A DNA stretch of 28,132 nt from a virus. The stretch lies in IMG/VR virus record IMGVR_UViG_3300031237_000230, positions 1 to 28,132 of that record, one strand, 5' to 3'. Positions 1 through 28,132 of the stretch are shown one piece after another. Position numbers and translations under genes: made by a program. The notes beneath the pieces are model-generated. The model was not told the origin of the DNA and searched no databases. It saw only the letters and a program-made list of their open reading frames with translations. Each line of letters begins with the position of its first letter. Within the stretch, counting starts at the first letter, position 1.

Positions 1-271
1 CGGGTGCCGGCACGTGGTGCATGATGTAGCCGAGCCAGTTGTTTCCGCTCTCGGTCGCGCCGACCTGAGCGCCCTTCATGAACACCACGCGCCGGGCGGA
101 ATGCACCGCGGACAGCGCGTCCATCACGTCCTTCAGATACGGCGTGCGGCTGGTGCGCCACGGGCCCGGCTCCGCGGAGGCGCGGCTGCCAAGCATGCGA
201 TGGCGCTCGGCCCATTCCGAGACGGTGAGTTGCGGCGGTGGGCGGAGCATCGCGCCGACGCGGTGGCGCAC
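1..271 (-). CDS. Phage terminase large subunit, GpA family (N-terminal part, runs off window)
   Basis: The minus-strand reading from 271 to the left edge gives the N-terminus of a lambda GpA-type terminase large subunit, the ATPase/nuclease that packages phage DNA into the prohead. Visible family signatures are LTVSEWAERHRML, then AEPGPWRTSRTPYLKDVMDA, then VVFMKGAQVGATESGNNW, which holds the packaging ATPase's Walker A-like segment. The frame is closed upstream by a stop at 338-340. GTG at 271 (4 nt after the small-subunit stop) and ATG at 250 are both possible starts; I chose GTG because lambda GpA also has about 25 residues before the EWAD-like motif. The C-terminal ATPase and nuclease parts lie outside the window. 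It directly follows the small terminase gene, the normal order. Family call is secure; the exact start is not. Confidence 0.88.
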   Translation of the reverse strand, partial: MRHRVGAMLRPPPQLTVSEWAERHRMLGSRASAEPGPWRTSRTPYLKDVMDALSAVHSARRVVFMKGAQVGATESGNNWLGYIMHHVPAP

Positions 272-275
272 ATGC

Positions 276-791
276 TCACGGCTGCGGAGACCGGTCCCCT
301 CCGAGGCCTGCTGGATCGAAGCGATCGGCCGCCTCCGTCAGCAGGTCGTTGATGTGGCTCTGCAGGATGGTCTGCAGCAGATGCGGGTCGACGCTGATCT
401 CGGCGGCGATCAGGCCGGAGACGCGGGCCGGCCAGTTGAGCAGCGCGTCACGCATGGTGCTGCCGATCTCGTCGAGCGCGGCGTTGGCCTGGGTGACATC
501 AAGCAGGCGGCGCTTGGTCTCGTCGAGCGAGAGGCGCTGCGCCTCCACCTTCAGGGCGAGCTGCGCGACCTTCAGCCGCGCAAAGGGCGTGCCCTCCGCG
601 CCGGCACCGCTGGCCAGGGGCGAGCGGTTGGGGTCGGCGGTCTCGGTCAGGCGGCGACGGGTCTTGTCGATGTCCCACTGACCATCCGGCTCTCGGGCGA
701 TGCGGCCAGATCGTTCGGCCTTGTGCATCGCGGTGTCGCTCAGCCCGATCCGGCGGGCGGCCTCACGGGTCGAGGCGGTCAGCTCGGGCAT
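276..791 (-). CDS. Phage terminase small subunit (Nu1-like DNA-packaging protein)
   Basis: This 171-residue protein probably recognises the packaging site and recruits the large terminase. Residues about 4-48 form a winged-helix/HTH of the Nu1 type (EAARRIGLSDTAMHKAERSG, then REPDGQWDIDKTRRRL), followed by a long helical region (about 70-150) suited to oligomerisation. I chose ATG at 791 because GGGAGG lies about 7 nt upstream; a GTG at 812 in the same frame has weaker support. The stop is 4 nt before the GTG of the GpA gene, so the two are probably translated from one message. The HTH closely resembles that of the protein at 10634-11035. Function is inferred from the HTH type and its place next to GpA. 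Confidence 0.85.
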   Translation of the reverse strand: MPELTASTREAARRIGLSDTAMHKAERSGRIAREPDGQWDIDKTRRRLTETADPNRSPLASGAGAEGTPFARLKVAQLALKVEAQRLSLDETKRRLLDVTQANAALDEIGSTMRDALLNWPARVSGLIAAEISVDPHLLQTILQSHINDLLTEAADRFDPAGLGGDRSPQP

Positions 792-833
792 GGCGGCGAC
801 CTCCCGCCGCACGAGGATGGACCGCGCGCGTGC

Positions 834-1115
834 TTACCGGGGGCGCAGTGCGTGCTGACGGGCGGCTTCAAAGGCGGTAATGGCGGCGGGCCAGTCCAGC
901 GTGGCGCCGTCGCCAAGCATCTGCACCGGGGCGACGGCCACGCGGCGGCGCGACCAGTAGTTGCCGTCCAGCGTGGCGAGCCAACCGGCAAGGCCCTGCG
1001 CGGCGAGCGCCGCGGCGGCGGCTTCGACTTCTGCCTCGCTGGGTGGTGCGGCACGGCCCATCGTCACGTGCCGTCCGTCCTGCGCCAGGATGATCCAGCG
1101 TCGCTCGGAGGGCAT
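834..1115 (-). CDS. Hypothetical protein (93 aa) upstream of the terminase genes
   Basis: I do not recognise this 93-residue protein. It begins MPSERRWIILAQDGRHVTMG and has an Ala-rich helical middle and a C-terminal half with a YWSRRRVAVAPVQML segment; no signal peptide or membrane segment is apparent. Its ATG overlaps the stop of the preceding gene by 1 nt (TGATG at 1113-1117), which argues for translational coupling and that it is a real gene. The plus strand here also stays open for a long distance, but that reading is low-complexity and Arg/Gly-rich, typical of antisense in GC-rich DNA. A small accessory packaging or morphogenesis role is possible from position only. Confidence 0.6.
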   Translation of the reverse strand: MPSERRWIILAQDGRHVTMGRAAPPSEAEVEAAAAALAAQGLAGWLATLDGNYWSRRRVAVAPVQMLGDGATLDWPAAITAFEAARQHALRPR

Positions 1116-1315
1116 CAGCCCTCCTCCTTCTCAGTCTGCCAGGTGGCGTAGTCGACCGTGGCGAAGATCCCGCGCCCGTCGCTGGCGGTGCAGACCTGGA
1201 TCGTCGCGCGGCCCACGCTGTCGGTGCTGCGCGGCGCGGTGGCGAGAAGCTGCTGCCAGGCGGCGCGATCCTGCGGGCCTTCGGAGGTCTGGTGCGGGAG
1301 CGTGTTGATGGTCAT
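1115..1315 (-). CDS. Hypothetical protein (66 aa)
   Basis: This is a 66-residue protein of unknown function that starts MTINTLPHQTSEGPQDRAAW and ends with an acidic tail. The ATG at 1315 is favoured over longer readings because GGAG sits 6 nt upstream, and because the sequence further upstream is a leader repeat shared with the gene starting at 2651, so it is probably non-coding. It overlaps the next gene by 1 nt. The segment RATIQVCTASDGRGIFATVDY suggests a small beta-rich fold. It likely starts a short transcript running into the terminase genes. Confidence 0.6.
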   Translation of the reverse strand: MTINTLPHQTSEGPQDRAAWQQLLATAPRSTDSVGRATIQVCTASDGRGIFATVDYATWQTEKEEG

Positions 1316-1344
1316 CGTCGTCTCCGTCTCGGCGGGGCGGGACG

Positions 1345-1389
1345 CCCTGCGCGTGACGGACGATTCGCGCTGTGTCGGAGCGCAGCCAA
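1345..1389 (-). promoter_or_regulatory. Promoter-like leader element, copy 1
   Basis: On the minus strand TTGGCT (1384-1389) is separated by exactly 17 nt from GAATCG (1361-1366), the spacing of a sigma-70-like promoter, though the -10 match is poor. The 30 nt at 1345-1374 match 2682-2711 at 28 of 30 positions, and that copy has the same 17-nt arrangement. Both copies lie just upstream of a small gene with a GGAGAC-type ribosome site. A shared promoter or regulator site is inferred from this duplication. Confidence 0.5.
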
Positions 1390-1398
1390 CTCGATAAG

Positions 1399-1427
1399 GC
1401 GCCGGGAATCTGGATGATCCCCGGCGC
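1399..1427 (-). terminator. Stem-loop downstream of the DUF3489 gene
   Basis: Perfect 8-bp arms GCGCCGGG (1399-1406) and CCCGGCGC (1420-1427) enclose a 13-nt loop, 35-63 nt past the DUF3489 stop on the minus strand. No clear U-tract follows, so this may be a weak terminator or a processing hairpin that separates the DUF3489 transcript from the next promoter-like element. Confidence 0.4.
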
Positions 1428-1461
1428 TCCCGATGATGTTCGACCTCGTGGCTGAGATGCT

Positions 1462-2319
1462 TCACTCAGCGAGGGCGTAGATGGTGAAGGAGCCCTTCGC
1501 GCCCGTCTTGTTGGGGCCGACCATCCGCTCGCGCGACTTCACCTCGACCGCGTGGCCCTTCTTCTTCAGCCCGGCGAAGAAGCCGCGGACCGTGTGCTGC
1601 GCCCAGCCCGTCGCTTCGGCGATCTGCGCGACCGTCGCGCCCTCCGGCCGGCGTAGCATGGCCAGCACCTGCTCCTGCTTCGTGCCCTCGCGCGGCTTGC
1701 GCGGCGCGCCCGGCTCGCGGGCGATGCGGACGGGCTTGCCGGCGAGCAGCGTGCGCAGAGCCTCCATCGGCGCGTGCAGGGCGCCGATCATGTCGCCCTC
1801 GCGGTTTGCCTCGTCGTCCCAGGCGGCGAGCACCGCCGCGGCAGCTTCGCGCAGGCTGGTGCGCGGCGTGGCGCTGCGCACCGCCAGGGCCTGGTCGAGC
1901 ATGGCGATCTCCTCCGTCAGGGGCGCGGGCTGGGCGGCTTCGGCGACCTTGGCGTCCTGCGTCGCGGGCTCCGCGGCGGGCGCCACCGTGGGCGCCGTGT
2001 GGGGCACGCTGCCCTCGATGCCCGAGCAGTCGGGCTCGCCCGTCACCGCGTCGCCCTCATTCGGGTCGATGCCGATGGCGCGCAGCCCCTCGTCGGTGAT
2101 GCGCGCCACGATCCAGGTGCCGTCGTCATCCTGGCGCCAGCCGAGCCCGACATGCTCCCGCGGGGCGTTGATCTCGGTGAGCAGGTTGTTCTTGATCAGG
2201 CTGCGGAACACCGCGTTGCGCGCCGCGGCCGGGAGCGTCTTCGGCGCGCGGGCGAGGCCCATCTCGTGCTGCGCGGCGGCGCTGAGGATCACGCGCTGGG
2301 TGTCGGAAAGCTTGGTCAT
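1462..2319 (-). CDS. DUF3489 domain-containing protein (HTH)
   Basis: This 285-residue protein ends in a DUF3489-type domain: about residues 210-250 read TKQEQVLAMLRRPEGATVAQ, then IAEATGWAQHTVRGFFAGLK, a winged-helix-like DNA-binding motif. A first domain (about 1-95) begins MTKLSDTQRVILSAAAQHE and resembles a second HTH region. The middle is an Ala/Pro/Glu-rich linker. Proteins of this family are common in alphaproteobacterial phages and genomic islands, but their role is not established; a regulatory, DNA-binding role is inferred. The ATG at 2319 has GGAGACCACCACG before it. It is bounded by stem-loops on both sides (1399-1427 and 2370-2395), so it may be a separately controlled unit inside the leftward block. 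Confidence 0.8.
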   Translation of the reverse strand: MTKLSDTQRVILSAAAQHEMGLARAPKTLPAAARNAVFRSLIKNNLLTEINAPREHVGLGWRQDDDGTWIVARITDEGLRAIGIDPNEGDAVTGEPDCSGIEGSVPHTAPTVAPAAEPATQDAKVAEAAQPAPLTEEIAMLDQALAVRSATPRTSLREAAAAVLAAWDDEANREGDMIGALHAPMEALRTLLAGKPVRIAREPGAPRKPREGTKQEQVLAMLRRPEGATVAQIAEATGWAQHTVRGFFAGLKKKGHAVEVKSRERMVGPNKTGAKGSFTIYALAE

Positions 2320-2369
2320 CGTGGTGGTCTCCGGTTGCGGGTGCCGGTCATCGGCCCCTACTGCCGGGA

Positions 2370-2395
2370 GCCCCGCCGGCGTCGCCGGTCGGGGC
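2370..2395 (-). terminator. Strong GC stem-loop between the 78-aa gene and the DUF3489 gene
   Basis: GCCCCG-CCGGCG (2370-2381) can pair with CGCCGG and CGGGGC (2383-2395), with single-base interruptions, 20 nt downstream of the stop at 2415 on the minus strand. No U-tract is visible. It could attenuate transcription or stabilise the upstream message. Confidence 0.35.
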
Positions 2396-2414
2396 GGTGC
2401 GGGAGTGGTCCGCT

Positions 2415-2651
2415 TCAGGCTTCGTATTCGCCCCGGCGGAAATGCTGGTCCGCGATGTCCTTCAGCTTAGCGGTGGCGTCGGAAAGCCAAGCCGCTTCGC
2501 CCCAAAGCACCGTCTCGGGGTCCGCGCCGAAATGGTCCGCGCTGGCCTGGGTGAGTTCCGCGAGGAGGGCGTCGAATTCGGCCTTCTTCGCGAGGAAGGC
2601 GACCAGGCTGTTTTCCTGGTTGCGGGCGGCGCGGGCGGTGCGGTCGGTCAT
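2415..2651 (-). CDS. Hypothetical protein (78 aa)
   Basis: This small 78-residue, mostly helical protein starts MTDRTARAARNQENSLVAFL and contains KKAEFDALLAELTQASADHF; I see no catalytic motif or membrane segment. Such short helical proteins are frequent in alphaproteobacterial prophages, but I cannot name a function. The ATG at 2651 is chosen because GGAG precedes it; the longer reading upstream runs through the duplicated leader element, which is likely non-coding. It is transcribed away from the methyltransferase gene at 2751, 99 nt upstream. Confidence 0.6.
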   Translation of the reverse strand: MTDRTARAARNQENSLVAFLAKKAEFDALLAELTQASADHFGADPETVLWGEAAWLSDATAKLKDIADQHFRRGEYEA

Positions 2652-2681
2652 GCTGGTCTCCGTCTGTTGCTGCAGGGCATC

Positions 2682-2726
2682 CCCTGCGTGTGACGGACCA
2701 TTCGCGCTGTGGCGCGCACGAGCCAA
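2682..2726 (-). promoter_or_regulatory. Promoter-like leader element, copy 2
   Basis: The minus strand shows TTGGCT (2721-2726), 17 nt, then GAATGG (2698-2703), the same geometry as the copy at 1345-1389. Positions 2682-2711 match 1345-1374 at 28 of 30. It lies 31-75 nt upstream of the ATG at 2651, so it probably gives the 78-aa gene its own transcript. Confidence 0.5.
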
Positions 2727-2750
2727 GCAAGATGCAGCGTCGCGAGATTG

Positions 2751-4019
2751 CTATGATCCGGCGGCCTGGATCACATCATGATCGACGATGCCGCGTGCCG
2801 CGGCGATGTCCGCGAAAGTTCGGTCCTCACCGTCAAGCACCGCGGTCTCGCCTGTCGTTTCCTGCCAGCGCCGCACGATCACATCGGCATAGGCCGGATC
2901 AATCTCCAGCAGCACGGCGCGCCGTCCCGTGCGCTCTGCCGCGATCATCGTGGTGCCCGATCCGCCGAAGCAGTCGAGCACCGTGTCACGCGGCTTGCTG
3001 CTGTTGCGGATGGCCCGCTCGACCAGAGCCACCGGCTTCATCGTCGGATGCAGGTCGTTGCGCGCCGGCTTGTCGAAGTGCCAGACGTTCCCCTGGTCGC
3101 GGGCGCCGCACCAATAATGCTGGCTGCCCTGGCGCCAGCCGTAGAGCATTGCCTCGAACTGCTGGTGGTAGTCGGCGCGGCCGAGCGCGAAAGTGTTCTT
3201 GGCCCAGATGATGGTGCTGGACCATTTGCCGCCGGCCTCCTGCCAGACCCGATGCAGCGTCGGCCATTCGGAGGAGGACATGCAGACGTAGCAGGCGCCC
3301 TTGGTAACCGAGAGCAGATTGGCCAATGCAGGGCGGAGGAACTCGGGAAAGCCACCGCCGAGCGCGTCATTGGCGATGGTCATCTTGGCCGCCGTGCCGC
3401 CTTCGTAGGCCACATTATAGGGCGGATCGACGAAGCCCATGTCGGCCAAGTGGCCAGCGCCGAGGGCGCGCTGGACGTCGATCAGCTTCGTCGCGTCGCC
3501 ACAGAGCAACCGGTGCTCGCCGCAACGCCAGAGATCACCGGTGCGCGTGACGGGGATCGCCGGTGGCGGCGGCGCCTCGTCGGCATCGTCGCCGAGACCG
3601 GCGCCGGCTGCCGCCAGGAGGCGATCAAGCTCCATGCCGGAAAAACCAAGTACGTCGAGGTCCACCACCGCCTCGTCGCGGATGCGGGCGATCTCCGCAG
3701 CCAGCAGCGCTTCGTCCCAGCCGGAGTTCAGCGCGATCTGGTTGTCCGCGAGCCGCAGGGCACGCGCCTGCGCCGGGGAAAGGTGGCCGAGCCGCAGAAC
3801 AGGCACGGAGGCGAGGCCCAGCTGCTTGGCCGCCATGACGCGACCGTGGCCGGCGATCAGCACACCCTCGGCGTCGACCAGGACCGGATTCACGAAGCCG
3901 AACTCGGCAATGGAGGCGGCAATCTGTGCCACCTGCGACGGCGAATGCGTGCGGGCGTTCTCGGCGTAGGGCACCAGCGCCGCCACCGGCAGCGACGAGA
4001 CGACTAGATCAGGCTGCAT
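2751..4019 (-). CDS. ParB-like nuclease domain / DNA methyltransferase fusion (DPPY type)
   Basis: This 422-residue phage-type protein joins an N-terminal ParB/Srx-like domain (about 5-100; NARTHSPSQVAQIA, GHGR at 57-60, LRLADNQIALNSGWDE) to an SAM-dependent amino-methyltransferase. Methylase motif IV is DPPY (198-201) and motif I DCFGGSGTT (349-357) comes after it, preceded by HPTMKP (324-329): the order of beta-class N6-adenine or N4-cytosine enzymes; DPPY is more usual for N6-adenine. ATG at 4019 is supported by GGAGAT upstream and overlaps the previous gene by 11 nt. No restriction nuclease is fused or adjacent on this strand, so an orphan methylase protecting phage DNA is the best reading. 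Target sequence is unknown. Confidence 0.9.
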   Translation of the reverse strand: MQPDLVVSSLPVAALVPYAENARTHSPSQVAQIAASIAEFGFVNPVLVDAEGVLIAGHGRVMAAKQLGLASVPVLRLGHLSPAQARALRLADNQIALNSGWDEALLAAEIARIRDEAVVDLDVLGFSGMELDRLLAAAGAGLGDDADEAPPPPAIPVTRTGDLWRCGEHRLLCGDATKLIDVQRALGAGHLADMGFVDPPYNVAYEGGTAAKMTIANDALGGGFPEFLRPALANLLSVTKGACYVCMSSSEWPTLHRVWQEAGGKWSSTIIWAKNTFALGRADYHQQFEAMLYGWRQGSQHYWCGARDQGNVWHFDKPARNDLHPTMKPVALVERAIRNSSKPRDTVLDCFGGSGTTMIAAERTGRRAVLLEIDPAYADVIVRRWQETTGETAVLDGEDRTFADIAAARGIVDHDVIQAAGS

Positions 4020-5475
4020 TGGCGGTGATCTCCATCCGCACCGCGGCAATGGCGTCGTAATCGCGCCCATCTTCGGCGAGGGTCACCGGCAGCTCGGGAT
4101 GGAGCATCCGCCAGCGGGCGATGGCCAGGTCGACATAGGCCGGCGCCAGCTCGATCGCCCGCACGCGGCGGCCGGTGCGCTGGCCGGAGAGGATCGTGGT
4201 GCCGGAGCCGCCGAAGGGCTCGAACACGGCGTCGCCCTCGTCCGTGTAGGTTCGCATCAGGAACTCAGGCAGCACCACCGGGAACACCGCGGGGTGCTCG
4301 GTCTCGATGCCGCGGCCCTTGTGGCGGGTCAGGCGCAGCACGTTGTCGGGGATCCGGAAATCCTGCACCGGCAGCCCGGCGTGCTGATATTCGGAGATGG
4401 TCCCATCGGCCGCCCGCAACCCGCTGCCCTTGTTCGGCGTGCCGGCCCATTTGCAGGGCACGATCTTGTTGGCCTGGCGGGCCTGACGGTTGAAGTGGAA
4501 GATGAACTCGAAGGCGGGCGCCAGTCGGCCATTCCAGTCACCCGGCAGGCCGGGCCCCTGGTCCCATGTGTATAGCCCGAACCGGCGCCAGCCGCGCGCC
4601 CGCATCCAGTCGAGCCAGCCCGACCAATACGGGATCCATTCACTGTCGCGGTGGATCAGGCCGAGGTTCACCAGCACCTGGCCGTCCGGCCGCATGGCCG
4701 CGTCGAGATGCTGGAACACGCCCTGCATTAGGGCATCCCAGTCGGTGCCGCCGCCGGTGGTGTAGTCGCGCTGGTTTCCATACGGCGGGCTGGTCAACAG
4801 GAGCGCAGCGCGGTCCTCGCCCATCACGCGCGCCACGCTGGCGGCGTCGGTGCTGTCGCCGCAGAGCAGGCGATGATCGCCGAGCAGCCAGAGGTCACCG
4901 GGACGCGTGACGGCCTGGCGCGGCGGCTCCGGATTTGCATCGGCGGGATCCTCCGCCCGCGCATCCTCGGTGCCAGCCGCGCCTGCCGCACCGCCCCCCT
5001 CGGCGGGATCCGCAGACAGCGCCTCGGGCGCGTCGCCGTCGGACACGGCATCTCCAGCCGCCGCGAGGATGTCTGCGAGCTCATCCGCCGAGAAGCCAAG
5101 GGCACCGAGGTCGATGTCCGCCAACTGCACCGCGGCGAGCGCATCACGCAGCAGCGCCTGGTCCCAGGTCGCGTTCTCCGCGATGCGATTGTCGGCGAGC
5201 CGCAGCGCTTCCTTCTGGGCCGCGGACAGGTGCCGCAGCACGATCACCGGCACCTTGGTCATGCCGATCGCCGTCGCGGCTTCGAGCCGACCGTGGCCGG
5301 CGATCAGCACGCCGTCCTCATCCACGAGCAGCGGATTGGTGAAGCCGAAGGCCAGCATGCTGGCCTTGATCTGCTCCAACTGCTCGGCACTGTGCACGCG
5401 CGCGTTGCCGGCATGCGGCCGCAGCTCCACCACCGGACGCAGCAGGATCTTCGCCGCCATCCAGGGGAGCGTCAT
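4009..5475 (-). CDS. ParB-like nuclease domain / DNA methyltransferase fusion (SPPY type)
   Basis: This second fusion of the same architecture has 488 residues. The ParB-like domain is at about 8-105 (HAGNARVHSAEQLEQIKAS, GHGR 60-63, LRLADNRIAENATWDQ). An Ala/Glu/Asp-rich linker (about 140-190) leads to the methylase, with motif IV TSPPY (228-232) and motif I FGGSGTT (421-427). S/TPPY is the form more usual for N4-cytosine methylation, so it may differ in target base from its neighbour. I chose ATG at 5475; ATG at 5460 is also possible because neither has a strong Shine-Dalgarno. Upstream is a 381-nt region with two families of repeats, probably the control region of this methylase pair and of the divergent cassette at 5857. 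Confidence 0.88.
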   Translation of the reverse strand: MTLPWMAAKILLRPVVELRPHAGNARVHSAEQLEQIKASMLAFGFTNPLLVDEDGVLIAGHGRLEAATAIGMTKVPVIVLRHLSAAQKEALRLADNRIAENATWDQALLRDALAAVQLADIDLGALGFSADELADILAAAGDAVSDGDAPEALSADPAEGGGAAGAAGTEDARAEDPADANPEPPRQAVTRPGDLWLLGDHRLLCGDSTDAASVARVMGEDRAALLLTSPPYGNQRDYTTGGGTDWDALMQGVFQHLDAAMRPDGQVLVNLGLIHRDSEWIPYWSGWLDWMRARGWRRFGLYTWDQGPGLPGDWNGRLAPAFEFIFHFNRQARQANKIVPCKWAGTPNKGSGLRAADGTISEYQHAGLPVQDFRIPDNVLRLTRHKGRGIETEHPAVFPVVLPEFLMRTYTDEGDAVFEPFGGSGTTILSGQRTGRRVRAIELAPAYVDLAIARWRMLHPELPVTLAEDGRDYDAIAAVRMEITANAA

Positions 5476-5500
5476 GAGGCCATCCAGATCTGGGAGTGGG

Positions 5501-5592
5501 TGCAAACCATGCGGCCCGCGAGTGCAAACCTGGCACGGTATGGTTTGCGGGCTATCTGGCTGATCGCACGGGGAAAAGGCTGCAAACTGCAA
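5501..5592. promoter_or_regulatory. Cluster of TGCAAAC sites (operator-like)
   Basis: TGCAAACC occurs at 5501-5508 and 5523-5530 (22 bp apart, about two helical turns). GGTTTGC at 5542-5548 is inverted, making a 9-bp perfect inverted pair GCAAACCAT (5502-5510)/ATGGTTTGC (5540-5548). A fourth copy, TGCAAACTGCAA, is at 5581-5592. The cluster lies 26-117 nt upstream of the methylase start at 5475. It fits operator sites for a repressor; the protein is unknown. Confidence 0.5.
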
Positions 5593-5677
5593 CCCTGTTT
5601 TTCGGCCTGGCGCTAACGACCTTGCGCGCTTCCGCCCCCCGCATACAGCGGGGCCAGGAAGGACCCTGCGGCTCGAA

Positions 5678-5719
5678 AGCCACTGTGGCTGATCAGCGGA
5701 CGAGTGGCTCGGGAGCCAC
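5678..5719. promoter_or_regulatory. Paired AGCCAC/GTGGCT palindromes (operator-like)
   Basis: AGCCAC-t-GTGGCT (5678-5690) is followed by GTGGCTC-gg-GAGCCAC (5704-5719), giving four copies of one 6-bp half-site within 42 bp. They sit in the non-coding interval between the leftward methylases and the rightward gene at 5857. The remainder of 5476-5856 shows no gene I can support; 5755-5840 is somewhat AT-richer and may hold the promoter of the rightward cassette. Confidence 0.45.
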
Positions 5720-5856
5720 CAGCCGCAGCCGCAATTCAACGACTGTCGAGAGATTACTCGATATGAGTTTCGGGCATCAACGCGACATTCTTTCGCTCTT
5801 GTTCCTTTCTCTTCGTTTCCGCGGCACCATCGTCCGAAGAAGGCAGGAGCGATCGC

Positions 5857-6732
5857 GTGGGCGATGGTGTTGTTCTGGATCCAGGCTGGTGGTGTTGGCT
5901 TGAAGCGCCGGTTTTGTCGCCAGGTTGGGGCGCCAGCCCCGTCTTTGTGACGCGAGTAGAGCCACTGAAGACGGGCAAGGGGATGCTACGCCTGAGCTTC
6001 ATTCAGGCCATCCACCGGGTTACTGCGCGCGAACGCGAGGTGGTGCTGCGGGTCCTGTTCCGGGGAGACCGACACCTCGTCGGCACGCTGAAGGACGACG
6101 ACGGTGCAATCCGCACGGCCATCCTGGCTGCGCCCGATTACGGCTGGCTAGAGACCTACTGCCCACTCCTGCTTCGGCGACGCCCACCCTCTGGCCCGAC
6201 CTTCATTATCGTGGGCCAGCCGCCGCCTCCTGGCCCGACCGCTGCGGAGCACCTTGACGCTAACTTCGGCCGGACGCCGGCTCAGATCCTTCGCGGTGCA
6301 AACGCGGAAAGCTTCGGGCGGGATCATCCACCGATGCCTGCGCGGTCCAGCCTCTTCAGCCTTGACCAGACATACGGTCCCTTCGACTCCTGGATGATTG
6401 CACGGGGCTTTGTCCCGACGGTGATGGAGGAGAAGTGGTTCATCTACACGGAGAGCGGCCGGTTCCTGTTCCGGCGCAGCTGGACCGGCATGCTTATCTA
6501 CGACGTCGAAGCGACCTGGCGCGACGACCAGCTCTATCTCGGGCAGGTGCGGGTGAACCGAGATCCCGACCAGTACGGCGAGACCGATGACGAATACGAC
6601 CGGCGACTACTGGCCTATCTCATCGTGGTCGTGCTGCTGGGCGAACACGCCCCCTTCCCAACGAAGGAAGAGCCGACATCAGAGCAAGCCGCCTTGCAGG
6701 CTTGGTCGCTGGCTGGCAAGGCGTCGCTGTAG
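5857..6732 (+). CDS. Hypothetical two-domain protein (291 aa), opposite-strand cassette gene 1
   Basis: I do not recognise a named family. The GTG at 5857 has AGGAG about 8 nt upstream (5844-5848), which decides the start. Two conserved-looking parts are visible: an N-terminal region (about 8-105; PGWWCWLEAPVLSPGWG, FIQAIHRVTAREREVVLRVL, then DYGWLETYCP) and a C-terminal domain (about 172-265; SWMIARGFVPTVMEEKWFIY, RFLFRRSWTGMLIYDVEA, VRVNRDPDQYGETDDEYD). Aromatic-rich strands suggest a compact beta fold; no signal peptide or clear membrane span is present. It is 15 nt upstream of a PD-(D/E)XK-like gene and runs opposite to the phage operon, which fits a cargo (moron) gene. Function is unknown. 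Confidence 0.7.
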   Translation: MGDGVVLDPGWWCWLEAPVLSPGWGASPVFVTRVEPLKTGKGMLRLSFIQAIHRVTAREREVVLRVLFRGDRHLVGTLKDDDGAIRTAILAAPDYGWLETYCPLLLRRRPPSGPTFIIVGQPPPPGPTAAEHLDANFGRTPAQILRGANAESFGRDHPPMPARSSLFSLDQTYGPFDSWMIARGFVPTVMEEKWFIYTESGRFLFRRSWTGMLIYDVEATWRDDQLYLGQVRVNRDPDQYGETDDEYDRRLLAYLIVVVLLGEHAPFPTKEEPTSEQAALQAWSLAGKASL

Positions 6733-6747
6733 GGACACCGCACCGGC

Positions 6748-7239
6748 ATGGTCGACCTGAAATTGCTCGGCGTCGCCGAGCTCCTGCTACTGCACGCAAG
6801 TGTTCTGGACGAACTCCGGGCGCGCGGTGTCGTCCGGAGCTCGAATGGGCCAGCCGGCGACTACGCCGAGCTCCTCTTCAGCCGCGCCTTTGGTTGGAAT
6901 CTCGTGAACAACTCCTCCGCCGGCTTCGACGCGACGGATGCAGAAGGCACGCGGTACCAGATCAAATGCCGCCGGCTCACAGCTCACAACGGCTCTCGGC
7001 AGTTGTCAGCGATTCGGCGGCTAACCTCACGCCCGTTCGACGTTCTCGCAGCTGTCCTGCTCGACGAGCAGTTTCGCGTGACGCGGGGCGCGCTCATCCC
7101 CGTTGATGTCGTTACGAAGGAGGCGAGGTTCACCGAACACACGAACAGCTCCCGCTTCATGCTCCGAGACACGGTGTGGCGCCTCGACGGGGTGCAGGAC
7201 GTGACGGCCAAGCTGAAGGCCGCCGAGGGCGAGATGTAG
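6748..7239 (+). CDS. DUF6998-like putative PD-(D/E)XK nuclease-fold protein
   Basis: This 163-residue protein carries the order of motifs seen in small PD-(D/E)XK nuclease-like proteins: GDYAELLFSRAFGW (about 37-50, Glu in the first helix), GFDATDAEGTRYQIKCRR (about 59-76, Asp followed by QxK), and a later segment VLAAVLLDEQFRV. The arrangement resembles DUF6998. Whether it cuts DNA is not shown; the Gln in place of Glu in the QIK motif is a common variant of this fold. It follows the 291-aa gene by 15 nt and probably shares its promoter. Its end is only 15 nt from the convergent stop at 7255. It could act as an endonuclease cargo gene, or be a substrate-binding, inactive relative. Confidence 0.65.
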   Translation: MVDLKLLGVAELLLLHASVLDELRARGVVRSSNGPAGDYAELLFSRAFGWNLVNNSSAGFDATDAEGTRYQIKCRRLTAHNGSRQLSAIRRLTSRPFDVLAAVLLDEQFRVTRGALIPVDVVTKEARFTEHTNSSRFMLRDTVWRLDGVQDVTAKLKAAEGEM

Positions 7240-7254
7240 GTTGTCCACGTTGGG

Positions 7255-7803
7255 TCACGCGGCGCGCCCCCGCGACACCAAGCCGTAGTGCGCCGCCAGC
7301 ACGCTGAGGGCCGCGACCAACATCCCCTGCGCCTGCGTCGCCGGCACCGTCCGGCCACCCCAGCCCTGCCGCATCGCCCATTCCCTGACTGAGCATTCCA
7401 GGCCGACGACATGCCAGACGCAGCTCCCGGCGGCGCTGTCGGAGCCGCCAAGAACCTCCATGGCGGATGCCACCCTGTCCCTGGCTGCGATCTGCTGTTC
7501 CGTGATGCAGTCGCCTCCGCCACCCACGATCCGAATCAGCGGCATGGCGCGCAGGCCGTCCAGCATCGCGGACCGGAACTGACGCCGGAAGATCCCGCCC
7601 GCCTCGAACATCTCGGCGGTGATGGTCCCGTTGGCTTGCATGGCACCCAGCGTATCCACGGCACGGCGATGGGCGACCGGCACGCCCGTCTCCGGATCCG
7701 CGGAGCGGATGGCTTCACCGAAGCCGCCATGTTGGAGCCGCCACTTCGAGGGCCCCATCGATTCCTTCTGCTTCGTGGTCTTCGCCTTCCGCTTACCGGC
7801 CAT
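7255..7803 (-). CDS. DUF6456-like conserved phage protein
   Basis: This 182-residue protein starts at ATG 7803, backed by AGGAG seven nt upstream and an 11-nt overlap with the previous gene; longer in-frame readings are Arg/Pro-rich and unlikely. A basic Lys-rich N-terminus (about 1-20) is followed by a helical region (HRRAVDTLGAMQANG, FRRQFRSAMLDGLRAMPLIR). The C-terminal part (about 130-178: VWHVVGLECSVREWAMRQGW, then LVAALSVLAAHYGL) looks like DUF6456, a helical domain also found on SciP-like regulators. A DNA-binding or regulatory role is inferred only. It lies between the replication gene and the cargo cassette and is the last leftward gene before the strand switch. Confidence 0.65.
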   Translation of the reverse strand: MAGKRKAKTTKQKESMGPSKWRLQHGGFGEAIRSADPETGVPVAHRRAVDTLGAMQANGTITAEMFEAGGIFRRQFRSAMLDGLRAMPLIRIVGGGGDCITEQQIAARDRVASAMEVLGGSDSAAGSCVWHVVGLECSVREWAMRQGWGGRTVPATQAQGMLVAALSVLAAHYGLVSRGRAA

Positions 7804-8023
7804 GAGTCTTCTCCTGCTGCCGTGGCCCCCAGCGGCGCACGGCTTCGTTCTGAATTGCCCGGCGCAGCCAGGGATCGGTGATGTCCTCGAGGTGCAGCGA
7901 GACGACGCCCTGCTGCTGCCAGACACGGCGGCGCAGCATTTCCATCTCGGGCGTGGTAGTGGCGCTGCAGGTGCCGCGGTCGAGGCAGGAGCGCGGCAGG
8001 CGGGGCGAGCCAGGGAGTGCCAT
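7793..8023 (-). CDS. Hypothetical protein (76 aa)
   Basis: This small protein has the segment LRRRVWQQQGVVSLHLEDIT followed by DPWLRRAIQNEAVRRWG, a pattern I associate with short conserved proteins of alphaproteobacterial phages; no function is known to me. The ATG at 8023 has a G-run (GGGGGG) about 9 nt upstream. Its 3' end overlaps the next gene by 11 nt, supporting coupled translation. Two N-terminal Cys-free prolines and a basic first 20 residues give no clear signal peptide. It is the first gene downstream of the AT-rich interval at 8024-8228. Confidence 0.6.
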   Translation of the reverse strand: MALPGSPRLPRSCLDRGTCSATTTPEMEMLRRRVWQQQGVVSLHLEDITDPWLRRAIQNEAVRRWGPRQQEKTHGR

Positions 8024-8228
8024 CTACACAATCCCCCCAGCGGTCACACAACTCCCGGCTATCCTATTGATATATATATTTTTGTTATTTTTGTTATTAT
8101 GTACTGTGAGGTGTTGTCCTGCTCCCACGCGTGTGTGGGGCGAGGCGTCCCCTTCGTGCCCGCGCACGAAATAACAAAATTCACAAAAGCCTGATTTCAG
8201 TGGCTTAGCGGGGGTGGTCGGGATTTTG
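8024..8228. other. AT-rich, repeat-bearing intergenic region (origin- or operator-like)
   Basis: In a GC-rich neighbourhood this interval has a stretch (about 8061-8105) of nearly pure A/T with TATATATAT. The 10-mer TTTTGTTATT occurs at 8080-8089 and 8089-8098, inverted at 8170-8179, and again at 8224-8233 where it covers the stop codon of the primase gene. A 7-bp stem TTCGTGC/GCACGAA with a CCGC loop lies at 8153-8170, next to the inverted copy, and CCCAC/GTGGG can pair around 8125-8140. Its place next to the primase-helicase gene fits a phage replication origin, a promoter with operators, or both. Confidence 0.45.
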
Positions 8229-10637
8229 TTATTCATCGCCCTCGGCCTCCTCGGCTGGCGCATCGCCTGGCGGCGGCACCAGAACATAGCGGGAGCCAGC
8301 CGGGCGGCCGGGACCGCCGGACGCGGGCGCCGCGGTTTCGATGACCGCACCGTTTGTCACCAGCGCTTCGATCACCTCGCCGAATTCCCGCGCGGTGAGC
8401 TTCAGCCCCTTGTGGAACATGTCGCGCCGGCTGCACGGGCCGTGGTTGCCGATGATGTTGATGGCCTTGTTCAGGCGCTTCTCGAACTCGCTATCCGCCA
8501 GGAAGCGCTGCGCGTCGCGCAGCACGGTCCTCGTGCAGTGCTCGGCCAGCGCCCACCCCCAGGCCACATCTGCCTCGGCAACCCGCGGATGCGCCGGATC
8601 GCGGCTGATCGCGCAGATCAGCGCCAGCTTGCTGGCGTTCTCGCCCAGGCGGTTGACGATGGCGGCCTGCGGCGTGCCGGCCACCTTCTTTGCCCAGACG
8701 TCCTCCTCGGCCAGCTTGCGGTCGTGCATCGCCTCTGCCCCTGCCGTCATGGGGACGGTGTGGGGCGTCGCCTCCTCGGTCGCGGACATCGGCACGACAT
8801 GCACATCCGGCAGGTTCCCTGGTGGAGGCGGGTCGCCTGCACCCCGGGTGATCGCCTTCAGCGCATCGAGCAAGGCGGGCGGCGGGGCGATGATACCTGC
8901 ATTCGGATTCCGGTCCGGCCGATCCGTGTCGGTGACGAAGACCAGGAAGCGTGCGAGCGAGCCGTCCATAATCGCGCCGCCTTCCAGCGCCTTCCAGAAG
9001 GTGGAGGGCGTGGTGGTGCCGAAGAAGCAGACGCAGGGCTGGTGGATGTCGACGCGCGGCGCGTCCTTTTTGTTCGCATATTCGGTGCCGCGGTAGATGC
9101 CCTTCGCCCTGCTGTAGAGCTTCATCAGCTCGGACCAAATTTCGGCTTTGTGCGCAGGCGCCCTGCCGCCCGTGACGGTGGCGAGGAACAGGCCGAATTC
9201 GTCGATCTGGAAAAGCCGGGCAGGATGCTGCTCCAATGCGGACAGCATGCCGCGGCCGGAGGCCAGATTCTCGCCGCCGAGGTATCGGTCGAGCTTGGCC
9301 AGGTCGAAGCAGCGCCGAATCACCTCCGGCGCGTGATCCTTGCCGCCGCCGCTTTCCGCCACGGCGGCGATGTACACGTTGGTCCGCAGATCGGTGCGGG
9401 TGCGATACTGGCGGCCGGCCAGCGCGCCGACGGCACAGATGGCAGCGCCGAGGGCGAGGAATGGCTGAGGCCGCAGCGCGGATCCGACGCACTCGTCCAC
9501 CAGCATCTGCAACACGCCGCCGGGCTGCAGGATGGTGTCCGGCACGGGGAGCGGCGCAGCCTGCTGTTTCGCCCGGCTGGCGTCGAGCTTCGCCAGCAGC
9601 GCCGCAGCGGGATGGATGTCCGCGGCGGCGGTCGGCGGCGTCGCATCCGTCCTGGCCAGCATCGCCGCTGCAGGATGCGGCTGCACGGCGCGTTCGGCGG
9701 CTGCAGCGTTCAGGGTGATCTCGGGTGGTGGGACCCATCCGCGGTCTATTGCCCAGCCGTAGATGCTGCCAGCGCCGATGCTGTGCGGCCGAAGCTTGGC
9801 CCAGCGGCGCTCCGCGGTGTCCGATTTGCCCGAGCCACCGGATTTGCCGCTCGACTTCGACCAGTCGAGCCAGAGGTCGCGCCCTTCCTCACCCAGCGCC
9901 GCCTTGATGGCGTTGCCCATCGTGATCCACGAGGCGCCGTCGAGATCCTCGTTTGGGAGATAGGCCAGCGCTGCCTTCACCGCCTCGAGGGTGCCGCGCG
10001 GATCGGACGGGCCGCGCCAGGCGGCGCTGTCGGACGGAAGATGGAGAGAGCGCGGACGCAGCTCGGGTGGGATCAGCGCATGGGCGCGATCGAGCCAGGC
10101 CATGGCCGCCGCCTCGTCCAGCATGGGCAGCTGCGCGAGCGGGGTGTCGAGCAGGGTGTCCTCAGGCCAGACGTAAGGCTGCCCGGTGTCGGGGTGCACG
10201 GCATGCGCCACGAACTGCTGGCCGCGCGCCAGGACCTCAAGCGGCAGGCGCTTGCGGCCAGCGAAGGGCGTAGCGGCGCGATAGACCAGCAGCCGCTTCG
10301 GGGCGCGGCCGATGCGCAGGCAAGGCGTGTCGCCCAGCATGGACGTGGCGAGCTCGGCGATCTGGATGGCCAGCGCGCCGTCCAGGATATCGATGTCGAT
10401 GCCAACCAACGCGCCGGTGGCGATGCCCACGCCGCATCCGGGCCAGCGGCGCCAGATGTCCACCTCGAAGGGCTTCGTCGGCCGGTCGCAATGCCGGGTC
10501 CAGTCGGGATAGGGCGACCATTCCCCGCCCGTGAACCGCCCCGGCACCTTGGTGCCCGGCATGATGGGGATGACCGAATAGCCGTTGTCGACCAGGCGCT
10601 CACCGTAGTCCGCCATGAAGGAGGGGGCGTCCGTCAT
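8229..10637 (-). CDS. Phage primase-polymerase / DUF3987-like helicase fusion
   Basis: This 802-residue replication protein has three parts. An N-terminal primase-polymerase domain (about 5-190) shows the catalytic pair D81/D83 in VGIDIDILDG. A PriCT-2-like helical domain follows (about 215-300: LEAVKAALAYLPNEDLDGAS, then WITMGNAIKAAL). The C-terminal P-loop part (about 375-790) has a Walker A-like ESGGGKDH (428-435) and Walker B RLFQIDEFG (474-482), as in DUF3987 proteins. Together these would prime and unwind phage DNA. The linker carries an imperfect internal repeat (HPAAAMLARTDA at 321-332, HPAAALLAKLDA at 342-353). ATG at 10637 overlaps the previous stop (ATGA). The AT-rich repeat region starts right at its stop codon. 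Confidence 0.88.
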   Translation of the reverse strand: MTDAPSFMADYGERLVDNGYSVIPIMPGTKVPGRFTGGEWSPYPDWTRHCDRPTKPFEVDIWRRWPGCGVGIATGALVGIDIDILDGALAIQIAELATSMLGDTPCLRIGRAPKRLLVYRAATPFAGRKRLPLEVLARGQQFVAHAVHPDTGQPYVWPEDTLLDTPLAQLPMLDEAAAMAWLDRAHALIPPELRPRSLHLPSDSAAWRGPSDPRGTLEAVKAALAYLPNEDLDGASWITMGNAIKAALGEEGRDLWLDWSKSSGKSGGSGKSDTAERRWAKLRPHSIGAGSIYGWAIDRGWVPPPEITLNAAAAERAVQPHPAAAMLARTDATPPTAAADIHPAAALLAKLDASRAKQQAAPLPVPDTILQPGGVLQMLVDECVGSALRPQPFLALGAAICAVGALAGRQYRTRTDLRTNVYIAAVAESGGGKDHAPEVIRRCFDLAKLDRYLGGENLASGRGMLSALEQHPARLFQIDEFGLFLATVTGGRAPAHKAEIWSELMKLYSRAKGIYRGTEYANKKDAPRVDIHQPCVCFFGTTTPSTFWKALEGGAIMDGSLARFLVFVTDTDRPDRNPNAGIIAPPPALLDALKAITRGAGDPPPPGNLPDVHVVPMSATEEATPHTVPMTAGAEAMHDRKLAEEDVWAKKVAGTPQAAIVNRLGENASKLALICAISRDPAHPRVAEADVAWGWALAEHCTRTVLRDAQRFLADSEFEKRLNKAINIIGNHGPCSRRDMFHKGLKLTAREFGEVIEALVTNGAVIETAAPASGGPGRPAGSRYVLVPPPGDAPAEEAEGDE

Positions 10638-11035
10638 TCGCTGCCACGCTCCTGTGCGGCGATGGCTGCGTCGCAGGCACGCTCCAGGCGCAAAATTTCA
10701 GGATAGAGCGCCGCAATCTGCTCAGCAGCGCGCTGGAGCGCCTGTCGCGCCCTCTCCAATTCGGCGTGGATCCCGCGCGCGGGACCGCGAATGTTGGCCG
10801 CGAGTTCGCCGACATGATGGGCCGACCTGGCCCAGGGCGGTTGCTTGGCGCGTGGGCGATACGGCTTGCGCGGAGCCGGAGCACTTTTGGTCGCGAGGCC
10901 GGCCCGGACCTTTTCGATGTCCCAGGCGCCATTCGGCTCCCGCGCGATGCGTCCAGCGCGTTCGGCGTTTTGGATGGCTGTGTGCGAGAGTCCGAGGCGA
11001 CGCGCGACCTCTCGGGCCGAGGTGACGCCGCTCAT
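10634..11035 (-). CDS. HTH protein sharing the terminase-small-subunit DNA-binding domain
   Basis: This 133-residue protein begins MSGVTSAREVARRLGLSHTA and continues REPNGAWDIEKVRAGL, matching the HTH of the small terminase at 276-791 over about 43 residues with roughly two thirds identity by eye. A basic Pro/Lys-rich linker (about 48-65) precedes a C-terminal coiled-coil-like helix (about 80-128, ELERARQALQRAAEQIAALY). The ATG at 11035 overlaps the previous stop as ATGA, and its own stop overlaps the primase start in the same way. It could be a regulator, a replication-initiation accessory protein, or a terminase small-subunit paralogue; its place directly before the primase gene favours a replication role. 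Confidence 0.7.
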   Translation of the reverse strand: MSGVTSAREVARRLGLSHTAIQNAERAGRIAREPNGAWDIEKVRAGLATKSAPAPRKPYRPRAKQPPWARSAHHVGELAANIRGPARGIHAELERARQALQRAAEQIAALYPEILRLERACDAAIAAQERGSE

Positions 11036-11385
11036 GGCCGGCCACCAGCAGCAAGCGGCGGCGCCGGATGCCGTCCTGCATCCAGCCGGCGAGCGAGCTC
11101 GTCCTGGTAGGCAGTGATGATCACCTCCAGCAGCGTCAGCCATTCCGCTTCGGTCAGCACCGCGAGATCGGTCTTGCCGATGCTCTCGAGGTACTCGCCC
11201 GCCATGGGGCTGGCCGCCGCGATGGCGGCAATCTCATGTTCGTCGGGATCAACCACGCCCCACCTCCGGCAGAGCGCGCTCATGCAGCGCATGGAACAGG
11301 CCGGCAGCGGCTCCGAGGTTCGCACACGCGGATCGAACCAGCCAAAGCCGCGAGCGGTGCGGAGACGACATCCGGCGCATCTCAC
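11032..11385 (-). CDS. DUF6511 domain-containing protein
   Basis: This 117-residue protein has the layout of DUF6511 proteins: an N-terminal CxxC (C3, C6), the segment ARGFGWFDPRVRTSE, a second cysteine group (ACSMRC), then a helical tail VVDPDEHEIAAIAAASPMAG, followed by LTEAEWLTLLEVIITAYQDE. The cysteines probably bind a zinc ion. The family is found in phage replication/recombination operons, but its role is not known to me. The start is GTG at 11385, fixed by a GTGA overlap with the helicase stop; an ATG at 11380 is in another frame. Its stop overlaps the next start (ATGA). Confidence 0.75.
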   Translation of the reverse strand: MRCAGCRLRTARGFGWFDPRVRTSEPLPACSMRCMSALCRRWGVVDPDEHEIAAIAAASPMAGEYLESIGKTDLAVLTEAEWLTLLEVIITAYQDELARRLDAGRHPAPPLAAGGRP

Positions 11386-12965
11386 ACGAACCTCGCGGCG
11401 GCGATCTCGGTGTACTGGCCCGCGGGCCGCACCTGGATCGCGATCGGTCGCCGCAGATGGTCGAGCTGTTCGAGCGCCTCATCCACCGTCGCCGGGGGCG
11501 GCAGAATGCCGGCACGCCGCCGCCACCAATCCACCGCCTTGTCCCGCGGGAAGCCGGTGTGCTCGAAGCAGACCCATTCGCTGTGCCTCGCCAGACCGCA
11601 TTCGTAGGTGACGCGGAGCGAGGCCGGCTTGCCGGGCTTGTCGTGGCGCGCATAGGTGATGCCGGTCACGTCGCACCACGCCGCCTGGATCTGCGTCGAG
11701 AGCAGCGCGTTCGAGGCCGCCTGCGGCGCCACCTTTACGACTGGCGGCGGGAACTCGTGGTCGCATTCAATGCAGTGACGCGCGCTGGCGTGGTTGATGG
11801 TTTGGCATTCCGGGCAGACCTTGATCGGTGCCTCGCCGTCCCCGGCGGGTTCCTTCTTTCGACCATCCACCGTGTCGATCGGGCCGTGCCGGGCGGTGTT
11901 GCCGGCGAAGTCCAGGACCAGGCAGTCATCCTTGCCTTCGGCGAGGCGCGTGCCGCGGCCGACCATCTGGACGTACAGACCGACGCTCTTCGTGGGGCGC
12001 AGCAGCGCAATGAGATCGGTGCCGGGCGCGTCGAAACCGGTGGTGAGCACATTGGCGTTGGTGACGCAGCGCAGCCGCCCCGCCTTGAAGGCCGCCAGGA
12101 TTCCGTCCCGCTCGGGGCCGGGCGTGTCGCCGGTCACGGTCTCGGCGGAGATGCCATGCTCGCGGATGGCATCACGAACGTGGCGCGCATGGGCCACGCC
12201 GGAGCAGAACACCAACCAGGAGCCGCGGCCCTCGCCGTGCTGGACGATTTCGCCGACCGCAGCGCGCGTGACCTCGTCGCGGTCCACTGCCGCCTCGAGG
12301 TCCTTGGCAATGAACTCCCCGCCGCGGGTGCCGACGCCGCCGACGTCTAGCTGCGTCGAGGTCTGCTTGGGGACGACCGGGCAGAGATAGCCCTGCTGGA
12401 TCATCTCCAGCACCGGCACCTGGAAGGCGATGTCGGTGAAGAGGCGATCCTTCCCCTCGTGCAGCATGCCGCTGTCGAGCCGATAGGGCGTGGCCGTGAA
12501 GCCGACGACCTTCAGCAAGCCCGCGTTGATCTCGTTCAGCTGGGCGAGGAAGGAGCGGTACATGCCGCTGTCGCCGCGACCGAGCAGGTGTGCTTCGTCG
12601 ATCAGCACCAGGTCGCAGCGCTGCACCTGCCGCGCGTGGCGATGGATGGACTGGATGCCGGCGAACAGGATCTGCGCATGGATGTCGCGGCGCGACAGCC
12701 CCGCCGAGTAGATGCCGGCCGGCGCCTCGGGCCAGGCGCGCAGCATGGCCATGAAGTTCTGCTGGATGAGCTCCTTCACGTGGGTGAGGATCAGCACCCG
12801 CGTGTCGCCATAGGCGGCGATCGCCTCGCGCGTGAAGCCCGCGATGCAGAGGCTCTTGCCCGTGCCGGTCGGCATGACGACCAGCGGATTGCCGCTGCTG
12901 GCCGAGAAGTAGTCGTAGAGCGCCTCGATGGCGGCGCGCTGGTACGGGCGGAGGGAGAGGGTCAT
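11382..12965 (-). CDS. SF2 DEAD/DEAH-box helicase with zinc-ribbon insert
   Basis: This 527-residue helicase has Walker A PTGTGKS (32-38), DEAH (123-126), motif III TAT (157-159) and motif VI QMVGRGTR (333-340), the pattern of UvrB/RecG/type III R-M-like SF2 enzymes. A CPEC (384-387) and a second CIEC pair (398-401) form a probable zinc ribbon after the helicase core; the last 120 residues are a family-specific tail. ATG at 12965 is chosen because of the ATGA overlap with the upstream nuclease gene; a longer reading upstream is antisense-like. Paired with a Cas4/AddB-like nuclease, an ssDNA-binding-like protein and a Sak4-like ATPase, it probably serves phage recombination-dependent replication. 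Confidence 0.9.
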   Translation of the reverse strand: MTLSLRPYQRAAIEALYDYFSASSGNPLVVMPTGTGKSLCIAGFTREAIAAYGDTRVLILTHVKELIQQNFMAMLRAWPEAPAGIYSAGLSRRDIHAQILFAGIQSIHRHARQVQRCDLVLIDEAHLLGRGDSGMYRSFLAQLNEINAGLLKVVGFTATPYRLDSGMLHEGKDRLFTDIAFQVPVLEMIQQGYLCPVVPKQTSTQLDVGGVGTRGGEFIAKDLEAAVDRDEVTRAAVGEIVQHGEGRGSWLVFCSGVAHARHVRDAIREHGISAETVTGDTPGPERDGILAAFKAGRLRCVTNANVLTTGFDAPGTDLIALLRPTKSVGLYVQMVGRGTRLAEGKDDCLVLDFAGNTARHGPIDTVDGRKKEPAGDGEAPIKVCPECQTINHASARHCIECDHEFPPPVVKVAPQAASNALLSTQIQAAWCDVTGITYARHDKPGKPASLRVTYECGLARHSEWVCFEHTGFPRDKAVDWWRRRAGILPPPATVDEALEQLDHLRRPIAIQVRPAGQYTEIAAARFV

Positions 12966-14062
12966 GCCGCCACCCCCATCGCCACGGCGTCGACCTTGCT
13001 GAGCCAGCGCCCGCCCGTCTCGCAGCCGGTGCAGATCAGCTCGGCGATGTGCGGCCCCTTGCCGGGCCCGACCCGATAGATCGTGGCGCGACAGATCCGG
13101 CACGGCAGGTGCGAGACGATGTCCGGCCGCGCCGCGGCGGGCACGCCGTCACGCCATTCACCGCCATCCGGCAGCCGATAGCTGACCCAATCCTCACCGG
13201 CGTCGATCTGCTCGGCGGCCACGAAATCCGGCAGGTAGAGATGCGCCGCGCAGCCTGCCTCCTGCTCGCACCGATCGAGCGGGACCGCGTGCCGGGCGCA
13301 ATGCCAGTCCCCACCCTGGGCGGGCGAGGCATGGAGGCAGGACCGGCAATGCCGCTCCGGTGCCGCGCCGGCATGGCAGACGGCGTGGTGGTCGCAGAAG
13401 CGGCACTGCCGCCACGCGGAATCCTGGCTGATGCGGGCCGGCGGCCGGGCCGCCCCGATGATGCGTTCGGCCTTGGCCAGGATGCGCAGCCCGGCCTCGG
13501 CGTCGTGCCGGATGCGCTCCTGGTAGAGCTCGTCCGTGTCCTTGCAGACCGCCAGGTAGAAGGCCCGATCGAGCCCGGCGAGCTGCATGTAAGCCTGCAT
13601 CTGCGCCCAGTGCAGCGGCTTGGACGCCGCCACGCCATCGGCCTTCAGCTTCGCGAACGACTTGGCGCTGTGGGTCTTGAACTCGCAGACGTGCCAGGTG
13701 GTCGGCGCCTCGGGCAGACCGATCGCCACCGCGTCCATGCTGCCGCCGAAGTGGCCGGAGGCATCGCGCAGGTTCCACTGCCGCCCCGTCGCGGGATCCA
13801 GGTCCAGGACGGTGACGCCGATGCGGCGCAGGTCGGCGACGAACCGCGCCTCGGCCAGATTGCCGGTGTCGAAAAGCCGCAGCAGCCGGCCAGCATGCCG
13901 GGCGCGCGTGGCCCAGCGGAACGAATACCAAATGGCGCGCTCGCATTCGGTGCCGATCAGCGAGGCGCCGAGATGCGCGCGATAGCCGTTATCCGCCACC
14001 GCCTCATAGGACGCGTAGATGGCGGTGACGGTGGGACATGCGGGCGGAGGAAGGGCAGCCAT
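12962..14062 (-). CDS. Cas4/AddB-like Fe-S PD-(D/E)XK exonuclease with C-terminal Cys-rich region
   Basis: This 366-residue protein shows a PD-(D/E)XK active site: E71 in a helix, D110 in FGGSMDAV, and E127-F-K129. It has one cysteine before the core (C40, in GTECERAIWYSF) and three after it in Cx2Cx5C spacing (C220, C223, C229), which is the arrangement that holds a 4Fe-4S cluster in Cas4 and AddB nucleases. More Cys pairs follow (C239/C242, then CRIC and CTGC near the C-terminus), likely zinc sites not seen in minimal Cas4. It is inferred to resect phage DNA ends. ATG at 14062 has AGGA upstream. A strong stem-loop separates it from the previous gene. No CRISPR array is nearby, so a role in adaptation is not supported. 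Confidence 0.85.
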   Translation of the reverse strand: MAALPPPACPTVTAIYASYEAVADNGYRAHLGASLIGTECERAIWYSFRWATRARHAGRLLRLFDTGNLAEARFVADLRRIGVTVLDLDPATGRQWNLRDASGHFGGSMDAVAIGLPEAPTTWHVCEFKTHSAKSFAKLKADGVAASKPLHWAQMQAYMQLAGLDRAFYLAVCKDTDELYQERIRHDAEAGLRILAKAERIIGAARPPARISQDSAWRQCRFCDHHAVCHAGAAPERHCRSCLHASPAQGGDWHCARHAVPLDRCEQEAGCAAHLYLPDFVAAEQIDAGEDWVSYRLPDGGEWRDGVPAAARPDIVSHLPCRICRATIYRVGPGKGPHIAELICTGCETGGRWLSKVDAVAMGVAA

Positions 14063-14088
14063 GACCTAATCCTGGTTCGAGGAAGGAA

Positions 14089-14115
14089 GGCCGGCAGGCG
14101 GGCGGCCTGCCGGCC
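14089..14115 (-). terminator. Strong 11-bp stem-loop between the DUF669 and nuclease genes
   Basis: GGCCGGCAGGC (14089-14099) and GCCTGCCGGCC (14105-14115) pair perfectly around a 5-nt loop. It begins 6 nt after the DUF669 stop on the minus strand, and TTCCTTCCT follows it. It resembles an imperfect intrinsic terminator or attenuator that would lower expression of the helicase/nuclease half relative to the SSB/ATPase half. Confidence 0.6.
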
Positions 14116-14120
14116 AGTGA

Positions 14121-14660
14121 TCAGGCATTGCGGCGCCAGGGCGGGGTCGCTGCCGCGCCGGTGCGTGCAGCGGGCGGAGGTGCCGCTGCGACCGGGCGGG
14201 GCCCCGGGGTGGCGGGCCGCGGTGCGGTGCCAGTGGCTGCACCGGCGTTGGCCGCGGAGTAGCCAGCCACCTTGTTCCGCGCCTCGCGGTGCACGCCGTA
14301 CTTGTCGGGACCGGCGGGCTCGACCTTCAGCGTCACGATCAGCGGCTTGAAGTGCAGCTGCTCGCTGTCGCTGACATGCACCTGGCCCACCGCGTGGCAG
14401 ATGGCGGACAGCGTGCGCTGCGCGATCTCCACCGTCTGCTCGTTGCGGTTCACCAGGTTCAGCTGGTCGAAGATCTTCCGGCGCGCGGAGGGACCTTCCA
14501 GCACCTCGAACACCAGCTTGAGCAACTGTCCGTCGCCGGCCTTGGTCGGCAGCATCTCGCTTTCGATCAGATGCGCGAGGTATTTGCCGGGCGGCAGTAC
14601 CTCCAGCGGGACGGCGGGGGCGACTTCGGTCGCGTCAAAGGTTCCATTGAGGGATGCCAT
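14121..14660 (-). CDS. DUF669 family protein (probable phage ssDNA-binding protein)
   Basis: This 179-residue protein has the DUF669 pattern: PPGKYLAHLIESEMLPTKAG, then LLKLVFEVLEGPSARRKIFD and QLNLVNRNEQTVEIAQRTL. The family sits beside phage recombinases and is regarded as an ssDNA-binding/OB-fold-like partner. The C-terminal 45 residues are Ala/Pro/Thr-rich, as in the disordered tails of SSBs, but end in Arg-Arg-Asn-Ala rather than the usual acidic tip. GGAG lies 7 nt before the ATG at 14660. It follows the Sak4-like ATPase gene by 3 nt, so the two are likely made together. Confidence 0.82.
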   Translation of the reverse strand: MASLNGTFDATEVAPAVPLEVLPPGKYLAHLIESEMLPTKAGDGQLLKLVFEVLEGPSARRKIFDQLNLVNRNEQTVEIAQRTLSAICHAVGQVHVSDSEQLHFKPLIVTLKVEPAGPDKYGVHREARNKVAGYSAANAGAATGTAPRPATPGPRPVAAAPPPAARTGAAATPPWRRNA

Positions 14661-14663
14661 GGG

Positions 14664-15455
14664 TCAGCTCCGGGCTTCGGTGGTGGAGGCGGGCGCGGCG
14701 CTGGGCGGCGTCGCGTAGAAGGGGATGCCGGCGGCGACCTCGGGCCAGGACAGCGGCAGCGTCTCGGCCAGGCCGAAGCGGTTCTTCGCGAGGAAGGCCG
14801 GCCGCTCGGCGGTGTGCAGCAGGCGATCACCGCCGCTGACGCCGCGGACCACCTTCTTGTTGAAGCCGACGTCCGACTTCAGCGTGCTGACGCGATAGTT
14901 CGCGAAGAGCACGGCATCGACATGCTCCTGCACCAGCGCGGAGGCACTGCGGTGCAGCTTGGGTTGATACCGGTCGTAGGGTTCGGTCTCAGGGCTGTCG
15001 AAGCGCTTGATCTCGGCGTGCGCGATCAGGATTACGCCCATGCCTCGCTCGTCGCGCAGTGCGTTCACGCCGTCGAGGAAGCTGCGCCAGGTATCCAGCG
15101 CGGCGAGATACCCCTTGCCGTAGCCGAAGGACTCGATGTCCGGCTGGTTGTGCGTCTGCGCCGTGTGCTGCCAGACCAGCGGCTCCAGCCAGTCGAGGCT
15201 GTCCACCACCAGCGTCTCGAAGTCGTGCGCCTCGGTGTAGAGACTGCCGAGCGCCTCCATCACCGCGTCGAAGCTGCGCAGCACGCCGAAGGTGGAGGCG
15301 CTGATCGTGCCCAGCCCGTCCTCGGTCTGCACCACCACCGGCCGAGGCGCGGAGGTCGCGAACAGCGTCTTGCCGACGCCGGCCACACCATAGGTGAGCA
15401 GCCGCGGCGGGCGCGCGTCGCCACCACGCCGCAGGGATGCGAGGGAGATCGCCAT
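14664..15455 (-). CDS. Sak4-like RecA-fold ATPase (phage AAA_24 type)
   Basis: This 263-residue P-loop ATPase has Walker A GVAGVGKT (23-30) and Walker B TLVVDSLD (81-88), then an ILIAHAEIKRF segment typical of phage nucleotide-binding proteins of the AAA_24/Sak4 type. These proteins act as minimal RecA-like single-strand annealing recombinases. The partner genes fit: DUF669 SSB-like protein, Cas4-like exonuclease and SF2 helicase immediately downstream. The C-terminal 20 residues are Ala/Pro-rich and probably disordered. ATG at 15455 overlaps the previous stop by 1 nt (TGATG). Family call rests on motifs and context; a plain phage ATPase is the alternative. Confidence 0.82.
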   Translation of the reverse strand: MAISLASLRRGGDARPPRLLTYGVAGVGKTLFATSAPRPVVVQTEDGLGTISASTFGVLRSFDAVMEALGSLYTEAHDFETLVVDSLDWLEPLVWQHTAQTHNQPDIESFGYGKGYLAALDTWRSFLDGVNALRDERGMGVILIAHAEIKRFDSPETEPYDRYQPKLHRSASALVQEHVDAVLFANYRVSTLKSDVGFNKKVVRGVSGGDRLLHTAERPAFLAKNRFGLAETLPLSWPEVAAGIPFYATPPSAAPASTTEARS

Positions 15456-15643
15456 CAGTGCGCCTCCCGCTTCGCCGCACGCGGCTTGGCCTTGATGACG
15501 TCGACCTTGATGTCGCCGCCGGCGCGCGCGACGACTTCGGTGAAGCTGTCGAGCGTCGGCTCAAAGGCGGCGACGTCCTTGGCGCGGGCGACGGCATCGC
15601 CCTGCAACGGGATTACGACCTGGATGCGGAGTTCGTGCGCCAT
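15455..15643 (-). CDS. Small conserved phage protein (62 aa)
   Basis: This 62-residue protein begins MAHELRIQVVIPLQGDAVAR and ends in a Lys/Arg-rich tail. It overlaps the genes on both sides by 1 nt (TGATG at 15643 and at 15455), which supports it strongly although it is short. The alternating hydrophobic N-terminus predicts a beta strand followed by a helix. I know no function; its tight coupling to the Sak4-like ATPase suggests an accessory role in recombination. Confidence 0.6.
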   Translation of the reverse strand: MAHELRIQVVIPLQGDAVARAKDVAAFEPTLDSFTEVVARAGGDIKVDVIKAKPRAAKREAH

Positions 15644-16209
15644 CACGCGGCGTCCTTCTGTTCGAGGGTGTAGGAGGGGCGGCCGGTGGCGACGGTGCGC
15701 GCCGGCTCGAAGACCGCCCGGATGCGCGGCGGCCAGGCCGTGAAGCGGCTCTCCGGCACGCGGATCTCGGTGGTGACGTAGTCGGCGGGGTCCTCGCCCC
15801 ACGACACGATGGTGGCGACCGCCGCGGTGAGCTTCGGCTGGTCCCACGCCGCCTTCTTCGGGAGGTCGGCGACGACCTCGAAGCCATCGTCGGGCACGCG
15901 GACACGGCCGGTGTCCTTGCCCTCGGCGCGACGGGCCGCCGCGGCGGAGGCGCCATAGCGGGCATGCAGCGCGTCGTGCAGCAGGTCGGCAAGGTGCTTG
16001 GCATCGGCCTTCAGCGCCCCGACCTCTTCCAGCAGCAGCGCCAGATGATCGACGGGCAAGCGTGCGGCCTGCGCGACGTCCATCTCGCGCAGCTGCGCCA
16101 GAGTGGTTCGGTTGGTCATGGTGGTTCCGTTCAAGGAGGAGGTGCCCGGCTGGATGGGCGATGCAGGCGGCCGGGCGGGCGCGGGCATCGGCATGGGGGT
16201 GGCGCTCAT
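15643..16209 (-). CDS. Hypothetical phage protein (188 aa)
   Basis: This 188-residue protein begins with a Pro/Ala/Met-rich stretch and continues into a helical region (LAQLREMDVAQAARLPVDHL, then ALLLEEVGALKADAKHLADL) and a C-terminal half with DGFEVVADLPKKAAWDQPKL and AAVATIVSWGEDPADYVTTE. No catalytic motif is evident. The ATG at 16209 overlaps the stop of the 42-aa gene as ATGA and is preferred for that reason; an internal ATG at 16119 (MTNRTTLAQL) would remove the low-complexity start and is a fair alternative. Helical packing suggests a structural or scaffold partner of the recombination proteins. Confidence 0.6.
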   Translation of the reverse strand: MSATPMPMPAPARPPASPIQPGTSSLNGTTMTNRTTLAQLREMDVAQAARLPVDHLALLLEEVGALKADAKHLADLLHDALHARYGASAAAARRAEGKDTGRVRVPDDGFEVVADLPKKAAWDQPKLTAAVATIVSWGEDPADYVTTEIRVPESRFTAWPPRIRAVFEPARTVATGRPSYTLEQKDAA

Positions 16210-16334
16210 TGGATGGTCGCCAGCTCGGCGAGCCAGAGGAGCGCGATGAAGCCGCCGGCGAGCAGCGCGCCGCCGGCAAGGTTGCGGAGGGCTTCACCGA
16301 TGGCGTGCACGCGGCGGGCGGTGCGCGGGCTCAC
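16206..16334 (-). CDS. Small predicted membrane protein (42 aa)
   Basis: This 42-residue ORF starts at GTG 16334, overlapping the previous stop as GTGA, and its stop overlaps the next start as ATGA. That double 4-nt overlap is the main support for a gene this short. It has a basic N-terminus (SPRTARRVHAIGEALRN) and one hydrophobic span of about 20 residues (GGALLAGGFIALLWLAELA). Small single-span phage proteins can act in lysis, superinfection exclusion or membrane anchoring, but which applies here cannot be told. Confidence 0.5.
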   Translation of the reverse strand: MSPRTARRVHAIGEALRNLAGGALLAGGFIALLWLAELATIQ

Positions 16335-16768
16335 GGCGTCACCTCGGCGATGGCGTCGGGCGACGGCAGCGGGCCTTCCTCGGCCTGGCGCGCGCGGCGG
16401 GCGCGTTCTCGATCGGCATCCGGCTCCGTGCAGCGCACGCTGCGGCGCGCGATCTCGATCCAGACGTGAAGCGGCAGGACCACCATCGGCGTGGCGCGAT
16501 CGCGCCAAAGGAACAGCGCGTCGTTACCGCCGAGCCAGCGCTCCAGCGTCTTAAAGCCGTCGCCTTCGCCGCGGGCCTTGACCTCTGCCTTTACCGGCTC
16601 GGCGCCGCGGACATAGAGATCGACGTCGGCGCCGTTGCCGCGGTACCGGACGGCGCCAGAGAGCGGCACGCGCTCGGCCCTGAGGCCGCACTTCATGTGG
16701 ATGTCGACGATGGCGCGCTCGCGGCGCAGGCCCTTGTCGCGGGAGGATTTGCCCATGGCCGGTCTCAC
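16331..16768 (-). CDS. Holliday-junction-resolvase-like PD-(D/E)XK protein
   Basis: This 145-residue protein shows KSSRDKGLRRERAIVDIHMK near the N-terminus (Glu in the first helix), GNGADVDLYV (catalytic Asp) and VKAEVKARGE (E-x-K), the archaeal/phage Holliday-junction resolvase pattern. A following segment (FKTLERWLGGNDALFLWRD) is typical of the family. It probably cleaves branched phage DNA. I used GTG 16768, which forms a GTGA overlap with the preceding stop; ATG at 16756 is also plausible and would start at MGKSSRDK. A charged C-terminal tail (about 110-145) is likely disordered. Confidence 0.75.
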   Translation of the reverse strand: MRPAMGKSSRDKGLRRERAIVDIHMKCGLRAERVPLSGAVRYRGNGADVDLYVRGAEPVKAEVKARGEGDGFKTLERWLGGNDALFLWRDRATPMVVLPLHVWIEIARRSVRCTEPDADRERARRARQAEEGPLPSPDAIAEVTP

Positions 16769-17235
16769 GCCGCCTGCCGGTGGGTCTGCATGATCCGGCC
16801 GAGGCGGCGCAGCAGCCCCCCACGGCGGATGCAGTCGCCACCATGGTGGATGAGGTACTCGCCGGCCTCGTCGATCTCCTGCGGCAGGAGGTGGCTCGGC
16901 AGCAGCGGCACGAAGGCGTTGCGGCTGGGGACGAAGACCTCGCCGCGGCCGATCTGCTCGACGGTCGCCCGCGCATCCTGCGGAAACAACTCCATCTGCT
17001 CGGCGCGCAGGCCCTCGGCGTGGTCAGCGCTCTCGGCGCTGCGCTTGAGGTCGTCGCGGATCAGCTTGTTCAGCGCGGTCGAGAGCACCACGGCGAACAG
17101 CTGATCATCCTGGCGAATGGTCTCGGATGCGCTGCGGACGATCTCGCCGACAATGGCGGGGACGTTGCCGCGGTGGTGGACGCTGATACGGGCTTCGCGG
17201 ATCAGCGTCCGCATGCGGTCATGCGGTGTGGTCAT
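16765..17235 (-). CDS. Hypothetical phage protein (156 aa)
   Basis: This 156-residue protein is unrecognised. It has a helical first half (HDRMRTLIREARISVHHRGN, SASETIRQDDQLFAVVLSTA) and a C-terminal half with GGDCIRRGGLLRRLGRIMQT. The ATG at 17235 is chosen because GGAG lies 7 nt upstream; an ATG at 17241 is too close to that site. It overlaps the previous gene by 17 nt and the resolvase-like gene by 4 nt. No membrane segment or catalytic motif stands out. Confidence 0.6.
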   Translation of the reverse strand: MTTPHDRMRTLIREARISVHHRGNVPAIVGEIVRSASETIRQDDQLFAVVLSTALNKLIRDDLKRSAESADHAEGLRAEQMELFPQDARATVEQIGRGEVFVPSRNAFVPLLPSHLLPQEIDEAGEYLIHHGGDCIRRGGLLRRLGRIMQTHRQAA

Positions 17236-17938
17236 GTTCATTCTCCAGGGCGTTGATCCAGAGCGGCAGCCGCTGCAGCGCCTCGCGGGCCTCGCCGCGC
17301 AGATCGGCGAGCAGGGCGCGCGGGCTGCGGCCGGCGAGGGATGCGAAGTCGGTGGGCAGGGTCGCCACGGTGAGGACGGCGGCCGTCCAGTCGGCCCAGT
17401 CGGCACCGATGGGCGTGACCTTCGGCGGCTCGGGCGGCGGGGACGGACGCCTCGTGCGGGGGGTTGGCGGGCCGAGGGTGGCGTGCACGGCATCGCGCAC
17501 AGCGCCGCGCAGCCCGGTCATGGTCGGCGGCGCGCCTTCGGCGCGGGACTGCGCGAAGTAGGCCTCCATCGCGGCGCGCCCCGCGGCCTGGGCCTGCTCC
17601 TCGCGGCCGCCAGCCAGCTCCTCGTAGCGGTGGGCGGTACTGGTGGAGATGCCCGCATCCGCCAGGGCCTGGGCCTTCGAAGTTCCCACCGCTGGGAACT
17701 TCGAGCCACCGCCTGAGCCGCCATGGTCTGCGCGTTCCAGCTCCCGGCTCAGCTCACCGATGCGCACGCAGGCGCGCAGGTGGATCTCACGCACCCAGAC
17801 CTCGAGGTCGCGGTCGTCGCGTTGGCGGGCATAGGCGGCGAGCGCCGAAGCCTTGTCGCGGATCTCCGAGGCCTCATCGATGCGGGCGCATTCGGCCAGC
17901 GCGGTGCGGGCCTGCTCGTAGCGGACCAGCGCGGGCAT
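17219..17938 (-). CDS. Conserved phage protein with ParB/HTH-like segment (239 aa)
   Basis: This 239-residue protein opens LVRYEQARTALAECARIDEA, then EIRDKASALAAYARQ and REIHLRACVRIGELSREL, a helical pattern I associate with phage and plasmid proteins carrying a ParB-like HTH. KAQALADAGISTSTAHRYEEL (about 88-108) looks like the HTH. A Pro-rich linker (about 157-173) and a C-terminal helical domain follow. Its start forms TGATG with the preceding gene. A perfect 12-bp stem-loop lies inside the coding sequence at 17677-17704. Likely a DNA-binding regulator or partition-like protein; the evidence is pattern-based only. Confidence 0.65.
   Translation of the reverse strand: MPALVRYEQARTALAECARIDEASEIRDKASALAAYARQRDDRDLEVWVREIHLRACVRIGELSRELERADHGGSGGGSKFPAVGTSKAQALADAGISTSTAHRYEELAGGREEQAQAAGRAAMEAYFAQSRAEGAPPTMTGLRGAVRDAVHATLGPPTPRTRRPSPPPEPPKVTPIGADWADWTAAVLTVATLPTDFASLAGRSPRALLADLRGEAREALQRLPLWINALENEHDHTA
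17677..17704. repeat. Perfect 12-bp inverted repeat inside a coding sequence
   Basis: TCGAAGTTCCCA (17677-17688), loop CCGC, and TGGGAACTTCGA (17693-17704) pair without mismatch. It falls within the 239-aa gene, coding for the residues around KFPAVGTSK. It might be a protein-binding palindrome or an mRNA hairpin. Confidence 0.7.
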
Positions 17939-18168
17939 CAGGCGGTCACCGCGGCCGGCACGCCGGCATGGGACGGCTGCGGGATGCTGGTGGCGTCGCG
18001 GGTCTGCGCCGCCTCGAAGGCCTCAATATCCTCGAGGCGGTAGGCCACGCGGCCGCCCAGCTTCAGGAAGGCGGGCCCCTGGCCCAACCAGCGCCAGCGC
18101 TCCAACGTGCGGGGGCTGAGGCACCAGCGGCGCGCCACCTCCGTCTGCGTCAGATGCTTCACTGTCAT
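17938..18168 (-). CDS. HTH_17/AlpA-like small DNA-binding protein
   Basis: This 76-residue protein has a MerR/excisionase-type winged helix (VKHLTQTEVARRWCLSPRTL, ERWRWLGQGPAFLKLG, VAYRLEDIEAFEA). Proteins like this act as excisionases or transcription activators of prophage genes. It is the first gene of the long leftward operon and has GAGGGAAG just upstream of the ATG at 18168. Its stop/start overlap with the next gene is TGATG. A role in switching on the early phage operon, or in excision with the serine recombinase at 22532, is inferred from family and position. Confidence 0.8.
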   Translation of the reverse strand: MTVKHLTQTEVARRWCLSPRTLERWRWLGQGPAFLKLGGRVAYRLEDIEAFEAAQTRDATSIPQPSHAGVPAAVTA

Positions 18169-18221
18169 CGGTGCTTCCCTCGCGCTGGTTCGAACAACCG
18201 CGGGGAAGATCGCTTCAGGAC

Positions 18222-18265
18222 AGGGAGAAGAAGGAGGTGGGGTTAGGGAGAAGAAAAGGGAGAAA
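18222..18265 (-). promoter_or_regulatory. C/U-rich tract on the minus strand (candidate Rho-utilisation site)
   Basis: The plus strand is almost pure purine here, with AGGGAGAAGAA repeated at 18222-18232 and 18245-18255. Minus-strand RNA would thus be C/U-rich and G-poor, the composition of a rut site, immediately after the stop of the gene at 18271. It could end transcripts of the XRE-ImmA cassette before the phage operon. Confidence 0.4.
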
Positions 18266-18270
18266 TCGGC

Positions 18271-19206
18271 CTACAGGTCGAAACCCCAGGCGCCCTTCAC
18301 CGAGGAGACGTAGGGTTTCAGGAGGTTCCACTTCACGCCACCAAAGTGCCGATGCAGCGTCCCATGGTCAGTGAGCTCGCGGATCGGCACGCGCCTGCCG
18401 GCATGGAAGGCGTCGACCAGCTTGCGGATGGCCTGGATGTGGTCGTCCGACCTGAAGACGATTGGTTCGCCGCCGTGGATGCGCAGGCGTGTTCCATCCG
18501 GCGATAGGTCCAGCGGGCCCGGGGCGGCCGCCACTGCGACACCACGCATGCGGGCGTCCAGGATCTCGCCGCTCACGGCCAGGCCGTCCTCTGCGGCCAG
18601 CACGTCGCGGATCGGCACCAGGATCGTGCCAGGCAATGCCACCCCGCGAAGACGGGCAGCGCGACTGGTGCACAGGATGATGACATCCCGCGGATAGGGC
18701 CGTGCCTGCAGTGCGGCCGCGACCTGGGCCCGCACCGAGGCCTCCCACATTCGGCGCGCGAACCATGTCTGGACGCGCCCCGGACGCTTGCCGAGGCGGG
18801 CATCGCCCATCTCCCAGAGCAGTCCATCGATCAACGGCCGTGGCGTGCGCGCGGATGGAAGCGCCAGATCGGCTCCGATCGCGGTAAGGGTGTTGGTGAT
18901 TTCGACGCGATGCCGGGCCAGTCGCGCGGCCGGCACCGCGACCAGACCGCCGGAGGGGCTGAAATAGGCAAACCCGCCCGCCTTCTCGGATCGAATCAGC
19001 GTCACCGGCGCGTCGTCGTGATCCGCGAGCGATGCCGAGACGGTCTCGTGACCGTGGGGCACCAGCAGCTCCCTGGCCCGCAACATGCCAACGGGGCCGG
19101 GCGACATCTCCGCCACGGCCCCGCTCAGGAAGGGCTCCTCCAGGTCCAGCACCTCGAGGAGGAGAGCGACAGCCTCGGCCGAAAGCCGGGGCGGTTCGTC
19201 AGACAT
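18271..19206 (-). CDS. Unrecognised protein (311 aa), last gene of the XRE-ImmA cassette
   Basis: I do not recognise this 311-residue protein. Visible segments are DEPPRLSAEAVALLLEVLDL at the N-terminus; VEITNTLTAIGADLALPSAR; a central LLWEMGDARLGKRPGRVQTW; a hydrophobic strand DVIILCTSRAARLRGVAL followed by GTILVPIRDVLAAEDGL; and a C-terminal helix-rich part (SDDHIQAIRKLVDAFHAG, VPIRELTDHGTLHRHFGGVK) that could be a winged helix. There is no signal peptide. Its ATG at 19206 overlaps the previous gene by 8 nt. It closes a four-gene minus-strand unit with XRE and ImmA genes, so it is probably expressed in the lysogenic state. Defence, immunity or regulation are all open. Confidence 0.7.
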   Translation of the reverse strand: MSDEPPRLSAEAVALLLEVLDLEEPFLSGAVAEMSPGPVGMLRARELLVPHGHETVSASLADHDDAPVTLIRSEKAGGFAYFSPSGGLVAVPAARLARHRVEITNTLTAIGADLALPSARTPRPLIDGLLWEMGDARLGKRPGRVQTWFARRMWEASVRAQVAAALQARPYPRDVIILCTSRAARLRGVALPGTILVPIRDVLAAEDGLAVSGEILDARMRGVAVAAAPGPLDLSPDGTRLRIHGGEPIVFRSDDHIQAIRKLVDAFHAGRRVPIRELTDHGTLHRHFGGVKWNLLKPYVSSVKGAWGFDL

Positions 19207-20398
19207 CCCGCAGCATCCGCCAGCGCTTCAGGTACTTCTCACCGACCAGGCGTTCGCGGTCGGTGCGGTCCTTCAAATCGCAACCCTTCGGCATTGAGAT
19301 GGTGACCGGCAGCGTGCGACCGCCGCGCACCCCCGGCGTCGCGTGGAACTTGATGGTGAAGCGGGCCTGCGTGACCTTGAAGCCGCCGGCCAGCGGATCG
19401 TTGTCGCAAAAGCGCGCCTCCGCCATCTGCCAGATGCTGCGCTCCGCCCCGCGCATGCATTCCAGCGTCACACGCTCGGCCTGCGTTTCGTAGGGCATCA
19501 GCCGCAGCAGGCTGACCTTCACCGATCCGATGTTGTCCTCGACATCGGTCGGAAAGTCGAAGGGCTGCAGCAGGTGGTCCAGTGAATACTGGCGGATTGG
19601 GATGCGGTCGCCATCGAACGGCGCGCCCAGCATATGTTCGGCGAACAGCCGCACCAGGTCCTCGCGGGTCTCCCGCGCCTGCGCCACCACCTCGATGGTG
19701 CCGGAGGCGGGCTCATAGGTGATGGCCGCCTCGACCACCGGGCGGAAGGGAAGCCGGTCGAGCTTGCCGTCGACGAAGGCGCGCCGATCACCGGCGCGGC
19801 CTTCGCGGTAGATGGCGACCTGGATCAGCGCCGCATCCTCCCCGTCGAGCGAGGGGCGGGAACGGTCGCAGATCTCCACCTCGACATGCTTCGTGTCGAA
19901 GTGCGTGGCGATGGCCGCCTTGAAGGCCGTGTAGGGATCACCGTCACGGGGCACCGTCAGGCCGGGCAGGCATTCGAAGCCGTCCCACATGCGGCCATAG
20001 CGGCGGTCATCGGCATAGCGGACTTCCTCCGCGTGACCGAAGCCGGCAGGGTCCTTGAGGAACATCCACAGCGCCCGGGCATGCCCGTTCTCCAGGGAGT
20101 CCAGAATGTCGGCAGCATTGGAGATCGAGTAGAGCGCGGCCTGGCCGGCTTCGTCGGTCATGGCGCCTACGCGGTCGGCGTCGTTCATGACGCGCAGCCG
20201 TTCGGCGTCGTGCATGGCATCCACCGCCCGCAGCAAGGGTGGCACGACGACGTTGGCCGCACCCTCCCACACCACATCGGGCGGCATTTCGGCCTGGATG
20301 AACGTGAAATAGGAGCGGAGCGACGCGGGGGGCGTGCTCCGGATGAAATCCGGGACTGTCGGCACAGGGGGTCTTTCGATCAGGGCCACGCCAGCCAA
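19199..20398 (-). CDS. Unrecognised protein (399 aa), XRE-ImmA cassette
   Basis: This 399-residue protein is not in a family I can name. It begins at TTG 20398, supported by GGAG seven nt upstream. Features include VPDFIRSTPPASLRSYFTFI near the N-terminus, a helical stretch with DAMHDAERLRVMNDADRVG, a segment KHVEVEICDRSRPSLDGEDA, strands with EAAITYEPASGTIEVVAQAR, and a basic C-terminus (MPKGCDLKDRTDRERLVGEK). No catalytic motif is clear. It is separated from the ImmA gene by 84 nt containing nested inverted repeats and overlaps the next gene by 8 nt, so these two genes probably act together, for example as a complex. Confidence 0.7.
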   Translation of the reverse strand: MAGVALIERPPVPTVPDFIRSTPPASLRSYFTFIQAEMPPDVVWEGAANVVVPPLLRAVDAMHDAERLRVMNDADRVGAMTDEAGQAALYSISNAADILDSLENGHARALWMFLKDPAGFGHAEEVRYADDRRYGRMWDGFECLPGLTVPRDGDPYTAFKAAIATHFDTKHVEVEICDRSRPSLDGEDAALIQVAIYREGRAGDRRAFVDGKLDRLPFRPVVEAAITYEPASGTIEVVAQARETREDLVRLFAEHMLGAPFDGDRIPIRQYSLDHLLQPFDFPTDVEDNIGSVKVSLLRLMPYETQAERVTLECMRGAERSIWQMAEARFCDNDPLAGGFKVTQARFTIKFHATPGVRGGRTLPVTISMPKGCDLKDRTDRERLVGEKYLKRWRMLRDV

Positions 20399-20418
20399 TC
20401 CGGCGCTCCGCTAATCGA

Positions 20419-20459
20419 CGTATCAAAAATCAGTGTGCGGGCACAAGCGAAAAGATACG
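20419..20459. repeat. Nested inverted repeats in the ImmA-399aa intergenic interval
   Basis: CGTATC (20419-20424) pairs with GATACG (20454-20459), and inside it TGTGC (20434-20438) pairs with GCACA (20441-20445); both are centred near 20439. This is an 84-nt intergenic interval, so the structure may be an operator, a promoter element or an mRNA processing hairpin controlling the last two genes. Confidence 0.45.
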
Positions 20460-20482
20460 CACAGCAGCGTAGTCTCGGCGGG

Positions 20483-21205
20483 TCAGCCGAAGAGCGTGGG
20501 AGGCCCGGCCGAATCGGCCAAAAGACCGAGTTTCCGCAACCGAACCTGCGCCGCCTCGGCCGAGACCTGGAAGCTGGCCATGGTGTGCCGCTCCGCCTCG
20601 GCGGCCGGCGGCGTGCCGATGACGGCAGCGCCATGGATCCCCCGGTCCCGGAGGAGGTCCCCAACCGCCCGACGCACCTGTTGGGCCGGCATCAGGATGG
20701 CGCCGCTGAAATAGCCGGCCTGCCATTCCAGCCAATCGAACTCGCTGATCCCCATCATGCTGTCGCGCTTGCAGACTGTCCGCGGCTCCGCGCGCGCCGC
20801 CTCGAACATGTGCGGCGGCGCGGCGAAAAGCTGATCAAAGACAGCCCGGTGGTAGAAGGCGTGGCCCAGTTCATGGGCCAGCGTGGTGCGCAGCCGATTC
20901 TGCCGATTGGCTTGCTCGGTCAGCTGAATGGAGATCAGGACCTGCGGCGGTTCGTCTGGCAGGAAGCACGTCATCCCCTCGACGTCGTCGCCCTCGTCGG
21001 AGAGGTCGGCATACAGGTCGAGACTGCTGCTGTGCTGGTCGACCAGTACCGTGAGGTCGTCGGTGGAGATCGGGAAACAGACATTGCCGTGGCGCTGCTG
21101 CAGGAAGGCCGTGACCAGCCGCTCGCAATCGCGGTCGATCTCTGCTGCCCGCAGGAAGAGCCTCTGCGGAAAGCGCCCCGATTTATCGATCGACCAGCTC
21201 GCCAC
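20483..21205 (-). CDS. ImmA/IrrE family metallo-endopeptidase
   Basis: This 240-residue protein has the zinc-peptidase motif HELGH (111-115, in TLAHELGHAFYH) and a likely third ligand E160 in WLEWQAGYFSGAILMP, as in ImmA/IrrE proteins. ImmA of ICEBs1 cleaves its XRE repressor ImmR to induce the element, and IrrE/PprI cleaves DdrO in the DNA-damage response. The start is GTG 21205, with AGGAT about 8 nt upstream, 10 nt after the stop of the XRE gene. The adjacent XRE protein is the natural substrate candidate. This pair probably controls induction of the prophage or of the cassette. Confidence 0.9.
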   Translation of the reverse strand: MASWSIDKSGRFPQRLFLRAAEIDRDCERLVTAFLQQRHGNVCFPISTDDLTVLVDQHSSSLDLYADLSDEGDDVEGMTCFLPDEPPQVLISIQLTEQANRQNRLRTTLAHELGHAFYHRAVFDQLFAAPPHMFEAARAEPRTVCKRDSMMGISEFDWLEWQAGYFSGAILMPAQQVRRAVGDLLRDRGIHGAAVIGTPPAAEAERHTMASFQVSAEAAQVRLRKLGLLADSAGPPTLFG

Positions 21206-21215
21206 GCATGCAATC

Positions 21216-21542
21216 CTATTTCGAGAGGGCTTTCCGGAACGCCTTGAACGCCCGGACCCTAGTCGCCGAATCTGTCGCGGCGGCGCGGAGATCCTCGGGG
21301 ATCTTGCCGGCCAGGACGAACAGATCATCCGCGTCCACGGATAAGGCCCGGGCGAATTCTCTGATCAGCTGGTCGGAGGTCGGGCTGCGGCGGTCGTGCT
21401 CGATGTCGTTGAGGTATTGCGGCGATATCGATCCCGTGCCGTCCTCCTTCTGGACAGCGGCGGCCAGGTCCTTCTGGCTGATCCCCTGCTTCTTCCTGGC
21501 GGCAATGATGGCCTGTCCCAGGGTGGTGGTCGGCGTTGTCAT
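21216..21542 (-). CDS. XRE family HTH repressor (ImmR/DdrO-like)
   Basis: This 108-residue protein has an N-terminal Cro/C1 HTH (LGQAIIAARKKQGISQKDLA, then SISPQYLNDIEHDRRSPTSD; about 8-65) and a C-terminal helical tail of about 40 residues. ATG at 21542 is chosen over a GTG at 21578 because AAGGG lies just upstream and the HTH begins at the usual distance. It heads the four-gene unit with the ImmA gene. The region upstream has repeated CTTAGC/GCTAAG half-sites that are likely its operators. By analogy to ImmR/ImmA it would repress until cleaved. Confidence 0.88.
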   Translation of the reverse strand: MTTPTTTLGQAIIAARKKQGISQKDLAAAVQKEDGTGSISPQYLNDIEHDRRSPTSDQLIREFARALSVDADDLFVLAGKIPEDLRAAATDSATRVRAFKAFRKALSK

Positions 21543-21831
21543 CGCCCTTGCATCCGGCGAAATCCTTGCCTGTGGCACTTAGCGGAGTGGCGTAGTCGGC
21601 TGCTAAGTCCTACGTCAAGCCGCGAAGTTGGACGTGGCGAAGGATTTAGCTTCCGCGATGGGACCCTACGCCAGCGCCGATTCGCGGCGCGACGACCAGG
21701 GTCACGCTGAGACCGGCCCGGCAACGCCCTACGCGCGATTTCGCTGCGGTGCTTTTGTTCCCGCGGGCCTTCGCTAAGAGATTGTTTTCGCTGTTCTTCT
21801 CGGTTGGGCGACACAATCTTGCCTCCCAGCC
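21543..21831. promoter_or_regulatory. Divergent control region with CTTAGC/GCTAAG half-sites
   Basis: This 289-nt interval lies between the leftward XRE gene and the rightward recombinase chain. ACTTAGC (21577-21583) and GCTAAGT (21602-21608) form a 7-bp inverted repeat with an 18-nt gap, and GCTAAG recurs at 21773-21778. AGATTGT (21779-21785) and ACAATCT (21813-21819) make another inverted pair. CCCTACGC occurs at 21664-21671 and 21727-21734. It probably holds both promoters and the XRE operators. I see no gene in it. Confidence 0.5.
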
Positions 21832-22032
21832 ATGCCACCTAACCCCGCCAATCCCCACCTCCCGCCGCACCTCCGCGAGGTCTGCAGCATCCTGGCCGCC
21901 GGCCTGCTGCGGCTGCGCAGCCGCGCTGCTGAGGAAGCTGCGCGCGAGGCTGCTGACCGGGGAGAGCGTGGCCTACACTTCCCGGCACCCCAGCGCGTGG
22001 ATGCGAACCGGACCAACCGGAGACCCGCATGA
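21832..22032 (+). CDS. Small protein (66 aa) upstream of DUF2924
   Basis: This 66-residue protein (HLREVCSILAAGLLRLRSRA, then EEAAREAADRGERGLHFPAP) is helical with a C-terminal RGERGLHFPAPQRVDANRTN segment. I associate short proteins like this with the gene before DUF2924 in alphaproteobacterial recombinase loci. Its stop overlaps the DUF2924 ATG as ATGA (22029-22032), which is strong support for translation. No clear Shine-Dalgarno precedes ATG 21832. Its role is unknown; it may assist the recombinase. Confidence 0.6.
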   Translation: MPPNPANPHLPPHLREVCSILAAGLLRLRSRAAEEAAREAADRGERGLHFPAPQRVDANRTNRRPA

Positions 22033-22535
22033 CACGCGCCACCAAATCCAAAGCCGGCAACCCGCCGGCGCCCACCATCCCCGCCATCCCACCGGCCGAC
22101 GTGCTCGGCCGCCTGGCGGCATTGAAGACCGCCGCCACGCCGGACCTGAAGCAGCAATGGCGGGAACTCTTCGCCGCCGAGCCGCCGCCCTACAACCGTC
22201 GCTTCCTGGAGAGCCGCCTGGCCTACCGCATCCAGGAACTGGCCTACGGCGGCCTAAAGCCCGAGACCATCCAGCGCCTCGAGGCCCTGGGTGAACAGCT
22301 CGACGGTGGTAATCCCGTCCTGCGGCGTATCCGCGGCGACGACAAGCCGATCAGCGGCACGCGGCTGATCCGGGAGTACCAGGGCGTCGAGCACAGCGTG
22401 ACGGTGCTGCACGACGGCTATGAGTATCAGGGCCGCCCCTACCAGTCGCTGTCCTCCATCGCCCGCGCCATCACCGGCACGCGCTGGAATGGCTGGCTGT
22501 TCTTTGGCCTGAAGAACCGGAGGGGCACGGCATGA
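22029..22535 (+). CDS. DUF2924 domain-containing protein
   Basis: This 168-residue protein has the DUF2924 pattern: DLKQQWRELFAAEPPPYNRR, then FLESRLAYRIQELAYGG, LIREYQGVEHSVTVLHDGY and YQGRPYQSLSSIARAITGT, followed by RWNGWLFFGLK. The family occurs almost always with a large serine recombinase and is thought to help it, though its biochemistry is not established. The C-terminal half resembles the small DNA-binding domain seen in phage and plasmid proteins. It overlaps both neighbours by 4 nt (ATGA). Confidence 0.88.
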   Translation: MTRATKSKAGNPPAPTIPAIPPADVLGRLAALKTAATPDLKQQWRELFAAEPPPYNRRFLESRLAYRIQELAYGGLKPETIQRLEALGEQLDGGNPVLRRIRGDDKPISGTRLIREYQGVEHSVTVLHDGYEYQGRPYQSLSSIARAITGTRWNGWLFFGLKNRRGTA

Positions 22536-23884
22536 AGCGCAAGCCAGCCGCCGACGCCGCGATACCGGCCACGGTCAGGAAGATCCGCGCCGCGGTGTAC
22601 ACGCGCAAGTCGAGCGAGGAGGGGCTCGACATGGAGTTCAACTCGCTCGACGCCCAGCGCGAGGCATGTGAGGCCTATATCACCAGCCAGCGGTCGGAGG
22701 GCTGGGTGTTGGTGCGCGATCGCTACGACGACGGCGGCGTGTCCGGCGGGACGCTCGAGCGGCCTTCGCTGCGCCGCATGCTGGCCGACATCGAGCGCGG
22801 CCTCATCGATGTGGTGGTCGTCTACAAGATCGACCGGCTGTCGCGCGCGCTGATGGACTTCGCCAAGCTGGTGGAGGTGTTCGACGCGAACAGTGTGACC
22901 TTCGTGTCCGTGACGCAGAGCTTCAACACGACCACCAGCATGGGCCGGCTGACGCTGAACATCCTCCTCAGCTTCGCGCAGTTCGAGCGGGAGGTCATCG
23001 GCGAGCGCATCCGCGACAAGGTGGCGGCGTCACGGGCGCGCGGAATCTGGATGGGGGGCTTCGTGCCACTCGGCTACGACGCCAAGGACCGCAAGCTGCT
23101 GGTGAATGAGGCTGAGGCGGCGCTGGTGCGGCGCATCTTCGATGGCTTCGTCCAGACGGAATCCGGCACGAAGCTGGTGCAGGCCCTTCGCGCCGAGGGC
23201 GCCACCACGAAACGCGGCCGCGCCTTCACCAAGAGCGACATCTATCGGGTGCTGAGCAATCGCACCTATCTCGGCGAGGCCATGCACAAGGGGAAGTCGC
23301 ACCCGGGCGAGCATGCTGCCATCGTGCCACAGGCCATGTGGGATGCGGCGCACGCCCTGCTGGCGATCAGCCCGAAGACACGCGCCAATCGCACCCGCTG
23401 CCAAACGCCCTCGCTGCTGCGCGGGCTGATCTTCGGCAGCGACGGCCGCGCCATGTCGCCCACCCATGCGCGGGGCCGCCGCGGCCAGCAGTATCGCTAC
23501 TATGTCAGCCAGTCGGTCCTGAAGGGTAGTGCCGCGGACGGGCCGGCCATCGCGCGCATCTCCGCCGCAGAGATTGAGGGCGCGGTCATTGCCCAGGTCC
23601 GGGGGCTGCTGCGTCAGCCGGAGGTGGTGCTTGGCGCCTGGCGCGCGGCGCGGTCCGCAGCGCCGGACATGACGGAGGACGAGGCGCGGCTGGCGCTGGA
23701 GCGGCTGGACCCGCTGTGGGAGGAGCTCTTCCCCGCCGAGCAGGCGCGCATCATTCGCCTCCTGGTCGACCGGGTGGACGTCGGGCCTGGCGGCGCCGAT
23801 GTGCGGCTGAAGCTTGAGGGGCTGGCGAGCCTGGCGCGGGACCTGGCGACGCCGCCCGCCGAACCGGCGAAGGCCGCGGCATGA
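22532..23884 (+). CDS. Large serine recombinase (integrase)
   Basis: This 450-residue recombinase has the resolvase domain (about 18-165): YTRKSSEEG with the probable nucleophile S27, DRYDDGGVSGGTLERPSLRR and YKIDRLSRALMDF. The recombinase domain follows (about 180-320, with RIFDGFVQTESGTKLVQALR and LSNRTYLGEAMHKGKSHPGE). Next comes a segment where other members have a zinc ribbon (LLRGLIFGSDGRAMSPTHAR); no cysteine pair is present here. The last 100 residues are helical. It probably integrates and excises the element. Start and stop overlap the neighbours as ATGA, so four genes form one chain. The attachment sites are not identified in the window. Confidence 0.9.
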   Translation: MKRKPAADAAIPATVRKIRAAVYTRKSSEEGLDMEFNSLDAQREACEAYITSQRSEGWVLVRDRYDDGGVSGGTLERPSLRRMLADIERGLIDVVVVYKIDRLSRALMDFAKLVEVFDANSVTFVSVTQSFNTTTSMGRLTLNILLSFAQFEREVIGERIRDKVAASRARGIWMGGFVPLGYDAKDRKLLVNEAEAALVRRIFDGFVQTESGTKLVQALRAEGATTKRGRAFTKSDIYRVLSNRTYLGEAMHKGKSHPGEHAAIVPQAMWDAAHALLAISPKTRANRTRCQTPSLLRGLIFGSDGRAMSPTHARGRRGQQYRYYVSQSVLKGSAADGPAIARISAAEIEGAVIAQVRGLLRQPEVVLGAWRAARSAAPDMTEDEARLALERLDPLWEELFPAEQARIIRLLVDRVDVGPGGADVRLKLEGLASLARDLATPPAEPAKAAA

Positions 23885-24315
23885 CCGGCTCCGCGCAGAT
23901 GCTGACCGTCCGGGTGCCGCTGGCGGCCCGGAAACAACGGGGCGGGCGGAAGCTGGTCCTGACGCCGGGCGGCATGGCGCCCCGCGGCGCCGCGGCTGCC
24001 GACACCACTCTGGTGAAGGCGCTGGCCCGGGCATTCAGGTGGCGGCGAATGATGGAGTCCGGCCGGTACGGCACGATCAATGAGCTGGCGGCGGCCGAGA
24101 GGATCAACTCGTCCTACGTCTCCCGCCTTCTGCGGCTGACGCTGCTGGCACCGGATATCGTCGAGGCGATTCTCGACGGGCGGCAGCCGGAGGGCATGAC
24201 GCTGCCGGGGCTGATGGAGCCGTTTCCGGTGGAGTGGGGGCAGCAGCGCCCGTTCCACTTTTGCGCTCCGCGGCAGGCGCCCCCTCCAAGCCCGGTGCCG
24301 CGGCCTGCTGGATAG
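23881..24315 (+). CDS. HTH companion of the serine recombinase
   Basis: This 144-residue protein contains a ParB-like HTH: INELAAAERINSSYVSRLLR then LTLLAPDIVEAILDGRQPEG. Its N-terminus is basic (LAARKQRGGRKLVLTPGG). Proteins like this usually close the DUF2924-recombinase locus. The C-terminal 25 residues (after PFPVEWGQQRP) turn Pro-rich and do not look like a folded end, so the natural C-terminus may have been replaced where the low-GC cargo begins. It overlaps the recombinase by 4 nt. A directionality or regulatory role is inferred. Confidence 0.75.
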   Translation: MTGSAQMLTVRVPLAARKQRGGRKLVLTPGGMAPRGAAAADTTLVKALARAFRWRRMMESGRYGTINELAAAERINSSYVSRLLRLTLLAPDIVEAILDGRQPEGMTLPGLMEPFPVEWGQQRPFHFCAPRQAPPPSPVPRPAG

Positions 24316-24490
24316 CCCGCTTGAACTGCTTTGGCCTTGTGCCCGCGGCCACGCACATATCCTGGCGCCCCGCCTCAGAGACTGAATCGATATTGTTGCC
24401 ATGGCCACTATTTCGGCTATCTGCGATGGTGATTGCGGTGCCGTTTCCGCCGACATGACCTTGTACCGGCCCGGACCAGGAGGAGGGTAA
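24316..24490. other. Intergenic junction between recombinase locus and low-GC cargo
   Basis: No gene can be supported here. Base composition becomes more AT-rich between about 24360 and 24425 (a GATATTGTTG segment near 24390), marking the left border of the cargo. A promoter for the rightward operon at 24491 is expected in this interval, but I see no clear -35/-10 pair. This is also a plausible location for an attachment-site remnant. Confidence 0.35.
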
Positions 24491-24577
24491 ATGGTGGGAA
24501 TGAAGTACCGACTTCCATTCGATATCAAGGGAGTAGCGCTTGTCACGGGGCGGGCGGTAAGAGGCACGAAGGCATGA
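24491..24577 (+). CDS. Short leader ORF (28 aa) coupled to the DUF932-like gene
   Basis: The ORF starts at ATG 24491, 3-4 nt after a very strong Shine-Dalgarno (AGGAGGAGG), encodes 28 residues beginning MVGMKYRLPFDIKG, and stops at TGA 24575-24577, overlapping the next ATG (24574) as ATGA. The DUF932-like gene itself has only a weak ribosome site, so this ORF may supply its translation. No family is known to me. It may be a leader peptide or the remnant of a longer gene. Confidence 0.5.
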   Translation: MVGMKYRLPFDIKGVALVTGRAVRGTKA

Positions 24578-25542
24578 CGATCGCCGCTCGACCTTGGAAA
24601 CCTCGTAACCCCACAGAAGCATTCTTCCCGGTGGAAATGCGTCCACTGTTTATGAGGGGTTCAGGCCGTTCCGAAAGTTACAACAAGCTTGATCGGCATT
24701 TCGCTGTCGTTGATGTGGAGCGTCAGAACCCCTTCGCTGTGGTAACTGAAGAATACAAACTGGTTACGAATGAGGCGGCTTACGTAATGGCAGCCGAAGT
24801 GATGCAGAAAGTATTTCACACCACTCAGCTAAGTGACATGGAATGCTTGAATATCACCATGCCAAAGAGCCGATCCTTCTGTCACATCGATTTGATTCAT
24901 AAGACCGCTGACTTCTCCCCGTGGGAAAGGGACAAGTGGACCGCCTTTCTTCGTATCAGCAATAGTTACAACCGCACCCGTCTTCTGCGCTTCGAACTCG
25001 GCTTCTGCCGCTGGATCTGCTTGAACGGCATCATTTTTGGAAGCAAGAGCATAGAGTTCAGCTACGCCCACACGCGGCGCGGCATGGACCGGGTGGATCG
25101 CTTCGCCGAAAACATTGGGGACATCCGCAAGCTGGAAACCGCACTGACCGAGAAGCTGCACCAGTTGAAGCGCTATCATGTACCTGCGAAGGAAATGCTG
25201 CCCCTGCTGTGCCGCGCCTTCGACATCAAGGCGACCGCAGAAGTGGTCAAGAAGCACAGGCGCGTTGACGAGCTTCTGGTGCTGAGGGAGCAGACCAAGA
25301 CCCTGACCCAGGCTTACTTTTCGGACATGGGGGCCCACGGGTATGCTGCGCTGAACGTCCTGACGGACTACGCTTCGCGGCCGGCGGGTATGTTCGCACC
25401 GGAAGCCAGCATGCATGGCCTGCAGCATAAGGCGGGCAGTTGGATGGACGACTTCATTTCGGCCATCAAGAACGCTGATTTTTCCTTTGACAGCTACCTG
25501 GCCGACTACCGCCAAACGGCTGAAGTGATTGAGTCCTTATGA
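24574..25542 (+). CDS. DUF932-like protein
   Basis: This 322-residue protein shows the DUF932 (phage/plasmid-like) pattern: YNKLDRHFAVVDVERQNPFA, then EEYKLVTNEAAYVMAAEVMQ, RISNSYNRTRLLRFELGF, and CRWICLNGIIFGSKS. The C-terminal part is helical (KLHQLKRYHVPAKEMLPLLC, DELLVLREQTKTLTQAYFSD). DUF932 proteins occur on plasmids and phages; some have been suggested to act in DNA metabolism, but function is not settled. The ATG at 24574 is set by the ATGA overlap with the leader ORF and the gene itself overlaps the next by 4 nt. GC content is clearly lower than in the prophage region. It is probably the partner of the GmrSD-like enzyme. Confidence 0.75.
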   Translation: MTIAARPWKPRNPTEAFFPVEMRPLFMRGSGRSESYNKLDRHFAVVDVERQNPFAVVTEEYKLVTNEAAYVMAAEVMQKVFHTTQLSDMECLNITMPKSRSFCHIDLIHKTADFSPWERDKWTAFLRISNSYNRTRLLRFELGFCRWICLNGIIFGSKSIEFSYAHTRRGMDRVDRFAENIGDIRKLETALTEKLHQLKRYHVPAKEMLPLLCRAFDIKATAEVVKKHRRVDELLVLREQTKTLTQAYFSDMGAHGYAALNVLTDYASRPAGMFAPEASMHGLQHKAGSWMDDFISAIKNADFSFDSYLADYRQTAEVIESL

Positions 25543-27365
25543 TCAAGTCGGTCAACAACTACCCGGTCTCGCAGCTCTTCGACATCGAAGCAGGTGTGGT
25601 CTATGCGATCCCACGCTACCAGCGCGAATACACTTGGAAGGTGGATCAGTGGGAGGCGCTCTTCGATGACGTAGAAGAGAACGACCCCGGGTACTTCCTG
25701 GGTTCGATCATCTGCATCAACCAGACCACTGACACCCTTGCGGTGCAGCGCCTGGAGGTGGTGGACGGCCAGCAACGGCTGACGACGCTGTCTCTGCTAT
25801 TCGCGGCGCTGCACCAGTCGTTGAAGCAGCACGAGAAAGACCTGGACGACGATCAGCGCGTGGAGCTGATCAACCTCAAGCGGAAGCTGGTGCTGAAGAA
25901 GGGAAACGACCATCTGCGCGTGGTCCCGCAAATTCAGAACCACAACCAGAATGACTACCGTGCAGTATTGTCCGAGGTGGGTGTGATCAGTCAATGCGAC
26001 GCGCCAGCCTATGCGGGAAACCGTAAGATCTTCCGCGCCTTCCGCTACTTCCAGGCGCGCATCGAAAAGCTGGTGTATGGTGAAAACGACCGCCTGGCGT
26101 CGATCTTGGCCTTCCTCGACAAGGTGAGCCAGGCGTGCCTAGTGAAGATCGAAGTGGCCAGCCACGCCGATGCCTATACGCTGTTTGAATCGCTCAACAA
26201 CCGGGGTACGCCGCTCACTGCCGTCGACCTGATCAAGAACAAGCTGCTGGCGCGGCTGGAAGTCACGGAACCAGGAAAGGTAGACTACTACTTTGACGTA
26301 TGGAACAAACTTCTGGGATATCTCGGGGATGACTACAGCATTCAGGAGCGTTTTTTCCGGCACTACTACAACGCATTTAAAGACCCGCTGAACGAGCCGT
26401 TCCGCAAGGGCGAGGACAAAAAGAGGGACCCGCTGGGCCCAGTGGCCTCACGGTCCAACCTGATCCAGATTTACGAGAAGCTGATCAACCAAGACGCCAA
26501 GGAGCACCTGCAGGCTATTCGTGCCGCTGGCCAGCTGTATGCACTGATGCTTGCCCGGAACTCAGACGAGGCCTGGGCGCCGCTGGACAAGCCGCTTAAA
26601 GATCTAGACCGAATTCAGGGCGCTCCCTGCTACCTGTTGATGCTGTACCTGCTGGTACGGCGTGATGCGCTGGCCATAAACGTGGTGCATCTGGAAAATA
26701 TCGCGCAGCTGCTGGTGTGCTTCTTCGTTCGACGCAACCTCACTGACACACCGCCCACCCGCGACCTGACGCGCTTTTTCATGGCCGCCATCGACAAGGT
26801 GGCGGAACTTTCGGGCGATGCTGTGGTGACGGCCATCCGAGACCAATTGCTAGCGGTATCGGCCAGCGATGAGACCTTCCGCAGCAAGCTGGAAGGCGCC
26901 ATCTACGAGGAAAATGCGGGAGTCACCCGGTTTGTGCTGTGCGCCTTGGCCGAGCAGAGCATGACAAAGGAGACCTGGGTCGATCTATGGAAGTACGAAG
27001 GCAAGCTCTTCGTGTGGACCATCGAACACATCTTCCCGCAGGGTGACAACATTCCTGCGTCTTGGGTGGCCATGATCGCGGGCGGAGACGAGAAGGAGGC
27101 CAAGGCCATTCAGGAGACCCATGTACACAAGCTGGGGAATCTGACGATCTCGGGCTTCAACAGCGCGCTGGGCAACAAGAGCTTTGAAGGCAAGCGCGAC
27201 CGCACCGATAGCAAGGGCCGCGAAGTGGGTTACAAGAACGGACTCAGGCTGAACGCCGAACTGGCAACGGCCGAGGCGTGGAGCGTTGATAAGATCGATG
27301 CGCGCACAACGTCGCTGGTGGACCAGGTGATGCGCCTTTTCGCCATGACGGGGGGCCGGCCATAA
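25539..27365 (+). CDS. GmrSD-like single-chain enzyme (DUF262-DUF1524)
   Basis: This 608-residue protein fuses an N-terminal DUF262 domain (AIPRYQREYTWK at 23-34; VVDGQQRLTTL with DGQQR at 76-80) to a C-terminal DUF1524 domain with the HNH-like motif EHIFPQ (496-501) and HKLGNLTISGFN plus GNKSF (530-549). This layout is that of GmrSD-type modification-dependent (type IV) restriction enzymes, where DUF262 supplies NTP hydrolysis and DUF1524 cuts DNA carrying modified bases. Between the two is a long helical region (about 100-480). The start overlaps the DUF932-like gene as ATGA, so the two form a unit. Domains look intact, so the protein is probably active. Nearby methylases may explain the need for modification-aware restriction. 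Confidence 0.88.
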   Translation: MIKSVNNYPVSQLFDIEAGVVYAIPRYQREYTWKVDQWEALFDDVEENDPGYFLGSIICINQTTDTLAVQRLEVVDGQQRLTTLSLLFAALHQSLKQHEKDLDDDQRVELINLKRKLVLKKGNDHLRVVPQIQNHNQNDYRAVLSEVGVISQCDAPAYAGNRKIFRAFRYFQARIEKLVYGENDRLASILAFLDKVSQACLVKIEVASHADAYTLFESLNNRGTPLTAVDLIKNKLLARLEVTEPGKVDYYFDVWNKLLGYLGDDYSIQERFFRHYYNAFKDPLNEPFRKGEDKKRDPLGPVASRSNLIQIYEKLINQDAKEHLQAIRAAGQLYALMLARNSDEAWAPLDKPLKDLDRIQGAPCYLLMLYLLVRRDALAINVVHLENIAQLLVCFFVRRNLTDTPPTRDLTRFFMAAIDKVAELSGDAVVTAIRDQLLAVSASDETFRSKLEGAIYEENAGVTRFVLCALAEQSMTKETWVDLWKYEGKLFVWTIEHIFPQGDNIPASWVAMIAGGDEKEAKAIQETHVHKLGNLTISGFNSALGNKSFEGKRDRTDSKGREVGYKNGLRLNAELATAEAWSVDKIDARTTSLVDQVMRLFAMTGGRP

Positions 27366-27483
27366 AACTGACGCTGCTGGCGCCTGAAAGCCCTGTAGAG
27401 TTAAAGGCTTTGGTGAGGCAGGCTAAACACGGTGTCCAACAAACCTCCAGCAGCCCACTTGCCGAAATTGCTGATGAAAACCT
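27366..27483 (+). pseudogene. Possible remnant of a third gene after the GmrSD-like gene
   Basis: The plus strand from 27362 reads KLTLLAPESPVELKALVRQA, then KHGVQQTSSSPLAEIADENL, and stays open into sequence antisense to the type ISP gene. This composition is protein-like. The expected ATGA overlap with the GmrSD-like stop is ATAA here (27362-27365), so the original ATG may have been mutated to ATA. The gene would be truncated at about 27480. No other start codon with a good ribosome site is seen. The call is tentative. Confidence 0.3.
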
Positions 27484-28017
27484 TCAGTCTGCCGCCTCTG
27501 CCTTGGCGCCAACCTCATTCGCCATCCCCCGGAACGCACCCGGCCAGCCGCCGTGCTCGCCGATGATCTTGTCGATCTTCGGCATCAGTTCGGTGGTGCG
27601 GGTGAGCGCCAGGATGATGCGGCGGTAGTGGAGGATGTCTTCGTCGGTGAGGACTCGGCCTGGGCTGGCTTTCTTGCCGCCCTTTGCGGCGCGATCCTTC
27701 AGCCACTTCTGGGCGGGTTGATAGCCGCCGATGTGGCAGTTCCAGGCGATTTCGGGGACGGTCTCGAACCAGCGCGTGCCGCTGATGTAGACGCGGCCGG
27801 CCTGGAAGGTCGGGGCCTGAGAGACGCGGGCTTCGCCGCTGCCGGCGAGGCGGATGCCCTTGGGGTCGGCGAAGATCGGCAGTCTCTCGGGGCCGAAGCG
27901 ATGTTCGGCATCGAGCAGATGGGTGGCGACGAGATCGGTGCCGATCGGGACCAGCGCCTCGAACAGCGCTGCGCTGCCGGGTAGCGGCACGCGGGCGAAA
28001 TCGCTTTTCAGATAATA
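27484..28017 (-). pseudogene. Type ISP restriction-modification enzyme, C-terminal fragment
   Basis: The minus strand encodes the C-terminal specificity part of a type ISP (LlaBIII-like) R-M enzyme: YLKSDFARVPLPGSAALFEA, VYISGTRWFETVPEIAWNCH, IGGYQPAQKWLKDRAAKGG and LTDEDILHYRRIILALTRTT. The helicase, nuclease and methylase parts are missing; upstream the reading frame meets the end of an IS630-type transposase. The gene is thus cut at about 28011-28017, where two TA dinucleotides (28013-28014 and 28016-28017) fit an IS630 target site. The fragment is probably inactive unless expressed as a separate subunit. Stop is TGA 27484-27486. Confidence 0.82.
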
Positions 28018-28132
28018 CCAACTCCCACGGATCAGAACCCATGCGCCCAGTTGCGCAGGCCGATGGACATGATGCGCCAGGGCTGATCGACGAGGCGATT
28101 CCAGTGGTGGCAACAGTGACCGACGATGTCGT
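28015..28132 (-). mobile_element. IS630 family insertion sequence (one end)
   Basis: The transposase end (28032-28132) plus about 15-20 nt to a TA at 28013-28017 makes one terminus of an IS630 element inserted in a type ISP R-M gene. The TAATACCAACTCCC stretch (28013-28026) may be its terminal inverted repeat; the other terminus is outside the window, so this cannot be verified here. Confidence 0.6.
28032..28132 (-). CDS. IS630 family transposase, C-terminal end (runs off window)
   Basis: The minus strand from the right edge reads DIVGHCCHHWNRLVDQPWRI then MSIGLRNWAHGF and a stop at 28032-28034. This is the conserved C-terminal end of IS630 transposases (AHCCDAWN...DQPWKIMSIGLRDWAH-like). 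The catalytic DDE part lies outside the window. The element's end should be between this stop and about 28014, within some 20 nt, next to the type ISP fragment it interrupts. Confidence 0.85.
   Translation of the reverse strand, partial: DIVGHCCHHWNRLVDQPWRIMSIGLRNWAHGF

Follow-up and report, generated by a model that had tools for sequence, protein, structure and literature searches.

Gene organization of the locus

The window analysed here is a stretch of 28,132 nucleotides (IMG/VR record IMGVR_UViG_3300031237_000230) and contains four neighbouring genes, which encode an XRE-type repressor, an ImmA/IrrE metallopeptidase and two larger proteins designated P2 and P1 (Table 1). An ORF check confirmed all four on the minus strand at the positions first described, with the reading frames of P1 and P2 sharing 8 nt, and the order XRE-ImmA-P2-P1 is kept among close relatives. 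An earlier note on this DNA had described the genes as one minus-strand unit in the immunity region of a phage. The placement, the gene order and the strand are borne out; a single operon is not, since an operator-like pair lies in the gap between ImmA and P2, so that P2-P1 probably form a transcription unit of their own rather than simply a part of a four-gene operon. The feature also reaches past 18271-21542, as it includes a tandem repeat array and the gene following it, c3. GmrSD is also encoded within the window.

By sequence, XRE and ImmA are ordinary members of their families. The match of XRE to HTH_3 (Cro/C1-type helix-turn-helix) passes the family cut-off, and the adjacent protein combines an M78 peptidase match with an HExxH motif. 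The closest PADLOC models of the two, setting aside HTH_VI (5e-9), are capP and capH, which supports their assignment in the earlier note to the XRE-ImmA pairs of the DNA-damage type. ImmA lies within 3 kb of P2-P1 in 59 of 63 loci.

Table 1 Features of the locus and of the neighbouring early region
Feature	Position	Strand	Evidence
Serine recombinase of the element	22532..23884	+	Resolvase 1.6e-38
Additional candidate site ahead of XRE, operator-like with 2 mismatches, only in closest relatives	21611..21626	.	
Operator-like site ahead of XRE, matching TACGC-N6-GCGTA with 2 mismatches	21579..21594	.	
XRE repressor, 108 aa	21216..21542	-	HTH_3 1.2e-9; PADLOC capH 1.1e-5
ImmA/IrrE metallopeptidase, 240 aa, GTG start, HELGH	20483..21205	-	Peptidase_M78 1.2e-7; PADLOC capP 6.3e-15
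O1, inverted repeat ahead of P2, operator-like with 0 mismatches	20456..20471	.	
O2, 49 bp from O1 and likewise ahead of P2, operator-like with 2 mismatches	20407..20422	.	
P2, 399 aa from TTG; RdgC/RexA/CENP-N-like predicted fold	19199..20398	-	phrog_37634 1.2e-72; AF2 model, fold searches
P1, 311 aa; predicted C-terminal OmpR/PhoB-like winged helix, residues 229-311 (about 18274-18522)	18271..19206	-	AF2 model, fold search; covariation with array
Array of three tandem TTCTCCC units (offsets 0, 12, 35), putative binding site of P1	18223..18264	-	
-10-like hexamer GATCTT, 11 nt beyond the last repeat unit	18206..18211	-	Sequence reading; consensus and counts across loci
c3, AlpA-like HTH_17 protein, first gene past the array	17938..18168	-	HTH_17 1.2e-7
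AAA_24 protein, downstream early region	14664..15455	-	2.3e-48
DUF669 protein, downstream early region	14121..14660	-	8.2e-16

Sequence and predicted structure of P2 and P1

Searches of Pfam, NCBIfam, PADLOC and PHROGs assigned no named family to P2 or P1. P1 had zero matches at E 1, whereas P2 had a single strong match, to a PHROG without assigned function; its other matches were weak and below threshold, and one to DNA_pol3_theta (0.004, under the cut-off) was taken as chance. Sequence searches against solved structures gave no useful match for either protein. Because the relatives of P2 mostly align from residue ~10-15, its true start is probably the GTG at 20365, which gives a protein of 388 aa.

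In a fold search with the AF2 model of P2, the top 17 VIA rows all belong to the RdgC/RexA/CENP-N-L group (Z 8.4 to 5.1), and the row following this block has a Z of 4.3. In the Foldseek search the RdgC/CENP-N group as a whole leads, with RexA at rank 13 (E 0.019, probability 0.20), and in a viral fold library phage proteins annotated as RdgC rank 3 and 4. The predicted fold of P2 thus resembles this group, at moderate scores (best Z 8.4, TM 0.2-0.3) that do not prove descent. At the sequence level, RdgC (PF04381) is absent from the Pfam matches of P2 and of 46 P2 members, the RexA family is absent from those of the 46 members at E 1, and hhalign of P2 against 23 RdgC sequences was not significant (E 0.21-0.46).

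The C-terminus of P1 is predicted to be a winged helix of the OmpR/PhoB type: the fold search aligns 78 residues with VanR (Z 6.2, rmsd 2.9) and also gives numerous response regulators. With Z below 8, this assignment holds at the level of the fold only. The same search suggests two winged helices within P1. Chance hits aside, a receiver domain was not found by Pfam in P1 or 60 relatives, nor in the AF2 model of P1. By inspection of this model, its longest helix has 15 residues; with the predicted C-terminal winged helix, this does not point to a RexB-like membrane protein.

Pairing and distribution of P2 and P1

In 94 of 95 relatives P1 is the direct neighbour of P2, and the two are fused in two loci, L201 (733 aa; P2 profile 8e-40, P1 profile 4.6e-24) and L150 (724 aa; 8.6e-31 and 3.8e-18). 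These counts leave out L047, L051, L052 and L055 as duplicates and L058-L060 as distant, and, as for all tallies given here, the loci are interrelated, so that counts across them are not independent. P2 and P1 thus form one unit. The proposal that both unrecognised proteins act together is supported by this adjacency and by the fusions, and the co-occurrence search recommended in the earlier note has disposed of the possibility that the two never recur together. Neither matches a structural or metabolic family by sequence, and by predicted fold both resemble DNA-binding proteins.

The setting of the pair is that of temperate phages, between XRE-ImmA and an operon of AlpA-like, recombination and replication genes. 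This phage group comprises at least 148 IMG/VR stretches and occurs in 31 of 398 sampled Pseudomonadota genomes; among 50,697 phage records neither P2 nor P1 had a match, and of the plasmid records a single one matched P2, with no match to P1. A Ca. Tenderia plasmid (L024) carries the same arrangement ahead of a Multi_ubiq-ThiF operon. P1 is present without P2 in L017, P1-like proteins that have just the C-terminal part in common with P1 stand alone beside LexA-like repressors in L147, L163, L165, L166 and L194, and in a survey anchored on AAA_24 neither P2 nor P1 was present in 11 of 47 loci; these cases weigh against the circuit proposed below. In some loci AbiE genes are inserted beside P2-P1. 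A literature search by titles and the beginnings of abstracts, a scope outside which most subscription papers lie, found no description of the P2-P1 pair.

Operator-like sites, tandem array and c3 promoter

In the tallies for operators, array, covariation and held-out loci, identical arrays or gaps were counted once. An operator-like pair precedes P2 in 32/32 unique co-directional loci, and an operator-like site precedes XRE in 31/31. Where the genes are divergent, a dyad lies inside the XRE-P2 gap in 35/35 unique gaps, TTGAC is found in 32 of these 35, and the P2 promoters have a good -35. The motif TACGC-N6-GCGTA (≤2 mismatches) is not enriched window-wide (13 found versus 12.1 expected), so that only the placement and conservation of the sites carry weight. 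Because the upstream regions of XRE and P2 share these repeats, P2-P1 look repressed by XRE.

Immediately ahead of the next operon lies the array, a tandem series of direct repeats of 11-12 bp that occurs once in the window. Its distance to c3 is fixed across loci, even where other genes part P1 from c3, and its position was predicted in 10/10 held-out loci, a test that took in only loci with a recognisable c3; in several of the held-out loci lacking one (L304, L309, L310, L312 and L321), repeats after P1 were seen by eye. The array covaries with the C-terminus of P1 (partial r 0.60 given the N-terminus; 0/2000 permutations) and not with its N-terminus when the C-terminus is controlled (partial r -0.02); L094, L145, L147, L166, L191 and L199 were left out of this set. 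The covariation might stem from the P1 3' end being physically linked to the array; the 15 loci in which P1 lies more than 700 nt away (0.8-1.8 kb; r 0.605, 1/2000 permutations), most of them with the same AbiE insert, argue against this. A residue-base code for P1 and the array scored 0/1 on the sole held-out case, and its Q286 rule is therefore called soft. Array position and covariation give P1 the appearance of a sequence-specific regulator acting on the next operon, with the array as its putative binding site.

Across the c3 promoters (L094, L147, L166 and L199 left out of the consensus and count), the best -35 agrees at ≤3 of 6 positions in 82/82, a -10-like NATNNT is found in 58/82, and the last array repeat occupies the place expected of the -35. 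Downstream lie, besides the DUF669 gene, helicase and PD-(D/E)XK genes and the AAA_24 gene, whose product we take to be Sak4-like.

Proposed regulatory circuit and alternative explanations

We propose, with a probability of roughly 0.7 for the circuit as a whole, that P2 and P1 are the two subunits of an early regulator in a large group of temperate phages with a serine recombinase. XRE would occupy the operators flanking the P2 promoter in the prophage and keep P2-P1 off. Removal of XRE by ImmA, presumably by cleavage as in its family, would allow P2 and P1 to be made, and the C-terminal winged helix of P1 would bind the array upstream of the operon that starts with the AlpA-like gene and continues with recombination and replication genes. 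There P1 would probably recruit RNA polymerase to the c3 promoter, which has a -10-like element and no -35, with P2 as its regular partner and probably a DNA-binding dimer.

That P2-P1 probably act as an activator is suggested by the shape of the promoter and the logic of the circuit. A Cro-like repressor that appears on induction and limits or times the early operon from the array would fit the array and covariation evidence too, which cannot separate activation from repression, and the last repeat lies at the -35 place. The c3 promoters would, however, be weak unaided, having no -35, in contrast to the P2 promoters of divergent loci, and we regard such a repressor as unlikely. A replication initiator, with P1 binding the repeats as origin iterons and P2 opening or protecting DNA, would agree with direct repeats of helical spacing beside early replication genes and with the two winged helices suggested in P1, but the array lies at a constant distance from the c3 start and from the -10-like element, in L024 it precedes the Multi_ubiq-ThiF operon, and the window has a primase-polymerase gene at another place, apart from P2-P1, which makes this function quite improbable.

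The earlier note had proposed superinfection immunity or a damage-triggered defence. A candidate RexA-like fold beside a phage repressor, the AbiE inserts, GmrSD in the window and the copy adjoining a multi-ubiquitin operon would suit a Rex-like exclusion or defence system. P2-P1, however, look silent in the lysogen, as suggested by the operator pair before P2, they head the early side and recur with a conserved early region, neither has a PADLOC match, and P1 appears to be a DNA-binding protein that recognises a promoter. Given where the pair lies and how its promoters are built, a main role in defence or exclusion was judged rather improbable. Similarly slight is the chance that P2 is chiefly an RdgC-like phage recombination factor which P1 only regulates or loads: RdgC- and recombination-annotated phage proteins are among its best viral fold matches, and AAA_24, helicase and PD-(D/E)XK genes lie downstream, but P2 stands almost always beside P1, sometimes fused to it, and has no sequence relation to RdgC.

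Comparison with known systems

At its promoters PhoB occupies tandem direct repeats of about 11 bp that stand in for the -35. P1 resembles the OmpR/PhoB factors in the predicted fold of its C-terminus and in the tandem ~11 bp direct repeats replacing the -35, and differs from them in having no detected receiver domain. In CapH-CapP, ImmR-ImmA and DdrO-PprI, too, the gene of an XRE repressor stands with that of an M78 peptidase, and a response to DNA damage is presumed. The arrangement here is the same, but the target would be a phage regulator pair in place of CBASS, an ICE or a DNA repair regulon. A CBASS operon beside XRE-ImmA was not found, with no CBASS protein in Pfam scans of 20 window ORFs and no PADLOC match for P2 or P1.

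RexB is a membrane protein, unlike the partner P1 with its predicted winged helix. The Rex system of lambda is likewise a gene pair beside the phage repressor, RexA biases lambda towards lysis, and the predicted fold of P2 resembles the RdgC/RexA/IML3-CHL4 group; no sequence relation was found, and Rex is expressed with the repressor, whereas P2-P1 look XRE-repressed (PMC11077077). RogA-GafYZ of the Caulobacter gene transfer agent, likened here by description, also has a repressor that blocks a two-protein operon, which turns on the main cluster; GafY and GafZ correspond to the halves of a single protein, GafA, in another species, as P2 and P1 do to their fusions, and the target promoter has a degenerate -35. 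In contrast, GafY works together with IHF from a distant upstream position, GafZ is an anti-terminator, and the part of the description available mentions no comparable tandem array (PMC11150451). BisDC of ICEclc, again compared by description, is a two-protein activator turning on a mobile element, within a different cascade (TciR, BisR) (PMC7423338).

Going beyond the circuit, we give about even odds to the view that P2-P1 are an undescribed portable transcription switch. In this view a subunit with an RdgC/RexA/kinetochore-like fold acts together with a winged-helix subunit, and the recognition helix of the latter can be matched to the repeats of its array. The switch would form an intermediate level, placed after a damage-sensing repressor and ahead of the early genes of a widespread phage group, and would have been taken up elsewhere to drive other operons, e.g. 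Multi_ubiq-ThiF. The circuit that controls this phage group, for which four family libraries offer no functional name, becomes directly testable. If the reading is true, a repressor would act through a regulator in a cascade whose DNA specificity is passed among phages as a cassette of C-terminus plus array, and there would be a prokaryotic case of an RdgC/RexA/CENP-N-like fold in gene control.

Genes of the window and their families

Reading of the open reading frames bore out the four minus-strand genes proposed in the earlier note, i.e. a repressor (XRE), an M78 peptidase (ImmA) and two larger proteins, here designated P2 and P1. XRE and ImmA were both assignable to known domains in family searches, and their best PADLOC models include capH and capP. 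In four family libraries, P2 gave one strong match (phrog_37634, function unknown) and P1 gave none. The window is a virus record, and its GmrSD-type restriction protein and DUF932 protein are likely cargo.

Features of the window and their positions
Feature	Position	Strand	Remarks
DUF3489 protein	1462-2319	-	
DNA methylase	2751-4070	-	weak ParB_N match
c3 (AlpA-like)	17938-18168	-	
Tandem array	18223-18264		between P1 and c3
P1	18271-19206	-	311 aa
P2	19199-20398	-	399 aa
ImmA	20483-21205	-	
XRE	21216-21542	-	
DUF932 protein	24433-25542	+	past recombinase
GmrSD-type restriction protein	25539-27365	+	past recombinase; GmrSD_N 5.7e-38, GmrSD_C 1.7e-15
DUF2924 and serine recombinase genes			one flank
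AAA_24, DUF669, PD-(D/E)XK, helicase and primase genes			opposite flank

Distribution and gene neighbourhood of P2-P1

The P1 search yielded five genome loci, and P2 was present in all five of these genomes. P2 matched 148 IMG/VR stretches, the best 80 of which were retained. It also had matches in 31 of 398 genomes from the phylum of Roseomonas ponticola and, at E 0.001, in 16 of the 299 genomes from the family of that species, several of the latter being weak; among 50,697 phage records there was no match. The usual order across loci is recombinase, DUF2924, XRE-ImmA, P2, P1 and c3, followed by recombination and replication genes. P1 lies next to P2 in 94 of the 95 loci that have 700 nt of downstream sequence, the sole exception being L139, where both are in one frame; L150 and L201 encode a single P2-P1 fusion protein, and L017 contains P1 without P2. 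ImmA is located at most 3 kb upstream in 59 of the 63 loci with 2.5 kb upstream, either on the strand of P2-P1 as in the window (co-directional, 26 loci) or on the opposite one (divergent, 33 loci), and was absent from these 3 kb in L024, L053, L054 and L057. In a reverse survey anchored on AAA_24 relatives, of which 80 were retained from more than 595, a protein like P2 or P1 is encoded in 36 of the 47 loci with 2.5 kb upstream; P2-P1 is therefore common but not universal.

Five loci of the same phage group (L147, L163, L165, L166, L194) have a LexA-like XRE-S24 repressor in place of XRE-ImmA, no P2, and a divergent protein of 227-281 aa resembling P1 in its C-terminal part only. In L005 (6986-8652), the stretch separating P1 from the array encodes, in inverted orientation, an AbiEii toxin and a DUF6088/AbiEi-like protein, and the same insertion occurs in L078, L079, L084, L086, L097, L098, L110 and others; it marks a cargo slot beside the immunity region.

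Operator-like sites

The ImmA-P2 gap of co-directional loci contains an inverted repeat whose arms are conserved and whose spacer varies; in the window it reads TACGC-N6-GCGTA. Related sites precede P2, as a pair with 47-49 bp spacing, and XRE, at a distance of about 52 nt. All 32 unique co-directional loci have two or more sites no further than 85 nt from the ImmA stop (shuffles: mean 0.08, maximum 2), and in 31 of 31 loci the 120 nt upstream of XRE contain one or more. Divergent loci carry a TTCG-N4-10-CGAA dyad in all 35 unique gaps (shuffles: mean 1.4, maximum 4) and TTGAC in 32 of them. As judged from these motifs, P2-P1 looks like a unit with its own promoter flanked by putative XRE operators, and both layouts agree; the window P2 promoter, read from sequence only, has no clear consensus match. 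Some divergent loci, L080, L083 and L092 among them, have a gene for a protein of about 79 aa (MAKGK..HHVVPN..GGWDVRRGGA), which we take to resemble DUF2188, between promoter and P2.

In L055 and L137, XRE and ImmA are 83-89% identical to those of the window (83 and 89%, respectively, in L055), yet P2 reaches 48% and P1 32%. The operators of L055 are intact, and an apparent recombination joint follows the operators in both loci; XRE-ImmA and P2-P1 can thus be separated by recombination, as exemplified by L055.

Tandem array and its covariation with P1

P1 is followed by a tandem array whose units are spaced 12-11-11 nt. The array precedes c3 at a constant distance and stays there even if AbiE genes displace P1 by about 1.8 kb. 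The three-unit pattern occurs once in the window, with none expected, and its unit varies by phage (TTCTCCC, TTCTGCC, TTCTGTC, TTCTCTC, CCTACC, CCTCC, CCCCC, TTCACAC). Of 82 unique promoters before c3, 58 have an NATNNT hexamer near -55 and none a -35 above 3 of 6. In held-out data, the array was positioned at -106 to -109 in 10 of 10 new unique loci, each being matched in no more than 5 of 200 shuffles.

Among 86 unique loci, array distance tracks P1 C-terminal distance after correction for N-terminal distance (partial r 0.60, 0/2000 permutations), the reverse partial correlation being -0.02, and the C-terminus shows a weaker correlation with the DNA beyond the array (0.40 versus 0.72). The correlation is kept (0.605, 1/2000) in the 15 loci where P1 and c3 are over 700 nt apart, with weaker values for the N-terminus (0.297, 90/2000) and control DNA (0.26, 123/2000). 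Where the recognition helix of P1 is of the F-G type (52 loci, giving 28 unique helix-array pairs), phenylalanine 287 coincided with G at unit base 5 (2/2 versus 0/26) and glutamine 286 with T at base 6 (11/12 versus 0/16), the Fisher values overstating independence because the sequences are related. This rule, fixed in writing beforehand, failed at base 6 in the only new held-out F-G-type locus.

Predicted structures

AlphaFold2 gave good models of P1 (pLDDT 86.3, pTM 0.66) and P2 (pLDDT 86.9, pTM 0.71). Residues 229-311 of P1 match winged helices of the OmpR/PhoB family (Z up to 6.2, 78 residues, rmsd 2.9), which binds tandem direct repeats. The best PDB match of P2 was CENP-N (VIA Z 8.4, rmsd 4.7, 168 residues); together with RdgC (2owl; Z 6.4, rmsd 9.9, 215 residues), CENP-L (Z 5.5) and Iml3 (Z 5.2), it fills the first 17 VIA rows before the score falls to 4.3. 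Foldseek (best E 4.7e-4) placed RexA at rank 13, and two recombination-associated (RdgC) proteins ranked 3 and 4 in a viral library. According to published work, RexA, RdgC, IML3 and CHL4 have a common fold and RexA, a non-specific DNA-binding protein, pushes lambda towards lysis (PMC11077077), and Chl4/Iml3 are CENP-N/L orthologues with likeness to RdgC (PMC4080450). Since no sequence relation to this group was found in a Pfam scan or a profile-profile comparison with RdgC, P2 is a fold relative rather than a family member.

Proposed circuit

On a Ca. Tenderia electrophaga plasmid (CP013100; L024, 6001-10670), P2-P1 directly precedes a Multi_ubiq-ThiF operon, the intervening DNA containing a TTCACAC-type array and CATAAT; this single case suggests that the unit is able to drive other operons. 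Most likely, P2-P1 forms the middle tier of a cascade in which XRE-ImmA would keep P2-P1 off and, on release, P1 with P2 would act via the array on the early operon; activation, cleavage and binding are steps that we infer. Similar logic is described for the control of the Caulobacter gene transfer agent by RogA-GafYZ (PMC11150451).

Follow-up and report, generated by a model that had tools for sequence, protein, structure and literature searches.

A DUF932 gene overlapping a single-chain GmrSD gene

The window analyzed here is the whole of a 28,132-base IMG/VR virus record, IMGVR_UViG_3300031237_000230. At the positions and with the domains that the sequence-only reading had given, it contains a DUF932 gene overlapping a gene for a single-chain GmrSD protein, with a mobile-element module on one side and a truncated restriction-modification gene on the other (Table 1). 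Other window genes match phage primase, helicase, Cas4-type exonuclease, and ParB-methyltransferase. The C-terminal specificity domain encoded at the record end suggests that a further restriction-modification gene lies beside the pair. As the sequence-only reading had stated, GC content drops over the unit: it is 0.547 in the DUF932 gene and 0.581 in the GmrSD gene, versus 0.69 upstream and 0.65 downstream.

Table 1. Features at and around the gene pair
Feature	Position	Strand	Evidence
DUF2924, large serine recombinase, and 144-aa ORF (mobile-element module beside the pair)	22029..24315	+	Pfam
28-codon ORF (28 aa), at most a translational relay	24491..24577	+	Strong Shine-Dalgarno AGGAGGAGGG
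DUF932 gene, 322 aa from ATG, divergent clade tied to BREX/GmrSD	24574..25542	+	Pfam PF06067, E 2.4e-11
Mosaic tract covering GmrSD and the 3' third of DUF932, more similar to the copies in BREX than to that in the Roseococcus prophage	25140..27365	+	Sliding identity
ATGA stop/start overlap, DUF932/GmrSD	25539..25542	+	Sequence
Single-chain GmrSD (DUF262 + DUF1524), 608 aa, NTPase and HNH motifs intact	25539..27365	+	Pfam GmrSD_N, E 5.7e-38; GmrSD_C, E 1.7e-15
Type ISP restriction-modification protein, C-terminal part, cut by the record end	27484..28132	-	Pfam PF18135, E 2.4e-18; PADLOC type IIG model, E 1.2e-20

DUF932 and TIGR03299 proteins are phage and plasmid proteins, e.g., YfjQ and YafZ of Escherichia coli. 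The DUF932 reading frame of the window is open from 24433, and its product scored 44.3 bits against PF06067 (Pfam gathering cutoff, 23), placing it in the family. It represents a divergent clade that matches PF06067 and phrog_1221 weakly and no NCBIfam model above cutoff. The predicted fold (pLDDT, 78.6; pTM, 0.64) matched solely predicted phage DUF932/TIGR03299 models. No convincing solved structural relative was found using Foldseek, VIA-align 2, or a profile search of solved sequences. Whirly was considered as a fold, and the topological likeness (Z 2.9) was too weak for use. The accessible parts of the literature naming DUF932 yielded no biochemical function.

The second gene was proposed from the letters alone to encode a DUF262-DUF1524 protein with type IV restriction motifs, and both the Pfam domains and the motifs bear this out. 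The N-terminal DUF262 part carries the NTPase motif DGQQR at residues 76-80, which is invariant in 26 relatives, and an SLNNRG motif is located at 218. In the C-terminal DUF1524 part, the HNH motif consists of EHIFP at 496-500 (family motif, DHIYP), H530, N534, and N541. Among relatives, the NTPase and HNH motifs are nearly invariant. Structurally, the GmrSD model (pLDDT, 86.8) was closest to DndI and SspE, with Z 20.9 over 527 residues and an rmsd of 5.8 for DndI. BrxU (7p9m) gave Z 11.7 over 434 residues; like BrxU, the model has a linker between DUF262 and DUF1524, and the rmsd of 18.1 indicates that the domain placement probably differs. The protein is probably a DNA-cutting anti-phage enzyme.

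The two genes share the 4-nt ATGA overlap described earlier, which is also present in L003, L006, L011, L012, L015, L004, and L029. A second ATGA (24574-24577) links the 28-codon leader ORF to the DUF932 gene. From this chain of overlaps, it had been concluded that the proteins are made in a fixed ratio; the arrangement indicates translational coupling at most and does not support the fixed-ratio reading. The leader ORF itself is genuine, with its overlap and a strong Shine-Dalgarno sequence, and the Roseococcus copy keeps both the frame and the Shine-Dalgarno. Its peptide, in contrast, is not conserved: all eight substitutions relative to the Roseococcus copy (8/8) alter an amino acid, and the BREX copies have no leader ORF at the corresponding place. 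Therefore, we rejected the leader peptide as a conserved component and regard the ORF as at most a translational relay. A promoter scan gave no signal exceeding chance.

Recurrence of the pair in type I BREX loci

Sixteen other distinct loci encode relatives of the DUF932 protein with 50-92% identity. Thirteen of them are type I BREX loci in which the gene sits in the pglX-pglZ interval. An intact GmrSD start adjoins the DUF932 gene in 13/16 loci (the L010 copy is cut by the contig end), and clear GmrSD remnants are present in 2/16. Two of the 16 loci, L029 and L059, were reached through GmrSD and are not independent support for the pairing. The closest relatives, L003, L006, and L008, have GmrSD inside the type I BREX operon. 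Loci with the pair between pglX and pglZ come from Zoogloea, Acidovorax, Pseudomonas, and two members of the Desulfobacterota; together with Lamprocystis, the pairing spans distant lineages. Adjacency confined to one strain's clade would have spoken against a system; instead, the pair recurs in several bacterial groups, nearly always in defense loci.

The pairing exceeds chance. Ordinary DUF932 genes behave differently: none of 30 from Pseudomonas had a detectable GmrSD of the window kind or PglX within about 1.5 kb. Comparison of the 16 loci with these 30 genes gave 3e-11 in Fisher's test, a value that is descriptive only because the loci are related. A species scan of 84,980 genomes with two strict peptide patterns detected 11 loci, which is a lower bound. 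Random draws of 300 Burkholderiales genomes (DUF932 profile) and 321 Gammaproteobacteria genomes (GmrSD profile) returned the seed genomes only, indicating that the clade is rare. A search of phage records with DUF932 gave no match, and the sole match among plasmids was in P. veronii.

The pglX-pglZ interval is a variable slot (L006:12774-14665, L013:12808-14681, L014:12776-14562, L029:952-3771, and L058:8367-12858). Its further contents are AIPR and DUF3644 proteins, PtuA/HNH-like pairs, a TrlF-like ATPase, and a MAD3-like ATPase accompanied by another gene.

BrxU is a GmrSD-family type IV enzyme of the pEFER BREX island (PMC8565348). It cuts DNA containing modified cytosine and complements BREX against modified phages (PMC8565348, PMC10952713). 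The window GmrSD resembles it in being a single DUF262-DUF1524 chain, in its modeled fold, and in having relatives whose genes are located within type I BREX operons. In contrast, brxU is located between brxC and pglX, BrxU was described without DUF932, and the window copy lies outside BREX and is structurally nearer to DndI and SspE. No BREX genes were found in the 28-kb window; any cooperation of the window pair with BREX would therefore require a BREX locus elsewhere in the host. DndI and SspE, which are phosphorothioate-sensing DUF262-DUF1524 effectors (PMC11662687, PMC9646914), share the NTPase and HNH motifs with the window GmrSD; they belong to DNA phosphorothioation systems, whereas the neighborhood of the pair yielded no dnd or ssp modification genes. 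One SspF-like ATPase was observed in the MADS-like locus L010. A 2026 survey describes BREX core loci with embedded GmrSD-type HNH enzymes and OLD-ATPase/nuclease pairs (PMC12839542); DUF932 is not mentioned in its main text.

Loss of single partners and movement of the pair

Both genes are under purifying selection, with dN/dS values of about 0.04-0.10 for DUF932 and GmrSD alike; between the window and relatives, the values are about 0.08-0.10 for either gene. Their identities are correlated (r = 0.96 over 78 locus pairs). For the ten loci with a full PglX, the correlation was 0.986 for DUF932/GmrSD and 0.928 for DUF932/PglX. Linkage in one operon could be behind much of this correlated divergence.

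The two genes are not always present together. GmrSD occurs alone in L043, L044, L020, L021, and L058. L043 and L044 are BREX loci nearly identical to DUF932-bearing ones, with GmrSD directly after pglX; the pglX/GmrSD junction is an ATGA overlap in L044, and in L043, the stop lies three bases ahead of the start. On the GmrSD tree, L043 is nested among DUF932-bearing loci (support, 94/97), and thus DUF932 was lost there. In L020 and L021, which are relatives of the window element, GmrSD follows an ImmA/IrrE-type gene. In L020 (4066-6833), the latter matches the capP model (E 1.7e-60) and overlaps GmrSD by an ATGA, in place of DUF932.

Conversely, DUF932 occurs alone in L005, L009, and L018. 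In the Roseococcus genome (L005), it is followed by a 17-codon GmrSD remnant and then by type I hsdM genes; in L009, it persists within BREX alongside the two end pieces left by a GmrSD deletion. The L018 gene (9986-10951), a DUF932 of the window clade with 64% identity, lies by itself, flanked by phage head and other phage genes that run on the opposite strand. Its GC content of 0.48, versus 0.65-0.68 in the surroundings, makes it look like an inserted cargo gene. The order is reversed in L059 (GmrSD-DUF932). Mapped on the GmrSD tree, on which several deep forks are poorly supported, the DUF932 state changed at least five times. DUF932 is thus a frequent, optional companion of GmrSD. Given the loci with either gene alone, a joint function is not obligatory, and the loss pattern suggests a helpful yet dispensable DUF932.

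The earlier proposal that the unit was acquired separately from the prophage is supported. In blastn comparisons of the window with BREX copies, homology starts at 24569-24608 and ends at 27353-27363, the bounds of the two genes. The window element is also present in Roseococcus (94% over 14659-18174 and 83% over 19126-25591 of the window), including the module upstream of the pair, of which the DUF2924, large serine recombinase, and 144-aa ORF products are 97%, 95%, and 84% identical (L002/L005). In sliding comparisons, identity to L005 was 92-98% upstream, and 73-83% from 25140 to about 25620; in the latter stretch, identity to L006 was 83-95%. Identity to the Zoogloea BREX copy was 64% at the DUF932 start and rose to 83-95%. 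These profiles point to a mosaic breakpoint inside DUF932 at about 25140, with Roseococcus-like sequence upstream and BREX-like sequence downstream.

In Lamprocystis (L010), the pair follows genes matching mad7 (E 9e-225) and mad8 (E 2.4e-51) of the MADS system. Directly upstream of it (L010:9890-9985) lies a fragment of the pglX 3' end, QYDGKAGDRINDHHLTL (88% over 50 nt; E 5e-9). The scrap directly documents an exit of the pair from a BREX operon. A search for a similar pglX remnant upstream of the pair in the window found none.

Roles of the two proteins and relation to BREX

We consider it fairly probable that the two genes form a mobile module accessory to type I BREX, in which GmrSD acts in modification-sensing restriction and DUF932 is a helper. 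The usual seat of the pair is between pglX and pglZ, and copies outside BREX occur in the window prophage and the MADS island. GmrSD relatives with about 50% identity adjoin HsdM/HsdS and a cytosine methyltransferase. DndI senses the phosphorothioate mark of the host and spares marked DNA (PMC11662687). From these neighbors, the fold likeness to DndI, SspE, and BrxU, the intact motifs, and the published behavior of BrxU and DndI, we infer that GmrSD may be a modification-sensing restriction enzyme working alongside a methyltransferase-based system. As an NTP-dependent DNA endonuclease, it would act like BrxU beside BREX and restrict phages whose modified DNA lets them evade the resident methyltransferase-based system. 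Alternatively, like DndI, it might read a host mark and cut DNA without the mark. For DUF932, we suggest with low confidence a nonessential helper that would modulate or extend GmrSD or BREX activity, e.g., by binding DNA or a phage protein.

The two genes might instead be unrelated cargo of the pglX-pglZ slot, adjacent by hitchhiking in one operon. Such hitchhiking would fit the PtuAB-like, MAD3-like, TrlF-like, AIPR, and DUF3644 genes of the slot, the repeated gain or loss of DUF932 (at least five events), the deletion of GmrSD with DUF932 kept, and the reversed order in L059. However, the pair is together at two places outside BREX (the window and L010) and still close in L059, DUF932 tracks GmrSD more tightly than PglX, and the other slot genes recur less often beside DUF932; we therefore regard unrelated cargo as unlikely. 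That DUF932 is a counter-defense or self-protection protein restraining GmrSD or BREX, in the style of a tempered effector, we hold to be very unlikely. Phages do carry ordinary DUF932 genes, and the L018 gene stands alone among phage structural genes, but in L043 and L044, both GmrSD and BREX are retained in the absence of DUF932, and L020 and L021 have GmrSD on its own, so that no antidote is required in these loci. On these grounds, we rejected an obligate antidote role of DUF932. Moreover, no sequence or fold link from DUF932 to a known anti-restriction protein was found.

The sequence-only reading had raised an unreported restriction or abortive-infection module. What stands of this is a GmrSD-type enzyme paired with DUF932, nearly always in defense loci; what does not is a self-contained new system, since the pair appears as a BREX accessory and BrxU is known. 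We consider a stand-alone two-component restriction or abortive-infection system highly improbable: the pair does occur outside BREX in the window and L010 and is under purifying selection, but 13/16 other loci are BREX loci, either partner was lost alone several times, and the 28-codon leader is not conserved. More speculatively, and with considerable doubt on our part, the two proteins might form a transferable defense module that plugs into various methyltransferase-based systems (BREX, MADS, type ISP, or type I neighbors), with DUF932 widening or licensing recognition by GmrSD.

The association is real, recurrent, and rare, and is best read as a mobile type I BREX accessory pair rather than a new stand-alone system. 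The link of GmrSD to BREX was known. New, provisionally, is that of DUF932: a literature search, with preprints and most subscription journals outside its range, found no paper with both DUF932 and BREX. Thus, a common phage and plasmid family without a known role gains a recurrent link to defense loci. Natural BREX loci with and without DUF932 make its role directly testable, and an accessory pair can exit BREX intact and join another defense system or a prophage.
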